The translations under genes and the position numbers were made by a program. Shown here piece by piece: positions 1 to 64,000 of a stretch of 64,000 nt of DNA (its first letter is position 1; each line of letters opens with the position of its first letter). A model generated the notes under the pieces. The model searched no databases and was not told where the DNA came from. It was given only the letters and a program-made list of their open reading frames with translations. Source of the stretch: Pseudonocardia sp. T1-2H (GTDB taxonomy: Bacteria > Actinomycetota > Actinomycetes > Mycobacteriales > Pseudonocardiaceae); the NCBI RefSeq assembly GCF_038039215.1, contig NZ_JBBPCL010000001.1, positions 4,712,001 through 4,776,000 of the forward strand, in the 5' to 3' direction.

Positions 1-216
1 GGGCTCGGGCTGGTGGTCGATCCCGGAGGCGGGCGGGCCGAGGGCCTGGCGCTGTCTGCGCTGACGCCTCCCGTCCGGCTGCGGACGGAGATCCTCTTCC
101 GCGGCCCCGCGGACGCGATCGTGCGCGAGCTGGCCGAGGCCCTTCGCCACCCGGTCCCGCCGGCGCCCGGCGGGTTCGAGCCGGTCCGCGCGGCCGCCGC
201 CGCTGTCCACCGCTGA
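1..216 (+). CDS. 3' end of a hypothetical protein (partial)
   Basis: The frame is open from the first base of the window and stops at 214-216, so only the last 71 codons are visible and the true start lies upstream. The reading frame has the high third-position GC expected here. The visible tail is Gly/Ala/Pro-rich with no motif I recognise. No function can be given. Confidence 0.55.
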   Translation, partial: GLGLVVDPGGGRAEGLALSALTPPVRLRTEILFRGPADAIVRELAEALRHPVPPAPGGFEPVRAAAAAVHR

Positions 217-232
217 CGGGACGGGAGCCCGG

Positions 233-523
233 ATGGCCTACGCGGTCGCGGCGTCCAGCCGTTGGGTCGACCCGGACGGTGTCCGCCGTCCCGGCGGGGA
301 GGTCCACGCATGGGAGCCGGGCACGAACCAGACCCTCTGCGGACTGCCGCTGAGCCGGTCCCGGCTGGACCGGTACCCGCACGTCGACTGGGCGGACGTG
401 CAGCCGGAGTCCGGGCGGCACGCCGACGCCGTCAGACGTGTCTGCCCGCGGTGCTCGGCGGCGGCCCGGCCGCGGCGTGCCCGACACACCCGACGCGAGG
501 ACCCCCCGCCCTGGCAACGGTAG
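233..523 (+). CDS. small zinc-ribbon-like hypothetical protein
   Basis: Encodes 96 residues. Four features suggest a small metal-binding fold: a Cys-Gly pair near residue 36, a His-x-Asp-Trp stretch near residue 50, and a late Cys-Pro-x-Cys pair near residue 71. The pattern (Cys, then HVDW, then CPRC) resembles short zinc-ribbon proteins seen in Pseudonocardiaceae, but I know of no assigned role. The start ATG follows a GGGAG-like ribosome site, 16 bp after the preceding gene, so the two may be co-transcribed. The competing reverse-strand frame over the same bases has no such motif. Confidence 0.6.
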   Translation: MAYAVAASSRWVDPDGVRRPGGEVHAWEPGTNQTLCGLPLSRSRLDRYPHVDWADVQPESGRHADAVRRVCPRCSAAARPRRARHTRREDPPPWQR

Positions 524-694
524 GGCCGCGCTACCGCCGCGGTTCGTGCTTGACCGATTCCGGGGAGGTCCGAAGGCGAACGCGGGGTTAGACCGAAGGT
601 TTCGGGCTACACGACCACGGCGTGCGTCGCCTCCCCTGAACGGGCGACGTCGAGTGGCCCAGCCAGTCCGACGAGCACGGATCGAGGAGGCACG

Positions 695-1843
695 ATGCGA
701 GCGATGGTCTACCGGGGACCGTACAAGATCCGGGCCGAGGAGAAGGACGTCCCGGCGATCGAGCACCCGAACGACGCGATCGTGCGCGTTCAGCTCGCGG
801 CGATCTGCGGCTCCGATCTGCACCTCTACCACGGGATGTTGCCGGACACCCGGGTCGGCATGACCTTCGGTCACGAGTTCATCGGCGTGGTCGACGAGGT
901 GGGCTCGTCGGTGCGGAACTTGCAGCGGGGCGACCGGGTGATGGTGCCGTTCAACATCTTCTGCGGGACGTGCTGGTACTGCGCACGAGGGCTGTACTCC
1001 AACTGTCACAACGTGAATCCCAACGCCACGGCCGTCGGCGGCATCTACGGCTACTCGCACACCTGCGGCGGCTACGACGGCGGGCAGGCCGAGTACGTGC
1101 GGGTGCCGTTCGCCGACGTCGGCCCCAGCCGCATCCCGGACTGGATGGAGGACGAGGACGCGGTCCTCTGCACCGACGCGCTCGCCACCGGGTACTTCGG
1201 TGCACAGCTCGGTGACATCGTCGAGGGCGACGTGGTGGTGGTGTTCGGTGCCGGCCCGGTGGGGCTCTACGCCGCCAAGTGCGCGTGGTTGATGGGCGCG
1301 GGCCGGGTCATCGTCATCGACCACCTCGAGTACCGGCTGGAGAAGGCGCGCACGTTCGCGCAGGCCGAGACGTACAACTTCACCGAGTACGACGACATCG
1401 TGGTGCACCTGAAGAAGCTCACCGATTTCCTCGGTGCCGACGTGGCCATCGACGCGGTCGGCGCCGAGGCCGACGGCAACTTCACCCAGCACGTCACCTC
1501 CGCCAAGCTCAAGATGCAGGGCGGTTCACCCGTGGCGCTGAACTGGGCCATCGACTCCGTGCGCAAGGGCGCGACCATCTCCGTGATGGGCGCGTACGGC
1601 CCGATCTTCAGCGCGATCAAGTTCGGGGACGCCATGAACAAGGGGCTGACCCTGCGGATGAACCAGTGCCCGGTGAAACGGCAGTGGCCGCGGCTGTTCG
1701 AGCACATCCGCAACGGCTACCTCAAGCCGAGCGAGATCGTGACCCACCGGATTCCGCTCGAGCACATCTCCGAGGGCTACCACATCTTCTCGGCGAAGCT
1801 TGACGGCTGCATCAAACCGCTCGTGGTCCCGACCGCCGGCTGA
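695..1843 (+). CDS. zinc-dependent alcohol/formaldehyde dehydrogenase, GroES-like family
   Basis: 382 residues, full length for medium-chain zinc dehydrogenases, which oxidise alcohols or aldehydes with NAD(P). The GroES-like half carries the catalytic zinc set Cys38, His60 and Glu61 and the structural zinc set Cys90, Cys93, Cys96 and Cys104. A Rossmann segment with GAGPVG (about residues 186-191) binds the cofactor. The overall layout is closest to glutathione-independent formaldehyde dehydrogenase-like members, but the substrate cannot be read from sequence. The start has a strong GAGGAGG site. The following gene begins 20 bp downstream, suggesting an operon. Confidence 0.9.
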   Translation: MRAMVYRGPYKIRAEEKDVPAIEHPNDAIVRVQLAAICGSDLHLYHGMLPDTRVGMTFGHEFIGVVDEVGSSVRNLQRGDRVMVPFNIFCGTCWYCARGLYSNCHNVNPNATAVGGIYGYSHTCGGYDGGQAEYVRVPFADVGPSRIPDWMEDEDAVLCTDALATGYFGAQLGDIVEGDVVVVFGAGPVGLYAAKCAWLMGAGRVIVIDHLEYRLEKARTFAQAETYNFTEYDDIVVHLKKLTDFLGADVAIDAVGAEADGNFTQHVTSAKLKMQGGSPVALNWAIDSVRKGATISVMGAYGPIFSAIKFGDAMNKGLTLRMNQCPVKRQWPRLFEHIRNGYLKPSEIVTHRIPLEHISEGYHIFSAKLDGCIKPLVVPTAG

Positions 1844-1863
1844 GAGAGAAGAGGAGACCCGCC

Positions 1864-2442
1864 ATGACCTACACGCCGCAGAGGCCCCCGATCTCGGAGT
1901 CGAGCGACCAGTTGCGCGCCCGAATCCCCGGCTGGGGGGTGGACCTGGACCCGAAGAACCGGCCGTCGGTGCCGAAGCTGCAGTACCAGGAGGACCTGAC
2001 CGGTGCGCACTGGGAGTTCCCGGAGCGGCAGCCGGAGAAGTGGCCCCGCGAGCGGTCGCCCGAGCACAAGTTCCTGACGCCCGTCTTCGGCACGGCCTGT
2101 CCGCCCCACGGGCTCTCCGGCGCGATCCGCAGGTTCGCCTACCACTACAGCGAGGGGCGCGCCGCGCACTGGCTGCTCCTGATGGCGGCCGACCGGGTCG
2201 ACGCGGTGGAGAGCCACCTCAAGTCGTTCCTGACCCCGCATCCGGACAACCCCATCACCGAGACCGGGGTGCTGAGCGAGTTCTCCCACCACGGCCTCGC
2301 CTCCCGGTTCGGCCAGAAGCGCGCGGACCTGAAGCACCAGCCGCTCGACCCGATCATCGTCGGGGGCCCGTGGATCCTGGCCGGCGGCCTCGTCTACGTC
2401 GCCTGCAGGGCGCTCAAGAAGGGGATCGGCAGCCGCTCCTGA
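1864..2442 (+). CDS. conserved hypothetical protein linked to the dehydrogenase
   Basis: 192 residues starting at an ATG with a GAAGAGGAG site 20 bp after the dehydrogenase. It is soluble for most of its length; a hydrophobic stretch near the C-terminus (about residues 165-180, ending in a Lys/Arg-rich tail) could be one membrane segment. I do not recognise a catalytic motif. The tight spacing implies co-expression with the dehydrogenase, so a role as its partner or in the same stress or detoxification process is possible. This is inference only. Confidence 0.7.
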   Translation: MTYTPQRPPISESSDQLRARIPGWGVDLDPKNRPSVPKLQYQEDLTGAHWEFPERQPEKWPRERSPEHKFLTPVFGTACPPHGLSGAIRRFAYHYSEGRAAHWLLLMAADRVDAVESHLKSFLTPHPDNPITETGVLSEFSHHGLASRFGQKRADLKHQPLDPIIVGGPWILAGGLVYVACRALKKGIGSRS

Positions 2443-2552
2443 GGGAGAGCCGCGGCGCGGGACGACCTCGGCCCACGGGGCCGGGGCGCCGTCCGGGCGT
2501 TGGCCTCGCGGTGACCGTGCCGCCGAGAGGGAACCGCCCGGAGGATGACTCC

Positions 2553-2966
2553 ATGCCACCGCCACCGTTGCCGCCCACCATCGTGGAAATGCTCAAGCAG
2601 CCCAACCCCGCGGTGATGGGCACCGTGCGCCCCGACGGCGCGCCCGTCACCGTCGCCACCTGGTATCTCTGGGACGAGCCGTCCGACAAGATCGTCGTCA
2701 ACATGGACGCCAACCGGGCCAGGCTCCGCCACATCCGCAAAGACCCGCGCGTCTCGCTCACCGTGCTCGACACCGACGACTGGGGCACCCACGTCAGTGT
2801 CCGCGGCAAGATGACCCTGCTCGACGACCCGGACCTGGTGGTGATCGACCGGATCGCGCAGCACTACACCGGCCACGTGTACGGGGTCCGCGACCGGCCA
2901 CGGGTGACCGGCTGGTTGGAGATCGAGAGCTGGCACGGCTGGGGCCGGTTCGGCCCCTCCTCCTGA
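2553..2966 (+). CDS. PPOX-class F420/FMN-dependent flavin-binding protein
   Basis: 137 residues with the split-barrel fold pattern of the pyridoxamine-5'-phosphate-oxidase-like family: an N-terminal stretch with GTVRPDGAP, then VTVATWYLWD, then a middle segment RARLRHIRKDPRVSL. In actinobacteria such proteins often use coenzyme F420 for reductions. The ATG at 2553 was chosen because a GGAGG site lies just upstream; longer in-frame versions have no ribosome site. It is separated from the previous gene by 110 bp and may have its own promoter. Substrate unknown. Confidence 0.8.
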   Translation: MPPPPLPPTIVEMLKQPNPAVMGTVRPDGAPVTVATWYLWDEPSDKIVVNMDANRARLRHIRKDPRVSLTVLDTDDWGTHVSVRGKMTLLDDPDLVVIDRIAQHYTGHVYGVRDRPRVTGWLEIESWHGWGRFGPSS

Positions 2967-3275
2967 GGCGCCGCCGCCTGCATCCGGCGCCCGTCATCCA
3001 GCCGCCGAAAGGCGCAACGCCCTCTTGCATTCAGCCCTCTCCACCTGCCGCTGATCAAGGGTGATGACATCGCCGTGACGATCGCGTCACCGCCGTCCGC
3101 GCACGGCTTCCCCTTCCGGGGGACCTCGTTTCCGAACGGTTGCCACCGGAAAACATGCCATCACGGGTGGACCCGGTCCGTTGCCGCCCGGCGCCGCACT
3201 CCACCACGCTTCGACCGTTCGGCCACCTGCTGTGCCCGCTTCGAGGGCACCGCACGAGATCGAGGAGTGAACTGG

Positions 3276-3794
3276 ATGAAGCTGCCTGTTGCATTGGCAT
3301 TGGTGATCGGCGTCATCGGCGCGATCATCACCTACCTGTACGTGGGCCCGCTGGGAAGCCTGGGGCTGATGGTCCCGGCGACGTTCCTCGGCGCCGCGAG
3401 CTACTTCGCCGCGGGCGGTGACAAGGCGGCCCTCGCCAAGTCGGTGCCGACGAACGTCTGGGGCATCGTGTGCGGCACGATCACGCTGGTCCTGCTGGGC
3501 TACGCGACCAACCCGCTGCTCGTCGGCGTCATCGTCGGCGGCCTGACCGCCGTGTTCATCCTCGGTGCACTGATCCCGGCCCTCGGATTCGTCCCCGGGT
3601 CCGTCCTCGGCTTCGCCACGACGGTGATGTTCGGGCTGCTCACGTCCGCCTCGGGAACCGACTTCTCACTCCCGACCGGCCCGTTCACGGTCATGCTCGT
3701 GTCGTTCCTGGTGGGTGCCGCCCTCGGCTACGTCAGCAGCATCCTCGCGGGGAAGCTCGTCGCTCCGCAGGTGGAGGCCAGCCCGGTGGCGTGA
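3276..3794 (+). CDS. DUF1097-like integral membrane protein
   Basis: 172 residues, almost entirely hydrophobic, with about five membrane-spanning helices rich in Gly, Ala and Val. Length and composition match the DUF1097 family of inner-membrane proteins, which has no proven function. The ATG at 3276 has a GAGGAG site 9 bases upstream. A longer in-frame ORF start exists near 3075, but that extra segment is Arg/His-rich and lacks a ribosome site. The 300 bases upstream hold no recognisable gene. No operon partner is visible. Confidence 0.75.
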   Translation: MKLPVALALVIGVIGAIITYLYVGPLGSLGLMVPATFLGAASYFAAGGDKAALAKSVPTNVWGIVCGTITLVLLGYATNPLLVGVIVGGLTAVFILGALIPALGFVPGSVLGFATTVMFGLLTSASGTDFSLPTGPFTVMLVSFLVGAALGYVSSILAGKLVAPQVEASPVA

Positions 3795-3992
3795 CCGGGG
3801 CCGTGCACGAACCGGGATGACGGTGGGCCGCCGGACCACAGGTGGCGGACGGCTCCACCGGGCATCCCGCTCGATCTCCACCGAAGGAAGCATCGCCGGC
3901 GCCCTGCTTGGCGGCCCGGAGCCGGCGACACGCGATCGCGGCGATCAGCCGATCACAAGGCTGGTCGCCGCGACCGCCCCTTGTCAATCCAC

Positions 3993-4164
3993 TCAGCGCG
4001 AGAGGTAGCGGATCACTGCCACCACCCGGCGCACCCCGAAGACGAGCCATCCGGTCCCCCGCCTCGCCGATCCGGGAGCGGGACAGCCTCAGCTCGTCCT
4101 CGCTCGCGGGCAGGTGTGCGGTCAGCCGTTCGTGGTACAGCAGCGCCAGCACGCGCTGCCGCAC
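3993..4164 (-). pseudogene. short gene remnant with a frameshift
   Basis: Reading leftward from a GTG at 4164, the frame codes for a Leu/Arg-rich segment with strong GC3 bias up to a five-base C run at 4056-4060 (G run on the coding strand). After it the original frame degenerates, while the neighbouring frame continues with a hydrophobic, Val/Arg-rich tail and stops at 3993-3995. Joined, the two parts give about 56 residues. The start lies only 10 bp from the stop of the peptidase gene on the same strand. It may be a small real gene with a sequence error or a decayed one; function unknown. Confidence 0.35.
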
Positions 4165-4173
4165 CGCGAGAGG

Positions 4174-5511
4174 TCAGGCGGGGAAGTCGACGATCGCACC
4201 GAACAGCGGCAGTTCGTTCGTGCGCGGCAGCGGCGTCGGCATCCGCCCCTGCAGGAAGTTCCCGCTGAGGTAGTCGTCGGCGTCGAGGAAGGCCCGGGCC
4301 GGAACCTGCCCCTCGTAGGTGAAGCCGTCGAGGACGTAAGGGACCCCGTCGCTGCCGAGCACGGACGGGCCGTTCATCAGGTGGAAGTGCATGTGCGAGG
4401 CGTTCGCGTTGCCGGTGTTGCCGAGCTTCGCGATCACCTGGCCCTTCGTCACCACGTCACCTGGCTTGACCAGCAACGATCCCCTCTGCAGGTGGGCGTA
4501 GAAGGCGTACAGACCGCCCCCGATGTCCTGCACGATGTGGTTGCCGTCGACCGTCTCGACCGTGATCTGGGGCCCGAGCACGGGGTCGGCGGCGGGCAGG
4601 ACGCCCGGCGCGTTCGCGTCGAGCTTGTCGACGGTCGAGGTGATCGTCCCGTCGGCGACGGCGTAGATCGGTGCGCCGTAGTCCACGTAGCTCTCGTTCT
4701 TCGTCCGGTCGCCCTGGTAGAAGGCGCCGCTCTCGTCGGTCTGCTTCCAGTCGATGGCGAACCGCTGGCCGTTGACGAGCATCCCGTTGAACGTGGCCAG
4801 CGAAGTCCGGTGGGGGAACCCGGGCAGGCAGCATCCGTTGGCCGCTATCCACCGGTCGCCCTTGACCGGGGGGCCGATCACCCGCGGAGCCCCGGCGGAG
4901 ACGGCGAACGGCGCGGCGAGGTAGTCCGTGGCGACCGGCTCCTTCGAACCCGGGTTGACGGCCGCGTGGGCGTAGAGATGGTGCAGAACCGTCACGGGTG
5001 CCTGTTCGGCCGAGTCGAGCATGAAGTCGACGAGCATCGCGCGCGACTCCTGCGCGGGGATCACGTTGTCGGCCGCGATCGACGAGGGCAGCCGTCGGAG
5101 CCGGTTGCAGTCCCCGGCCGGGCAGTCGGGCGCGACCAGCCTCGTCCCGGCGTAGGACGCGATGACGGTGTCCGGTTTCGCGGCGTCCACGACGTCGATC
5201 TTGTCGATCGTGGCCGGAATGGCCGCCGCGTTGGTGAGCTCCAGGTCGTAGACGATGTGGTACTTGCCGTCGGAGCCGAGGAACGGGAACGTCGGTGCCC
5301 CGAGCGGCCGCACCACGACCGCGGTGAACGCATCCGGGACGGCGACGTCCGCCGCGGCGTCGACCGGAACGGAGGGTGCCGCTGCCGGAGCCGCGGACGT
5401 GCACCCCGCGGCCAGGAGCGCGGCGGCGAGCACCGCCAGGGCGCCCGGTGCACCCCGGCCCGCGGCGGAGCCGGCCGGCCGGCCGGACGAGCTGGGAGGC
5501 GCGAGACGCAT
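4174..5511 (-). CDS. M23-family (LytM-like) peptidase lipoprotein
   Basis: 445 residues from the ATG at 5511. This start was chosen because it is followed by a lipoprotein signal ending in a lipobox (LLAAGC, about residues 32-37); the frame is open further upstream but without a sensible leader. The C-terminal third is an M23 metallopeptidase domain of the kind that cuts peptidoglycan cross-links: YAHL, a GLVxxG-like turn, and the late SHMHFH motif are all present. The first zinc-binding motif normally reads H-x3-D. Here the Asp is kept (VDYGAP) but the His position appears to be Glu or Asn, so activity is uncertain. It should sit on the outer face of the membrane. Confidence 0.8.
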   Translation of the reverse strand: MRLAPPSSSGRPAGSAAGRGAPGALAVLAAALLAAGCTSAAPAAAPSVPVDAAADVAVPDAFTAVVVRPLGAPTFPFLGSDGKYHIVYDLELTNAAAIPATIDKIDVVDAAKPDTVIASYAGTRLVAPDCPAGDCNRLRRLPSSIAADNVIPAQESRAMLVDFMLDSAEQAPVTVLHHLYAHAAVNPGSKEPVATDYLAAPFAVSAGAPRVIGPPVKGDRWIAANGCCLPGFPHRTSLATFNGMLVNGQRFAIDWKQTDESGAFYQGDRTKNESYVDYGAPIYAVADGTITSTVDKLDANAPGVLPAADPVLGPQITVETVDGNHIVQDIGGGLYAFYAHLQRGSLLVKPGDVVTKGQVIAKLGNTGNANASHMHFHLMNGPSVLGSDGVPYVLDGFTYEGQVPARAFLDADDYLSGNFLQGRMPTPLPRTNELPLFGAIVDFPA

Positions 5512-5705
5512 CGGGCCATGGTGCAGCACGCTGGGCCGAAGGCCAATGGACCAGGTCCCCTGTTCGGGGGCACACCCGAACAGGCTGCCTCCCGGAACCG
5601 GCTCGGGCGAAGCCGACCGACCAGCGCCGAACGGCGGGTTCCCGGCGCCCGAGTCCGAGTAGCCTCGGTCGGCGCCGGACCCGGACACGCGAGAGGACAC
5701 CGATC

Positions 5706-6078
5706 ATGTCGAAGGTCGTGCTGCGGGTCGCGCAGATCGTCGGAATCCTCGTGCTGGCCGGGATCGCGGTGGGCATCGTGGTCGGTCTCGTGCAGTGGCT
5801 GCTGGCCGCCGCGGTGATCGTGGCGATCCCCGTCGGCGGTTGGTGGCTGTACAAGCAGGTGTCCGGCCGCAACCGGAAGCCCGCGGTGCCGACCGGCGCG
5901 CCGCAGGCGGTGGCCGGTCCGTCCGGTGATCGACGCAGGGGAGCTCGAGGGCCGGGCGGTGCTGGACGCGTCGGGCCGCTGCGGCTGGTGCGGGTCCGCG
6001 ACCCTGCACAAGGACGAATTCGGCTTCCCGACGACGCCGCTGAGCTACCACCGCGCCGAGATCGACGCGATGCTCTGA
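5706..6078 (+). pseudogene. small membrane zinc-ribbon protein, frame broken
   Basis: The ATG at 5706 (GAGAGGAC upstream) opens a frame encoding an N-terminal hydrophobic helix pair (about residues 9-52) and a basic linker. At about 5880-5935 the coding signal moves to the next frame, which continues with a Cys-Gly-Trp-Cys-Gly zinc-ribbon-like motif and ends at the TGA at 6076-6078. The original frame runs on as Arg-rich nonsense. Joined, the product would be about 123 residues. The second half is clearly coding by composition, so this is either a sequence error or a recent frameshift. Function unknown. Confidence 0.6.
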
Positions 6079-6344
6079 CGCGGCGTGCCCCCGGCCGCCC
6101 CCGCGGGCGGTCCGGGCGCCACCAGCTCCTGCCCCCGGCGTCATAGGCGCAGCGAGGTGCCCACCTTCGTCCCTTCCGGGTCGGACGACATCGACCATGA
6201 CCGAATGCGTCTTTCGTCCCTCGAGTGGCCGTCGCACACGTCTTTTACGAGCATGAGTCGTCGTCCGAACGGGCCGCGTTCGACGTCTGCCGTGGAAACG
6301 AAAAAAACCCGTAGATCATGAAAAGCCCCGGGTAGCATCCCGGA

Positions 6345-7058
6345 GTGGCAATTGTCCTGATCGTCGAGGACGATGCGACGATTGGCGGAATCGTCGAGTC
6401 GAGCCTACGCGCACACGGCTATGACGCCGTCTGGGTGACCGACGGGCGCACCGCGCTGGCCAGGGCAGCCACGATCGAGTTCGACCTCGTGCTGATCGAC
6501 CTGGGCCTGCCGGATCTCGACGGCATCGAGGTCTGCCGACGCCTGCGGCGGAAGTTGCCGGCTGCGGTTCTCGTCATGCTCACCGCGCGCAGCGCTGAGA
6601 TGGACGTCATCGTGGGGCTCGACGCCGGCGCGGACGACTACCTGACGAAACCGGTGCATCTCGGTGAGCTGCTCGCCCGTATCCGCGCACACCTCCGCCG
6701 CGTGGGTTCGCCGGCGGCGTCGCAGTCGCTGTTCCTCGGGGATCTCGTTCTGGACATGGGCAGCAGGCGGGTCACGATTCGGGGGACCGAGGTGACGCTC
6801 CGCACCAAAGAATTCGACCTGCTGGCCCGTCTGGCCCGAGAACCGGACGCCGCCGTGAGCCGGGAGGCCTTGATGGCCGACGTGTGGGACCAGAACTGGA
6901 TCGGGTCGACGAAGACATTGGATGTCCACGTCGCTTCGCTGCGCAGCAAGATAGGCAGCGGAGGCACTTCTGCGCGTGTGCCGATGATCAGGACATTACG
7001 GGGATACGGCTACCGGCTAGAAATTCCGGAAGCGGGACGAAAAAGGCAGGGGGGGTGA
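6345..7058 (+). CDS. OmpR-family response regulator
   Basis: 237 residues. The receiver domain has the acidic pocket Glu8/Asp9/Asp10, the phospho-acceptor Asp52 and the conserved Lys102 in TKP. The C-terminal half is a winged-helix DNA-binding domain of the OmpR/PhoB type, ending with the RTLRGYGYRL signature. Start is a GTG at 6345. The kinase gene begins 7 bp after its stop, so the two form one operon. The upstream 260 bases are less GC-rich than the surroundings and probably hold the promoter. The signal and regulon cannot be told. Confidence 0.93.
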   Translation: MAIVLIVEDDATIGGIVESSLRAHGYDAVWVTDGRTALARAATIEFDLVLIDLGLPDLDGIEVCRRLRRKLPAAVLVMLTARSAEMDVIVGLDAGADDYLTKPVHLGELLARIRAHLRRVGSPAASQSLFLGDLVLDMGSRRVTIRGTEVTLRTKEFDLLARLAREPDAAVSREALMADVWDQNWIGSTKTLDVHVASLRSKIGSGGTSARVPMIRTLRGYGYRLEIPEAGRKRQGG

Positions 7059-7065
7059 GTGAGAC

Positions 7066-8430
7066 ATGCGCACCCGAATCGTCGCCCTCGCCGTGGCGGC
7101 GGCCACGCTCGCCATCGTACTGTTCGGTGTACCGCTCGCGATCGGGCTCGCACAGTTCGCGTTGACCGAGGAGCGCGGAGCCCTTCAGCAGGTCGCGGAC
7201 TTCACGGCACAATCGGTCGTCACGGATCTGGCGCACGACGACATCCCGAGCGCCCTGCCCGTCTCGCGCGACGACACCGAACTCGCCCTGTACAACGACG
7301 AGGGGAAGCGCATCCTCGGCAGAGGCCCGCGCTCGGGCGATGCGCAGGTCGGTCAGGCGTTGTACGGCCAGATCTCCCAGACCAGGACCGCCCATGATCT
7401 GGTCGTGACGGTTCCGGTGAGGGGCGAACACGACATCAACGGCGTGGTCAGGGCGGCCAGGCCGCTCGCGTCGATCTATCGGGGACTCGTGCCGGTGTGG
7501 CTGGGAATGTTGGGGCTCGCCGGACTCGTGCTGGCCGTGGTGTGGGCCCTCGCACGGCGCCAGGCGACGCGCCTGGCCCGGCCGTTGAACGACCTCGCTC
7601 GTGATGCGGAGAGACTCGGTGACGGGGACTTCAGCGTGCAGTCGTCCGCCGCAGGGATCGCGGAGATCGACTCGGTCGGCCATGCCCTCAACAGCACGGC
7701 TTCTCGCCTCGACGCGCTCCTCGCGCGCGAGCGCGCGTTCTCGGCGGATGCGTCGCACCAGCTCCGGACGCCTCTTGCCGGGCTCCGCCTCCGGCTCGAG
7801 TCGACGCTGGACCAGCCCAGGCCGGACTGGCGTTCCGCGGTCGCCGACAGCATCGACGTGACGGACCGGCTGGAGAAGACCATCGACGAGCTCCTCCTGC
7901 TGGCACGGGAGCACGCGGGAAGGCACGGAGCCCCCGCCGACATCCATGCCCTCGTCGCCGAGATCGAGGGCGGCTGGACCCGACGACTGGCCGACTCGGG
8001 GCGAGCACTCGAACTCGTCGTCGCCCCTGCGCTCCCGACACCACAGGCGTCAGCGGCGGCGACCAGGCAGGTGCTGGCGGTTCTGCTCGACAATGCCGAG
8101 CTGCACGGGGCAGGCACCGTACGGGTCACGGTGCGGGAGGCGGGCGAAGCCATTGCGGTGGATGTCTCGGACGAGGGCGCGGGGCTCGATCCGGAAACTC
8201 TCCCGGCGGCGTTCAGCAGCCGCCCGGAAGGTGCACCGAGACATGGCATCGGTCTCGCTCTGGCCCGTCGTCTCGCCGAGGCGGAGGGCGGCCGTCTCGT
8301 CCTCGCGCAGGCGTCGCCCCCGGTGTTCACCGTGTTCATCCCGTCCCGGTGGGAGCAGGAATCGGACGCGGCCGAGGACCATCGGCGGGACGTCCCGGAC
8401 GTTCAATTGTCCGGCGCCGAACGGGGATAG
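7066..8430 (+). CDS. sensor histidine kinase, partner of the OmpR-type regulator
   Basis: 454 residues. A first membrane helix (about 5-28), an extracytoplasmic sensor loop, a second helix (about 142-163) and a HAMP segment lead to the HisKA motif SADASHQLRTPL, whose His is the autophosphorylation site. The ATP-binding domain has the N box (LLDNAELHG), the G1 box (DEGAGLD) and the G2 region GIGLALARRLAE. It should phosphorylate the regulator encoded 7 bp upstream. The last 28 bp overlap the tail of a convergent gene. Ligand unknown. Confidence 0.93.
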   Translation: MRTRIVALAVAAATLAIVLFGVPLAIGLAQFALTEERGALQQVADFTAQSVVTDLAHDDIPSALPVSRDDTELALYNDEGKRILGRGPRSGDAQVGQALYGQISQTRTAHDLVVTVPVRGEHDINGVVRAARPLASIYRGLVPVWLGMLGLAGLVLAVVWALARRQATRLARPLNDLARDAERLGDGDFSVQSSAAGIAEIDSVGHALNSTASRLDALLARERAFSADASHQLRTPLAGLRLRLESTLDQPRPDWRSAVADSIDVTDRLEKTIDELLLLAREHAGRHGAPADIHALVAEIEGGWTRRLADSGRALELVVAPALPTPQASAAATRQVLAVLLDNAELHGAGTVRVTVREAGEAIAVDVSDEGAGLDPETLPAAFSSRPEGAPRHGIGLALARRLAEAEGGRLVLAQASPPVFTVFIPSRWEQESDAAEDHRRDVPDVQLSGAERG

Positions 8431-8930
8431 CCGGAGCACCTCGTCGAGCCGCGTGACAAACGCACATCGAAGACCGCGATCTCCACCATCTTCGGACGCA
8501 TGCCGATCTCCTCGGAGAAGAACCTTCGATCGATCATGCGGACGAGCAGTCTCGGCCCGTCGATCGCCAGACCGATCAACACGGTCATCGTCCTGTCGAG
8601 AAGGATGGAGGGCCTCTCTGCGATCGACTCGCACGCCAGGCCCGATCGCCCGACGTGCACCGAAACCGTCAGGGTCCGGTGCACCGCGGCGCTCGAGATG
8701 CGCACGTCATCCTCCCAGCCCAGCACCAGAAATGCTCCGTCGTCCGGTATCGGCATTCCTCCCGAAGCCATGAGAACGCGCCCTCCGCCTATGCCGAGCC
8801 CCACGAGGACCGGATCGTCGGCGAGCAGGCGGCGGATCGTGGAGAGTGGCTGAGGAAATCCCGGTTCGCTCGACTCCCGTGCCGGAGGGCGAGGCGAGGA
8901 CGCCAGACGTTCGAATAGCGCCATGCGCAA
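8403..8930 (-). CDS. hypothetical protein convergent with the kinase
   Basis: About 175 residues reading leftward from a start near 8930; an alternative ATG lies two codons in. Its 3' end overlaps the kinase stop by 28 bp. The composition is soluble, with a Gly/Val-rich middle and several short beta-like stretches, and no motif I recognise. Third-position GC is lower than in the neighbours, as is the 250 bp upstream. Possibly acquired, but that is weak inference. Confidence 0.5.
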   Translation of the reverse strand: MRMALFERLASSPRPPARESSEPGFPQPLSTIRRLLADDPVLVGLGIGGGRVLMASGGMPIPDDGAFLVLGWEDDVRISSAAVHRTLTVSVHVGRSGLACESIAERPSILLDRTMTVLIGLAIDGPRLLVRMIDRRFFSEEIGMRPKMVEIAVFDVRLSRGSTRCSGYPRSAPDN

Positions 8931-9183
8931 TCAACCTCGCAATCGCCGACGTACACCCGTGATGACGGCCGCAGATTCCCTATTCATCGTACTGATCGGG
9001 CATCAGGCGAAGGAAAACTCGAGGTTAGGCTGATGCAAAATCTGGTTTCGGCCTCGCTGGGACGGCCTTCTTCACCGCGGGGCGGTGGCCGTCACCGCGC
9101 ACCGTGCCGGCGTTGACGGGCCCTGGGCTACCAGGCGGCGGATCGGAACCCGGCGGTGGTGCGCCGATCCGCTCGCGGAACCG

Positions 9184-9783
9184 TCAACCGAGCTTCGCCT
9201 TGAGCAGCTCAGCCTGCTTGACCCCCACCGCCGTCACCACGTCCGCGGATATCGGGTCCGTCTCGGGGCTGCGGAAGTCCATCGCCACCGACGCCACACC
9301 CTGGCTCAGCAGCAGCAGCGTCGACTCCGTCCCGTCCACCCGGTAACCGGTGATGATCACAGCGGAGTCGCCGACCGGCACGGTCGCCGTGGTGGAACCC
9401 GGACGCTGGCTCCCGGTCGTCGAGACCGCCCCCTGCATGGCCGTCCGGGCCGCCGCGGCGTCCGGGAGGAGGACGATCGTCTCACCGAGCAGCCGCGTGC
9501 CGTCCGCAGTGCCGAACACCGCCGCGACGCCAGTGACAGGGCCCTCGGTGACGGGCCGGACGGACTGCCGGGAGAAGCCGGGCAGCGGGATGTCCCCGGC
9601 CTGGATGACCAGCTGACCGACGTCGACGCTCGGTGCGGCCGACGCCGGCACCGAAGTCGCCTGCGCCGGTGGAGGCGACTCGGCATCGGCGGACGAACCG
9701 CATGCGCAGACGCCGAGGACGCTGACGGTGAGCACCGCCGCCCTCGACAAGCGATGAGCGACATGACGCGACGAACGAACCAC
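9184..9783 (-). CDS. small secreted lipoprotein, hypothetical
   Basis: 199 residues from the GTG at 9783, chosen because it is directly followed by a twin-Arg-containing basic n-region, a short hydrophobic core and a lipobox (VLGVCAC). A longer frame reaching to 9867 adds a segment without signal character. The mature part begins with a Ser/Pro/Ala linker and then a compact domain with alternating hydrophobic strands. The composition recalls sensor-type or PknH-like extracellular domains of actinobacteria, but I cannot assign a family. Likely anchored outside the membrane. Confidence 0.65.
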   Translation of the reverse strand: MVRSSRHVAHRLSRAAVLTVSVLGVCACGSSADAESPPPAQATSVPASAAPSVDVGQLVIQAGDIPLPGFSRQSVRPVTEGPVTGVAAVFGTADGTRLLGETIVLLPDAAAARTAMQGAVSTTGSQRPGSTTATVPVGDSAVIITGYRVDGTESTLLLLSQGVASVAMDFRSPETDPISADVVTAVGVKQAELLKAKLG

Positions 9784-10122
9784 CGGAAATCCCCGTCCCC
9801 CGACGATGGTGCGCGGCCAATCGTCCTCCCGGTGTCGGGACGCGGTACAGCACCAGATGGGCCCCATCGCTCGGGAAGCGACGTCCTCGCGACGGCCCGG
9901 GCGAACTGGAGCCCGGCCTCACGCCGGACCCCAGCCGTGCCCGGCCGACCCACGGTCGGCCTACAACCGGGGAGCGGACGCGCAACCCGCGCGACGCGCT
10001 GCGAGCAGCTACGCCGCGCGAGGCCCTGTCCGAGTACCCGACGGCAGCCGCGCCACACCTCGCCGCCGTCCGCTGCGCCGAGCGGCAGCGGAGCGCCCGA
10101 GCAGGCCCTGACGGCCGCGGGC

Positions 10123-10716
10123 TCAGGAGGACGGATAGAGCCAGCGCCGCAGCAACCGGCTGACGAGCGGCATCACCACGTAGGTCATCAAGGTCAGGAT
10201 GACCAGCGGGAACATCGCCGCCTTCGCCCAGATCGGCCAGTCGGCGACCCGGGGCACGACGAACGCCTGGAACAGCAGCACGAGCGGGTAGACCGCGACC
10301 AGCGAGACCAGCCACTGCTTCCAGCGAGGCGGTGGTTTGATCGTCTCCCCGGCATGGGCGGGGACGTAGAACCAGGTCTCCAGCCCCGTCCGTTGCTGCA
10401 CGGCCGTGCGTGCCTCGGCGATGTCACGGGTCTTCTCGTGCCAGCGGGTCCGCTCCCGGGAGTTCAGCCAGCACTGCAGCGCCTCCCCGTCGACGAACTG
10501 CACGATGATGTGGAAGTCGCGGCTGCCCTGCTCGTGGATGACCGTCGAACCCAGGTTGCCGGGGAAGTGGGCCGCCGCCGAGGTGACGCCCTTGGCCCAC
10601 TCGGCGAACTCGTTCTCCTTGCCGGGCTTGGCCCGCCAGCTGAAGACCACGGTGACCGGCCCGTCATCGGCCACGTCGTGTCGACGTGCAGATCTCGGGC
10701 CGCTCACCGTCGTCAT
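10123..10716 (-). CDS. antibiotic-biosynthesis-monooxygenase-like domain fused to a membrane tail
   Basis: 197 residues from the ATG at 10716. Residues about 20-115 form a ferredoxin-like ABM/YgiN-type domain (WRAKPGKENEFAEW, later HIIVQFVDGEALQCW). The C-terminal part (about 130-190) has two or three hydrophobic helices and ends in a basic tail, so the domain is tethered to the membrane. ABM domains act as small oxygenases or dimeric ligand binders; membrane-anchored forms are known as uncharacterised proteins. A longer reading from 11004 is open but the extra N-terminus is not protein-like. Confidence 0.75.
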   Translation of the reverse strand: MTTVSGPRSARRHDVADDGPVTVVFSWRAKPGKENEFAEWAKGVTSAAAHFPGNLGSTVIHEQGSRDFHIIVQFVDGEALQCWLNSRERTRWHEKTRDIAEARTAVQQRTGLETWFYVPAHAGETIKPPPRWKQWLVSLVAVYPLVLLFQAFVVPRVADWPIWAKAAMFPLVILTLMTYVVMPLVSRLLRRWLYPSS

Positions 10717-10937
10717 CGCCTCAGTCTGCGCGCTTCGCCCGGGGCCGTTCAGGCGCCGACCGGGGCAGCCGGACGGCCGAGATCCGGCCTCGCAGGTCCT
10801 TGACCACCGGACCGCGGCCTGCTGCTCGTTCCGCGCGCGACACGTGCTCCGCCGGGGCACCCGGGTCGAACAGGATCGAAGCCTGATCGCCTTCACGCGC
10901 ACGCTAACACCGCCTCGCCCACCGGCGAGGTCCGGAG

Positions 10938-12064
10938 ATGACGGCAACCGGACGGTCGGTGGTGGCGGCCCAGGCTCGGGCGATCGCGGACGCGTGGTCG
11001 CCACCCGGCGCCCCGGAGAGCTGGTGGCTCACGGCCGCCACGTTGACCGCGATCGCCGAGGAGGATCCACTGCTGGACCTGGCCAGCGCGATCCCGCCCG
11101 ACCGGCTGCCGCCGCTGTTGCTCGCCGCTGCCGTGAGGTTCCTGGCGTCCGGCAGCGACCTGGCCCGGCACTACCCGCAGCCCGGTGGCCCGCAGCCGCC
11201 GCGGGATCCCGCGTTCGGGGCCGAGCTCGCCACCTTCGCCCGCGAGCGGCATGCCGAGCTCGCCGCGCTGTGCGCGGGGCACCGCTACCAGATGAACGAG
11301 GTGGGCCGCTCCGCCGACGTCCTCCCGGTGTTGGCGCTGATCGGCGCCGCGGACGACCGGCCGCTCGCCCTGGTGGACCTCGGCACCGGGGCGGGGCTCG
11401 GGCTGCGCCTGGACCGTTACCACTACACCTACCGGGCTGCCGACGGCTCACAGCGCAGCACCGGCGACCCCGCCGCGGCGGTGCGGATCGAGTGCGCCGT
11501 GCGCTCCGGCGCACCGCCGGTCCCGGCGAGGATCCCCACGGTGGTCGACCGCGTCGGTGTGGACGTCGAGCCGCTCGACCTGTCCGACCCGCACGTGCTG
11601 GCCTGGCTCGCGGCGTGCGTCCCGCCCGAGGCGGGCGCGGTCACCCGGTTCGCGGCGGCGTCGGCGCTCGCGCGCGCCGAGCCGGCCCGCTCGGCGCGGG
11701 GCGACCTACTCGACGTGCTGCCCGATGTGATCGCCTCGCTGCCGGCGGAAGCGCTGGTGTGCCTGGTGGACACCTACGTGCACGTCTTCCTGCCTCCCCC
11801 GACCTGGAACGGTTCGACGGCCTGATCGCGGAGATCGGCCGCGGGCGTGACCTGGAGTGGGTGTCGGTCGACCCGCTCGTGCCGCTGGGACCCGACGCGC
11901 GGGCCACCGTGCAGGGTCTCGACGTGCCGGCCGCGTGGGTGCGCGAGAGCCGCGACGGCGGTGTGTCGGGGGTGATCGGCCGAGTCGGTGTGCGGAACGG
12001 GGTGCGCCGCGGCACGGTGCTCGGTCGGGCCCATCCCGGCGCCGCGTGGCTGGAGTGGCGGTGA
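10938..12064 (+). CDS. DUF2332 family protein, frameshifted
   Basis: The product matches the DUF2332 layout: an N-terminal LPPLLLAAAVRFL region, HRYQMNEVGRSADVLP and ALVDLGTGAGLGLRLDRY (a Rossmann-like motif that has led to speculation about methyltransferase ancestry). From the ATG at 10938 the frame runs to 11825, but at the five-C run 11796-11800 the coding signal shifts frame and continues to a stop at 12062-12064 with sequence typical of the family's C-terminus. Adding one C restores a single protein of about 375 residues. The stop overlaps the GTG of the next gene, suggesting coupling. Function unknown. Confidence 0.75.
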
Positions 12065-12973
12065 CGCCCGGGAAGCTCCGACCGGCGGACACTGCTGATC
12101 TCGGTCGCGGCCTCGGCCGCCTTCGCGGTGCTCGCGCTGGCCTGGGGGCTCGTCACCGGATCGCAGCTGATCGTGTTCGACGGGTTGTACTCCTTCGCGA
12201 GCGTGGGCCTCTCGCTGCTCGCGGTGCTGGCTCTGCGCACCGCCCGGAAGGGGCCCGACCAGCGCTACCCGTGGGGTCGTGAGGTGTGGGAGCCGCTCAC
12301 CGTCGTGGTCAAGGCGGCGGCGCTCGGCGGCTTGTGCGTCTACGCACTCGTCGGCGGGGTCGCGGACCTCCTGGGCGGCGGCCGGGACGTGGAGGTCGGC
12401 TGGGCGCTGGTCTACGGCGCGGTCGCCACGCTGGGCGGCGCCGCCGTGACGGTGGTGCTGCGCAGGCGGCGCGCGAGGGGCTCCGACCTGGTCCGGGCCG
12501 AGGCCGCGGAGTGGGCCGGGGACACCCTGCTGAGCCTGGGTGTGCTCGCCGGCTTCGGGCTCGCGTTCGTGCTCGACGCCGCGGGCCGGGCCGACCTGGC
12601 CCGCTACGTCGACCCGGCGATGGTCGTGGTGGTCTCGGCGGCATTCCTGCCGGTTCCGGCCCGGCTCGTGGCGAGCGGCTTCCGCGAGGTGCTGACGATG
12701 TCACCGCCTCCTGAGCTGTCCGGCCGGCTCCAGGCCGTCGTGCGTGCGGTGGAGGACGAGCACAGGTTCGCCGAGTCGTTCGTGCGGGCGTCGAAGGTGG
12801 GCGGCCGGCTGGACGTGGAGATCGACTTCGTGGTGGCCGACACCTCCGCCGTGCAGACGGTGCGCGGGTTCGACGCCGTCCGGGCGTCGCTGCAGGAGCG
12901 GCTGGCGGAGCTGGGGCAGCCGGTGTCGATGTCGGTCGGGTTCACGGCCGACCGAGCCTGGGCCGCGCGGTGA
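12061..12973 (+). CDS. cation diffusion facilitator (CDF) transporter, 5' frame unclear
   Basis: The product has the CDF membrane domain (GSQLIVFDGLYSF with the metal-site Asp, about six helices) and a cytoplasmic tail, so it probably exports divalent metal ions such as Zn or Fe. The open frame by itself starts at a GTG at 12128, inside helix 1, which is too late. Upstream codons in that frame (SSDRRTLLISVAAS) look like the true N-terminus but lack a start. A GTG at 12061 overlaps the previous stop (GTGA) and would be the natural start if the CCC/GGG runs at 12067-12072 are miscounted. About 300 residues if so. Confidence 0.7.
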
Positions 12974-13300
12974 CCACTCCGCTCCCGTGGCCTCCCGGAG
13001 GCCGGTTCGGTGGTGGAGGACTCGCCGGGGAAGGAGCTTGCGAACGCCTTCGGTCAGGCGGCCGGCCATGCCAAGGTGACAGGAGGCCGGGGCCTCTCCT
13101 CACCCCCGACCTTCGCACCGAGCAGGGACGACACAGCGTGAACTCGCGGACGGACCACGCCGGGCTCGGGGTCCTCCCCGAGCCGTCACCCGTGTCGGGC
13201 GGAACGGGTCGGCGTAGCTCCCCGCGCCCGGGCCACCGGCCCGGCGGGCGGTTCGGGGACCGCGGACGACGAGCGCGTTCCGTGCGCGCCGGGGTGCGGA
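12974..13300 (+). other. intergenic region without a recognisable gene
   Basis: About 330 bases between the CDF transporter and the LuxR regulator. Frames on both strands are open in places because of the GC content, but none has a ribosome site, conserved motif or good codon signal. Probably promoter and leader of the downstream regulator. Confidence 0.4.
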
Positions 13301-14329
13301 GTGGCTGAGCCCGCTTCGGCCCGGCTGCAGGTGGCGGTCGAGGTGGCCGGGATCGCGGCCACGCCGGCCGCTATCGAGGAGCGGGCGGCCGCGCTGCTGG
13401 AGTCGCTGCGCCGGGTGCTGCCGTTCCAGGCCGGCTGGATCGCCCTGCTCGACCCGGAGCGCCGCCGGCTGGTACCCCTGGTGAGCCCGGGCTACGACGA
13501 CACGGCGCGCGCCTACCTCACCAGCCCGGCGGGCGTCGCAGAGATCGAACTGCTCGGCCTGGACCGGGCGCGCCCGCCGATGCGCCTGTGCGATTTCCCC
13601 GTCCCGCCCGGCGAGGTGCGCGGCTGGGCGGAGTACCTGCGCCCGGCGGGGTTCCGGGAGGGCCTCGGGGTCGGCCTGTTCGCCCCGGACGGCCGTCACC
13701 TGGGGCAGCTGACCCTGAACACGGAGAGCGCGGCGCATCCCACCGACGCCGCCCGGGACCTGATCGGCGTGCTCGCCCCGCTGATCGCACAGGCGGTCGA
13801 CCCGCTGCGCTCGGTCGCGACCGCCGCGCAGCTCGTCCACGGCGCGCTGGCCGGGATCGTGCTGACCCGCGCCGGGCACCCGCTGCCGCTGCCCGGGCTG
13901 GGCGCCCACCCGCTGCTGCGCGAGGACTCCGCGCTGCTCGCGGTGGCCGCCCATCTGGCCGACGGACGCGCGCACACGGTGTTCCTGTGCCCGCAGGCCG
14001 GGCCCGACGCGGCCGTCGGGTACCTCCGGGTGACCGTGCTGGCCTGCGCGTCGCAGCCCCCGCACCACCTCGTGGCGGCGGTGCTGGTGGCCCTGCCCGG
14101 GGACCTGCACGGTCTGACCCGCCGGGAGCTGGAGGTCCTGGGGCTGCTCATCGAGGGCTGGACCAACGCGCGCATCGCCGCGGCGCTGGTCATCGCGCCG
14201 CGGACGGTCGCCACCCACATGGAGAACATCCTGGCCAAGCTCGGCGCCGAGACCAGGGCCCTGGCCGCGGTCCGGGCCCTGGGCCAGGGCCTGTACGTGC
14301 CGCGGCCCCTGACCGGCGTGCAGGGGTGA
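13301..14329 (+). CDS. LuxR-type transcription regulator with N-terminal GAF-like domain
   Basis: 342 residues from a GTG at 13301. The N-terminal two thirds resemble a GAF sensor domain (FQAGWIALLDPERRR near residue 45, then a long alpha/beta region). The C-terminus is a LuxR/FixJ helix-turn-helix: LTRRELEVLGLLIEGWTN, then APRTVATHMENILAKLG, which is the DNA-recognition part. It has no receiver domain, so it is likely controlled by ligand or redox binding at the GAF domain. Neighbours give no target. Confidence 0.85.
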   Translation: MAEPASARLQVAVEVAGIAATPAAIEERAAALLESLRRVLPFQAGWIALLDPERRRLVPLVSPGYDDTARAYLTSPAGVAEIELLGLDRARPPMRLCDFPVPPGEVRGWAEYLRPAGFREGLGVGLFAPDGRHLGQLTLNTESAAHPTDAARDLIGVLAPLIAQAVDPLRSVATAAQLVHGALAGIVLTRAGHPLPLPGLGAHPLLREDSALLAVAAHLADGRAHTVFLCPQAGPDAAVGYLRVTVLACASQPPHHLVAAVLVALPGDLHGLTRRELEVLGLLIEGWTNARIAAALVIAPRTVATHMENILAKLGAETRALAAVRALGQGLYVPRPLTGVQG

Positions 14330-14505
14330 GAGACCGGCACCTCCCCGCCCGCCCCGACCGGGCGGATCGGTAGGTCTGCCGATGGACGCCGCCCGCCGGG
14401 CCGAGCAACCTCGACAGGTTCGGAGTCGACGGCTACCCGCGCCTGCAGCGCGGGTGGCGAGCAGCTTCCGCCGTCGACGCCGTCGCAACTGCCGGAGGTT
14501 CGCCG

Positions 14506-14763
14506 ATGAAGTCCCGTGGCACACCCGGCGGGTCGGCGCAGCCCACGACCACCCCGGCGGACGAGCGCATGGCGCTGCTGGTGCGCACCCTGTGGGGGTA
14601 TCGCGAACTCGGGTGCGACCTGGCCCGGGCCGCGGCCGCCCTCGGTGTCCACCGCAGCACGATGCGGTATCGCCTCTACCGCGTCCGCGAACTCACCGGG
14701 CACCACCCGGAAGACCCCGGATCCGAAGAGACACTGCACGCCATCGCGGGCCTGCACCCGTAG
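14506..14763 (+). CDS. stand-alone PucR-type helix-turn-helix protein
   Basis: 85 residues from the ATG at 14506. Almost the whole protein is the C-terminal HTH of PucR/CdaR regulators: LLVRTLWGYRELGCDLARAA followed by GVHRSTMRYRLYRVRELTG. Family members normally carry this domain at the end of proteins of 400-600 residues; here nothing of the sensor half is present. It could be a small natural DNA-binding protein or the surviving end of a deleted regulator. The 180 bp before it contain no gene. Confidence 0.7.
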   Translation: MKSRGTPGGSAQPTTTPADERMALLVRTLWGYRELGCDLARAAAALGVHRSTMRYRLYRVRELTGHHPEDPGSEETLHAIAGLHP

Positions 14764-14769
14764 TCGTGC

Positions 14770-15168
14770 TCACGGCCGCCGGCTCATCGCGCGGAGCGCG
14801 CTGTCGGTGCTGCGGTGGATCTCGAACAGCCGGTGCACGCCGCCGGCAGCGAGGGCCTGGGCCACCGGCCGGTCGACGGCGACCAGGTACAGGCCGATGT
14901 CGGCCTCGCCGGCATGGCGGGCCAGCTCGACCAGTGCCGCCACGGCGCCGGGGGCCAGGCCGGTCAGCGCCCGCAGATCCAGCACGACCGCCCACGGGGC
15001 CGCGTCCAGCAATCCGCGGACGAGGTGCTGGAACCCGGGCACCGCGGCGTCGTCGAGGCGGCCCTGGACGTGCACGCACGGCACCCCGGGCCGTAGATGG
15101 CTGAGGCGAACGGGCGAGCTGCTGCCCTCAGGCGCTGTAGACCCGTCACCGCCGACGCCGTATCCCAT
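14770..15168 (-). CDS. STAS-domain protein (anti-anti-sigma factor type)
   Basis: 132 residues from the ATG at 15168, which follows a GGAGGTGG site; the frame is open to 15432 but the extension lacks a ribosome site. The core is a STAS fold (VPCVHVQGRLDDAAVPGF, then AVVLDLRALTGLAPGAVAAL). Classical SpoIIAA-type antagonists have a Ser in the D-S-T/S-G segment; here the place reads LTGLAPG, so the usual phosphorylation Ser seems absent. Its role may be regulatory binding rather than a phosphorylation switch. Convergent with the PucR-type gene. Confidence 0.75.
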   Translation of the reverse strand: MGYGVGGDGSTAPEGSSSPVRLSHLRPGVPCVHVQGRLDDAAVPGFQHLVRGLLDAAPWAVVLDLRALTGLAPGAVAALVELARHAGEADIGLYLVAVDRPVAQALAAGGVHRLFEIHRSTDSALRAMSRRP

Positions 15169-15367
15169 CTGAGCCACCTCCTCGAAGCTTCCACAGCCGT
15201 CCTGTACCCCGTCGAAGCCGGGGTCACCAGCGATCGATGCGGGTCGGACAGGAGCAGGTTCGGTGCGCGCAGGACCGGACCATGCAGCCCGTCCAGGCCC
15301 GCCCGGCCGCGTGATCCAGGTCCGAACCCCTGATCCGACCGCCGCGGCAGGTGCGGTCACGGCCCCC

Positions 15368-16114
15368 TCAGACGTCGAGTTGGTCGAGCGCGCGCTGCGC
15401 CGCGTCGAGCTCGGCGCGCAACCGCTCGACACGTTCGCGCTGCCGTTGACGCGCGCCCTCCAACGACGACGTGATCACCTCGGCGACTGCGGGCGGCAGC
15501 GACCGGGAGGCGGCGGCCACGTCGGCCGCCTGCACCGGCACGGAGGGCACGACCCGCTTCGTGCCGACGAGCACCTCGACGCTCCACTCGCCGTCCACCT
15601 TCGCGGTGAGACTGACGGTCATCTCGGCCGGGCGGTCGGCCCGTCGTCGTGTGCTGACGGGCCGACGCGGGGCTGCGCCCGCGGACGCGGCAGGCCCTTC
15701 GGCCGGCACCGCGGCCTTCTCCTTCGGTTTCCTCGGCGCCGGAGGAGCCACGGACGCTGTCGCCTCGTCCGTGGGCTGTGCGGATACCGCGGCAGGTCGT
15801 GGCGTGGTCGGCTGCGGGGCCGGCGGCGTGACGGCCTCCTTCGCCTGCTCCGTCCGCGGGGCAGCCCGGCGGCGCGGAGGCTTGGTTCGCGTGAGCTCGT
15901 TCGGCGAGCAGAACATCGTGTCACGCGAGCCCGCCGGCCGGACCTGGATGAAGTCCCCCTCGGCGACGTCGCCGACCGCCACCACCTTGGCCGACCCGCC
16001 GGCGGGAACCCCGACCGCGGCCGCGGTGAACCAGACCGTCACCGGGCGGCCCGCTGCCGCTTCCCCGCGCACGGCCACCACGTCCTGCTCCGTGAGCGCA
16101 CCCTGTGCAGTCAT
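15368..16114 (-). CDS. DUF6319-like actinobacterial protein
   Basis: 248 residues. An N-terminal domain of about 80 residues (ALTEQDVVAVRGEAAAGRP onward) is joined by a long Ala/Pro/Lys linker to a C-terminal domain with WSVEVLVGTKRVV and a final coiled-coil-like helix rich in Arg/Glu/Gln (about 210-245). This order matches uncharacterised actinobacterial proteins grouped as DUF6319, as far as I recall. Start at 16114 has an AGGGATGA context. Divergent from the hydrolase gene to its right. Confidence 0.65.
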   Translation of the reverse strand: MTAQGALTEQDVVAVRGEAAAGRPVTVWFTAAAVGVPAGGSAKVVAVGDVAEGDFIQVRPAGSRDTMFCSPNELTRTKPPRRRAAPRTEQAKEAVTPPAPQPTTPRPAAVSAQPTDEATASVAPPAPRKPKEKAAVPAEGPAASAGAAPRRPVSTRRRADRPAEMTVSLTAKVDGEWSVEVLVGTKRVVPSVPVQAADVAAASRSLPPAVAEVITSSLEGARQRQRERVERLRAELDAAQRALDQLDV

Positions 16115-16277
16115 CCCTCGTCATCTCCCTCGACTCGCCCGCCGCATTGTGCCGTGTTGCACCGTCAAGATCTCGCCGCCCGCCGTGAGGCGGCGGGCGC
16201 ACTCGCCCCCGGCAGTACCGCCCGGCCCGGTGGAGGGGGGTGCGGGATCCGCGCGCCGGTGCAAGGAGGATGTCGTC

Positions 16278-17045
16278 GTGCGATACGTGGCGATCGGAGA
16301 CAGCTTCACCGAGGGAGTCGGCGACGAACTCCCCGACGGATCGTCCCGAGGATGGGCGGACCGGGTGGCAGCGGGCCTGGCGGCGACCCGCGGCGAGGGT
16401 GTGCGGTACGCGAACCTGGCGATCCGCGGGCGCCTGCTCGAACCCATCGTGACCGACCAGCTCGACGCCGCGCTCTCGCTCGACCCCGCACCCACCCTCC
16501 TGACCCTCAACGGCGGCGGCAACGACATGCTGCGCCCACGCACCGACGTCGCCCGACTCGTCGACCTCACCGCACACGCGGTGCGCCGCTGCACCGACGC
16601 AGGCATCCGGCTCGTGCTGCTCAGCGGGGCCGACCCGTCGGACCGGCTGCCCTTCGGACGGGCGGTGCGTCAGCGGGGCGAGGCGCTCACCGCGAAGATC
16701 GCGGAGCTGGCCGAGGCCCATGGACTCGACTTCGTCGACGTCTTCCACGACGCCGAGATCCGCCACCCCGCCTACTGGTCCCCCGACCGCCTGCACCTCA
16801 ACGCCGCCGGCCACCAGCGCGTCGCCGCACTCGTCCTCGAGGCCCTCGGGGAACACACCGCTGCGCGGGCGGTGCGCTCCGACTCTCCCGAGACCCGCAG
16901 ACCGCTCACCGAGCTGCGCTACTACCGCGAGCACGTCCTGCCCTGGATCGGGCGCCGGCTCCGGGGACGCTCCTCCGGGGACGGCCGCACGGGCAAGTAC
17001 GTCGGCTGGATCCCCGTGCCACCCGGCCAGCCGTCGCATGCGTGA
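16278..17045 (+). CDS. SGNH/GDSL-family esterase or lipase
   Basis: 255 residues from the GTG at 16278, with an AGGAGG site 9 bases upstream. All main SGNH blocks are visible: GDSFTEG near the N-terminus with the nucleophile Ser, NGGGND in the middle and SPDRLHLNAAGH with the catalytic Asp/His. No signal peptide is seen, so the enzyme is probably cytoplasmic. It should hydrolyse esters; the substrate is not evident. It is divergent from the DUF6319-like gene, and its 3' neighbour starts 300 bp away. Confidence 0.88.
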   Translation: MRYVAIGDSFTEGVGDELPDGSSRGWADRVAAGLAATRGEGVRYANLAIRGRLLEPIVTDQLDAALSLDPAPTLLTLNGGGNDMLRPRTDVARLVDLTAHAVRRCTDAGIRLVLLSGADPSDRLPFGRAVRQRGEALTAKIAELAEAHGLDFVDVFHDAEIRHPAYWSPDRLHLNAAGHQRVAALVLEALGEHTAARAVRSDSPETRRPLTELRYYREHVLPWIGRRLRGRSSGDGRTGKYVGWIPVPPGQPSHA

Positions 17046-17345
17046 CGCCCGCCGGTGCCTCTGCCCGTCCTTTCGTGGCGGCTGAGCCTGCGACCGGTGA
17101 CGGTTTCCCGCCGAGGCGTGGCGCACTCCAGCCCGGCGACCGGCGATTTCCCGCCTTCGGAGGCGTCCGGAACGGCGGGCGCGATGGCACGATCACGGGC
17201 ATGCCCTCAACGACGAGGCGGGTACCGAGCACGCCCGGGGCGGACGACGCCGTGGAACCGGTCCGAACGCCGGGACGAGCGGTGAGCGCCTGCCACGCTC
17301 CCCCACGGCGTCCGGCCCGAGGACCTGAACGAGGGCGAGGCGACG
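17046..17345 (+). other. intergenic region
   Basis: About 300 bases between the SGNH hydrolase and the AraC regulator. I see no gene or strong hairpin. It presumably contains the promoter of the regulator gene. Confidence 0.35.
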
Positions 17346-18311
17346 ATGCCCGGCATCTCCATCCGGACCTGTGAACCCGACGAGGCCCGCGACCGCTGCG
17401 CGGAGGTGTACTTCCCGCACCGGCTGACCGTGCTGCACGACCGAACCCGCTTCGCGATGTCGCTGTCCGCCACCGACCTCGGGCCGGTGTCGGTCGGGCT
17501 GCTCGGCTACGCCGGTGAGGTCCGGCTCGAGACCGCCGAGCTCGAGACCGGCTACGAGGTCAACGTGCCGCTGGGCGGACGGTTGCGCACGTGGACCGGG
17601 CGGGACGAGGTGTGCGCGACGCCGGGCCTCGCCGCGGTCTACCGGCCGGACAGCCGGTCCACCCTGCAGGGCTGGGAGGGCGGCGGCCGGCTGCTCGGGT
17701 TGAAGATCGACCGGGCGGCCCTGGAGGAGGAGCTGGCCGAGCTCGTCGACGCGCCGGTCCGGTCGGTCGTCCGTCTCGGGCCCAGCCTGGACCTGCGCCG
17801 CGGCCCGGGCCGGCAGTGGTGGGCGCTGGCCCGCTCGCTGACCGAGCTCGTCCGGGATCCCGGTGGCCCGATGAGCCTGCCGATCGTGGCTCGCCCGCTC
17901 GCGCAGAGCCTGGTCGTCGCGCTGCTGCACGCCGTCGACCACCCCTATCGCGACGCCCTCGACCACCGTCCCACGGTGCCGCGGCCGGCGGCGATCCGAC
18001 AGGCGGTGGACCTGCTGGAGGCGGAGCCGCAGACCCCGGTGACCGTCACCGACGTCGCGCGGCGGGTCGGGCTGAGCACCCGCGCCCTGCAGGAGGGCTT
18101 CGCCCGGCACGTCGGCGTCCCGCCCATGGCCTACCTGCGCCGGGTGCGGCTGCGCCGGGCGCACGCCGACCTGCGAGCCGCCGACCCGGCGCGGCACGGC
18201 GTCGCCGAGATCGCCGGGCGCTGGGGGTTCACACACCTCGGCCGGTTCGCCGCCGCCTACCGCGCCCAGTACGGGACGGCGCCGTCGGAGACGCTGCGGC
18301 CGAGGCCCTGA
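17346..18311 (+). CDS. AraC-family transcription regulator
   Basis: 321 residues. The N-terminal half resembles the AraC-binding-like domain found in regulators of ring-hydroxylating oxygenases (VYFPHRLTVL near the start, GYEVNVPLGGRL about residue 65). The C-terminus has two HTH motifs: VTDVARRVGLSTRALQEGF and VAEIAGRWGFTHLGRFAAAY, followed by the family ending YRAQYGTAPSE. The P450 gene starts 107 bp downstream on the same strand, so this regulator probably controls it in response to an aromatic or similar inducer. That link is inferred from position. Confidence 0.88.
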   Translation: MPGISIRTCEPDEARDRCAEVYFPHRLTVLHDRTRFAMSLSATDLGPVSVGLLGYAGEVRLETAELETGYEVNVPLGGRLRTWTGRDEVCATPGLAAVYRPDSRSTLQGWEGGGRLLGLKIDRAALEEELAELVDAPVRSVVRLGPSLDLRRGPGRQWWALARSLTELVRDPGGPMSLPIVARPLAQSLVVALLHAVDHPYRDALDHRPTVPRPAAIRQAVDLLEAEPQTPVTVTDVARRVGLSTRALQEGFARHVGVPPMAYLRRVRLRRAHADLRAADPARHGVAEIAGRWGFTHLGRFAAAYRAQYGTAPSETLRPRP

Positions 18312-18418
18312 GCCGCTCGTGAATCGGCTCCACGCGCCGCGCGAAGTGGATCGCTCGTGACCTGGGTCACTCCTAGCCTTCGGAGCGACCCGTAACGAGC
18401 GCGAGGAGGCACCCCATC

Positions 18419-19660
18419 GTGACCACCCAGGAGGTTCCGGCCGGGCAGGCCGAGGTCGACTTCAACCCGATGGGCTCGCCGCACCGGGAGGACCCGCACC
18501 TGTTCTACCGGGCCGCCCGGGCGCGGCCGGTCGCGTTCAGCCCTTCCATCGGCGCCTACATGGTCAGCCGGTACGCGGATCTCCGGACCGTCATCGAGGA
18601 CCCGGAGACGTTCTCCTCGAAGGTCGCGGTGCCACTGATCTACGGCAACCCGCCGGAGGTCGTGGAGGCGCTCCGCGCGGGCGAGGTGCCCGAGACGAGC
18701 ATGGTCGTCAACGAGGACGAACCCGAACACGCGGCGATGCGCCGGGTGTTCGACGCCGGGTTCACCGGGGCGCGGGTGCGGGCGATGGTGCCGCGGATGC
18801 GGGAGCGGGCCGCGGAGCTGGTCGACGCGTTCTCCCGGGACGGGGCGGACCTGGTCGGCGAGTACGCCGCCCCATTCGTGCAGACGGTGATCAACGCGAT
18901 CATCGGTTTCCCTGCCGAGGACGACGACCGCGTCCAGGCCTGGACCGACGACTTCGTGCTGCTGTGGAACCCGCTCGCGCCGGTCGACGGCAAGGTGGAG
19001 GCGGCCCATCGGATGGCCGACTACTCCCGCTACCTGCAGGCCCTCGTCGAGCAGCGCCGGACCGAGCCACGGGACGACCTGATCTCCGATCTCGTGCACG
19101 GCGCGAACGGCTACCCCGGCCTGCCCGACGAGTCCGTGCAGAACATCGTGCGCGGCGCCGCCCGGATCGCGGGCTTCGACACCACCCGCGACGCGATCAC
19201 CTCGACGATGCTCGCGATGCTGCAGCATCCCGAGGTGGCCGAGCGCGTCCGCGCCGACCCGGCCCGGACGATCCCGAAGCTCACCGAGGAGGTGCTGCGC
19301 CGCGACGCGCCCCACCGCGGCCTGTTCCGGATCACCACCCGGGAGACCGAACTGGGCGGCATCACGCTGCCGGCCGGCGCGATTTGCCTGCTGCTGTTCG
19401 GTTCGGGCAACCGGGACGAGAACGTCTTCCCGGAACCGGACGCGGTGGATCTCGACCGGCCCAACGTGCGGGAGCACCTGGCGTTCGGCACCGGAGTGCA
19501 CGCCTGCCCGGGCGCGCCGATGGCGCGGGCGGAGATCCGGGTGGCGTTGGAGACGCTGCTGCACCGCCTGCCCGGCCTGCGGCTGGCCGACGGCTACGAG
19601 CCGACCTACATCGCCAGCTACTTCTTCCGCGGGCTGGAACGCCTCGACGTCACCTGGTGA
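18419..19660 (+). CDS. cytochrome P450 monooxygenase
   Basis: 413 residues, the normal length of soluble bacterial P450s. The I helix has AGFDTTRD for oxygen activation, the K helix has the ExxR motif in EEVLRRDAP, and the haem-binding loop is FGTGVHACPGAP with the Cys thiolate ligand. Start is a GTG at 18419 after a GCGAGGAGG site. It needs a ferredoxin and reductase, none of which is encoded nearby. The upstream AraC-type gene is its likely regulator. Substrate unknown, and the CYP family cannot be named without a search. Confidence 0.92.
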   Translation: MTTQEVPAGQAEVDFNPMGSPHREDPHLFYRAARARPVAFSPSIGAYMVSRYADLRTVIEDPETFSSKVAVPLIYGNPPEVVEALRAGEVPETSMVVNEDEPEHAAMRRVFDAGFTGARVRAMVPRMRERAAELVDAFSRDGADLVGEYAAPFVQTVINAIIGFPAEDDDRVQAWTDDFVLLWNPLAPVDGKVEAAHRMADYSRYLQALVEQRRTEPRDDLISDLVHGANGYPGLPDESVQNIVRGAARIAGFDTTRDAITSTMLAMLQHPEVAERVRADPARTIPKLTEEVLRRDAPHRGLFRITTRETELGGITLPAGAICLLLFGSGNRDENVFPEPDAVDLDRPNVREHLAFGTGVHACPGAPMARAEIRVALETLLHRLPGLRLADGYEPTYIASYFFRGLERLDVTW

Positions 19661-19795
19661 CCGGGGCCGAGCGCAAGATCGACGCGCCAGCCCATTTCCC
19701 TGCGCTGATCAGCTGTTCCTGCAATGATATCGGTGTGCCCTCCTGCGCGACTCGCTTCGGACGCACGAACGTCCCCGTTCCGGGAGAGTGAGAGA

Positions 19796-20107
19796 ATGTT
19801 CGATTCCCCGACCCCTCCGACTCTCCTCGCGAAACTCACCGCGCTGCCGGGCAAGGACAACGAAGTCGCCGCCCTCCTCGCCGAACTCGCCCAGGAGGTT
19901 CGTGCGGAACCCGGAAACGTCGTCTTCACCGTTCACCGGCTGCGCGACGACCAGAACGTCTTCCTGGTGTACGAGGTGTACGAGGACGAACACGCATTCC
20001 AAGCGCATATGTCCACGACGCACGGCCTCACCTTCAACGAGCGCATAGAAACCCTCGTCGAAGGCGGGGCGTCGCAGCTCACCTGGCTCACGAGCAACGC
20101 CACGTAA
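19796..20107 (+). CDS. ABM/YgiN-type quinol monooxygenase-like protein
   Basis: 103 residues from the ATG at 19796 after GGGAGAGTGAGAG. The product is a single ferredoxin-like ABM domain: LAKLTALPGKDNEVAALLAEL, then NVVFTVHRLRDDQNVFLVYE with the conserved EVYEDEHAFQAHM region. Such proteins are usually dimers that act as cofactor-free monooxygenases on quinols or polyketides. It lies 135 bp after the P450, in the same direction, and could be part of the same catabolic or tailoring function. Confidence 0.82.
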   Translation: MFDSPTPPTLLAKLTALPGKDNEVAALLAELAQEVRAEPGNVVFTVHRLRDDQNVFLVYEVYEDEHAFQAHMSTTHGLTFNERIETLVEGGASQLTWLTSNAT

Positions 20108-20364
20108 CGGCGCGAAGATCGAACACGTTCGCCCACGAAGATTGCCCGGGTACTTGCCGAGTGTTCCGCCCGGCAGGGGCCCTTCGACCTGGATGCGGCC
20201 GTCTTCACCGACGCACATGAATCCGACTGTACGATCACGCCGACGAAGCGGACCCGTGCCTTCGGCCGCCAGCCGGCCACGTTGCGTGTTCTCCCCGCCC
20301 GATCAGGGGGTCGAAGGCGCCGCTGTTCTTGATTGATTCCAGGAAATGGGCCACACTTCGGACC

Positions 20365-23062
<2,698 letters not shown>

Positions 23063-23069
23063 TCCGGAT

Positions 23070-23102
23070 GTCCAGGCCGGCCGCTCGTCGGCCGGCCTGG
23101 AC
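23070..23102 (+). terminator. hairpin terminator after katG
   Basis: A perfect 13-bp stem (GTCCAGGCCGGCC with GGCCGGCCTGGAC) and 7-base loop begins 8 bases after the katG stop. It has no clear T-run, as is common in high-GC actinobacteria. Confidence 0.75.
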
Positions 23103-23228
23103 ACACGGATCTCGTATACGCTGATCGGGCGGCCTCCGCGGTCGCGGGGGCCGAGCCCCTCCCCGTCCGGTGCCTCGCCGCCCCGTGAGTTGCCGACGAC
23201 ACCGGTGGGCCGGGCGCCGGGAGCCCGG

Positions 23229-24083
23229 TCAGCGCCCCGTCCAGCGGCGGATCGTCTCGGCGGTGTGGGTGACGAGCGACCCCAGGCCGCCGAGGAAGTC
23301 GCCGGCCCCGCCCGCGGAGTCGCCGTCGGGATCCCGCCACAGGAACCGTCCCCCATCGATGCCAGGTGGCGGCGAGGTGATCGCGTACTCGTCGCCGTAG
23401 ACCCGCCAGTGCAGGGGGAGATCCAGGTCGAGGTTGCCGGCGTCGAGCCACCACTGCTGGGCGGTGTCGAGCCGGCTCGTGTCGGCGTGCGCCTCCTCCA
23501 AGTGCATCACCCGCCTTCGCGCGTCGAGGAAAACGGACAGGTAGGACCGCTCGTCGCCACCCAGTGCCGGTGGCCGGGACGCCGTCACGGCGGCGCGCCG
23601 GATGCCGCCGAAACTCTCCTCGTCCTCACCGGGGCCGTGCATCACGAGGGCGTCGTAGTAGACGAGCTGGCCCAGCCCCCGGAGTCCGTCGGCGCGCGCC
23701 TGCTCCACGGCAGGCCAGCGGTACTGCTCGTCGATCACCGTGTGCTGAGCCCGTCGGAAGGCCGGGTCCTCCGCGGCCTGGCGCCAGGCCGCCTCGAACG
23801 CCCGCCCCAGACCGTCGTGCGAGTCCGACCCGACGACCCGGCGCAGCGCGGGGACGAACGGCGCCAGCGCCGAGCCCCGGGAGTCCGCCGCACAGCGCTC
23901 GACGACCTCCAGCATGTCCCCGGTGCCCGAGCAGAAACCGATCAACCCGCCGGTGAGACCGCGGCCGTCACCGATGTCCTCGATGTAGCCGTACTGGGCG
24001 CGCCAGTCCAGCGAACTGTTCTCGGCGCTGCACACGATCTGCTGTGCGATGTCGGCGCCCACCGCTCCGGAGAGATCCACCAC
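23229..24083 (-). CDS. GH46 chitosanase without a visible signal peptide
   Basis: About 284 residues. The N-terminal part is nearly textbook GH46: QQIVCSAENSSLDWRAQYGYI with the catalytic Glu, then EDIGDGRGLT with the second catalytic acid (Asp), IGFCSGTGDML and, later, LVYYDALVMHGPG. These enzymes cut chitosan. Family members are normally secreted, but here the frame begins directly at the catalytic domain and a stop codon lies about 50 bases upstream in frame, so no leader is possible in this frame. It is the last gene after a regulatory operon on the same strand. Start codon is a GTG. Confidence 0.9.
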   Translation of the reverse strand: MVDLSGAVGADIAQQIVCSAENSSLDWRAQYGYIEDIGDGRGLTGGLIGFCSGTGDMLEVVERCAADSRGSALAPFVPALRRVVGSDSHDGLGRAFEAAWRQAAEDPAFRRAQHTVIDEQYRWPAVEQARADGLRGLGQLVYYDALVMHGPGEDEESFGGIRRAAVTASRPPALGGDERSYLSVFLDARRRVMHLEEAHADTSRLDTAQQWWLDAGNLDLDLPLHWRVYGDEYAITSPPPGIDGGRFLWRDPDGDSAGGAGDFLGGLGSLVTHTAETIRRWTGR

Positions 24084-24161
24084 GGTGGTCCATCGGCCAC
24101 CGGTGGGACTCCGTTACCGCCCCCCGCTGTCGCTGCCCGGGGCCCGGACACCCGGGCGGCC

Positions 24162-24575
24162 TCACACCGGGGCCGACTCGTCGCCCCCGTCGCGGGACAG
24201 CTCGAACCACACCTGTTTGCCGGTGCCGTGCCGCTCGCTGCCCCATCGGTCTGCGAGCGCGGCCAGCAGCCACATGCCGTGCCCGCCGGCCGCGCCGGGC
24301 TCCAGGGTGCGCGGTGGATCGGCGGAGTTGTCGGCCACGCTGACGCGCAGGACGGGCCCGGTCAGGTGAACCTGCACCTGCATGGCGGCGTCACCGACGA
24401 CGTGCCGCATGACGTTGGTGACCAGTTCGCTCAGCAGCAGCAGCGCGTTGTCGCAGAACGACTCCGCAGCCCACGCGGCGAGCAGCTGCGCCACCACCGA
24501 CCGTGCGGCGGGGACACTACGCAGCTCCGGGGGCAGGTCGATGGTGGCGCGCAGGGTGGTCGGGGCAACCGACAT
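24162..24575 (-). CDS. RsbW-like ATP-binding anti-sigma regulatory protein
   Basis: 137 residues from the ATG at 24575, which overlaps the STAS gene's stop (TGATG). It is a single HATPase_c-type domain with the N-box SELVTNVMRHV and a GGHGMWLL turn; the G1 box is reduced (ADNSADPP lacks the usual D-x-G-x-G). Proteins of this type bind or phosphorylate STAS antagonists and sigma factors. With the adjacent STAS protein and PP2C phosphatase it forms a partner-switching set. Confidence 0.85.
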   Translation of the reverse strand: MSVAPTTLRATIDLPPELRSVPAARSVVAQLLAAWAAESFCDNALLLLSELVTNVMRHVVGDAAMQVQVHLTGPVLRVSVADNSADPPRTLEPGAAGGHGMWLLAALADRWGSERHGTGKQVWFELSRDGGDESAPV

Positions 24576-24883
24576 CACGCGGCACCGTCGGGCGCGGGCT
24601 GCGCCCCGGGGAGCACGTCGAGCTTCTCGAGCAGGCCGAGCGCGGCGAAGACCCGCAGAGCCGACCCCTCGCCGAGGCGGACGGCCAGCCGCCGACCCGC
24701 CTTGCGGGCCCGCACGTCGGCGAGCAGCACGAGCCGCACGCCGGTGGAGTCCACGAACGTGAGCCGGCTCAGGTCCACGACCAACAGCTCCGGGTTCGCA
24801 TGCTCGGCCTCCTCGACGCGCTGCTGGGCCGCGTCGAAGGTCGAGATGTCGAGCTCGCCGTCGAGGACGACCTCCACGGTCAT
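24575..24883 (-). CDS. STAS-domain anti-sigma factor antagonist
   Basis: 102 residues. The STAS core ELLVVDLSRLTFVDSTGVRLVLL includes the D-S-T-G motif whose Ser is the phosphorylation site in RsbV/SpoIIAA proteins. Its dephosphorylated form should bind the ATPase encoded immediately downstream, whose start overlaps its stop. The ATG at 24883 has a GGGGAGGC site and sits just after a duplicated copy of the same site and start (see the repeat at 24877-24952). Confidence 0.88.
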   Translation of the reverse strand: MTVEVVLDGELDISTFDAAQQRVEEAEHANPELLVVDLSRLTFVDSTGVRLVLLADVRARKAGRRLAVRLGEGSALRVFAALGLLEKLDVLPGAQPAPDGAA

Positions 24884-24952
24884 GATGCCGCCTCCCCGGG
24901 ACGACGCACGTCGGCGGTCATGATGCCGCCTCCCCGGGACGACCCACGTCGG
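24877..24952 (-). repeat. 38-bp tandem duplication covering a ribosome site and start codon
   Basis: Two copies of a 38-bp unit (24877-24914 and 24915-24952) differ at one base. On the coding strand each copy contains GGGGAGGCGGCATCATGACC, that is, a ribosome site and an ATG. The upstream ATG (24921) opens a 13-codon frame ending in a TGA that overlaps the STAS gene's own ATG at 24883 (ATGA). So the duplication created a short leader ORF directly coupled to the STAS gene. Confidence 0.85.
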
Positions 24953-24955
24953 CGG

Positions 24956-27084
24956 TCACGGCGCAACCTCCACCACGAGCAGGGCGACGTCGTCACGCAG
25001 CCGCCCGCGCTGGAACGCGACGACGTCGGCCAGCAGCCTCTCGGCCAGCGCCTCCGCGCCACCCGGGGCCGGCGAGCCCACGACCCGTGCCAGTCGATCG
25101 GCACCGTAGAAACCGTCCACGCCCCGCGCCTCCGTCACACCGTCTGTGTAGAGCACCATCATGTCCCCAGGATCCAGACGCAAGGTGGTCGCGACGAGAT
25201 CCACGTCGGGGTAGACGCCCAGCAGCGTGCCGAACAGCGCCACGGCCTCCACCCGGTCACCGCGTCGGATCAGCGCGGGCGGGTGCCCGGCCCCGGCCAG
25301 CCGGACGGTGGCTCCCGTTGCGTCGACGTCGACCTGGGCGTGGGCCACGGTCGCGAACCGGGAGGTGCCGGCCGCGGTGTCCAGCAGCATCGCCTCGTTG
25401 AGCCGACGCAGGGCCTCGACCGGCGCGAGCCCGTGGGCGACCTCGGAGCGCAGGGTGTGCCGGATCATCGCTGTGAGCGCGGCGGCTTCCGGGCCCTTGC
25501 CGCAGACGTCGGCCACCACGACCGACCAGCGCCCGGGCACCACGCCCGGCACGACGTCGTAGAGGTCGCCGCCGACGTGCACGTCCGCGCCCCTGCTCAC
25601 GCTGTGCTCGACGCCGCCGGCGGTCTGGGCGCGGTAGCGCGCGGCCAGGCACAGCCCCGGCGCGACGGGCAGCGCCGCCGGGAGCAGGGCGGCCTGCAGC
25701 GTGTCGGCGATGCTGTGCTGCAGCTGGTAGAGCCGCGCGTTGTCCAGAGCGATGGCTGCCGTGGTGGCAACCTGACCGGCGAAGGCCAGGTCGGCCTCGT
25801 CGAAACGCCGGCCCGACTCGGCGTGCACGAGGGTCAGCGCGCCGAGGCTGCGACCGCGGACGAGCAGCGGCACCACCATGGCCGACCGCATGCCGATGGA
25901 CCGGATCAGGGCGAGGTGCTCCTCGTCGACGGCTGCGGCGACCATCATCTCGTCGGGCAGGTCGGGAAAGAAAGCCGGCTCGCCGCTGCGGCTGACCGAG
26001 ATCGCGCCGCCCGGGGCGTCCGGGTCCGGCGGGTAGCGCTCCTGCAGTCGGGTGACGAAGGTGATCTTGTCGGGGTCCTCGTGGGCCACCGTGATCTGCT
26101 CGACCCGCTCGTCGCGGACGAGGTGCACCGAGCACCAGTCGGCGATCTCGGGCACGACCAGATCGGCGAACTGCTGCAACCGCTCCTCCACCGACAACGG
26201 CGCCTCCATGAGACGTCCGGCGTGCGCGAGGAAGGTCATGCGCGCGAGCTGCTGCTCGGCGACCGCCCGCGCAGCCCGCTCGGCGACGAGCAGCCGGGCC
26301 CGGTCGAGCGCCTGCGCGCACAGCGCGGCAACGGCCTGGAGATAGTCGCGCTCATCCGGGGGAAGGCGCGCGTCCCGGCGAAGCTGAACACGACCGCCCC
26401 GAGGTCGCGATCCTCGACCCGCAGCGGGAGGCAGGCTGTGGCCTGGATACCCGAGGACGTGCCGATCGGGGCCATCTCCGGGTAGCGGGCCCGCCACTGC
26501 GCGGCGTCCTCGAGCCATACCGGCTCGCCGCGGAGCGCGGCGTCCGACAGCGGGCGCCCGCGGCGAAGCGCGAGGCGCGCGAACGGGCGCATGGTCTCCT
26601 CCGGCCAGCCGGACGCGTGGATGACGTCGAGGGTGTCGGCGTCGGTGCGGGCGTACGCCACGGCTGCGCCGGCGCCGAGCAGCGCCGCGGCCGTCGTCAC
26701 GACGAGCCGGCCGATCTCCGTCGGCGTCGCGGCACCCAGCAGCTCACCGGCCAACCGCTGGAGGGTGACTCCGCGCTCGCGCGCGCCCGTCACCCCGGCC
26801 ACGCCCGGGATCCCGTGCAGCACCGCCCCGCCGGCCATGGGCACCAGTCCGACCGTCATCGCGGGCTCGACCAGCTCGACGACGGTGGCCTCACCCCGCT
26901 CGACCACCCGGTCCAGCGCGGGCAGCAGGGGCGGCTGCGACCGCGCGTCCCGCAGCGGCCGGCCCACGGCCAGACCGGGCAGAGCGCGCCGCGCGGCCGG
27001 GTTCGCCCAGCTCACGACGTGCTGTGGACCGCGTGTCACGACGATCGGGAACGGCAGATCGTCCTGCGCGGTACCGGCGCTCAC
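24956..27084 (-). CDS. GAF/PP2C (SpoIIE-type) phosphatase, frameshifted
   Basis: Two overlapping frames together encode one protein of about 709 residues. The upstream frame (GTG at 27084, overlapping the previous gene's stop as GTGA) has a PAS-like start (PFPIVVTRGPQHVVSWANPA) and a GAF domain. At the G run 26358-26362 coding shifts frame: one missing C on the coding strand would join AGTRAF to PPDERDYLQAV. The second part has another GAF domain and a PP2C/SpoIIE catalytic domain (HVGGDLYDVV, VADVCGKGPEAA, LYTDGVTEARG, DDVALLVVEV), all metal-binding acids present. It should dephosphorylate the STAS antagonist, activating it after a signal. Confidence 0.82.
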
Positions 27085-27539
27085 CGACCCACCTCGTCCA
27101 CGGCGGGCGGCCACCACGACGCGGGGCCCGACGGCGGTCCGGTAGCAGCCGCACCGCTGACGGTGAAGGCGATACGCGTGCCGGCGTCGCCGGCGTCGAG
27201 CTCCACGTCGTGGCCGAGGGTGTCGATGAGCGCCAGGCCGCGTCCTCGGTAGCCCGGGTCAGCCGGCGGCGGGCGCCACCGACCGAAGTCCCGCACCACC
27301 GCACGCACCACGCCCTCGGGTCCCGGACTCACCGACAGCTCGAACTCACCCGGCTCGACGTCGCGGTAGGCGTGCTCGACGGCGTTGGAGGCGGCCTCGC
27401 TGACCAGCAGCGGGAGGTCCTCGACGGTCTCCTCGGCGAGCCCTGCGAGGACACCCCACTCCCGCACGGCCCGTCGCACCGTGGGCAACACCCGCGCTTC
27501 GGCCGGCCACCTCTGCTCCAGCGGGCCTGCGGTGCCCAT
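27081..27539 (-). CDS. RsbW-like ATP-binding regulatory protein
   Basis: 152 residues from the ATG at 27539. The HATPase_c domain has the N box SEAASNAVEHAY, a shortened G1 region (VRDFGRWRPPP) and GRGLALIDTLG. It is the first gene of the reverse-strand partner-switching operon and its stop overlaps the start of the phosphatase gene. The two ATPases of the operon are different from each other and may act on different STAS or sigma partners. No sigma factor gene is adjacent. Confidence 0.85.
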   Translation of the reverse strand: MGTAGPLEQRWPAEARVLPTVRRAVREWGVLAGLAEETVEDLPLLVSEAASNAVEHAYRDVEPGEFELSVSPGPEGVVRAVVRDFGRWRPPPADPGYRGRGLALIDTLGHDVELDAGDAGTRIAFTVSGAAATGPPSGPASWWPPAVDEVGR

Positions 27540-27733
27540 GCGCCCACTCCTTGACCGCCGTCGTCCGGTTCCACCGCCGATCGGCCTCCGCGCCGAGCCG
27601 GGTCAGTGTGCCAGACGCGCCGCATCAGCGCTGGTTCGTGTACCGGTGCCGGCTATCGGCAGTCGCTCATTCGATCAGGCCGGTCCTGCCGCCGTCGAAA
27701 GGTGATCCGGGGCGCGGCAGGCAGTCGATGACT

Positions 27734-28066
27734 TCAGTAGGCTTGATTGTCGTAGCGAATCGCGATCTCCACGGGGATACGACCTCGGGACGACACCTGC
27801 ATACCCTGTTGCCGAGCCCACTCCCGTATCGCCTGATTCCGCTCCCGATCACCGCCTCCGGCCCCTGCTGTCGGCACAAGTCGACGCCCTCGGCGTTGCC
27901 GTCGGCCAGCAGTCACGAAGGGATCGAAGATTGCTCGCAGACTCTCGGCGTTGGCATGCGAGAGGTCGATCTCGTACTGCCTGCCGTCGAGACCGAAGGC
28001 AACCGTCTCGTCGGCGGGGCCGCCGTCCTTGTCGTCGACCAGCATCGTGCTGACCTGCTGAGCCAT
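27734..28066 (-). CDS. lsr2: Lsr2-type nucleoid-associated protein
   Basis: 110 residues, the usual Lsr2 length. The N-terminal dimerisation domain (VSTMLVDDKDGGPADETVAFGLDG) and the C-terminal DNA-binding domain (NQAIREWARQQGMQVSSRGRIP, with the RGR AT-hook-like motif) are both intact. Lsr2 is the actinobacterial H-NS-like silencer of AT-rich and foreign DNA. Strand bias and GC look native. An AGGCGAGGAC site precedes the ATG at 28066. Actinobacteria often have more than one copy; this could be the main one or a paralogue. Confidence 0.92.
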   Translation of the reverse strand: MAQQVSTMLVDDKDGGPADETVAFGLDGRQYEIDLSHANAESLRAIFDPFVTAGRRQRRGRRLVPTAGAGGGDRERNQAIREWARQQGMQVSSRGRIPVEIAIRYDNQAY

Positions 28067-28726
28067 CGCTGTCCTCGCCTCTCGGTTGCCGCTCCTACCG
28101 AGAGGTAGTTTCTACGGCAGCGCCCAGCAGACCCCGGACGGGACCTGAAGTTCCCCGCGAGTCGCGCCTACGGACCGGGTCGACCAAGCCGATATCGACT
28201 CCGGCGATGAGCCCCGGTCCGAGCAGCGACGACGGTCTGCGCGAGGCTACGAGAGGCGATCTGTGAGTTGGCGAACCGCGATGCCCACCCTACCTGCCAG
28301 CAGGAGCCCAGGGACTGCAGCCAGCACCAGGGTGCGACGGCCGCTGGTGGCGATGCACCAGGTCGGCGTTACCGCGACGCTGTCTGCGGCCCGGCGATGC
28401 CTTTCCGGTGTTGGAATACCGCGACGAGCACCACGCCGTCGCCGTGGCCGGGCCAAATCGATCCATCACGAGAGAAGCACCCAGAACCATGGCCGTGGAC
28501 ACCATTTCCACTCCCGTCCGGTCGGGCGTCCGTTTCCGTCGAGGAATCCGCGTGGCGGCGCTCCTCACCGAGCGCTGACCGCACTACCCGTCCCATTCCG
28601 GGACGTCGTCCGCGCGGGGCACGCCACCCGGCTCGTCTCGGGCGCCGGCCGTCGCGGCCGGCTGGCCCAGTTGCCGATGGGACCGGGCACCGGCGCTACC
28701 GGCCGGACGGGAAGGGCTACCCCGAC
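28067..28726 (+). other. long intergenic region with possible gene scrap
   Basis: About 660 bases between the lsr2 start and the kinase start. No complete gene is supported. On the reverse strand near 28250-28350 a short hydrophobic frame (VLAAVPGLLLAGRVGIAV) ends at 28247 and could be the end of a lost membrane protein. The lsr2 promoter must lie at its left edge. Confidence 0.35.
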
Positions 28727-30420
28727 ATGCATATCGGCACCCACGAACCCGCGGCGAGTCGACGATGGCGAGCTGCCCGGCGCGCGGGGCTCTCCTGGCG
28801 GCGCCGGCTGGCCGGGGCGCTGACCGGGCTGGTCGTCCTTGCCCTGCTCACGGTGGGATTGGCCCAGCTTCGCAACATCCTGGGCCTGGCCAGCCAGACG
28901 CTGCTCTACCTGCTCGCCGTCGTGCTCGTGGCGCTGGTCGGCGGGCTGGTTCCGGCGCTGGGCGCCGCGGTCGCGGCCGCGGTGCTGCTGGATCACTACT
29001 TCATCCCGCCGCTCTACGACGACTTCGCCGCGGCCGACCCCGACAATGTGGTCGCCCTGGGCGCGTTCGTCCTCGTCGCCGGCGCGGTCAGCTCCCTCGT
29101 CGGCCTGGCCGCGCGCCGCCGGGAGGCCGAAATCCTCGCCACCGCGAACGCCGCGAGCCGCGTGGAGCTCCGCGGTCTCGTCGACGAACAGGCCGCGTTG
29201 CGCCGGATCGCCACGCTGGTCGCCCGCGGGGTGCCGGCGGCCGAGATCTTCCCCGCCGTTGCGCAGGAGGTCGGGCGCCTCCTGAGTGCCGACTCGACGA
29301 CCATCGTCCGCCTCGATCCCGACGGCGCGACGACCGTCGTGGCCCGCCTCGGAGCAGAGCCCGACGACCTCCCGCCCGGCAGCCGCTGGGACCCCGAACC
29401 GCATCTGGCCGTGACAGCGGTCCTGCGCACGGGCCGCCCGGCCCGTGTCGACGACTTCGGCGAAGCGTCCGACGCGGACGGTGACGCCGTCCGCCGGCTG
29501 GGGCTCCTGTCGTCGGTCGCGGCGCCGATCATGGTCGAGGGGCATGTCTGGGGTGGGATCGTCGCCGGGGCGCGGCACGGGCATTTCCCGGCCGACACCG
29601 AAGAGCGCATGGCCGGCTTCACCGAGCTGGTCGGTACCGCGATCGCGAACGCCGACAGTCGCGCCGAGCTCACCGCGTCGCGGGCCCGGATCGTCGCCGC
29701 CGCCGACGACGCCCGCCGCCGCATCGAGCGCGACCTGCACGACGGCACCCAGCAACGCCTCGTCGCGCTCGGCCTCACACTGCGCCTGGCCCAAACCACT
29801 GTGCCTGCCGACCAACTCCGGCTGCAGATTCAGATCGGCCGGGTCGCCGACGAACTCACCGAGGCGACCGAGGAGCTTCGGGAGATCACCCGCGGCATCC
29901 ACCCGGCGATCCTCTCGGAGGGCGGGCTGGGCCGGCCCTGCGCACCCTCGCCCGGCGCGCCGCAATCCCCGTGGAACTCGCCATCCGCACCGAAACCCGC
30001 CCCCCGGACCCGATCGAGGTGGCCGCCTACTACGTCGTGTCCGAAACGCTCACCAACACCACCAAACACGCCCGCGCCTCCCACTCCCGCGTCACCATCG
30101 AACAGCGCGACACCCACCTGCACCTGTCGATCCGTGACGACGGCGCCGGTGGCGCCGACCCCGCCGCAGGGTCGGGCCTGATCGGGCTGCGCGACCGGGT
30201 GCAGGCCCTGGGCGGGACGTTCGAGGTCATCAGCCGTCCCGGGGACGGGACGGCGATCCTCGTCGAGCTTCCGCTTCAGCCCGACCGACCCCTCGACCCA
30301 CCGCGCGATACCAGGGCGCCGGTCGTGAAGCCGGCTGGCCTCCGGGGGCGGGGTTCCGGCCCTTCGGACCGATTCGCCCCTGACCCACCGGCTTCAACCC
30401 CGTCAAGTCAGGACGAGTAG
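28727..30420 (+). CDS. DUF4118/GAF sensor histidine kinase (HisKA_3 type), frameshifted
   Basis: From the ATG at 28727 the product has a basic N-terminus, three or four membrane helices of the DUF4118/KdpD kind (about residues 28-125), a GAF domain, and a NarL-type dimerisation motif (RRRIERDLHDGTQQRLVAL) with the phosphorylated His. Near 29928-29934 (ggccgg) one base seems missing: the frame becomes nonsense while the next frame continues with VELAIRTE..., the ATPase N box (VVSETLTNTTKHA) and DDGAGG, to a stop at 30420. Joined length is about 565 residues. No response regulator gene is next to it, so its partner is elsewhere. Confidence 0.8.
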
Positions 30421-30781
30421 GTGCGGTTGTTCTGGACGAATTGGTCGGTTCAGGCGTTTCAGCGGCCGTAGGCGGGACAGGACAGCGATCGCGTGTTGTC
30501 GCCGGGTTTGTCCCCGAGGGGCGACCGTTCACCCCCCTCGGGTGAGGTCTGCAGGCCGGGGTGATGGCTAGCGTCGCGCGGCGATACACGCGGAGTGGAG
30601 CCGGCGAGGGGACCAGATGATCTGGGCGCCGGCGGCGCACCTCCGAAACCGACCGGCCCGGGAGCAGGCGCTCGACGACCTGACCCGGCTTTCGGCGACC
30701 GTCCCGAGCGACGGGCACACGGCCACGACCGGCGCGGCCGCCGCCCCGGCGCCACTCCGAAGCGCGGACAGAAAGGTAGTA

Positions 30782-31195
30782 ATGAAATTCTGCGCACGTC
30801 CCAGCACCTACCTCGGCGCGCTGTCGACGGCGGTCGCCCTGGCCGCGCTCACCGCCTGCGGCGGGCCGCCAGCCGCCGCGGTCGCGGCACCGCCGGCCGA
30901 GCACCCGATGGCCATGCCGGCACCGACGAGCACTGCGGCCATGCAGCCGGTCGCGGCCGGCACCGTGACGATCGCGAACTTCGCATTCTCGCCGGCGGCC
31001 GTCACCGTCCCGGCCGGGACCACGCTGACCTGGACGAACAACGACTCCGTGCCGCACGACATCTCCGGCGGGCCCCTTCACTCGCCCACCCTGAGCCAGG
31101 GTCAGACCTGGAGCTACACATTCTCGACGGCCGGGACGTACAGCTACATCTGCTCGATCCACCCGTACATGACCGGATCGGTCACGGTCACCTGA
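30782..31195 (+). CDS. blue-copper (plastocyanin/amicyanin-like) lipoprotein
   Basis: 137 residues from the ATG at 30782 (AGAAAGGTAGTA upstream). A signal peptide ends in a lipobox (LTACGG), followed by an Ala/Pro linker rich in Met. The mature cupredoxin domain has the type-1 copper ligands: His in VPHDI and Cys, His and Met in YICSIHPYM. It should carry electrons or copper on the outer membrane face. The Met-rich linker may help bind copper. No redox partner gene is adjacent. Confidence 0.88.
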   Translation: MKFCARPSTYLGALSTAVALAALTACGGPPAAAVAAPPAEHPMAMPAPTSTAAMQPVAAGTVTIANFAFSPAAVTVPAGTTLTWTNNDSVPHDISGGPLHSPTLSQGQTWSYTFSTAGTYSYICSIHPYMTGSVTVT

Positions 31196-31372
31196 ACGAC
31201 GTCCCGAAGGACGCACGGAAATCGTCTACAAGGGCTGGGCACCGGTCAGCCCGTTGCCTTCAGTCATGGCTGGCCACTCACCGTGTTGCGCAATTGTCGG
31301 TCTGGGTGTCGTCGAGTGGCCTGGCTCGACCGTTGATCCATTTGTTCCGGCCAGGCGGGTGGCGCGCGGGCG

Positions 31373-31447
31373 CTGGAGTCGATGGCGATGAACTTCGTGC
31401 GCGGGCGTCGAGCCGGCTACGACGCCTGGGGCAAAGCCCGGTGCTAA
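31373..31447 (+). pseudogene. possible GMC oxidoreductase fragment
   Basis: A 24-codon stretch reads LESMAMNFVRGRRAGYDAWG and then stops. This closely follows the GMC flavoenzyme signature (S-x-N-A-M-x-x-x-R-G-x-x-x-D-Y-D-x-W). The flanks do not continue the domain in any frame. It looks like a relic of a deleted oxidoreductase gene; the rest of 31196-31475 shows nothing else. Confidence 0.35.
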
Positions 31448-31475
31448 CGGCTGTCGCTCCAGCCGGACCACCGCC

Positions 31476-33470
31476 TCACACACGATCTTGCTGACAGTCC
31501 CCGTCACCGGGTTGGATCAGCGGGCGAGGATGCGGCGTCGGCCGTGGGCTAGAGCTGGGGCGAAGAGGGGGGCCGGGGCAGATCTCCGCGGGTCGTTCAG
31601 GCGGGTGCAGCGCCGGTGGTGCCTGATGGAGGCGGTAGAGCCGGGCGTAGCCGGGGCTGCTGGTGAGAAGTTGACTGTGGGTGCCGGCGGCGCTGATGCG
31701 GCCCTGGTCGAGCACGACGATGAGGTCGGCGTCGGTGACCGTGAGCAGGTTGTGGCTGATGATGATCGTGGTACGCCCGGCCATCAGCCGGCGCAGCGGT
31801 TGCAGGACGCGGCGCGTGGACTCGGCGTCCAGCCCGGTGGTCGGTTCATCGAGCAGCAGCACGGGCGCGTCGCGGATCATCGCCCGGGCGATGGCCAGGC
31901 GTTGGCGCTGCCCTCCGGACAACAGCCGACCACGTTGCCCGATCCGCGAGTCATACCCGCCGGGCAGCGCGGAGATGAACTCGTGTGCATCGGCCGCGAC
32001 CGCCGCGGCGACGATGTCGGCGTCGGTGGCGTCGGGCCGGCCCCAGGCGATGTTCTCACGGACGGTGCCGTCGAAGACGAGAGTCTCCTGCAGCACGGTG
32101 GCGATGTTGCGGCGCAGGTCGGCCTCCGACAGGTCGCGCAGGTCGGTGCCGTCGAGCGAGATACTCCCCTGGTTCGGGTCGTAGAAGCGCAGCAGCAGCT
32201 TGGCCAGCGTCGATTTGCCGGCCCCGCTGGCCCCCACTATCGCGATGCGTTGCCCGGGGCGTACCTCGAGGTCGATGCCCGCGACCGCGGGGCGGTCGGT
32301 GTCGGGGTAGCCGAAACCCACCTCGCGCACGCGGAGGTATCCGCGGGCGCGGGGCAGGGGCACGGGGTGGGTCGGTTCGGTGATGGTGGGGGCGAGGTCG
32401 AGCAGCTCCATCACCCTTTCCGCGCTGGCGCTGGCCGCATACAACGAGTTGGTCAGCTGCCCCAGGCCTTGGAGCGGGCCGTAGAGCTGCGTCAGGTAGG
32501 CCACGAACACCAGGAGGCCACCCAGGGTGATGTTGTTGGTGCTGAGTTCCCACACCGCCAAGCCCATGACCAGCAGCACACCCACGACCTCGAGCAGCTC
32601 GGTGAGCGGGCCGAAGAGGGCCTGCAACCGGGTCGCCCTCATCTGCGCGACGAAGCTGCCCAGGTTCTCCTGGTCGAACCGGGCCGACTCCGAGGCCTGC
32701 CGGTGGTAGGCGCGGACCAGGGCGGCGTTGCTGAAGCTCTCCTCGGCGACCGTGGTGAGGGAACTCGCCCGGCGCCGTGTCTCCCGGGAGGCGTCCTTGA
32801 TCCGGCGGGAGAAGGACCGCGCGATGAGCAGGAACCCGGGGGCGGCGATCAGCGAGGCGAGCGTCATCTGCCAGCTGATGTAGAACAGCGCGGCGGTGAA
32901 GAAGACGAGCTGGAAGGCGTAGGTCAAGCCCTGCGCGAGGCCGGAGAGCACGAGCTGCTCGATCGCACTGATGTCCCCGGTGAGCCGGGACAGGATGTCG
33001 CCGAGTTGGCGGCGTTCGAAGAACTGCGACGACTGCCGGTGCAGGTGGGTGAACAACCTGCTGCGCAGGTTGAGCACGAACCGCTCCCCCACCCAGGTGG
33101 ACAGGTACCGGTCGGCGAACGACACGACACCCTCGAGAACCGAGATCCCGATGTAGGCGGCGGCCAGCGCCGGGAAGTAGCGGAAGCTGTGCGGGGTCAG
33201 AACGTCGTCGACGAGGATCTTGAACAACCAGATCGTCGCCGCGCTCAGCAACGGGCCGGCCGCGACGAGGAGCAGGCTGGCCCACACCCGCCCGCGGAAC
33301 GGCCGGGTCTCCGGCCAGAACCGTCGGAAGACCGTCCACAGCCCCACCGCAGGGGTGTCTGCGAGCAGGTTGCTCGACACCAGCAGGCCGGTCACCGACA
33401 GCCGCGGCACTCCCGGTGCTGGCGGCCGCGAGGCGACCTCCACAGCCGAACCGGCAGTCGGCTCAGTCAT
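31476..33470 (-). CDS. ABC transporter, fused permease and ATPase
   Basis: 664 residues. Six membrane helices in the first half (type-I exporter fold) are followed by an ATPase with Walker A (GASGAGKST), Q-loop (VLQETLVF), signature LSGGQRQRLA, Walker B (VLLLDEPT) and the H-loop (ISHNLLT). It should export lipids, peptides or drugs as a homodimer or with a partner half-transporter that is not nearby. The C-terminus carries an unusual 40-residue Pro/Arg-rich tail. Start at the ATG at 33470. Confidence 0.92.
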   Translation of the reverse strand: MTEPTAGSAVEVASRPPAPGVPRLSVTGLLVSSNLLADTPAVGLWTVFRRFWPETRPFRGRVWASLLLVAAGPLLSAATIWLFKILVDDVLTPHSFRYFPALAAAYIGISVLEGVVSFADRYLSTWVGERFVLNLRSRLFTHLHRQSSQFFERRQLGDILSRLTGDISAIEQLVLSGLAQGLTYAFQLVFFTAALFYISWQMTLASLIAAPGFLLIARSFSRRIKDASRETRRRASSLTTVAEESFSNAALVRAYHRQASESARFDQENLGSFVAQMRATRLQALFGPLTELLEVVGVLLVMGLAVWELSTNNITLGGLLVFVAYLTQLYGPLQGLGQLTNSLYAASASAERVMELLDLAPTITEPTHPVPLPRARGYLRVREVGFGYPDTDRPAVAGIDLEVRPGQRIAIVGASGAGKSTLAKLLLRFYDPNQGSISLDGTDLRDLSEADLRRNIATVLQETLVFDGTVRENIAWGRPDATDADIVAAAVAADAHEFISALPGGYDSRIGQRGRLLSGGQRQRLAIARAMIRDAPVLLLDEPTTGLDAESTRRVLQPLRRLMAGRTTIIISHNLLTVTDADLIVVLDQGRISAAGTHSQLLTSSPGYARLYRLHQAPPALHPPERPAEICPGPPLRPSSSPRPTPHPRPLIQPGDGDCQQDRV

Positions 33471-33571
33471 CGCCGGCGCACTCCCCCGTCATGACCCGGG
33501 GAACGGCCCCGCCCGGCGTCGGGCGGAGCCGTCCCGAGGATCTACTCAGTTCCTCTCAGATCCCTCCGACC

Positions 33572-33691
33572 TCACCTGCGGTCGTAGTCCCGGTCGTCGC
33601 GGTCGCGGTCGCGGTCGCGGTTGCGGTCGTTCTTGTCGTTGCGACGCCAGTCATTCTTCGCCGGCGTCCAGCCCCACTTGTTGTCGCTCAT
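33572..33691 (-). CDS. 39-residue highly charged Arg/Asp-repeat protein
   Basis: An ATG at 33691 follows a near-perfect AGGAGGAG site. The product starts MSDNKWGWTPAKNDWRRN and then becomes a run of Arg-Asp and Asn-Arg repeats, ending DYDRR. The repeat DNA is a (gcggtc)n-like tract. Because of the excellent ribosome site I take this as a real small gene, although the frame is open upstream into a longer ORF. Function unknown; the charge pattern suggests a disordered nucleic-acid- or protein-binding peptide. Confidence 0.6.
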   Translation of the reverse strand: MSDNKWGWTPAKNDWRRNDKNDRNRDRDRDRDDRDYDRR

Positions 33692-34160
33692 TTCTCCTCC
33701 TTTGAATGGTGTCGGACACCATTCGGCGTCCTCCGAATTAACGTACCCCCGCCGTTTCTTGATCGCCAGGAAACTGAGCCCGCTCTCAGTAATTTCGTAG
33801 GTGTGACACAGGCGACTCTTCAGTGACAGATGCGCCCCATTCGTCCCGTTAGTGCAAAGATGGATCGAAAACTCACCGCGCGGGTTCCAATGCATATACC
33901 TTGCCGAATCTTTACCGATCCGTGCCACGCCCGTCCGATTTCCGCCGGGTCGTCCTGACGGTGGCCGAATAGGTGAGAACGGACAGAAATCACCGACCGG
34001 GGCCACGCTGTCGTCTACGCCCACCGCCACGGCCTCACGGGTCGCTCCGGCACCCCACCACAGACCCGCAGCGACCGCAGCCACGGCACCGGCACCGGCC
34101 GGCAACCCGAGCACCAGCAGTACGGCCGTGACCAGCACCAACAGCGCGATCATCATTCGC
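33692..34160 (-). other. weakly coding ORF with an N-terminal membrane helix
   Basis: Upstream of and in frame with the small gene, an ATG at 34156 opens a frame whose first 50 codons encode a strongly hydrophobic Ala/Val/Leu segment, plausible as a small membrane protein. The rest (33692-34000) has low GC3, looks non-coding and contains no motif. I list it as uncertain, possibly a truncated membrane gene joined to an intergenic leader. Confidence 0.25.
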
Positions 34161-34282
34161 AGCAGGCGGTCCGGGTACGTGTCCGCGGGAGGCGGCGCTG
34201 CCCGTGCCGCAAACCGGCGGCGAACTCACGATCTGCGGCATTGATCTGCGGCTCGCTCTCTCATTTGTCCCGTTCGTCTCTA

Positions 34283-34539
34283 TCAAGCATTTCGGTCTCC
34301 GCTGCGCGCGCACTTACCGTCGGTTACCGATCGCCGGCGTGGAGCAGCAGCGAACGCTCCTGGGCGGCGGCACAGCAACGCGAGCCGGGGAGTGGCCGCC
34401 CGCGGGCACCGAAGCTGCTCGAGCAGCTGCTCGGTGAGCTCGTCGAGCCGATCACGGATCGACTCGAGGTCCGGCGCGGCGGAGTAGGCCTCCACGGGGG
34501 CCCCGAGCGGAACTTCGTTGCGGCCACTTCGTCACTCAC
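34283..34539 (-). pseudogene. small gene with a frameshift near its start
   Basis: Reading leftward, GTG at 34539 begins MSDEVAATKFRSG and then goes out of frame at a G/C run (34496-34504). With one more G, the product continues APVEAYSAAPDLESIRDRLDELTEQLLEQLR, a credible amphipathic helix, and ends at 34283. About 85 residues. I know no family. As for other genes here, this may be a sequence error rather than a mutation. Confidence 0.4.
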
Positions 34540-34828
34540 GAGAATGCGCTAAACAGCGAGATCGACCAGCGAACCGAAGCCGCCTGGCCCGACCAGGAGT
34601 CGACAGCCCTATCAGAGTGCTTACCCTTTCCTGCGTACTCCGTTGAACTCAGCCGACTTCGACGGCGGGGCCGATTACGCACCACACCCGAAAAGCGCGC
34701 CTACTCAGCCCACACCACGGATCGTTGTCGGCCCACGAAACACTCTGCGGTAAATCGACTAGCGCTGCGCCTGTCCGGTCATCCATTTCGCGCAGCCGTG
34801 AGGCGAGGTCTCTCCGGATTTCGGGATT

Positions 34829-35010
34829 GTCAAGAGAACGGTGTATCGCCATCTAAACGCACTCGAGGGCGGCCTGCTCGTTCGGGAAGTGCCCGCGGGC
34901 TTTGACCGCCCGCCGGATCCTGGCGTGGACCGATTCGATCGCGTTGGTCGAGCAGATGACCTTGCGGATCTCGGCGTCGAAGGCCAAGGACGGCACGAAA
35001 CGGCAGACCG
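34829..35010 (-). mobile_element. IS256-family transposase C-terminal remnant
   Basis: On the reverse strand the bases from about 35010 to 34853 translate as RFVPSLAFDAEIRKVICSTN, then AIESVHARIRRAVKARGHFP and NEQAALECV. This is the conserved C-terminal part of mutator (IS256-type) transposases. It then meets TAG where the family has Tyr, followed by MAIHRSLD, which again matches. No upstream half, terminal repeats or target duplication are seen. The following reverse-strand ORF to 34649 is probably not a gene. Confidence 0.75.
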
Positions 35011-35044
35011 AGCAGACCGGCGACGATCGCCGGTCTGTTCGCGG

Positions 35045-35350
35045 TCACGACTCCCAGGTCCGACGGCATCGCAACAGCCCTCGGCCGGTCCGGGCCGGAC
35101 GGCGTCGTGGTCGTAGGAAGAACATGACGACGGCGAGCACGGCGGCCACGACGGCGGCTCCGTTCACCGACAGCTCCAGACACAGCACAGCGGACAGGAC
35201 GGCGACCACGACGACCGCGTCGTAGGGGAGGGCCGCCCGGCGCTCCCGAGCCGATATCGAACGTCGCATGGACGCCGCGAACCGGGGGTCCGTCTCCGCG
35301 ACCCGGTGCTCGATCTCCCGCAAGACCCGACGCTCCCGCTCGCTCAACAT
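35045..35350 (-). CDS. DUF3040 family small membrane protein
   Basis: 101 residues from the ATG at 35350. It begins MLSERERRVLREIEHRV, the DUF3040 signature, followed by a basic stretch and two hydrophobic helices (about 43-62 and 64-79) and a basic C-terminus. Members are common in actinobacteria, without known function. The start lies inside the last codons of the ABC1 kinase gene (7-bp overlap), so the two are co-translated. The IS256 scrap lies just beyond its stop. Confidence 0.85.
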   Translation of the reverse strand: MLSERERRVLREIEHRVAETDPRFAASMRRSISARERRAALPYDAVVVVAVLSAVLCLELSVNGAAVVAAVLAVVMFFLRPRRRPARTGRGLLRCRRTWES

Positions 35351-36804
35351 GACGGCCTCCCGATTCCACCGGCCGCTGTGCTGTGTCTCGGGGCCTCGAC
35401 CATCGGGCGATCGGTCGGCGCCGGCCGGCCGGCGCGCGTGCCCGCGGCCTCGGCGTACCGGCCTCGGCCGTCTGCGAACCCGGGCAACCAGCGCTCCGCG
35501 AGGCCGCGCGCAGCGGCTGTGCAGTCGAGCTGGGCCAGTGCGTTCGTCCATCCCGACAGCACCCGCACGACCAGCAGGTACTGGGCGGGCAAGGTCAGCG
35601 CGCGCCCGGTCTCCCAGTACGCCCGGCCGCGCAGGTTGACCACCCGCTCGCCCTGACGCTTCATCCACGCCCGATGGAAGTGGAACCGCTCGACACGGAG
35701 CGGATCGCCTAGCGCGCCGATGTAGCGCAGCACGTCGTCGGCCGCGACGTCCCGGGCGAGGAAGCCTTCGGCGCGCAGCAGGTCCATCATCGCGTCGGGC
35801 TCGGCGTCGGCGACGTGCCGCAGGATCCGCGCGAGCACCGGCGGGATCCCGCCGGGCAGGGTCGCGACCGCGCCATAGTCGATCATCGCGAGCCGCCCGT
35901 CGGCCAGTGCCAGGAAGTTGCCCGGATGCGGGTCGGCGTGCAGCAGCCCGAGGCGCGCCGGGGAGGAGAACATCGTCTCCAGGACGGTGTGCGCGTACCG
36001 GTCGCGGCGGGCCTGATCGGCGCCGTCGACGGCCGGACGCCCGATGATCGTGCCCAGCGAGACCCCGTCCAGCCACTCCGAGACGAGCACCTTCGGCGCC
36101 GACGCCACCACCGCGGGTACGACGAGCGCGTCGTCACCGGCGAACGCCGCCGCGAACGCGCGCTGCCGGTCGGCCTCGGCGCGATAGTCGAGCTCGTCGA
36201 GCATCCGCTCGCGTAGCTCCTGCATCACGGCCCGCGCGTCGAGCCCGGGGACGATCAGCGTGAACAGCCGGGAGCACCGCTCCAGGGTGCGCAGGTCGGC
36301 GTCGAGGGCGAGATCGGCGCCCGGGTACTGGATCTTGACCGCCACCGCTCGCCCGTCGGCCAACACCGCCCGGTGCACCTGTCCGACGCTCGCGGCCGCG
36401 GCCGGGACGTCGTCGAAGTCGCGGAACCGCCGCCGCCACTGGCCGCCCAGCTGCTCGTCGAGCGCCCGGTGCACTACGCGCGCCGGCATCGACGGGCCGG
36501 ACGACTGCAGCCGGCTCAGCGCACGATGGTAGGGCTCGGCGATGTCGGCGGGGATCATCGCGTCGTAGACGCTCAGCGCCTGCCCGACCTTCATCGCCGC
36601 GCCCTTGAGCTGCCCGAGCACGGTGAACAGCTGCTCGGCATTGCGCGCCGTAGCCACCGCCGAGACCGCGTCGGCGTCGGCGCCGGCCAGCCGCCGTCCC
36701 CAGCCCGCGGCCGCGCGCCCGCCGAAGGCCAGCGGAAGCGCGGCGAGCTTCACCGACCGAGCCATCCCGCCGCTCGGGATCTCGCGGTAGGCCGTGTTCG
36801 TCAT
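35344..36804 (-). CDS. ABC1/UbiB-family atypical kinase
   Basis: 486 residues. The ABC1 hallmarks are in order: KxGQ motif (AAMKVGQALS), Ala-rich loop in place of a Gly loop (AAAASVGQVHRA), VAVKIQYPG with the catalytic Lys, LLHADPHPGNF and MIDYGA for metal binding. In bacteria and mitochondria such proteins support quinone biosynthesis or lipid homeostasis; in actinobacteria the role is unclear. The ATG at 36804 is 155 bp from a CTACTA-N7-TAGTAG dyad, suggesting repression by a BlaI-like protein. Confidence 0.9.
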   Translation of the reverse strand: MTNTAYREIPSGGMARSVKLAALPLAFGGRAAAGWGRRLAGADADAVSAVATARNAEQLFTVLGQLKGAAMKVGQALSVYDAMIPADIAEPYHRALSRLQSSGPSMPARVVHRALDEQLGGQWRRRFRDFDDVPAAAASVGQVHRAVLADGRAVAVKIQYPGADLALDADLRTLERCSRLFTLIVPGLDARAVMQELRERMLDELDYRAEADRQRAFAAAFAGDDALVVPAVVASAPKVLVSEWLDGVSLGTIIGRPAVDGADQARRDRYAHTVLETMFSSPARLGLLHADPHPGNFLALADGRLAMIDYGAVATLPGGIPPVLARILRHVADAEPDAMMDLLRAEGFLARDVAADDVLRYIGALGDPLRVERFHFHRAWMKRQGERVVNLRGRAYWETGRALTLPAQYLLVVRVLSGWTNALAQLDCTAAARGLAERWLPGFADGRGRYAEAAGTRAGRPAPTDRPMVEAPRHSTAAGGIGRPSC

Positions 36805-37126
36805 CGCCGTCCGCTCCCGGTCGCGCCCGGCTCATCCGGGGCCTGGTCAATGGCGTGGCGGCGCAGCGGGGGCGGCATCCCGGGTGCTGGCCTGCGGAAG
36901 GGGATGTGGGCGGTGGCCGCCGGGAGTCGCAGCGAACGGGCAAGAGACGTGGTCATGTCTACTAAAACGGATAGTAGCCCGGGGATGTTCAGCCGGCTCC
37001 GCGCCGCCAACCCGATGAACAGACGGGGTTCGCCACCCGTGCTAGTGACGTGCGCCGGCACCTCGTCCCCGGCGCCCGGCGTGGGGGAACTCGCGCCGAC
37101 CCGACACGATCGGCAGGACTGCAGGC
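36805..37126 (+). promoter_or_regulatory. divergent promoter region of the ABC1 kinase and the haloperoxidase-like gene
   Basis: 322 bases between two divergent starts (36804 reverse, 37127 forward). Apart from the dyad at 36959-36977 no gene or motif is recognised. Both promoters are expected here. Confidence 0.5.
36959..36977. promoter_or_regulatory. operator-like dyad CTACTA-N7-TAGTAG
   Basis: A perfect 6-bp inverted repeat with a 7-base spacer (AAACGGA). The same dyad with a different spacer occurs twice at 40961 and 41080. Dyads of TACTA/TAGTA type are what BlaI/MecI-family repressors bind; a BlaI-like gene lies at 38723. Confidence 0.7.
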
Positions 37127-38437
37127 ATGCGCAGGAGAACCACAACACTCGTCACCCTGGTCGCAGCGGCCGTCGCGGCGGGCATCGCCGTTCCGGCCCT
37201 GGCGGCGACGTCCAGCAGCGGCGTGCCGACCGCGGGCCCCGCGGACACCCCCGGATCCGGGCAGTCGGTGATCGACTGGAATCGGCAGCTGATCTCGATC
37301 CTCGGCGCCCCGAACGTCCAGCCGGGCACCGTCCATCCCACCCGCAGCTTCGCCATGCTGCAGGCCGCCGAGTACAACGCGGTCGTCTCGATCACCCACG
37401 CGGCGCCGGCCTACCGGTCCGCAGTGCCCGCGCCGAGCGGCGCCCGCCCCGACGCCGCGGCCGACCAGGCCGCGCACGACGTCCTCGTCGCCCTGTACCC
37501 CTCGATGCACGCCGGTCTGGACACCCAGCTCAGCGGCGAGCTGGCCGGCATGCCCGACGGGCAGGCCAAGCAGGACGGTGTCGGGGTCGGAGCGGCGGCG
37601 GCCCGTCAGATGGTCACGCTGCGGTCCTCGGACGGCTCGTCGGCGGCTGCGGCGCCGTTCGTGGCCGGAACCGCGCCCGGTGACTACCGGCAGACCCCGC
37701 CCAAGTTCCCCGCGCCGATGTACACCGGCTGGGGATCGGTCACCCCGTTCCTGCTCGACAACGCGAACCAGTTCAGTCCGGCCGCGCCGCCACCGGTGAG
37801 CAGCGCCGCGTACGCGACCGCGCTGAACGAGGTGAAGGACCTCGGGCGCGACTCCAGCACCACCCGCACCCCGGATGAGACCGTGGCCGGCAAGTTCTGG
37901 AGCGCCTCGCCGGTGTGGAACACCTGGAACCAGGTCGCACAGCAGCTGACCGCCGACCGGCACGCCAGCCTGGCGCAGGCGACCGGGGTGTTCTCGGCCA
38001 TGGACCTGTCGCTGGCCGACACGACCATCGCGATGTACAACACGAAGTACCAGGACCACGTCTGGCGACCGGTCACCGCGATCCAGCTCGGCGCCACCGC
38101 CGGCAATCCGGGCATCGTCGGCGATCCGACGTGGAACCCGCTGACCCCGACTGCCGCCGATCCGTCGTACCCCGGTGCCCACAGCGCGCTCAGTGAGGCG
38201 GCTGCCACCGCGCTGACCGCCTTCTACGGCGCCCACCAGGCGGTCGCGGTCACCTCGGCGGCCGACCCCGGGGTGACCCGCAGCTTCGACAGCCTCGCGG
38301 CCGCCGCCGACGAGGCCGGCCTCAGCCGGATCTGGGCCGGGCAGCACACCCGGATCGACCACCAAGCGGGGCAACAGCTCGGCGGCCAGGTCGCCAGGCT
38401 GGTGCTCGGCGATCTGCACCAGCCCACCACCGGCTGA
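37127..38437 (+). CDS. secreted vanadium-haloperoxidase/PAP2-like protein
   Basis: 436 residues with a cleavable signal peptide (basic start, hydrophobic core, ending near PALAA about residue 27). The acid-phosphatase/haloperoxidase active-site motifs are present: KYQDHVWRP with Lys and Arg, YPGAHS with the Ser-Gly-His-like turn, and RIWAGQHTRIDH with Arg and the vanadate-ligand His. The protein is secreted, possibly acting on halides or phosphate esters; the exact activity cannot be told. It shares its upstream region with the divergent ABC1 kinase. Confidence 0.85.
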   Translation: MRRRTTTLVTLVAAAVAAGIAVPALAATSSSGVPTAGPADTPGSGQSVIDWNRQLISILGAPNVQPGTVHPTRSFAMLQAAEYNAVVSITHAAPAYRSAVPAPSGARPDAAADQAAHDVLVALYPSMHAGLDTQLSGELAGMPDGQAKQDGVGVGAAAARQMVTLRSSDGSSAAAAPFVAGTAPGDYRQTPPKFPAPMYTGWGSVTPFLLDNANQFSPAAPPPVSSAAYATALNEVKDLGRDSSTTRTPDETVAGKFWSASPVWNTWNQVAQQLTADRHASLAQATGVFSAMDLSLADTTIAMYNTKYQDHVWRPVTAIQLGATAGNPGIVGDPTWNPLTPTAADPSYPGAHSALSEAAATALTAFYGAHQAVAVTSAADPGVTRSFDSLAAAADEAGLSRIWAGQHTRIDHQAGQQLGGQVARLVLGDLHQPTTG

Positions 38438-38722
38438 CTCAGGTTCCCGGTCGCCTTCCCCGCCCGCTGCCCGGCCCTCGCCGACGGAGCGGGGTCGGTG
38501 GCCACCCGGATGACATCCCGCCGGGGCCCACGGCGTCATCCAGCTCGCCGTGGGTTCCGTCGTCCCGTCCGGCCCGTGACGCCTGTAACCCCTCCCCGTA
38601 TCCCAAAGCGACCCTCATGCAGAGGGTGCACCGGTGCTGTGATGAACACCTGGGGGTCCCGGACCGTGTGAAGGGGTAGGGAGGCCGTCGGTCCCCCGCT
38701 CTGCCGAGTCCGGAGGTGCCCG

Positions 38723-39121
38723 ATGCCGTCCCTGCGCCGATCACGCCCGTTCGGTGACCTGGAGGCCACGGTGATGGACCGGTTGTGGACCGCGGAACGC
38801 CCGCTGCTCGTGCGCGACGTGGTCAACCTCATGCGCCCACAGCGAACACCCGCCTACACCACCGTCATGACGGTGCTGGGAAACCTGCACCGCAAGGGAT
38901 GGTTGCGGCGCTGCCGCGACGGCCAGGCCTGGCGCTACCAGCCGGTGCTCAGCCGACAGTCCTACACCGCCCTGCTCATGCGCGAGGCTCTGGCGGTCAG
39001 CGATGACCGGGCCGGGGTCCTGGCGCGCTTCGTCGAGGAGATCGACCCGGAGGATGCCGCGGCCCTCGCCGCGGCGCTGCGCGAGGCGCCCGAGGGGCAC
39101 CGCCCGGGGACGGCGTCGTGA
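38723..39121 (+). CDS. BlaI/MecI/CopY-family repressor
   Basis: 132 residues. A winged helix begins FGDLEATVMDRLW, typical of the family, followed by TPAYTTVMTVLGNLHRKGWL (recognition helix) and a C-terminal dimerisation helix region. The next gene encodes an M56 peptidase whose GTG overlaps this stop (GTGA), the classic BlaI-BlaR pairing in which the peptidase inactivates the repressor. Three dyads of a suitable kind lie upstream and downstream in the window. The start is the ATG at 38723 with GGAGGTGC upstream. Confidence 0.88.
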   Translation: MPSLRRSRPFGDLEATVMDRLWTAERPLLVRDVVNLMRPQRTPAYTTVMTVLGNLHRKGWLRRCRDGQAWRYQPVLSRQSYTALLMREALAVSDDRAGVLARFVEEIDPEDAAALAAALREAPEGHRPGTAS

Positions 39122-40071
39122 CCGTCGGCGGCACCCTGATCCTCTACGCGATGGTGGTCGGCTTTGCCGGCCCGGCCGGCTTCCGCCGCGCGGTCTGGCC
39201 GCTGCGGGCGCCACGATTGGGCGCCGCGGCGGTGCTCGCCGCGGCCTGGTCGGTGCCCGTCGCGCTCATCCTGGCCGGCGTAACGATCGCGCTGCCCGCG
39301 AGCGCCCTGTCCACCGACCTCGGCCAGTTGATCGGCGCCTGCCTCGCCCGGTTGCGCGCCGCCTACGGCACGCCGGGCGCAGCCGGGGTCATCACGGCGG
39401 GGCAGGTCCTCTCCGTGGCCACCGCAGCGCGCATCGCGTGGGCCGCGGGCCGGGTCGCACGCCGGCGGCGTAGGCAGGGACGCCGCCACCAGTTGCTGGT
39501 CAGGTTGGTGGGCCACCGTCGGCCCGACCTCCCGGCGATGGTGCTCGACTGCCCCGGGGCCGTCGCCTACAGCATCGCCGGCCGGCACCCGGCCGTCGTC
39601 GTCTCCAGTGGGGCCATCGATCTCCTCACCGAGCCGCAACTCGGCGCCGTGCTCGCCCACGAGAACGCGCACCTGCTCGCCCGGCATCACCGCTGGCAGG
39701 TCACAGCGGCCCTCGCCGCCGCCGCGATGCCCATCGTGCCGATGCTGCGGGAGGCCCCCGCCCGGGTGGGCCGGCTCCTCGAGATGGACGCCGACGAGCT
39801 CGCCGCGGATCATCACGAGCCACGGGTGCTCGCAAGCGCGCTGGTCGCCGTCACCTCCGCGGGAGGAAGTACAGCAGGCGGCGCCCCGATCCGGCCGGCC
39901 GCGACGCCGACCTCCACCGGAGCCGACGCCGCCGCCCGGATCCATCGCCTCCTGTGCCCGCCGGACCAGCTGCCCCGCCGGCGCCGGACCCTGATGCGCG
40001 CGGCCGTCGTGGCCGTGACCGTGGCGCCACTCGCCCTCGCGACGGCGCCCGCCCTCGTCGCGCTGCATTAG
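39118..40071 (+). CDS. M56-family membrane metallopeptidase
   Basis: 317 residues from the GTG at 39118, translationally coupled to the BlaI-type gene. It has about four membrane helices (near 1-20, 32-56, 85-105 and 285-310) and a cytoplasmic zinc site HENAH with a downstream Glu/Asp (MDADELAAD). This is the BlaR1 protease part. The penicillin-binding sensor domain of true BlaR1/MecR1 is absent, so the signal is different or comes from another protein. Expected role: cleave or inactivate the repressor. Confidence 0.87.
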   Translation: MTVGGTLILYAMVVGFAGPAGFRRAVWPLRAPRLGAAAVLAAAWSVPVALILAGVTIALPASALSTDLGQLIGACLARLRAAYGTPGAAGVITAGQVLSVATAARIAWAAGRVARRRRRQGRRHQLLVRLVGHRRPDLPAMVLDCPGAVAYSIAGRHPAVVVSSGAIDLLTEPQLGAVLAHENAHLLARHHRWQVTAALAAAAMPIVPMLREAPARVGRLLEMDADELAADHHEPRVLASALVAVTSAGGSTAGGAPIRPAATPTSTGADAAARIHRLLCPPDQLPRRRRTLMRAAVVAVTVAPLALATAPALVALH

Positions 40072-40323
40072 CCGCCGCAGGCAGCCGCCGGAGCATCGAC
40101 CGTCAGCCTCGGAGTGAGCGCGGGCCACACCCGTCCGGCGGGCGAGGAGCCAGGTCCCGAGGGGCCGGGGTGAAAGCAGCGCGCCGAGTCCGCGGAAGCC
40201 GAGCCAGGCCAGGGAAGGGCCCGGAATCGACGCGGTGAGGAGACGGGCAGCGCGTCGCCCCGGTCGTCCTCACGGAACCCTGACAGCACGCGGCAGCGGG
40301 GTTGGCGACCTTCTCCGGGTGGT

Positions 40324-40893
40324 CTAGTAGCCATAGCCGCTGGCCGAGCGCGCGGGCGCGGGCGGAACAGGCGCGGGCGCCGGGCTCGTCTCAGGTGACC
40401 TCTTGGAATCGATCTTGTCCCCGGCAGGGGTGACCACGAACCAGGCGGCGCCGAACTGGTCGAGGCCCTGCCCGCGGGCCTCGCCAGGGGCCTTGTCGCC
40501 CGCGAACGAGTAGAGCGGGTGGCCGTTGTAGGTGAGCTGCTGGGTGCCGTCGGCCCGCGGAGCGGTCCCGAACAGCCGGGCCTGCACGGCGCCGGACACG
40601 AGCGACGGGGTGCCGTGGGTGACCAGCGGCGGCCACACCTGCGCGCACGGCCCGGTACAGGTGGAGGTGGTGCCGGCATCGGCCTCGAACAAATACAAGG
40701 CGTGGCCGGTGCCGTCGACCAGCGCGGTCCCCGGCGCCAGCGTCGCGACACCGATCCCGGTCGCCGCTGCCGGCGCCGCGCCGTAGACCGCCGAGGACGG
40801 GCCGCCGTGGCCCGACAGCGCCGCGTCGAGCCCGACGCCGCCGGCCAGCACCGTCGCCGCGATGGCGCCTGCGAGGATGTACCTGCGCTTCAT
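40324..40893 (-). CDS. secreted COG4315-type repeat protein
   Basis: 189 residues with an N-terminal signal or anchor (MKRRYILAGAIAATVLAGG). Two copies of the COG4315 repeat follow: HALYLFEADAG with CTGPCAQVWPPL, then HPLYSFAGDKAPGEARGQGL with FGAAWFVVTPAG. Such proteins are predicted to be cell-surface lipoproteins, but no Cys lipobox is evident here. The C-terminus is a Pro/Ala-rich tail. Its start is 68 bp from the first of two CTACTA-N7-TAGTAG dyads, which it shares with the divergent ECF sigma gene. Confidence 0.82.
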   Translation of the reverse strand: MKRRYILAGAIAATVLAGGVGLDAALSGHGGPSSAVYGAAPAAATGIGVATLAPGTALVDGTGHALYLFEADAGTTSTCTGPCAQVWPPLVTHGTPSLVSGAVQARLFGTAPRADGTQQLTYNGHPLYSFAGDKAPGEARGQGLDQFGAAWFVVTPAGDKIDSKRSPETSPAPAPVPPAPARSASGYGY

Positions 40894-40960
40894 GGACGTT
40901 CCTCCTGTCCGGGCGTTCGCCTATCGAGGGTGCGCGGCCCACCGGCGGCGCCACCCCCAC

Positions 40961-40979
40961 CTACTAACACGCCTAGTAG
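40961..40979. promoter_or_regulatory. operator-like dyad CTACTA-N7-TAGTAG (copy 2)
   Basis: Perfect inverted repeat with spacer ACACGCC, in the divergent region between the COG4315 gene and the sigma factor gene. It lies where a promoter of the leftward gene is expected. Confidence 0.75.
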
Positions 40980-41079
40980 CCGGTCGGCGTTCACGTCTCG
41001 CTCGGGCCCGCTCGTCGGAGGGTCGTCGTGCCGACGCGGCGCCACCCCCAGCGACAGGGCAGGGTTGAACGCGGTGTAA

Positions 41080-41098
41080 CTACTACACGTATTAGTAG
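41080..41098. promoter_or_regulatory. operator-like dyad CTACTA-N7-TAGTAG (copy 3)
   Basis: Perfect inverted repeat with spacer CACGTAT ending 2 bases before the ATG of the sigma factor gene. A bound repressor would block transcription or the start site itself. No ribosome site other than this segment is visible, so the mRNA may be leaderless. Confidence 0.75.
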
Positions 41099-41100
41099 GC

Positions 41101-41700
41101 ATGACCACGGTTCTCACCCGTCCGCTGCGACCTCCCGCAGGCACCCTCCACGTCCGGACCGCCCCGGTCCGGCCCGACGCCGCCGGTTCCGGGGACGCAC
41201 TGCGTGTCCTCTACCGCGACCATGCGGCAGCGCTGCTCGCCTACGCCGAGTGGTTCACCGACGACCGGCCGGCCGCCGAGGATGCCGTCCAGGAAACGTT
41301 CCTCCGCGCGTGGCGCAACCTGCCTCGTCTGCAGGTCGATGAGCGGCCGCTGCGGCCGTGGTTGCGGCAGGTGCTGCGCCACGTCCTGATCGACGCCGCC
41401 CGGGCTGCCCGGGCGCGCCCGGTCGGCCTGCCCGACGACACCCTCATGGACCGGGAGGTCGACGGCGGCTACGAGGACATGCTGGACCGCGGGATGCTCG
41501 CCCGGGCACTCCGCCAGCTGTCCCCCGCTCACCGGCAGGTGCTGGTGGAGATCTACTACCACGACGCCCCCGCCGAGCAGGTCGCCGCCGAGCTCGGCGT
41601 TCCGGCGGGTACCGTGCGGTCCAGGCTGTACTACGCCCTGCGCGCGCTCCGCCGGCAGCTCACCGACTTCACCGACGCGCCGCTGCCGGTCCGATGCTGA
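41101..41700 (+). CDS. ECF-type RNA polymerase sigma factor
   Basis: 199 residues from the ATG at 41101. Sigma region 2 (YRDHAAALLAYAEWFTDDRP, AEDAVQETFLRAW) and region 4 (LRQLSPAHRQVLVEIYYHDA, PAGTVRSRLYYALRALR) are intact. No anti-sigma gene follows; the next 280 bases contain no supported gene. Control is more likely through the dyad that abuts its start codon, that is by a BlaI-like repressor. Confidence 0.9.
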   Translation: MTTVLTRPLRPPAGTLHVRTAPVRPDAAGSGDALRVLYRDHAAALLAYAEWFTDDRPAAEDAVQETFLRAWRNLPRLQVDERPLRPWLRQVLRHVLIDAARAARARPVGLPDDTLMDREVDGGYEDMLDRGMLARALRQLSPAHRQVLVEIYYHDAPAEQVAAELGVPAGTVRSRLYYALRALRRQLTDFTDAPLPVRC

Positions 41701-41979
41701 GACGCCGTCCCACCCGCACGACGCTGCTCGCGCGCCGTCTCCGGTGACGCGCAGGTCCCTCGACCTCGAAAGCAGTGCTGAGAATTCGCGCGGTGCAACC
41801 CTGCGGCCTCGCCATCGACGGATGCGGTGGCGCACTCCTCGGCAGGGGCAGGGTTCGGGGGTGGGTGGTGGGCCGGCAGCCCAGGTGCGGGCCGTCCGCC
41901 GGACGTTCCGTTCGCGACCTGCGCCGTCGTCGACGTCGAGGCTGGTGAGCCATCTGCGGGTGCGCCACAGTGGGGTGTG

Positions 41980-42480
41980 GTGACCGACGAGGTCTACCCG
42001 GACTGGGAGGCGGTGTACCGGGACAACATCGACCGGATGTACCGGTTGATGTTCGCGAAGGTGGGCAACCGGCCCGATGCGGAGGATCTGACGGCGGAGG
42101 TGTTCGTGGCGGCGCTTCGCCCGCTGCGGATGTCTGCCAGCGTCGGGGAGGTACGGGCATATCTGCTGGCCACAGCTCGGACGGTGCTGGCCGACTACTG
42201 GCGGCGCACCCTGGGAAGAGAGGTGACGACGATCGACGACGAGCACACGGAGACGGTGTTCGCCGATCCACCGGTCCCTTCGCAGGCCCCCGGCCGGATC
42301 GCGGCGATCCTGGGCGCGCTGCCCGACCGGTACCGCCGCATCCTCGAGCTGCGATTCCTCGATTCCTACTCGGTACGCGAGGCCGCGGCCGCCCTGGACC
42401 TGAGTGTCGCCAACGCGAAGGTGTTGCAGCATCGGGCACTGCGTCGAGCCGCGCAGGTAGCGCAGGAGGTGGACGGATGA
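41980..42480 (+). CDS. sigma-70 family sigma factor
   Basis: 166 residues from a GTG at 41980 (another GTG at 41977). Region 2 (YRDNIDRMYRLMFAKVGNRP, AEDLTAEVFVAALR) and region 4 (LGALPDRYRRILELRFLDS, SVREAAAALDLSVANAKVLQ) are typical of ECF-like factors. Its stop overlaps the ATG of the Rieske gene (ATGA), so the two products are made together. This suggests that the Rieske protein is its regulator or a dedicated target. Confidence 0.9.
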   Translation: MTDEVYPDWEAVYRDNIDRMYRLMFAKVGNRPDAEDLTAEVFVAALRPLRMSASVGEVRAYLLATARTVLADYWRRTLGREVTTIDDEHTETVFADPPVPSQAPGRIAAILGALPDRYRRILELRFLDSYSVREAAAALDLSVANAKVLQHRALRRAAQVAQEVDG

Positions 42481-43175
42481 GGGAGCGCGGGCTGGGCCGG
42501 TACGTCGAGGACCTGCTGCGCGGACGACGGCCCCGCCGCTTTCGCGCGGAGCCGAGCGACATCGCCGACCTCCGCACCGCGATCGGCTTGCGGGCCGCGC
42601 GGCCGGGCAGCGATGTGCCGCGGGAGGAGTTCGTCGCCGACCTTCACAGGCGGCTGGCCGCCGATCTCGCCGACGTCGAGCCCACCAGGAGCGTCGCCCC
42701 CCTCGTGGGCCGTCGGCGCATGGTCGCGCAAGGCGCGGCGATCGCGGCCGCGGCGGCGGCGGGCGCGGTCGTCGACCACACCCTGACCGCCGGCCGCAAG
42801 GACGCCGGGCCGGACACGGGCCGGGCTGCGGACACGCTGATGCCGACCCACGGGGACTGGCGCACAGTGGCGGCCAGTGACCAGGTACCCGACGGCGCGG
42901 TCCGGGCCTTCGACCTCGGCACCGTCACCGGGTTCGTGCAACGCACCGACGGCGCGGTGCGGGCGGTCTCCGGTTCGTGCACGCACCAGGGCTGCCGCCT
43001 GCAGCTCGACGCGACCTCCCGGCGGCTCGACTGCCCTTGCCACACCACCGTCTTCGCTGTGACCGGCGAGCTGCTCACCCACCAACTGCCCGTCGCGCCC
43101 GCTCCCCTGCCACAGTTCGCCACCCGGGAGGTCGACGGCGCCGTACAGGTCTATGCGCCTCCGGCGGCCACCTGA
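42477..43175 (+). CDS. Rieske [2Fe-2S] protein paired with the sigma factor
   Basis: 232 residues. The first about 75 residues are basic and helical, similar in style to N-terminal sigma-binding domains; next comes a hydrophobic segment (MVAQGAAIAAAAAAGAVV, about 82-99) that may be a membrane anchor or Tat-like helix, and then a Rieske domain with CTHQGC and CPCHTTVF, giving the two Cys and two His ligands. It probably senses or transfers electrons at the membrane. Translational coupling to the sigma factor makes a redox-controlled anti-sigma function possible, which is inference. Confidence 0.85.
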   Translation: MRERGLGRYVEDLLRGRRPRRFRAEPSDIADLRTAIGLRAARPGSDVPREEFVADLHRRLAADLADVEPTRSVAPLVGRRRMVAQGAAIAAAAAAGAVVDHTLTAGRKDAGPDTGRAADTLMPTHGDWRTVAASDQVPDGAVRAFDLGTVTGFVQRTDGAVRAVSGSCTHQGCRLQLDATSRRLDCPCHTTVFAVTGELLTHQLPVAPAPLPQFATREVDGAVQVYAPPAAT

Positions 43176-43319
43176 CCGAGCCGGGCCCGGATCCTGCCCC
43201 GAGCCGCGTCGAACCAATGGCGCCAGGCTCTGCAGCAACAGGACCACCACCCCGGCTGTCGTCGCCGAGCCAGCATCTCAGGCGCCCGCAGTGCTGCGCG
43301 GATGCCCGGCGCCCGCCGG

Positions 43320-44126
43320 TCAACTCCGCTCGTTGCGCATCCTCACCTCGTCCGCGTCCAGCGTTGACGCCTCCGAGGTCTCGCGCATCGTCACGTACAC
43401 GACCAGCGATACCAGGACACAGCCGGCGACGTAGTAGAAGAACCACGACTCGTGGCCGATCTGCTTGAGCCATAACGCGATGTACTCCGCCGTACCCCCG
43501 AAGATCGCGACGGTCAGCGCGTAGGGCAGCCCGACGCCGAGCGCACGGATCCTCGTGGGGAACAGCTCCGCCTTCACCACGGCGTTGATCGAGGTGTAAC
43601 CCGTGACGATCACCAGCGCGGCGAGCATGATCAGGAACGCGAGGATCGGGTTGCTCGTCCCGGCTAGGATGGTCAACAGCGGCACCGACAACAGGGTCCC
43701 GGCGATGCCGAAGAACAGCAGCAGCGGGCGGCGCCCGATCCGATCGGACAAGCTGCCGGCCACAGGTTGCAGGATCACGAAGACCAGCAACGCGACGAAG
43801 TTGATCCAGGTGACGGTGCTGGTCTCGATGCCGGACGTGTTCTGCATGAACTTCTGCAGGTACGTGGTGTAGGTGTAGAAGGCGACTGTGCCGCCTAGGG
43901 TCAGTCCCGCCACCAGGAGGCATTCCCGTGGGTGGCGCAGCAGCACGCGTAGGTTGCCCCGCGACTCCGCCCGGTCCTCACGCTCAGCTTCGGCGCGGAA
44001 GCTGGCCGACTCGTCCATGCCCCGGCGCAGATACATCACGACGACTGCGCCGAGCGCGCCGACCGCGAAGGCGATCCGCCAACCCCAGCTGGTCAGTTCC
44101 TGCTTGGTGAGCATCTGCTGCAGCAC
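43320..44126 (-). pseudogene. MFS transporter (MHS family), N-terminal half missing
   Basis: The product is the C-terminal half of a metabolite:H+ symporter: LTSWGWRIAFAVGALGAVVV, a central loop, and the last six helices with GRRPLLLFFG. Full-length members have about 430 residues; here only 268 remain after an internal ATG. The frame continues rightward for a few codons (LALGLQIVLQQ) that still match, then ends at about 44140, where a different gene fragment begins. No start or first helices exist. The transporter must be inactive. Confidence 0.8.
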
Positions 44127-44140
44127 GATCTGTAGGCCCA

Positions 44141-44726
44141 GTGCAAGGCGTGTCCGGGGTGTTCGCGCTGACGACGCCGTTCGAGGCCGGCGTGCACGCC
44201 GAGGTCCGCCAGGGGCGGGCCGTCGTGGCCGCGGCGCGCCAGGCGCGAGTGCCGCATCTGCTGTTCAGCTCGGTGGCCGGGGCCACCCAACACACTGGCG
44301 TGCCGCATTTCGACAGCAAGGCCGTACACCCTCGGGGGAGCTGCCCAGATCCTCGCCGGGGTGCTCGAGCTGCCGCTCTCGTCGGAACGGCCACTGCAGC
44401 AGCTGGCCCGACCCGACCTCGGCGCTTTCGCCGCCGAGGTTCTCGCCCATCCCGACCGGTACCTGAGCAGACGCATCGAGTTGGCCAGCGACGCGCCCAC
44501 GCCCGCACAGATGGCCACCGCCCTGAGCGGCGCGCTGGGTCGCCCGGTGCGGTACGAGCCCGTGCCGCTGGACGCGATCGGCGACCTGGACATGCATGCC
44601 ATGTGGGAGTTCCTGAACGGACCCGGCTACCGGGTCGACATCACCGCCTTGCGCGGCGCCCACCCTCACCTCAGCTGGACCAGCTTCGCCGACTGGGCCG
44701 GCCACGCCTTCGGAGCGGCATCATGA
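44141..44726 (+). pseudogene. NmrA-like NAD(P)-binding protein, N-terminus and internal part lost
   Basis: The first part (GVSGVFALTTPFEAGVHAEV, then VPHLLFSSVAGATQHTGVPH) is the middle of an NmrA/NAD(P)-binding protein that regulates or senses redox. The Rossmann N-terminus is missing. At about 44320 the frame shifts and part of the substrate region is lost; the neighbouring frame continues with AAQILAGVLELPLSSERPLQ to a stop at 44724-44726. Both halves are coding by composition. It is broken at the junction with the MFS remnant. Confidence 0.75.
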
Positions 44727-44811
44727 CCAACTACATCCCCCGCGAACCCGCCTTCCCGCCGATCCCCCGACTTTGGCTCTCACGCACGCGACCGGCCAGT
44801 ACGCTGTCCTG

Positions 44812-45732
44812 GTGTCTTCGAGATGGCCGGGGTGTTCCTACCGGCAGTGGGCCGCGACGTGCGACACGCTGCATGGACATGTCCAGGTTCTGGGCAAGCT
44901 CGCGGTCAGTCTCGCGCCGCCGGAACCGCAGCTGCAGCACGCGGCGCTGCGGCTGACGGCACGCGGGTGGGAGACCGCCTCGCTGCCCGCCCCGGACGGC
45001 TCGGGATCGCTGGTCGCCGGGCTGGATCTGCGGGCACATCAGGCGGTGGTCGAGCACAGCGGCGGGCAGGCCGAGCGCATCCCGCTGACCCCGGACCGGT
45101 CGGTCGGCGAGGTGGCCTCGGACGTGCTCGCGGCGGTGCACCGCCTCGCGGGGCCGGTGGACATCGATCCGACACCCCAGGAGGTGCCCTGGAGCGTGCC
45201 GCTGACCGAGGACCAGGAGCACACCCACTACGACCCCGCTCAGGTTGGCGACTATTTCGCCGCCGCGACCCAGGCCGCGCTGGTGCTCGCCGCGTTCCGC
45301 GCCCCCTACCGCGGCCGGTCGACACCGGTGAACGCCTGGTGGGGCTCGTTCGACCTGGCGGTGAACCTGTTCTCCGGGCAACCCGCGCAGCCACCTTCGG
45401 ATGACTTCATCATGCGCAACGCTATGGATGCCCAAGAGGTCGCCGTCGGCTGGTGGCCCGGTGACCCGCGCTACGAGAGGGCTGCCTTCTACGCCTATGC
45501 CCATCCGGCGCCTCCTGGCTTTGGTCAGGCCCGAACACCGCCTGCGGGCGCCCGCTGGGACGCGGACCTGGGCGAGTACATCCTGGACTGGGACGACGTC
45601 CGCGCGGCGACCGACCCAGAGGCCGCCGCGCTGGAGTTTGCCCGCTCGGCGTTCCAACATGCCTGCGCGTTCTGCCAGTGGGACCCGGCGCTCGCCGCGA
45701 GCGCGGCCGGAACCCCGCCTCCCGTGAGATGA
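44812..45732 (+). CDS. DUF5996 family protein
   Basis: 306 residues from a GTG at 44812, chosen because it is followed by the family-like start SSRWPGCSYRQWAATCDTLH. Later segments (PLTEDQEHTHYDPAQVGDYF, TPVNAWWGSFDLAVNLFSG and the C-terminal YAYAHPAPPGF) agree with DUF5996, a family without known function. Alternative starts upstream (TTG at 44773) add a segment without family likeness. It lies just after the NmrA pseudogene and appears intact. Confidence 0.75.
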   Translation: MSSRWPGCSYRQWAATCDTLHGHVQVLGKLAVSLAPPEPQLQHAALRLTARGWETASLPAPDGSGSLVAGLDLRAHQAVVEHSGGQAERIPLTPDRSVGEVASDVLAAVHRLAGPVDIDPTPQEVPWSVPLTEDQEHTHYDPAQVGDYFAAATQAALVLAAFRAPYRGRSTPVNAWWGSFDLAVNLFSGQPAQPPSDDFIMRNAMDAQEVAVGWWPGDPRYERAAFYAYAHPAPPGFGQARTPPAGARWDADLGEYILDWDDVRAATDPEAAALEFARSAFQHACAFCQWDPALAASAAGTPPPVR

Positions 45733-45817
45733 AGGACTGATTCGCGCGGGCGAACGCGGCCACGAACCCCGGACGCGAGCGCGACGCGGCCACATCAAGA
45801 TCGCGCGGTTATCAGGC

Positions 45818-45970
45818 TCAGGAGTGGATCTCCGCGATATAGCCGCCTGGAAATCGCAGGATGGCTGTGGCCGTATCGCCGACCTTTACAGGCTCATCGT
45901 AGCTGAGCATGGTGTGCCGCTGTAGGACTCGATCTTCCGCCGGGGCCTGAACATGGGCCTGGGGCCTCAT
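45818..45970 (-). CDS. 50-residue ORF, perhaps the end of a truncated protein
   Basis: From an ATG at 45970 the frame gives VQAPAEDRVLQRHTMLSYDE and ends with GYIAEIHS. The sequence has the look of a folded protein's C-terminus (alternating strands), but the start lies exactly where the ISL3 remnant begins, so it may be a gene cut by that insertion. No family recognised. Confidence 0.35.
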   Translation of the reverse strand: MRPQAHVQAPAEDRVLQRHTMLSYDEPVKVGDTATAILRFPGGYIAEIHS

Positions 45971-46009
45971 GATCCGTGGTGTTCAGGACACGGAGTTGGG
46001 AGGCCCCAG

Positions 46010-46345
46010 GTGGAACGAGAGCGTGGTGCCGCGGCAGCGGCGATGTTGGGCATGCCCGGGTTCGTCGTGTTGGCGGTGTCGGACTACGACGGCGAACTCG
46101 AGTAGGCGGTCGAGACCACCGCCGATCTGGTGGGCTGCTCGGACTGCGGCGCGGTGGCCGAGTTGCATGATCATCGGCCGTGCTGGGTGCGGGACCTGCC
46201 CACGGGCGGTCGCCCGGTGACGCTGGTGTGGATCAAGGGGGTGTGGCGGTGCGCGCACCCGGTGTGCCGGCGGCGGACGTGGACCGAGACCAGCGACCAG
46301 ATCGCGCGAGCCCGCCTGGCGGGCCACGGTCGAGGTGGCCGCGCT
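46010..46345 (+). mobile_element. ISL3-family transposase N-terminal remnant
   Basis: Forward translation gives MLGMPGFVVLAVSDYDGELE, then a TAG, then AVETTADLVGCSDCGAVAEL and GVWRCAHPVCRRRTWTETSD. This matches the N-terminal zinc-finger part of ISL3 transposases; the stop replaces a Gln codon. The catalytic part is absent and the sequence breaks off into unrelated DNA near 46345. Not functional. Confidence 0.75.
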
Positions 46346-46368
46346 GGGCTCCCTACCGCGGCTACGCC

Positions 46369-46560
46369 TCAGCGCTGCGCACCGCCCTTCCCGAGGCGGT
46401 GCGGGTAGCGGCCCATCGCCGTCGCATCGACGTCCAGCAGCCGCCCGACCTCGGTGGTGACTGCAGCAAACGTCTCCGCAGGTGGCGCCGCGCGAGCGAC
46501 CAGGAGTGCTACCCGCCGCAGCGCGTCCTGTTCCGCGGCGAGTTCGATGAACCCTGCCAG
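46369..46560 (-). pseudogene. GAF-domain kinase fragment
   Basis: Reverse-strand translation gives LAAEQDALRRVALLVARAAP followed by PAETFAAVTTEVGRLLDVDA, which is the start of a GAF domain as found in actinobacterial histidine kinases (compare the kinase at 28727). Neither the upstream membrane part nor the rest of the GAF or kinase domain is present. The surroundings (46561-46848) are low in GC3 and contain nothing else. Confidence 0.6.
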
Positions 46561-46848
46561 GCACAGACAAGATGCGTGGCGTTGATGTCCAGCTGGGACA
46601 ACCGATCGACACCGATGCGACCGACGAAATTGATCAAATTTACGGCGGACGAGATATCGATCCGAGGCGGGCGAAGCCGAGGGGCAAAACGGGCAAACGG
46701 CAGGGCGGTGACGTACGGCGACGACTCGCATCGGATGCGCGCACCAATGGACGCGGAATTGTCAGGCGCAGCGAACAAGTGTGGCCGCTCAATCTGCCCC
46801 TACGCTTCGGTTGATCGTGGGCAATTGAGACCTGAGGAGGCTGTCGAC

Positions 46849-47523
46849 GTGAACGCACGTATGGGCCGTCCCGTGGGGCCTGTCGGTCGACGCGGGCTCT
46901 CGGCGCGGACGGAGGTGGGCGTCGCTTTCCTGGTCGGCGTGGCGGTGGCCGTGCCCACCGCCCTGGTCATCTCGGTTCCGTTGGGGTTGCTGATCGGGTG
47001 GGACACGACCGCGGTGGTGTACCTGATCTGGTTGTGGACCGCCATCGGTCCCCGCGATGCCGCGCAGACTGCGGCTCGAGCCACCACCGCCGACCCGGAC
47101 CGGAGGATCACCGATGTGCTCCTGCTGACAGCCTCGGTCGCCAGCCTGGTCGCCGTCGGCTTCGTGCTGGCCCGTGCCGGGCAGAATCAGGGCGTTGAGG
47201 AATTACTCCGGATCGCGCTCGCCGTTGCGTCGCTGGCGCTGTCATGGGCCGTGGTTCATACCGTGTTCGCGCTGCGCTACGCCCTGCTGTACTACTCCGG
47301 AGCCGAAGGGGGCATCGACTTCAACGAGCCCGATCCGCCGACCTTTGGCGACTTCGCCTACCTTGCGTTCACCATCGGGATGACCTTCCAGGTCTCCGAC
47401 ACGCCGCTACGGTCCAAGGACATCCGCCGAACCGCGCTGCGTCACGGTCTGCTGTCCTACCTGTTCGGCACCGGAATCCTCGCCTCCGCTGTGAACCTGG
47501 TGGCGGGTCTCAGCAGCAGATGA
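46849..47523 (+). CDS. DUF1345 family membrane protein
   Basis: 224 residues from a GTG at 46849 with a TGAGGAGG site 6-13 bases upstream. Five membrane helices are seen, with the family's conserved loops: VYLIWLWTAIGPRDAAQTAA and YYSGAEGGIDFNEPDPPTFG, then DFAYLAFTIGMTFQVSDTPL. DUF1345 proteins are of unknown function. The gene looks intact, despite being inside a region of gene fragments. Confidence 0.88.
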   Translation: MNARMGRPVGPVGRRGLSARTEVGVAFLVGVAVAVPTALVISVPLGLLIGWDTTAVVYLIWLWTAIGPRDAAQTAARATTADPDRRITDVLLLTASVASLVAVGFVLARAGQNQGVEELLRIALAVASLALSWAVVHTVFALRYALLYYSGAEGGIDFNEPDPPTFGDFAYLAFTIGMTFQVSDTPLRSKDIRRTALRHGLLSYLFGTGILASAVNLVAGLSSR

Positions 47524-47589
47524 CTCGGTGCCAGGGCGGACGAGCCGCGGTCCGCTGTACTCCTGCCTGGTCCGCCCTGGCCACCGACT

Positions 47590-47900
47590 GTCCGGGCGGA
47601 TGCCGGCACCACGCCGAGCGCGATCGACACGAGGCCGCCGAACGCCCTGGCCGCGCGCTCCCCGGCTTTCTCGCCGCGGCGGAAGGCCAGAGCGACCTCG
47701 ACGACCCCGGTGAGGAACGCCCACACCACCACCCAGACGGTCAGTACGACGGCGGTGATCCCGGGCCAGAGCAATGCGCCCAATCCAGCGGCGAGCGACA
47801 GTAGAGCGAGCAACACATAGCCCATCACCGTTCCGGCGCGGTCGCTGCGGAACGCCCGAGCGATCGCCTGCTTGTAGGCGTCGAGGTTCGGGATCGCGAG
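47590..47900 (-). pseudogene. HdeD/DUF308-like membrane protein fragment
   Basis: On the reverse strand a stretch of about 82 codons reads like the middle of a DUF308 protein: GLGALLWPGITAVVLTVWVV, TGVVEVALAFRRG and FGGLVSIALGVV. Normal proteins of the family have six helices; only about two remain, and the flanking codons are not membrane-like. Most likely a remnant of a deleted gene. Confidence 0.55.
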
Positions 47901-47989
47901 GAGCGTGAAGTTCAGACCTTGCGCGCCTGCGCCGGCTGCGACGATCGTGCCATGAAGGCGTGTCGTCCACCGCGGGTGCCGCGTTACGC

Positions 47990-48165
47990 CTGCTGCCTTA
48001 CGCCGAGCTCTACGACGACGCCACCGGGCTGTGGACCCGAACCAACGACGCGCACTATGCCCGGACGTCCCCGCCACGGCGCTGCTCGCCGACGGGCGCG
48101 TCCTCGTCACCGGCGGCGGCCGGCCCGGGTCGACGCTCGCCGTGACCGCCACAGCCGAACGGTCA
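47990..48165 (+). pseudogene. kelch-repeat (galactose-oxidase-like) fragment
   Basis: Forward translation gives AELYDDATGLWTRTNDAHYA, a typical kelch motif, and after a frameshift near 48060 LADGRVLVTGGG, its usual continuation. It is flanked by unrelated sequence. The segment overlaps the unsupported start of the reverse-strand DUF308 frame, which shows how mixed this stretch is. Confidence 0.5.
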
Positions 48166-48354
48166 GCCCTACCTGATCACGCACACGTCCCCCAGGCTGG
48201 CGACAGGTGGAGGTCCTGCCATGCCCGACAAGTTGGTCTCTCCGCCTTCGCGACCAGTGCGGGTTACCGCCGTCTCATGGGCAGATCCGTCAAGGTAGGT
48301 CGACCCAGAAGTCGTCGCGGGCGGCACTACCGGCATGACCGTATCGGAGACCTG

Positions 48355-49146
48355 ATGAGCAGCCAGGACTATCTGTTCGCCAACGTGGCCGACGAGGCGG
48401 AGCTGCGTTTTGCCGCGCTGTCGGCGTTGTTCGACCCGGGCACGTTCCGTCACGTCGATCGACTCGGGATCGACCGAGGCTGGCGCTGCTGGGAAGTCGG
48501 CGCCGGCGGAGCGTCGGTGCCCAACTGGTTGGCCGCCCGGGCCGGGCCGAACGGGCAGGTCCTGGCCACCGACATCGACACCAGCCGGATCACCCGCGGA
48601 CTCGATGCGCGTGTCGAGGTCCAACGTCATGACGTGGTGCTCGACGACCCACCGGATGGTGTGTTCGACCTGGTGCACGCCCGACTCGTGCTGAGCCACC
48701 TCCCCGCCCGCGACACCGCTCTACAGCGAATGGCGAGTTCGCTGCGCCCCGGTGGCTGGTTGCTGATCGAGGACTTCGACCAAGTACAACCGTTCGCCTG
48801 CTTGGACGCCTATCTACCCGAGCACCACCAAGCCAACAAGCTGCGCGATGGCTTGCGCACCCTGCTGACCCAGCGCGGCGCCGATCTGGAGTTTGCACGG
48901 ACGCTGCCGCGGCGTCTCCGCGCGCAAGGCCTCACCGACGTAGGCGCGGACGCATACTTCCCGGTGGCCTCATCAGATGCCGGCGCACTCGACATCGCCA
49001 ACCTCACCCAGGTGCGGGCGGCCCTGATCTCGAAGAGACTGGCCAGCGCCGACGACATCGCTGCTCACCTCGCCGCGATCCGCACCGGGCACCTAGATGT
49101 GGCGACCTCTCCCCTGCTCTCGGCATGGGCCCGAAGGCCAACGTGA
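48355..49146 (+). CDS. SAM-dependent class I methyltransferase
   Basis: 263 residues from the ATG at 48355. The SAM-binding motif I is CWEVGAGGASVPNWLA, then VLATDIDTSRI with the acidic residue, and FDLVHARLVLSHLP for motif IV. The rest matches small-molecule methyltransferases of actinobacteria. The frame is open upstream to 48031, but that part overlaps the kelch fragment and lacks a ribosome site. Substrate unknown. The following hydrolase gene starts about 200 bp downstream. Confidence 0.87.
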   Translation: MSSQDYLFANVADEAELRFAALSALFDPGTFRHVDRLGIDRGWRCWEVGAGGASVPNWLAARAGPNGQVLATDIDTSRITRGLDARVEVQRHDVVLDDPPDGVFDLVHARLVLSHLPARDTALQRMASSLRPGGWLLIEDFDQVQPFACLDAYLPEHHQANKLRDGLRTLLTQRGADLEFARTLPRRLRAQGLTDVGADAYFPVASSDAGALDIANLTQVRAALISKRLASADDIAAHLAAIRTGHLDVATSPLLSAWARRPT

Positions 49147-49343
49147 ACGTGGCCCCTGTGCCGGACAACGTGTCCGGCACAGGGGCCGAGCTCAGCACGA
49201 TGCAATCTCGAGTGATGTCTCCGACGCCCGTGAGCCGTGGACGTACACCGCTGATTCCGGCGCGCGCACTACGTACTTCTGCCCCCTGCCCCCTGCCCCC
49301 CAGGTCGGAGAGGCTGGGTCTTGTTGTCGGCTTGGGGGGTCTG

Positions 49344-50867
49344 ATGCGTCATCTGGTGGTGTGCTTCGACGGCACCTGGCAGGGCCGGATCGCGGACAGC
49401 AATGTGTGGAGGCTGTCGACAGCGTTCGTCGCGCCGGCCGGTGATCCGCCGGCGCATTACGTGCCCGGGGTCGGCGCGTCGTGGATCGGGGCCGCGAAGC
49501 TGCGGGCCGGGGTGACCGGGGCAGGTCTGGACGAGGCGATCCTCGACGGCTACGGCTGGCTGGTCGAGACGTTCCGGGCCGGCGACCGGATCTCGTTGTT
49601 CGGGTTCAGCCGCGGCGCCTACACCGCCCGCAGCCTCGCCGGCATGATCGGCCGGATCGGGCTGGTCGACGGCACCGGCCTGGACGAGCGGGAGCGGACG
49701 GCGGCCGTGCGCCGCGCGTACGCCCGCTACCGGGCGTTACGTGACACGCCCGTCGATGACACCTGGAGCGCGGACCTGCAGTTCGCCTACGCCGCCGGCG
49801 ACAATGACATCCCGATCGAGTTCATCGGGGTCTGGGACACCGTCGGCGCCCTGGGCATCCCGGCCTACATCGGCGTTCCCGACCTGCTGCACTCCCGCGA
49901 GCGCTACGAGTTCCTCGACGTCGAGCTCGACCCACGCATCCCGCACGCGCGCCACGCCCTCTCCCTCGACGAGATCCGCGGGCCCTTCCGGCCCACCCTG
50001 TGGAAGGATCCCGCGCCCGGCCAGGACATGCGGCAGGTCTGGTTCCCCGGCGATCATTGCGACGTCGGCGGCGGCCACCCCGAGAAGCAGCTCAGCGACG
50101 TAGCGCTGGAGTGGATGACCCACGAGGCGACCGCCGCGGTCGGCCTCGCCTTTGACCTCGGGCTCATCGACGGGTTCGCGCCCTCGCCGCAGGGCCGCGC
50201 GCACGGGTTCGACACCGGCCTCAAGGGCGCCGTCCTCGAGATCGGCTACCAGCCCCGGCCCCGCGCGGTCCCGCGGATCGACGCGGCCCATCCGGACCCG
50301 ACGGTGTCGGACTCGGCCCACGAGCGCCAGCGGCGCACCGGCTACCGCGCCACCGTCACCCCGGCCGTAGGCGACACCGCGACGGCCATCGTCTACGCCG
50401 ACCGGGCCTGGACCGACACCGGTCTCTACCTGGACGCCGGCGAGTACAAGTTCTCCGCGACGGGCCGGTGGTCCAGCGCGGGGAACTCCAGCGGCCCCGA
50501 AGGCGAGACCGGGATGTGGCACCTGTCCGGCGGCACGTTCGCCGGGATCGTCGACCGGATCGAGAACCGGCTGCGGACCGTCCTGAACAACGACAAGGCC
50601 GAGCTCCTCGGGACCCGACGGGACAACGACCTGCCCTGGATGTCCCTGGTCGGGCGGGTGGCCAACGAGAGAACGGTGCCGATCGCGGGCGCACGACCGC
50701 CACAGGCGACGACCAGGGTCGAACCCGACGACACGCTCGCACTCGGCGCCGCCGGCGCCGCCCACCCCGACCGGCCCGGCTACCTCTACGCCTATCCCAA
50801 CGACGCGCTCGGCTTCTACGGCAACAACTCCGGAGCCGTGACCCTGACCGTTACCCGGACCGGCTGA
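49344..50867 (+). CDS. DUF2235 (Tle1-like) alpha/beta hydrolase
   Basis: 507 residues from the ATG at 49344 (an earlier in-frame start to 49125 has no ribosome site). It starts MRHLVVCFDGTW, the DUF2235 signature, and has the nucleophile motif GFSRGAYTAR (G-x-S-x-G) and later VWDTVGALG and FPGDHCDVGGGH (acid and His region). T6SS effectors of the Tle1 type are phospholipases with this domain; here no T6SS exists. The C-terminal 150 residues form an extra beta-rich domain (GLYLDAGEYKFSATGRWSSA), perhaps for binding lipid or carbohydrate. Next gene is phospholipase D-like. Confidence 0.87.
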   Translation: MRHLVVCFDGTWQGRIADSNVWRLSTAFVAPAGDPPAHYVPGVGASWIGAAKLRAGVTGAGLDEAILDGYGWLVETFRAGDRISLFGFSRGAYTARSLAGMIGRIGLVDGTGLDERERTAAVRRAYARYRALRDTPVDDTWSADLQFAYAAGDNDIPIEFIGVWDTVGALGIPAYIGVPDLLHSRERYEFLDVELDPRIPHARHALSLDEIRGPFRPTLWKDPAPGQDMRQVWFPGDHCDVGGGHPEKQLSDVALEWMTHEATAAVGLAFDLGLIDGFAPSPQGRAHGFDTGLKGAVLEIGYQPRPRAVPRIDAAHPDPTVSDSAHERQRRTGYRATVTPAVGDTATAIVYADRAWTDTGLYLDAGEYKFSATGRWSSAGNSSGPEGETGMWHLSGGTFAGIVDRIENRLRTVLNNDKAELLGTRRDNDLPWMSLVGRVANERTVPIAGARPPQATTRVEPDDTLALGAAGAAHPDRPGYLYAYPNDALGFYGNNSGAVTLTVTRTG

Positions 50868-51459
50868 TGAGCTCCGAGCGGGCGCGCTTGTCGCCGTGCA
50901 TGCGCGCGTCATGGTTCGGAGTCAGTACGCACTTCTACTACTTGCCCCCTACCTGAGTCCGGAGTAGGAGCACCCGCGACTACGCCATTTGCATCCAGGG
51001 CGGCGTCCAACTGACGGCCCCAAGATCCGTCTAGTAACCAGGTCACCAGATATCACTTGAAACCACGTGAATTCAGGAGGATCGTTGCACCTGTGCATCA
51101 CGGCTTTCGATCAGGATTCTGAAATTCGACCTCTTGTTCGTGCAACCGAATGCTCACCGATGCATGCATTGAGCTACTGATTGACGATCCGTCCAGGTGA
51201 AGGCTGTTCGAGGATTGCCGATCGAAGCCAGCCCATGCACCAGCACTCAAGAACGCTCCGCCGGGCCCTCGCAGACGATCTAGCAACCCGTGGGCACACG
51301 CTTCGCCGGTTCATCTCTCGGTCACAACCTGCCGCTCAGCCCAGTGGTGTGCACCGCCCGCAAGTGGAACCGGAACGAACATTCGGGGGAAGCGCTCCGC
51401 CATCCGGGGCCGGCGCGGAATGCGACAGCCCTAATTCGCACCTGAATGGGGGACCGTGA
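50868..51459 (+). other. 592-base gap of lower GC without a gene
   Basis: Between the DUF2235 gene and the PLD-like gene. GC is lower than in the flanks and all frames are short or lack codon bias. Several AT-rich stretches may hold a promoter for the PLD-like gene. I see no repeat or RNA gene. Confidence 0.4.
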
Positions 51460-53123
51460 ATGAAGGTCCGGGTTTACCACAACGGTGACGATGTCTTTAT
51501 TGCCTGGAAACCTGACGGCTTCATATCCGATTGTCGCGGCTTCGCCTTGTTGCGGCGCCGCAATGGGATCGAGGAGACGGTCAGCACCTGGGTCGGCTTC
51601 GAGGACGATCAGGCCACGGACGGGGAGCGCCGCGCGTCGACCAACTGGCCGATCCAGAAGTACCAGTGGACGGACTACATGGCCAACCCCGGCGACGCGC
51701 TGCAGTACCGCGTCTTGGCGATGGTGGGCCCGAACAAGCAGAACCTGCGCCCGGATCCGGGCTCGGCGAGCGAGTGGACGGACGAGCTGACGCTCAGCCA
51801 CGAGGTCTCCCCCGGGATCGAAGCCCTGTTCAACCGCGGGATCGTGGCCGCGCAGTGGGTGTCGCGGCGGCTGGGCGTCACCGGCCACGACCTGCAGAAC
51901 ACGAAGCTGGAGACGGTGATCGAGACCCCGGGCGACGCGTTCCGGGACTACCTCGCCGGGCCGCTCGGCTCCCGGCTGTTCGACGTGCTGGCCTCGGCGG
52001 CCCGCGAGCAACGGCACGTCTACGCCGCCCTCTACGAACTCGATGATCCACAGCTCTTGGCCGCCCTGACCGGGCTCGGCCCACGCGCGCACGTCGTGCT
52101 GGCCAACGGCAGCGTGAGACGGCGGGGGACGACCAGAACGCCGCCGCCCGCACCGCGCTGCGCGGGCAGGTCGACCTGCACGATCGGATGTGCTCACCGC
52201 GCGCCCTGGGGCACAACAAGTTCCTCGTCATCTGTGATCACGGCGAGGCGCCGCGCTGGGTGTGGACCGGCAGCCAGAACTGGACCATGACCGGGCTGTG
52301 CACTCAGGCCAACAACTCGGTCCTGATCGACGATGGGGAGCTGGCCGGCGAATACCGGCGACAGTGGGACCTGCTGCGCGACGCCGGCGACGCCACCCCG
52401 CAGACCTTGCGGGAGGAGAACACCAAGCCCCGCGACGTCCCCGCCGATCCCGCCCGGGTGCGGCTGTGGTTCACCCCCACCGTCGAGCAGGCCGATCTCG
52501 CCGACGGCCGCGAGATCATCACCGCGGCCCAGCGAGCCGTCCTGTTCCTGATGTTCAACCCCGGACCGCAGCAGACCCTGCTGAACACGATCCTCGACCT
52601 GGCCCGGGCCGGCCGGGACGGCGAGCGGCTCTACATCCGCGGGGTGCTCAACCAGGACCCCGGCACCACGGCTCACCCGGTGCACCTGTTCGACCAACAG
52701 AACACCCAGAAGGCCGACTTCGAGGTGGTGCTGCCCGCCGCCATCGACGCGCCCACCACCTTCTTCCGCGAGGAGCTGAAGAAGCTGGACCGCGCGTTCG
52801 CGATGGTGCACAGCAAGGTCATCCTGGTCGACCCGCTCGGGCCCGATCCCGTGGTGCTGACCGGCTCGCACAACCTGGGCCCCAAGGCCAGCGGGACCAA
52901 CGACGAGAACCTGCTGATCATCCGGAACGCCCCCGCCCTGGCCGCCGCCTACGCGACCAACGTCATGGCCGTCTACAACCAGTACCGGTGGCGGTTCCGC
53001 CGGCACCTGCAGCCACCGGCCGAGCGGTGGAAGGGACTGGTCGACGGCGACAACTGGCAGCACGGATACCTACAAGCGGACAGCCCGGCGCTGCGCGAAC
53101 TCAACTTCTGGGTCGGGGAGTAG
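51460..53123 (+). CDS. phospholipase D-like protein with two HKD motifs, frameshifted
   Basis: The ATG at 51460 opens a frame coding for an N-terminal domain (about 110 residues, fibronectin-like by strand pattern) and the first part of a PLD fold. At about 52110-52116 one G seems lost (gtgag); the next frame continues DDQNAAARTALRGQVDLHDR, then LGHNKFLVICD with the first HKD motif (H-x-K-x4-D), and later MVHSKVILVD, the second HKD, with GSHNLGPKA. It ends at 53123. Joined length is about 554 residues. No signal peptide. Predicted to hydrolyse phosphodiesters in lipid or nucleic acid. Confidence 0.8.
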
Positions 53124-53246
53124 CGGCAGGGCGTCAACCGGCTCAGCGGGCCGCTCGGCCCGCCCGGGATCAGCACCGGGCGGGTCCTCGACGGGCGAGG
53201 ATGATCGACATTGACCGCGACCGGCTCAAGAAAGTCGAGCCGAAGC

Positions 53247-53474
53247 TCACCGCCGCGACCCGTTGCGACGAGCGGGGCCTGTCAGGCACCGCCGCCCACT
53301 GCGACCATCTGTTCGTGGCACCCGACGAGGGCGCTTCAATCGCCCGGCTGCGAGCAGGAGCGGCACGCCGTCACGACGCCTCACGCGCACCTGAACTACA
53401 TCGTCGACGAGCTTGGCCACACTCTTGGCATCCCTCTGGAGCTCGCTCCACTGCACCTCTGTCGCCGCAACCAT
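53247..53474 (-). CDS. Phd-like antitoxin or prevent-host-death family remnant
   Basis: From an ATG at 53474 the reverse strand gives ATEVQWSELQRDAKSVAKLV and VRVRRRDGVPLLLAA, which is the pattern of Phd/YefM-type antitoxins (dimerising, DNA-binding N-terminus). The C-terminal 30 residues are Arg-rich and unlike an antitoxin tail, so the gene may be truncated or frameshifted. No toxin gene is next to it. A forward ORF (53201-53488) overlaps it; its first 50 codons also look protein-like, so strand choice is not certain. Confidence 0.4.
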   Translation of the reverse strand: MVAATEVQWSELQRDAKSVAKLVDDVVQVRVRRRDGVPLLLAAGRLKRPRRVPRTDGRSGRRCLTGPARRNGSRR

Positions 53475-53729
53475 GGCGCCAGTTCTGAACTTTTCGGAAG
53501 TCTGCGCAAGCGAACGCCTGGCGTGCAACAAGCCATCGACAGGCGACCGCCGAAAACCGGCAGCCGACACCAGCTGCATGCGCGTTCGACGGGTGCCGCA
53601 TCAGCCACGTTCCGCAGGTCTGCGAGGCCGCGGTCACCGCAGGCGTCGACGTTTCCGGGCACAATGATCTTGGAAGACGTTGCCGACGCAAGCACGCAAG
53701 GCTCTGACCTGTAGAAACAGTCGGCGGAG

Positions 53730-53804
53730 TGGGGCAGGTGGGGCTCGAACCCACGACCTGACGGATTATGAGTCCGCTGCTCTGACCAACTGAGCTACTG
53801 CCCC
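53730..53804 (-). tRNA. tRNA with CAT anticodon (Met, or Ile2)
   Basis: A full cloverleaf is read on the reverse strand: acceptor GGGGCAG/CTGCCCC, D arm GCTC/GAGC, anticodon stem GCGGA/TCCGT with loop CTCATAA, and T arm GTGGG-TTCGAGC-CCCAC, with discriminator A. CCA is not encoded. CAT can be elongator Met or lysidine-modified Ile; I cannot tell which without comparison. Its 5' end faces the integrated element, whose first gene (rep) ends 66 bp away. Confidence 0.92.
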
Positions 53805-53869
53805 TCTGAGCAGCGAAAACGGGCTATCCCGTCGGAGCCACTCAGCCCGAATCCGTTGCTGTCGTGGGT

Positions 53870-55114
53870 TCAATCCGAAGATCCACCCGAACGGCTCACC
53901 AGACCCGGCCCCCCGATCGTATCGAGCGGCTTGCTAGCCACTAGCCGGTAGTCCAACCCTCGGGACCTAAGCCAACGTTCAGCGGCAGGGATGCCGCCCA
54001 GCTCGACGGCGTCCAGGAGGTCCGCGACCTCGTCCCGTACGGCCTTCCACGTCTCGGCAGGAAGGGCTATCTGATCCTCACCATGCATGTCCTCGGCGGT
54101 GATCTCGTCGTCAGACTTCTCCCGGCCCACGCGGGCCCACTCCCGCAGACCACGGCTGTAGGTGACCTGACGCTTGCCCAGGCTGGTGGCCTCCCAGAGC
54201 CACCACAGTTCGATGCTGTCCGCGTCTCCCTGGCAGGCATCAGCCAGGATCTCGAACGCGGAGCGGGAGTCCCCTCGACCCTTCTTGGTAGCGGAGGAAG
54301 CCACCTCGAAGGCGGCCTTACTCACGTACTCGGCCACCTGCTCGATTGACTCGCCGGTCATGTGGATCGGCCGCATGTCCAGGCCACCCTTGTCGGCGAT
54401 GGCATGGAAGCCCTTGCGGGTCAGGGCACGCTCCCAACGGTGGAAGGCCCGATAGCTCATCTCGGCCATCATGTCGGCGCTCGTCAGCTCCGTGAACGTA
54501 ATGACGGCGTGTACGTGCAGGTGATGCCCCGTCACGGGGCTGTGGGTGTACTCGACGGTTCTAATCCACCCTCTGATCCCGAACGTCTCCTGATCCACCA
54601 CCCACCCACGGCCGGACGTGACAGAGCCCCAGGCGGCCGACAGAGCCGCCCACATGTCGCGGAGGGTGTCCTTACGGGAGTGGGACATGGTCAACGTCAG
54701 GAGGCCAGCAGAGCCTCCGGACTTGGCTACGGCAGTCAGGACGCCGGCAACGTCCTTAGCCCGCTGTGCGGCGATCCTCCGAGCGCATACCGGGCAGCTC
54801 CAGGGCGACCCGCACGACATCGTGCCCGCGATCCCTGCACGACGGCCCTGGTCCGTCTCAGACACCCGCAGCACGGTCCCGCCTACCGGGTTGACCGGCA
54901 CACGGCCACACGCCTTCAGGCGGTCAATCGACGTGAAGCCCTGAAGTCGACGGCGCATCCCGTATGCCTCGGCCCGACGGCCCCGCCGTGCCCGATCCAC
55001 GTCCTCGGGAAGAACCCGGCGTAGGTGCTTACCAAGAGGGCCGCCTTCGGCGGCCCGGCCTGCCCCTCCGGCCTTCGGCCTCGGGGCGGCCAGCGCCAGG
55101 CTGTCCCCTCTCAT
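53870..55114 (-). CDS. rolling-circle replication initiator (RepSA-like, HUH family)
   Basis: 414 residues from the ATG at 55114, which overlaps the stop of the translocase gene (ATGA). A zinc-finger-like Cys set (SPWSCPVCARR) precedes the three HUH motifs: LLTLTMSH (motif 1), HHLHVHAVI (motif 2, the HUH pair) and AEYVSKAAFE (motif 3 with the nicking Tyr). Such proteins nick the double-strand origin and start rolling-circle replication of AICEs such as pSAM2. GC is lower than in the chromosome. It is the last gene before the tRNA. Confidence 0.9.
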   Translation of the reverse strand: MRGDSLALAAPRPKAGGAGRAAEGGPLGKHLRRVLPEDVDRARRGRRAEAYGMRRRLQGFTSIDRLKACGRVPVNPVGGTVLRVSETDQGRRAGIAGTMSCGSPWSCPVCARRIAAQRAKDVAGVLTAVAKSGGSAGLLTLTMSHSRKDTLRDMWAALSAAWGSVTSGRGWVVDQETFGIRGWIRTVEYTHSPVTGHHLHVHAVITFTELTSADMMAEMSYRAFHRWERALTRKGFHAIADKGGLDMRPIHMTGESIEQVAEYVSKAAFEVASSATKKGRGDSRSAFEILADACQGDADSIELWWLWEATSLGKRQVTYSRGLREWARVGREKSDDEITAEDMHGEDQIALPAETWKAVRDEVADLLDAVELGGIPAAERWLRSRGLDYRLVASKPLDTIGGPGLVSRSGGSSD

Positions 55115-56241
55115 GCGGCAGCTCCACCGACACGACGGACGTAGTCCGCATACGGAAGCCACGGGGCCCGGACACGAGTGAGGCCCCGGCCTACGGCAGA
55201 CATCAGCGCGACGCCAGGGAGGGCAGTCGAGTGTCCGGCAGCCATAGCCGGATCAGCGTCGGAGTGCAGGAGCCTCACGGACTCCACGGAATCGCTCCGG
55301 AATGACAGCCGTAGCCCCAGCTGTGCCCTCTCGGCCCCGCCAATCAGATTCGCTTCCGGCCTCTGCACGAGCATGAAAACCATCATTCGTACCTTCCTGG
55401 CCTCTGCTAGCAGCCTGGCAACGTGCCCACGGACACGAGCGGCAACTTTCTTGTCCAGGGCGTCCAGGGCCCTAAGAGTCGCGGGCCATTCTTCGAGAAC
55501 GATTAGCGTTAAGGGGTGCTCATCGGTAATCGGCAGAATGTCGGATGCAATAGGCATCGCTTCTAGGCGATTGTCGAGATCCGTCACGAGGCGGTCTAAG
55601 GTCCGCTCGATTCGGGCAGGGTCCTTAAGGCCAAGGGAAATGTGTTCGGCGTGAGCCGTACCCGCGAATGGTCTAAGCGTGACTGACGAGGGGTCGACAC
55701 CTGCGATTCGGATAGGTTCACCAGCCTTAGCGCGTTCCGCTGCCTGAGCCAGGAGTGAGTATCCGAAGGAAGACTTCCCGGAGCCGGTTTGTCCGGACGC
55801 AATTGTGTGCGGCATCGTGTAGAGATCCGCCGTGACGTCCTGGGCCTCTTCGTCCCGGGCCAGCAGAACGGGGCCCGTGATAGGGCCACGAGGAAGGGTG
55901 TAGACGCCTGCCAGCGGATCGGACGCTAAGAGCGTGATCACGGCATAGGCACCGTGGCCCCTAGATTCGACTCTGAGGCTGTGGCATCCCAGGTGCGGGC
56001 ACAACCGGTCCGCTAGGTCCCGCACATCAGCCGCAACCATTCCGGGCTCCAGACGAACCGTGAGGACCGTCTGGGCGCCGAGAACGATATACACGATCTC
56101 GGGGACCAGCTCGGAGCTACCGACCACACTCTCAATGCGGCGGATAAGTCCGGCGCCACGGCAGGCCCTATCCCAGGCGTGCACAATCGCGTCCACCTCA
56201 GCGTTATCGGCAATATCGGCCTTATCGCGGCACCTGAACAC
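55111..56241 (-). CDS. FtsK/SpoIIIE-type DNA translocase (TraB/TraSA-like)
   Basis: 376 residues from a GTG at 56241 with a GGAGGAATT site. Walker A is SGQTGSGKSSF; Walker B is TLIVLEEWP. The family's EARKVRMMVFMLVQRPEANL segment and a later GVALMSAVG turn are present. In AICEs a single FtsK-like TraB moves double-stranded DNA between mycelia. Length is close to TraSA-type proteins. Translationally coupled to rep downstream; a strong hairpin separates it from the Pra-like gene upstream. Confidence 0.9.
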   Translation of the reverse strand: MFRCRDKADIADNAEVDAIVHAWDRACRGAGLIRRIESVVGSSELVPEIVYIVLGAQTVLTVRLEPGMVAADVRDLADRLCPHLGCHSLRVESRGHGAYAVITLLASDPLAGVYTLPRGPITGPVLLARDEEAQDVTADLYTMPHTIASGQTGSGKSSFGYSLLAQAAERAKAGEPIRIAGVDPSSVTLRPFAGTAHAEHISLGLKDPARIERTLDRLVTDLDNRLEAMPIASDILPITDEHPLTLIVLEEWPATLRALDALDKKVAARVRGHVARLLAEARKVRMMVFMLVQRPEANLIGGAERAQLGLRLSFRSDSVESVRLLHSDADPAMAAGHSTALPGVALMSAVGRGLTRVRAPWLPYADYVRRVGGAAA

Positions 56242-56272
56242 AATTCCTCCTCACGGTTTTGGACAAACGAAA

Positions 56273-56301
56273 GGGCCCCGCCCCATTAAGAGGCGGGGCC
56301 C
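56273..56301 (-). terminator. strong hairpin between the pra-like and translocase genes
   Basis: A 10-bp stem (GGGCCCCGCC with GGCGGGGCCC) and 9-base loop sits just upstream of the translocase start on the reverse strand. It may terminate or attenuate transcription from the Pra-like gene into tra-rep. Confidence 0.6.
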
Positions 56302-56320
56302 AGTAGGGAGCGGACTAGGC

Positions 56321-56701
56321 TTAGGCGGCCTTGTTGTCCGCCTTAGGGGCCTGAGCCTGGCCCTCGATTCCGTCGGCCCGCATGGAAAGAGCCACACGGC
56401 CACCCTGGTCCACGTAGGGGACCGCAACGAGGTTCACGAACCTGACCGGCTGCCACTTAGCCGTCTTCGGCTCGTCCCACGAGGAGACACGGATTCCAAC
56501 AACCTCGGCACGGTCTGCGTCGGGGTCGTCGACCAGGACGTCGATCACCCAGACCGGGACGCCAGTGTCGTCCTTAGCCTGGTTTCCGGACCGCTTACGG
56601 GAGCCATCGGCCAGCTCCACGTACTCGGCACGAGCGGCAGCCTTACCGGTGCCGATCAGGGCAAAACCGGGACGGTTGGTGTCAACGGGAATGTTCCTCA
56701 T
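56321..56701 (-). CDS. Pra-like AICE regulatory protein (tentative)
   Basis: 126 residues from the ATG at 56701 (GGAGAAGACTGCC upstream). The central part (KDDTGVPVWVIDVLVDDPDA, then VRFVNLVAVPYVDQGGRVAL) resembles the pattern in proteins annotated as plasmid replication, integration and excision activators (Pra) of AICEs. In pSAM2, Pra turns on replication and excision. The match is from memory and not strong. The position upstream of tra and rep fits such a role. Confidence 0.5.
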   Translation of the reverse strand: MRNIPVDTNRPGFALIGTGKAAARAEYVELADGSRKRSGNQAKDDTGVPVWVIDVLVDDPDADRAEVVGIRVSSWDEPKTAKWQPVRFVNLVAVPYVDQGGRVALSMRADGIEGQAQAPKADNKAA

Positions 56702-56865
56702 GGCAGTCTTCTCCTGGGATGTGTTTGTGTGTGGGTTTGGCGGCATTGCCGCGATGATGCGTGGTCTAAGACCACATCGAATGACCCCGCAGGGCAGATA
56801 TTGCTACTCGCGATTACGTAAGTGGAATCGAGGGGCTTAGCCCGGAAGCTAAGCGGCCGTAAGCG

Positions 56866-57087
56866 TTATGCGGCTAAGGACCGGTCCGGCATCTCGTCGG
56901 GGTGCAGTAGTTCCGCACCGGGGACGTCGGCACCGTGGACGGCACAGAACACCTGATCCCACGGCTCCCGCTCGTTCACCACCACCAGGACAGCCGGGGC
57001 CTCGCAGAACTCGCAGAGGTCCGCATCCGGGTCGGGCACCTCGTCGTGGACGTGGACAGGAGTCCCGGGACAGCCGTGCCCTCCCAC
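56866..57087 (-). CDS. small Cys-containing protein of the element
   Basis: 73 residues from a GTG at 57087: VHVHDEVPDPDADLCEFCEA, then VFCAVHGADVPGAELLHPDE. The CEFC pair and the CAVH pair suggest a small zinc-binding fold. Its first third overlaps the end of the following gene in another frame. Codon composition favours this frame in the overlap, so either the two genes overlap by 112 bp or a frameshift joins them. Confidence 0.55.
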   Translation of the reverse strand: MGGHGCPGTPVHVHDEVPDPDADLCEFCEAPAVLVVVNEREPWDQVFCAVHGADVPGAELLHPDEMPDRSLAA

Positions 57088-57455
57088 AGAACCCCATCGG
57101 TCGCGCGCCCGTTCAGGGCCACAGCCTTACCGCCCGGCTTCGTGGCCGTGCTGTAGATCCGAGCATCCCGGGTGATCTCCACCGTGACGTCCTCGTGGAC
57201 GATGGTCGTCCCCGCCTTCACGTCCTCGGCAGGCACCGTGTGCGGCGCGTCGAAGACCTCGGCTTCCATGGCCTCACAGACACGCTTGCCCTCATCGGTG
57301 AGGACGACGTCCGAACCGGCCTCCACGGCCAGGCCACGGGACACGAGGGCCTTCCGGGTAGCCGGGGCAACCTTCCTGTTCGCCCCGAACATGGCGGCGA
57401 TCATGTGAGTGGTCAGCTTCAGCCGCTTAGCGGTCGGTGTCTCGTGGTGCTCCAT
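56976..57455 (-). CDS. hypothetical protein of the element, unclear 3' end
   Basis: Up to 159 residues from the ATG at 57455: MEHHETPTAKRLKLTTHMIA, then FGANRKVAPATRKALVSRGL and LTDEGKRVCEAMEAEV, resembling a winged-helix start. The last about 37 codons in this frame read as Ser/Thr/Arg-rich nonsense, while the neighbouring frame (previous entry) looks coding, so the true product may end or change frame near 57090. Divergent from the GntR-type gene, whose operator may lie between them. Confidence 0.55.
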   Translation of the reverse strand: MEHHETPTAKRLKLTTHMIAAMFGANRKVAPATRKALVSRGLAVEAGSDVVLTDEGKRVCEAMEAEVFDAPHTVPAEDVKAGTTIVHEDVTVEITRDARIYSTATKPGGKAVALNGRATDGVLWEGTAVPGLLSTSTTRCPTRMRTSASSARPRLSWWW

Positions 57456-57557
57456 CGTGGGCCTCCGTGGCTAGGTGATCCGATCTGGTCACCGAAGCTA
57501 CATGACCCAATTGGGACAAGCAACAAGCGGGTCAGGTAAACCGCTAAGGTGCTGGTC

Positions 57558-57782
57558 ATGCCCACAGGTCAGTACGAACGGCGATGGCAGGTCATCGCTG
57601 CTGACCTACGTGCCAAGATCCAGGCTGGGCGCTGGCAGCCGGGCGACAGGCTGCCTCCCATGTCACAGCTCCAAGAGGAGTACGACGCGGCCAAGGGCAC
57701 CGTGAGGTTTGCGATCAACGCGCTACGAGACGAGGGGCTAGTGACCCCCCGTACCGGGTCTGGGATCTACGTCAACGGTTAG
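57558..57782 (+). CDS. short GntR-type repressor (KorSA-like)
   Basis: 74 residues from the ATG at 57558 (a GTG three codons upstream is possible). The whole protein is a GntR winged helix: RRWQVIAADLRAKIQAGRWQ, DRLPPMSQLQEEYDAAKGTV and RDEGLVTPRTGSGIYV. There is no ligand-binding domain. In AICEs such as pSAM2, KorSA of the GntR family represses pra and so keeps the element silent. Its divergent position to the reverse-strand transfer genes fits. Confidence 0.8.
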   Translation: MPTGQYERRWQVIAADLRAKIQAGRWQPGDRLPPMSQLQEEYDAAKGTVRFAINALRDEGLVTPRTGSGIYVNG

Positions 57783-58049
57783 AGGGAAGCCACGGGCCGG
57801 CCACACGAGCTCGCGGACCTCGTCCAGGGGAAACGTCTCGCGCCGTTGTGCGAGACATACAAGCCATGCCCTCCGGGCGGGGCCTCTGCTCCCGGGTGGC
57901 CCCGCTACCCGCCCTCTTCCGGCCCACGAGGGCTAGCACGACCACGGCAGGTCCCGCACGGCTGGCATCTCGGGCGCCGGTCCCGCTCGTAAGGTGCGGG
58001 ACCTACCGCGCCCGTGCCAGGGCTACGCCGCCGAAAGCGACCGGGTAGC
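57783..58049. promoter_or_regulatory. 267-bp non-coding segment with inverted repeats; possible origin or transfer locus
   Basis: Two inverted repeats are seen: GTCTCGC (57835-57841) with GCGAGAC (57850-57856), and AGGTCCCGCAC (57949-57959) with GTGCGGGACCT (57994-58004). The sequence GGTCCCGC occurs again between the arms at about 57979. No coding frame is supported. Such structures in AICEs mark replication origins or the transfer site (clt); which one applies here is unknown. Confidence 0.5.
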
Positions 58050-58562
58050 TCAGTCGTAAGCCTCATAGTTGTGGAAACGACGACGGAACCGCCCCACCGG
58101 GCGATCTTCTCGCAAGACGCCGTCAGCCCGCCGCCGCCAGACGGCTCCCGAAGCATCCTTAAATGTTATCGCCAGCAGCGAATCTTTCTTCAGGCCGACA
58201 TCACTGAAAACGAGCTTCTCGCCTGGACCGAGGACCTCAGCGAAACCGCGTTGCAGACCTACAGGCCCCCATCCCTCAGACGAATCATAAGCACACAGTA
58301 GGACATAGTAGATTGGCAGACTACTGTAGTTGTGCGCGGTGTACCGACCGTTCACAGAAGGATCGCCACTTATTACGATGCCATCAGAAAAACGGACCGT
58401 ATTCCGCCTCAGAATGATCTGGCTGGCCTGCTTGCTGTGGTTATCCGCCACTTGCTGTCGATATACCTTTGCCGCAACGGCAAGGGCTCCTACCGTGCCT
58501 ATCGCAGCGAACCAATCGGCGAGATTCCCAGTAACATCCCAAACGCTAATGGGGTCAACCAC
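58050..58562 (-). CDS. hypothetical protein with N-terminal membrane helix
   Basis: 170 residues from an ATG at 58562. An N-terminal hydrophobic stretch (DWFAAIGTVGALAVAAKVY, about residues 16-34) is followed by a soluble domain with ISGDPSVNGRYTAHNYSSLP and GPGEKLVFSDVGLKKDS. This architecture is common among uncharacterised actinobacterial proteins that have one membrane anchor and an immunoglobulin-like domain. GC is lower than the chromosome. Function unknown. Confidence 0.65.
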   Translation of the reverse strand: MVDPISVWDVTGNLADWFAAIGTVGALAVAAKVYRQQVADNHSKQASQIILRRNTVRFSDGIVISGDPSVNGRYTAHNYSSLPIYYVLLCAYDSSEGWGPVGLQRGFAEVLGPGEKLVFSDVGLKKDSLLAITFKDASGAVWRRRADGVLREDRPVGRFRRRFHNYEAYD

Positions 58563-58638
58563 CCTGTTCCTCGTTCAGCTCTAGTGTTCGCCACAGCGAA
58601 GCGATGTAGGCGCCCACCCATCGGCCCAAAACAGTTCT

Positions 58639-58776
58639 TCAGTCTCCAAATAAGCGGACCGGAACGGCGTCCTCGTGAAGATCAATGCCGTAAATATCCG
58701 AGATGGTGAACGCTACGTCGTCGGGGCCGACACACAGCCATGCGGATAGTTCGTCAAGCGTCATAGTCATCGCCAT
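58639..58776 (-). CDS. 45-residue protein coupled to the upstream small gene
   Basis: ATG at 58776 with an AGGTGAG ribosome site that overlaps the stop of the upstream gene. The product is acidic: MAMTMTLDELSAWLCV, then GPDDVAFTISDIYGIDLHED, ending RLFGD. The start and tight spacing support a real small gene. No family known. Confidence 0.5.
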   Translation of the reverse strand: MAMTMTLDELSAWLCVGPDDVAFTISDIYGIDLHEDAVPVRLFGD

Positions 58777-58778
58777 AG

Positions 58779-59006
58779 CTACTCACCTAGCCGGAGGTGA
58801 ACCCAGCGAGGGGACTTAGACGGTTCCCGGAGCGTCGGACCTAGCCGGAGATCCTGAGCGGCCAGCATCGTCGCACAACGGGCGTAGCCCTCCCGTAGCT
58901 CCACACCTCGTCGCACCTCGACCCCTCGACGGACGGTCCAGGCCCACTCTCGGAGGCCCATACGACGGACGAGGGTGGTCACCGGCAGATCATCCACGAT
59001 GGGCAT
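58779..59006 (-). CDS. small basic hypothetical protein
   Basis: 75 residues from the ATG at 59006. It is Arg/Leu-rich and contains repeated segments VRRGVEVRRGVELREG. Ends 2 bp before the start of the 45-residue gene. The two probably form a small operon. Function unknown. Confidence 0.5.
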   Translation of the reverse strand: MPIVDDLPVTTLVRRMGLREWAWTVRRGVEVRRGVELREGYARCATMLAAQDLRLGPTLREPSKSPRWVHLRLGE

Positions 59007-59048
59007 CCTACGGCTAACGAACGCCCGCCACGTGACGACCTCAAGCTC

Positions 59049-59455
59049 ATGGAACCAGTCATTCTCACAGCTGCATTGAATGTGGCTACTGCCGCGTTGA
59101 GGATTGCGGCAATCCTAAGCGATATAAAACGTGCCGCTCTCGGCATTGCGATTATCGCGTTCAGCGTCCTCGGCCTCGCCTGTCTGCTGTTGTCCGGCCT
59201 GGTGATATCCAACGAGTGGTGGCGCTCGGTAATGATAGAACTCGGAGTGGGACTGATCTTCGCCGGAGTGATTGACCTGGCAATTCTCGGCTACATCGGA
59301 AGAATAGTGAAAGAGAGTGAGTCGTCCGGTCGAGGCTTACGCTTCAAGCCCCCGCCCTCTCAGACAGTCAGATTGCCAGCATCAATGAGCTCTTGCAAAC
59401 TGGCCTAGTGGACGAGGTGCGCTTCCAGCGCCAATCTCCAGAATCCGCTGCTTAA
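59049..59455 (+). pseudogene. small membrane protein with a C-run frameshift
   Basis: The ATG at 59049 opens a frame for a protein with two or three hydrophobic helices (about 5-25, 28-53, 60-85). At the five-C run 59349-59353 the frame turns to nonsense, while with one more C it continues SDSQIASINELLQTGLVDEV to a stop at 59453-59455, about 135 residues. The C-terminal part looks clearly coding. Function unknown; the next gene encodes another membrane protein and starts 29 bp later. Confidence 0.55.
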
Positions 59456-59484
59456 CCCCACCGTTCCTAAGCGAAGAGATTTCT

Positions 59485-60123
59485 GTGGCAGGAACGATCA
59501 CGTGGTGGGACGCCTGGAGACTCTGGTTCAGCGGCCAGGAGGTGGACACCCAACTCAGGCTGGGGCCGTGGTCGATCCTCTGGTGGGGCCGGGTTGGCAA
59601 GATTGCGAGCTTTCTCGCCGGAGCCACAGTCGTTCTCGACCTCATTGGGCATGAGCGACTCCGAAGAATAGGTGAGACTTTGCCGAAACCTAACCCCGCT
59701 CGCAATCTCGGCTATTTTCTCGTCGGAGAGAACTTCGAGCTTTTCGATTGGAGGGTGACGCCTGATCCGACCGCTCGGCTCTACAAGGACGGCGTCCCAG
59801 TACCCATCAAGTTGTCCCCGCGAGCCAAGGCAACCTCTTTGGTCCTAGCGATTTTGTCAGTCCCGGTGACGTTAACGGTCCTGGTGCTTCTACCGACATC
59901 CTGGTGGATAGACATTATCCTCGCCCTCCCTGTCTACTGCGTAACCTTCTTCGTAGTAGGGCTCATTTTCTCGTCCGTAGTTGCGACTATCGTCTCGATT
60001 CCTGCATTTCTCCTTCTATCGGTGGCCCGGACTCTCGCATCTAAAACCCCCGGTCAGGCGCTGCGATACCTAGCCCTGGTTCTTCTAGTCACAGGCTTCC
60101 ACTTCGACCTACTCGCCTCCTAG
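59485..60123 (+). CDS. membrane protein of the element, unknown function
   Basis: 212 residues from a GTG at 59485. One hydrophobic helix occurs near residues 40-55 and two or three long helices in the C-terminal half (about 115-135, 138-180, 195-208). A soluble central domain has FELFDWRVTPDPTARLYKDG. Same strand as and close to the frameshifted membrane gene, so likely an operon. Convergent with the terminase-type genes: its stop overlaps the end of the 95-residue gene by 4 bp. No family recognised. Confidence 0.6.
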   Translation: MAGTITWWDAWRLWFSGQEVDTQLRLGPWSILWWGRVGKIASFLAGATVVLDLIGHERLRRIGETLPKPNPARNLGYFLVGENFELFDWRVTPDPTARLYKDGVPVPIKLSPRAKATSLVLAILSVPVTLTVLVLLPTSWWIDIILALPVYCVTFFVVGLIFSSVVATIVSIPAFLLLSVARTLASKTPGQALRYLALVLLVTGFHFDLLAS

Positions 60124-60407
60124 CGAGCCTCCCGGTCCTCGGGGAGACTTGCGGCCAGGGCCAAAAAATCAGCCAGGGTCGTCCCTAGTTCCTGCATAAC
60201 ATCTAACGTCCGTACGTCCTGGTGCTGATTATCCCTTAGCCATTCGGCAAGTTCGTAGTGATAGCGGTGGAATGATTCGAAAGCCTGATAGGCCCGAGTC
60301 GAGGAATCCGACTCAGGATCGAGGGCGATTACCGGCGTATAGAACCGTTCCGGCAGGTTCTCGGGAACCCTGGGCCTTAGCTGAGATTCACGAATCCGTA
60401 CCGCCAC
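60120..60407 (-). CDS. hypothetical protein downstream of the terminase-like gene
   Basis: 95 residues starting at a GTG near 60407 that overlaps the end of the terminase-type gene by 20 bp. Sequence is acidic and helical (ESFHRYHYELAEWLRDNQHQ, MQELGTTLADFLALAASLPE). Overlap implies co-translation with the small terminase. Function unknown; it could be a partner of it. Confidence 0.6.
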   Translation of the reverse strand: MAVRIRESQLRPRVPENLPERFYTPVIALDPESDSSTRAYQAFESFHRYHYELAEWLRDNQHQDVRTLDVMQELGTTLADFLALAASLPEDREAR

Positions 60408-60768
60408 GGCGGGCCTCCCAAGAAAGGTTTCCGAGCCGACGGAAGTATTCCGACGTTTGTGCAGCGCGCTCTAGGGCGCGTTCCTCATCATCCGGTAGGG
60501 ATAGCTGACGCATGTAGCGGGCGTATGCGTCCCCGGCAACTCGCATTTCAGCAATTAGCGGGTTAATCACGGGCTGCTTCATAGAACCCTTAACCGTGTA
60601 CTCCGGATCTGCATTGAATACCGACCGTAGCTCCGCGATCGTGTCTAGCTGACGACAGGCCAGCTCCAAGACCCGAAACTCATCAGACCTGAGCTGTAGC
60701 TTTTCATCGTTGACTACTTCGTCCCAAAGGGAGCCACCGGCGTAGCCGAGGTCTGCGGGCTTGTCCAT
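60388..60768 (-). CDS. phage terminase small subunit, P27-like
   Basis: 126 residues from the ATG at 60768. The N-terminal half LWDEVVNDEKLQLRSDEFRV, then LELACRQLDTIAELRSVF, and the conserved middle YTVKGSMKQPVINPLIAEMR follow the P27-type small terminase pattern (TVKGS-x-x-QP-x-x-NPLI), ending with RQLSLPDDE. Small terminases recognise pac/cos sites and direct packaging. No large subunit, portal or capsid gene is nearby in this window. A perfect 8-bp-arm palindrome lies 25 bp upstream. Confidence 0.8.
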   Translation of the reverse strand: MDKPADLGYAGGSLWDEVVNDEKLQLRSDEFRVLELACRQLDTIAELRSVFNADPEYTVKGSMKQPVINPLIAEMRVAGDAYARYMRQLSLPDDEERALERAAQTSEYFRRLGNLSWEARRGGTDS

Positions 60769-60792
60769 TAATTGTCTCCTAGAATGGTGAAT

Positions 60793-60810
60793 GGACCATT
60801 AGAATGGTCC
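60793..60810. promoter_or_regulatory. palindrome upstream of the terminase-like gene
   Basis: GGACCATT-AG-AATGGTCC, an exact 18-base palindrome 25 bases before the terminase-type start. No T-run follows on the reverse strand, so it is more likely an operator or packaging-type site than a terminator. Confidence 0.5.
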
Positions 60811-60912
60811 TTTTCTTGAAAATTGGGGCTCTGTTCGTTCACCGAGTGGCTTTCCTGCTATACGAGCCGAGCAACAGGGCCACCGGAGGGGTCCCCCCGT
60901 AGGGAGCCTTAC

Positions 60913-61209
60913 CTACTGGCGGCCAGGGTGCCGTTCCGGTCCACGCATTCTCAATTCACGCTTTCGTTTCTGTGCATTCATTCCTTCACGACTCGACTTC
61001 TGTGCGTGACAATTCGCACAAGCTGACTGAAGATTGGATTCGTCATTTGTTCCTGAACGCACAATGTGATCAACCTGATTCGCTCTGCCTGTGCACTTAG
61101 GTCCACGAATCAGACACTTATAGTTGTCACGAATGAGAACGCGCTTGCGGATGCGAGCCCAATCCCTCGGCAAAGAATCCCTTCGATTCGATGTACTCCA
61201 ACCGGCCAT
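60913..61209 (-). CDS. HNH endonuclease
   Basis: 98 residues from the ATG at 61209. It shows a typical HNH core: IRKRVLIRDNYKCLIRGPKC, ANQVDHIVRSGTNDESNLQS and ACANCHAQKS, with the catalytic DH, the Asn, and the last His, plus two Cys pairs for zinc. Phage HNH proteins next to terminase genes are needed for packaging-type DNA cleavage in several phages (HK97, phi-like). The terminase-like gene starts 145 bp downstream on the same strand. Confidence 0.88.
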   Translation of the reverse strand: MAGWSTSNRRDSLPRDWARIRKRVLIRDNYKCLIRGPKCTGRANQVDHIVRSGTNDESNLQSACANCHAQKSSREGMNAQKRKRELRMRGPERHPGRQ

Positions 61210-61266
61210 GCGTACATTCCTCGGTATTGGTGTGGGTATGGGCCTGGCAGTAGTACAAGCCCTCGG

Positions 61267-61515
61267 CTACCTGACGGCGTGGGTCTTAGCTTCCCGCCAG
61301 GCGTCAACACTGGCGGCCACATCGAAGAGCGCCACCCATTGTCGATTAAGATTAGCCAGCTTCTCGACATTGTCCGGCTCACTCGCACGAACACGCCTAA
61401 TCTTGTTCAATAGTCGACCCTGAGCCAGCATCAGATATCGGCAGAATTCACAGCAGAAATTGCTCTCCCGGCAGGGGTCAATAGTTCCTGGGCACCCCTC
61501 TCGACGACAGTCCAC
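61267..61515 (-). CDS. Cys-rich small protein
   Basis: 82 residues from a GTG at 61515. The N-terminus has CRREGCPGTIDPCRESNFCC and EFCRY, six Cys residues that probably bind zinc, followed by a helical tail (NKIRRVRASEPDNVEKLANL). Phage and plasmid elements carry similar small zinc proteins. Located just upstream of the HNH gene on the same strand. Function unknown. Confidence 0.6.
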   Translation of the reverse strand: MDCRREGCPGTIDPCRESNFCCEFCRYLMLAQGRLLNKIRRVRASEPDNVEKLANLNRQWVALFDVAASVDAWREAKTHAVR

Positions 61516-61546
61516 GGGGTCTCTCCTTAAGTAGTTGGGTGGGGGA

Positions 61547-61583
61547 ACGAGAAAGGGGCCCCTCGGCAGAGAGGCCCCCTCGT
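61547..61583 (-). terminator. stem-loop between the Cys-rich and excisionase-like genes
   Basis: Outer arms ACGAG/CTCGT and inner arms GGGGCC/GGCCCC form a stem with a small internal bulge. It lies between the excisionase-like gene and the Cys-rich gene and probably ends or attenuates transcription. Confidence 0.6.
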
Positions 61584-61678
61584 CGTCAGACGTGCTAACA
61601 GGCGGGAAGTCCCTGGGTGAGGACAGCCAGCCTCTAGGGCAATAAGGAGGTTCTCCTTCCTCTAACAGGGTTTACCTC

Positions 61679-61903
61679 CTAGCCGATTGGCAGGAGGGGC
61701 TTTCGGGGAGTGACCAGCTCCAGGAGACGTTCCACGCTGTAGAGCGGAATCCCGGCGGTCTTAGCGTCCGGGTAGTGATAGCCCGCTACGTCGAGTACTC
61801 CACGTTCCTGCCAGCGCGCTATCCGGCGCGGGGCATTTCGAATGCGGAGGAGGCTCACGGCCTCATCTGACGTAACGAGCGTGGGTAGGTCTGAGTCGTC
61901 CAT
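61679..61903 (-). CDS. excisionase/MerR-like helix-turn-helix protein
   Basis: 74 residues from the ATG at 61903. TSDEAVSLLRIRNAPRRIAR followed by WQERGVLDVAGYHYPD and PLYSVERLLELV is the winged-helix pattern of excisionases and small MerR-type proteins that bind DNA and bend it. An integrase gene is not in the window, but AICEs usually encode Xis beside Int; here Int may lie further right. Role in excision is inferred. Confidence 0.65.
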   Translation of the reverse strand: MDDSDLPTLVTSDEAVSLLRIRNAPRRIARWQERGVLDVAGYHYPDAKTAGIPLYSVERLLELVTPRKPLLPIG

Positions 61904-62030
61904 ATTTCTCGGTTTCAAAGTCGCAGGTAGGAGGGTTTCCCTTTTGGCTCATTCGCTCTCTAAGGGCCTAGAATCTCGAGCTAGGGTGGTTGTACCGGGC
62001 AGGCCGGCGCGGGCCTTAGAAACGGCCTCA

Positions 62031-62056
62031 GGGGCCTGGTTTGTAGGCCAGGCCCC
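62031..62056 (-). terminator. hairpin terminator after the 246-residue protein gene
   Basis: A 9-bp stem GGGGCCTGG/CCAGGCCCC with an 8-base loop begins 11 bases after the stop of the upstream gene on the reverse strand. Confidence 0.7.
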
Positions 62057-62066
62057 CCCGGGTCGA

Positions 62067-62807
62067 TTAGTCCACGTCAATTGAACGGGCGAATGCGTCA
62101 GCCGGGGAGACGAGGTTAAGCGTCCCGCCTACCCGGATGATTCCCACGTGCGGAGCTAGGCCCCCGAGGAACAGACCACTATCGCCACGCGCATAGGCAC
62201 GGTGCAGCTCCACGGCCCTGAGGGCCTGGGCCTGGTCCTCGAACGAACCGAGGCGGGCCACCGTGAGGGCCGCCGGTCCAGCCTGCTTCTGAACCCCTAC
62301 CTCGTGCCCCTCAGCCTTCATGAGGGCCGTATATGCGGCCCATGCCTTAGCCAGCGGTACGACGGTCTGCTTAGCCTCCAGGAGGGCCGCTGAAACATCC
62401 GGCGAGATATCCAGCAGTCCCATGCCAGAAAGGTCGGGAATCCGCTCCACGACGGACACGAAAGCGGGTACAGCCGCGTTGTACTTGTCGCAGACAGCGG
62501 CAAAGAGTCCGTCCAGGTGCGGAGAGACTGCCGTACGTAGGGCACGCTCTCGGGCTGAACCGACATGTCCGGCCAGAACCTCCGGCAGCATCTGCTTAAT
62601 CACCGCCGCGTGGGCCAGCTCCAGGACCGCCTTGTCAAACGCCCTCTGGTCCTTGGCCGCTGCTAGAGCTTCCTCAGCCTCATAAGTCGTCGGATGCGTA
62701 ACCCTGAAGCTGCTTCGCTCTACGGCCGTGCGGATCTCATCCGGAACCGGAATGTCCAGAGCGGCGAAGGTGGAAACGATCGAACGTGCATCGTGGATAA
62801 GTGCCAT
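62067..62807 (-). CDS. hypothetical protein of the element
   Basis: 246 residues from an ATG at 62807 with GGGAGAAAATAC upstream. It is mostly helical and Ala-rich (FDKAVLELAHAAVIKQMLPE, VSAALLEAKQTVVPLAKAWA), without Cys clusters or membrane segments. Size and composition would suit a phage-type scaffold, head-associated or regulatory protein, but nothing specific matches. It follows the 131-residue gene after 13 bp. Confidence 0.6.
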   Translation of the reverse strand: MALIHDARSIVSTFAALDIPVPDEIRTAVERSSFRVTHPTTYEAEEALAAAKDQRAFDKAVLELAHAAVIKQMLPEVLAGHVGSARERALRTAVSPHLDGLFAAVCDKYNAAVPAFVSVVERIPDLSGMGLLDISPDVSAALLEAKQTVVPLAKAWAAYTALMKAEGHEVGVQKQAGPAALTVARLGSFEDQAQALRAVELHRAYARGDSGLFLGGLAPHVGIIRVGGTLNLVSPADAFARSIDVD

Positions 62808-62820
62808 TGTATTTTCTCCC

Positions 62821-63216
62821 TTAGACGTTGTTTAGACGGCGCCCGCCGTTGCGGGCGATATCGCGTAGCATTCGGTTAAACTGACCTTCGGCGGTATCAA
62901 AGTCCGCAAAGGGTGAATCTTCGACAGTCGAAACTCCCAGGCCCTGGGACGGATCGTAAGCCATTCGGCGCCACGATCCGTCAGGCTGTCGGCCGCCCGA
63001 CTCGATATGGTCGGGAATCTCCACCGTGACAGGCTGTCCCTTATTAAGCTGAGCCTCGATAACGGCGCGTAGTTCGGCCTCAGGGTCAGAGTCGGTATCC
63101 GGATTAGCGTCAGCCGATGCCTGAGCTACATCCTGAAGGGTAATCGTCCGGTTAAGCTGAGCCCGGATAACGTCATTAAACGCCTGAAGCTCTGCCGGAC
63201 TCGGTCCGCTAGTCAT
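62821..63216 (-). CDS. hypothetical protein, probable operon partner
   Basis: 131 residues from the ATG at 63216, which overlaps the stop of a 30-residue ORF (ATGA). Helical and acidic, with two similar Gln/Asn-containing segments (AFNDVIRAQLNRTITL and RAVIEAQLNKGQPVTV) that look like an internal duplication. It is followed closely by the 246-residue gene. Function unknown. Confidence 0.6.
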   Translation of the reverse strand: MTSGPSPAELQAFNDVIRAQLNRTITLQDVAQASADANPDTDSDPEAELRAVIEAQLNKGQPVTVEIPDHIESGGRQPDGSWRRMAYDPSQGLGVSTVEDSPFADFDTAEGQFNRMLRDIARNGGRRLNNV

Positions 63217-63305
63217 GCCTTACTCCTATCGTCGTCAATTAGTCGGCGCAGCCACTCAGCCAATTCTTGCCGGTCGTATTCCGGCAGTAGCCTCACCCAA
63301 AGCAT
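63213..63305 (-). CDS. 30-residue translationally coupled ORF
   Basis: ATG at 63305, four bases after the stop of the 55-residue gene; TGA overlaps the next start. Product MLWVRLLPEYDRQELAEWLR plus ten more residues. The amphipathic, protein-like sequence and the ATGA coupling support it. Confidence 0.45.
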   Translation of the reverse strand: MLWVRLLPEYDRQELAEWLRRLIDDDRSKA

Positions 63306-63309
63306 TATC

Positions 63310-63477
63310 TCAAGTAGCGTCACAATCGCATTCCCCGTTAGGGCCGCAGTCATAGGCCCGCGTCATCAAAACGTCATTGATACTCGACACGAGGTGCGGC
63401 GACTTGTCGGGACTCTTTCGGAGCGCGATCAGCTCTTGGGTGGACATGCTCTCCAGGATTGCATCGGCGATAATCAT
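63310..63477 (-). CDS. 55-residue protein with a Cys-rich tail
   Basis: ATG at 63477 with a TAGGAGACACC site. The product begins MIIADAILESMSTQELIALR and ends with AYDCGPNGECDCD, a metal-binding-like Cys cluster. The ribosome site and tight arrangement with the next two genes support it. No family known. Confidence 0.5.
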   Translation of the reverse strand: MIIADAILESMSTQELIALRKSPDKSPHLVSSINDVLMTRAYDCGPNGECDCDAT

Positions 63478-63516
63478 TGGTGTCTCCTAATTGTTGGATT
63501 GAAACGGGGGGCTAAC

Positions 63517-63726
63517 TCAGTCGTCGGTCTTCAGGTCCCGAACGTCGACCCTCAGGGCCTGGGCCAGCTTTGCCAGATTTTCGTGGTGGGGCTTGCGTAG
63601 CCCTGTCATGTATCGATGGATCGCCACATCGGAAAGTCCGATCTTTCGGGCTAGCTGGGCCTGGGAGAGTCCGGACTTATAAATGGCCGCACGGATCTTC
63701 GCCGTATCGGCAGGGTTGTTCTTCAT
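63517..63726 (-). CDS. XRE/Cro-type helix-turn-helix regulator
   Basis: 69 residues from the ATG at 63726. KIRAAIYKSGLSQAQLARKI, then GLSDVAIHRYMTGLRKPHHE is a standard XRE HTH of phage and plasmid repressors. It is first in the reverse-strand chain that leads to the 55-, 30-, 131- and 246-residue genes and may control it. Confidence 0.82.
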   Translation of the reverse strand: MKNNPADTAKIRAAIYKSGLSQAQLARKIGLSDVAIHRYMTGLRKPHHENLAKLAQALRVDVRDLKTDD

Positions 63727-63826
63727 CGTCACCCCTTACGGGTAATAGGTAGTTGGTCGGTAACAACCTGGGCATGCCGAAGAGGCCCCATCCCAGGATG
63801 GGAGGGGGCTAAGCCTGAGCTGTGGG

Positions 63827-63859
63827 GGACCGGCCTTACCGAAGGAGTAAGGCCGGTCC
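63827..63859 (-). terminator. perfect hairpin between the XRE gene and the partial gene
   Basis: A 13-bp perfect stem (GGACCGGCCTTAC with GTAAGGCCGGTCC) with a 7-base loop. It follows the stop of the partial gene (63908) on the reverse strand. Confidence 0.75.
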
Positions 63860-63907
63860 GGCTGACATCGCGGAGCGTGAACGTTCTACCGTCCCATCCA
63901 TAGGGAA

Positions 63908-64000
63908 TTACGGTGACGCTAGGGCTAGTTCCTTCTCGGCCTTCCTGCGTGCCCGATAGTCACGAGACTTCTGCCTGTTCCGTGCCCTCTGGCAGTCGAG
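63908..64000 (-). CDS. 3' end of a basic protein (partial)
   Basis: The reverse-strand frame is open at the window edge and stops at 63908-63910. The visible 30 residues (LDCQRARNRQKSRDYRARRK then AEKELALASP) are strongly basic, as in the C-terminus of phage zinc-finger or endonuclease VII-like proteins. The rest lies outside the window; identity unknown. Confidence 0.5.
   Translation of the reverse strand, partial: LDCQRARNRQKSRDYRARRKAEKELALASP

Follow-up and report, generated by a model that had tools for sequence, protein, structure and literature searches.

A tRNA-inserted Pseudonocardia element that combines AICE-type genes with a small terminase, an HNH endonuclease and a candidate cos site

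The window analysed here, a stretch of 64,000 nucleotides from a 6.64-Mb contig within the 7.0-Mb genome of a soil Pseudonocardia, holds genes of conjugation type next to genes of phage packaging type. This raises the question of whether the two sets belong to one mobile element and, if so, by which routes that element could spread. A preliminary description of the window had suggested movement both by conjugation and by the hijacking of a helper phage. AICEs of the pSAM2 type carry an integrase with an att site in a tRNA gene, an HUH Rep, an FtsK-like translocase, a Pra-like protein and a GntR regulator, and in these elements the FtsK-like protein moves the circle between cells. To our knowledge, AICEs do not include a small terminase (TerS), an HNH endonuclease or a cos-like site.

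The element begins at a 39-bp att sequence (53766..53804), which is the 5' half of a minus-strand tRNA-Met gene (53729-53804) and spans the anticodon. An unchanged copy lies 3.9 kb beyond the window, at window-frame positions 67871-67909 (L001:5871-5909). The element thus occupies 53766..64000 of the window and extends to window-frame 67909, with an att-to-att length of 14,105 bp. A scan for sequences matching at least 24 of the 39 positions found these two copies only, and none between the parts of the element. One tyrosine integrase was found within the element (window-frame 66872-67768, outside the window), so that, as in AICEs, flanking att sequences in a tRNA gene are combined with an own integrase. 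The G+C content of the element is 0.61 against 0.69 and 0.71 in the flanks. In a relative, G026, an intact tRNA-Met gene is directly joined to a right flank that is 91% identical, a junction that we read as an unoccupied site; on the left, the tRNA-Met gene itself is the sole part shared with G026. Because att covers the 5' half of the tRNA gene, the DNA upstream of the gene is now that of the element, which replaced the former upstream region. TerS, HNH and the conjugation-type genes are all located in this one att-bounded element.

The genes closest to the left att, all on the minus strand, code for an HUH rolling-circle Rep (53870..55162; PF01446, 47.5 bits against a cut-off of 33.2), an FtsK-like DNA translocase (55111..56241; PF01580, 44.9 bits against a cut-off of 24) and a Pra-like protein (56321..56746). 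The Pra-like label is weak, as the protein scored 35 bits against the NCBIfam SCO3933 family, for which the cut-off is 80; the gene is, however, kept beside FtsK and Rep across the genus. A 159-aa protein with no assigned function (56976..57455, minus) adjoins this cassette and has relatives in genomes G051 and G038, and a short GntR-type DNA-binding protein of 77 aa (57549..57782, plus) matched PF00392 above the cut-off. The FtsK/SpoIIIE-type translocase and the plasmid-type replication initiator, both above the cut-off, are those of an AICE; of the Pra/GntR pair that regulates AICEs, GntR is above its cut-off and the Pra-like protein below. The FtsK-like protein also showed a weak match to a large terminase family (E = 0.001), which we take for the common ATPase fold. 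Its closest plasmid relative (39%) is on pPA43082 of Pseudonocardia autotrophica. This plasmid, typed as non-mobilizable in PLSDB, has GntR, Pra-like, FtsK and Rep genes in the same order as the element but is annotated without a terminase or HNH gene.

Three cargo ORFs follow (58050-58562, minus; 59049-59408, plus; 59485-60123, plus), for which we found no Pfam match above the cut-off, no PADLOC match and no relative in the 23 loci compared; a search for defence cargo gave no convincing match among 10 proteins. To the right of HNH, and also on the minus strand, lie the genes for two short proteins with no family above the cut-off (61267-61515 and 61679-61918), a 246-aa helical protein (62067..62807), a 131-aa protein (62821..63216), an HTH_3 regulator (63517..63732; PF01381 above the cut-off) and a 197-aa protein whose C-terminal part is in the window (63908..64000, running to 64501). 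The 246-aa protein, with a low-confidence structure model (mean pLDDT 59.7), matched itself and one other protein when searched, and has relatives in the TerS loci of G046, G039, G051 and G038; relatives of the 197-aa protein also occur in other TerS loci. Beyond the window, iterons (window-frame 65154-65372), formed by five copies of a 20-nt and five of a 13-nt repeat, adjoin the gene for an O-like initiator (window-frame 65372-66091; PHROG 678, E = 2e-7).

TerS (60388..60768, minus) matched PHROG 1496, "terminase small subunit" (E = 2.4e-15). Against Pfam Terminase_4 it remained under the cut-off of 24.7 bits (19.1 bits, E = 0.0018), and it had no NCBIfam match, no match on PLSDB plasmids at E 1e-3 and, when its profile was compared with solved structures, nothing meaningful. 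The HNH endonuclease (60913..61209, minus) matched Pfam HNH above the cut-off (E = 2.2e-7) and PHROG 333 (E = 1.1e-34), and is related in sequence to the HNH endonuclease of solved structure 5h0m (E = 4e-5). Profile matches of differing strength, weak for the Pra-like protein and under the Pfam cut-off for TerS, thus bear out the neighbourhood first described, in which TerS and HNH stand beside HUH Rep, FtsK-like, Pra-like and GntR genes. The profile scans took in 20 of the 21 listed element proteins, all except one of 132 aa, and among these 20 TerS was the sole clear head-and-packaging match; no large terminase (TerL), portal, capsid or tail gene was found. The absence of TerL, portal and capsid genes reported for the window therefore holds for the scanned proteins of the whole element, whose right end, up to 67909, contains the integrase and gave no capsid match. 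A complete prophage would possess these genes, and a capsid-forming PICI its own capsid and head genes, of which the element has none in a genome without PF05065. Packaging-redirecting genes, TerS and HNH, without a full head and tail set are, on the other hand, a trait of phage satellites.

Relatives of TerS were found at 45 loci in viral contigs of IMG/VR. By our reading of the locus table, a TerL match comes after TerS in 44 of the 45, and 43 have a portal match; the only locus without TerL stops soon after TerS. An HNH relative precedes TerS in 23 of the 45, a count in which many loci start near TerS and so hide the upstream part. The element has HNH upstream of TerS, as do many related phages, and it retains this pair, with a 95-aa protein (60120..60407, minus) replacing TerL at the following position; relatives of this protein adjoin TerS in G046 and G051. 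Because TerS of phages nearly always precedes TerL, we counted the presence of HNH and TerS without TerL in favour of a satellite packaging module. Among the first 20 other TerS loci, a relative of this HNH was detected only in L025, a phage-like locus of another family. Five relatives of TerS are 56-72% identical to it, one of them labelled Pseudonocardia; the closest named relative is that of Pseudonocardia sp. RS010.

The gap between HNH and TerS contains a candidate cos site (60854..60898, minus) of the form GGGGGGACCCC-N28-AT/AGC, with a predicted cut between 60860 and 60859. Three complete phages with TerS relatives, Bernal13, Mendokysei and Footloose, have a cos-like motif at the ends of their linear records, which we took as physical ends. 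With the end of each record joined to its start, Bernal13 and Mendokysei show GGGGTGACCCC and, after a further 29 bases, T/AGC at the junction; at the Footloose record end the block is weaker and T/AGC follows it after about 28 bases (spacings counted by eye). Footloose also has HNH, record end and TerS in the order of the element; unlike the element, Bernal13 carries TerL, portal, capsid and tail genes. In L025, the block and CGTATAGC precede TerS, 31 bases apart. With one mismatch, the gap in the element matched the motif GGGGTGACCCC-N27..31-[AT]TAGC, which was picked after the element was compared with the phages. No such match arose when the gap was shuffled 20,000 times; at two mismatches, 2 of 2,000 shuffles matched. 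This was the only one-mismatch match in the 82 kb of the window and its continuation, and when the pattern was relaxed to include the base present in the element, the 7.0-Mb genome had a single match, at this position; a backward control had none. By sequence, the element thus possesses a cos-like motif of its own, and an own pac or cos site is a trait of phage satellites.

The motif was also searched for upstream of TerS in 28 of the 45 viral loci, taken from a list that did not include all of them, with at least 200 bases before the gene; none had served to make the motif, and Bernal13 and Mendokysei were excluded. It was found with one mismatch in 4 of the 28 and in none of 200 shuffled sets, and with two mismatches in 11 of the 28 against a shuffle mean of 0.05; in these 28 loci neither the opposite strand nor the region downstream of TerS contained it. 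Both strands of 2.44 Mb of other fetched genome loci gave one one-mismatch match, which is L025. Plain local alignment was weak, with best p values, both uncorrected, of 0.035 against the phage ends and 0.010 against L025. When 15 TerS loci were scanned at two mismatches, the motif was present only in the element, L025 and L031, and it was absent before TerS in the six other TerS hybrids or candidates scanned, L024, L030, L038, L039, L041 and L042. L026, L029, L033 and the hybrid L042 resemble the ends of the Mycolicibacterium aichiense records described below, and the hybrid candidates L038 and L039 those of Bernal13 and Mendokysei. Shared k-mers before TerS exceeded the shuffle mean, partly owing to related pairs.

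Two kinds of SaPI each share a part of this arrangement. According to PMC8569155, pac-type SaPIs have their own TerS for their own pac site, as the element has its own TerS, and SaPIbov5, which has no TerS, carries the cos of its helper and changes capsid size by means of a capsid-protein homologue; the element differs from both in that TerS, HNH and cos occur together and with a conjugation-type cassette. The cf-PICIs, according to PMC10690885, code for HNH, TerS, TerL and capsid genes; the element resembles them in the first two but lacks TerL and own capsid genes. The 11-kb phage records OR387110-121 of M. aichiense share with the element an integrase and a TerS of the same family, and end in a cos-like GC block before TerS, but have their own capsid genes. 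Three of these (OR387116, OR387121 and OR387110; L043, L044 and L045), with integrase, TerS, capsid and tape measure and no annotated large terminase or portal, look like capsid-forming satellites. We found no hybrid between an AICE and a satellite or terminase module among the papers listed by a literature search, which covered titles and abstract openings, and subscription journals thinly; such a hybrid is likely new.

We give about an even chance to the reading that the packaging module of a cos-type satellite has been joined to a backbone of AICE type, made up of HUH Rep, FtsK-like translocase, Pra-like protein, GntR and tyrosine integrase, and that the product could spread by two routes. 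Both conjugation and packaging of the element we infer from the sequence. The FtsK-like protein would move the excised double-stranded circle from cell to cell. The satellite part would consist of the packaging start, formed by HNH, the cos-like site and TerS, with the O-like initiator and the iterons. By analogy with SaPIs and cf-PICIs, HNH, cos and TerS would select element DNA for a helper TerL: as a helper cos phage grows, TerS and HNH of the element would bring its TerL to the cos site of the element, and unit-length element DNA would enter helper capsids. The gene order shared with pPA43082 speaks for this reading; the typing of that plasmid as non-mobilizable, the lack of Rep relatives in viral contigs and the absence of the motif before TerS of the six other hybrids or candidates speak against it.

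The idea of spread by both routes was only partly sustained, with the cos-like site between HNH and TerS speaking for it and, against it, no matching helper phage found in the strain, whose genome gave no second TerS match. Genome-wide, the profiles for TerL (PF03354) and capsid (PF05065) gave no matches, and that for portal (PF04860) a single one, on another contig. A complete prophage adjoining the element, named in the preliminary description as an alternative source of the phage genes, was seen neither with these profiles nor in the ORF list beyond the right att. A phage-like contig of the same assembly, G000:C2 (103,993 bp; L046-L050), carries TerL, portal, head protease, major head and ParB-like genes and may be a phage-plasmid. 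A role for it as the matching helper is unsupported, as its TerL belongs to other PHROG families and it has no TerS match.

TerS relatives were present, counting the element's own genome, in 21 of 199 near genomes, 18 of the 62 genomes of the genus and 30 of 393 of the class. Rep was matched 35 times, fragments included, across 28 of the 62. In 6 of 17 same-genome pairs (G000, which is the element's genome, G009, G023, G038, G051 and G053) TerS was within 10 kb of Rep, against about 0.05 expected. Five further att-bounded elements pair an FtsK-like gene with TerS, capsid, prohead protease or TerL, and four of them also carry Rep and Pra. They have TerS in G038 (att of 44 bp, tRNA-Pro); TerS and an HK97-type capsid in G053 (19 identical bp as part of a longer match, tRNA-Arg); TerL (PHROG 9, E = 2e-32) and a Phage_tail_S protein in G039 (36 bp, tRNA-Arg); capsid in G028 (36 bp); and TerS and prohead protease in G018 (42 bp, tRNA-Lys), where the FtsK-like protein is a different one, under the Pfam cut-off, and the element's Rep is absent. 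A second integrase lies just beyond the right att in G053 and G039. Positions 1402-15244 of locus L056, on G039:C10, hold a Rep-FtsK-Pra element between att sites that also codes for a large terminase, a Phage_tail_S protein and a ParA-like protein.

The gene order of the element recurs in two further strains, G038 and G051. G051 has a serine integrase, however, and no att repeat was found; it was kept on synteny alone, outside the att-bounded count, from which G009, G023 and G037 were also left out for want of an att match. The cassette is either in line with the integrase (G000, G038 and G051) or facing it (G053, G039 and G028). The other fetched Rep loci, of at most 20 kb each, had no match to the profiles for TerS, TerL, portal and capsid. 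PF01446 was detected in 11 of 49 TerS-bearing genomes, all of the same genus; Rep had no relative in viral contigs, and Rep profile A2, run without a positive control, found none in 34 TerS-bearing genomes outside the genus. The element's genome has two more Rep-FtsK-Pra cassettes (G000:C1 2857670-2858893, L052, and 1377468-1378646, L059), with no TerS match in the fetched stretches.

We tentatively propose, at somewhat less than an even chance, that Pseudonocardia holds a dual-mode class, in which AICEs were repeatedly joined to packaging or head genes from differing lineages of phage satellites and which would spread both by FtsK conjugation and in cos-packaged helper particles. In G053 and G028, the capsid genes could serve to alter the size of helper heads or to form heads of their own. 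When the hybrid label was placed on trees, it required 6 changes (gains or losses) on each of those of TerS (6 hybrids, with G009 and G023 included), Rep and FtsK (7 hybrids, with G023 included), and well supported branches force 5 of the 6 changes. Shuffled labels were clustered to no lesser degree, and few alignment columns underlie the TerS tree. The trees fit repeated joining, with origins neither dated nor counted.

Possibly, though this seems unlikely, the element is a phage satellite that does not conjugate and uses a plasmid-type Rep-FtsK-Pra cassette for replication or maintenance only. Its conjugation is a prediction from gene content, large mycobacteriophages encode distant relatives of the short FtsK-like protein, and small plasmids bear the same genes. 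Most other fetched Rep loci of the genus, however, have the cassette without TerS, capsid or TerL, as expected for a stand-alone conjugative backbone. It is less probable still that TerS and HNH are inactive passengers left from a prophage. TerL, portal and capsid are indeed gone, but the reading frames are open, the five TerS relatives are 56-72% identical, the cos-like site is retained beside both genes and TerS without TerL is seen again in other att-bounded elements. Slightly behind stands a role of TerS and HNH as anti-phage weapons that spoil packaging or cut phage DNA, in an element that is not itself packaged. HNH has weak matches to nuclease parts of defence systems, of which ZorE is the strongest (E = 1.7e-6); the PHROG 333 match and the neighbouring genes agree far better with an HNH of phage packaging, and defence has no need of a cos-like site. 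Insertion of an AICE and a satellite side by side in separate events, the other alternative named in the preliminary description, is conceivable in G009, G023 and G037, which have no detected att pair and a phage gene beyond the Rep end, but for the element it is ruled out for practical purposes by a single att pair around both parts, without an internal copy, by the one integrase found and by the same order in G038 and G051.

Conjugation requires cell contact; packaging reaches distant cells within the bounds of capsid size and phage host range. If the fused AICE-satellite reading is true, the element may use both cell-to-cell transfer and phage particles for its spread, which would blur the border between conjugative elements and phage satellites. 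Repeated fusions within one genus would make selection for having both routes testable, and the predicted cos cut is exact to the base and directly testable. Finally, in another genome of the set, contig G048:C3 (24,228 bp; L068 and L097) is filled by two copies of a Rep-FtsK-Pra unit about 12.1 kb apart, as would result from an assembly that runs twice around an extrachromosomal circle.
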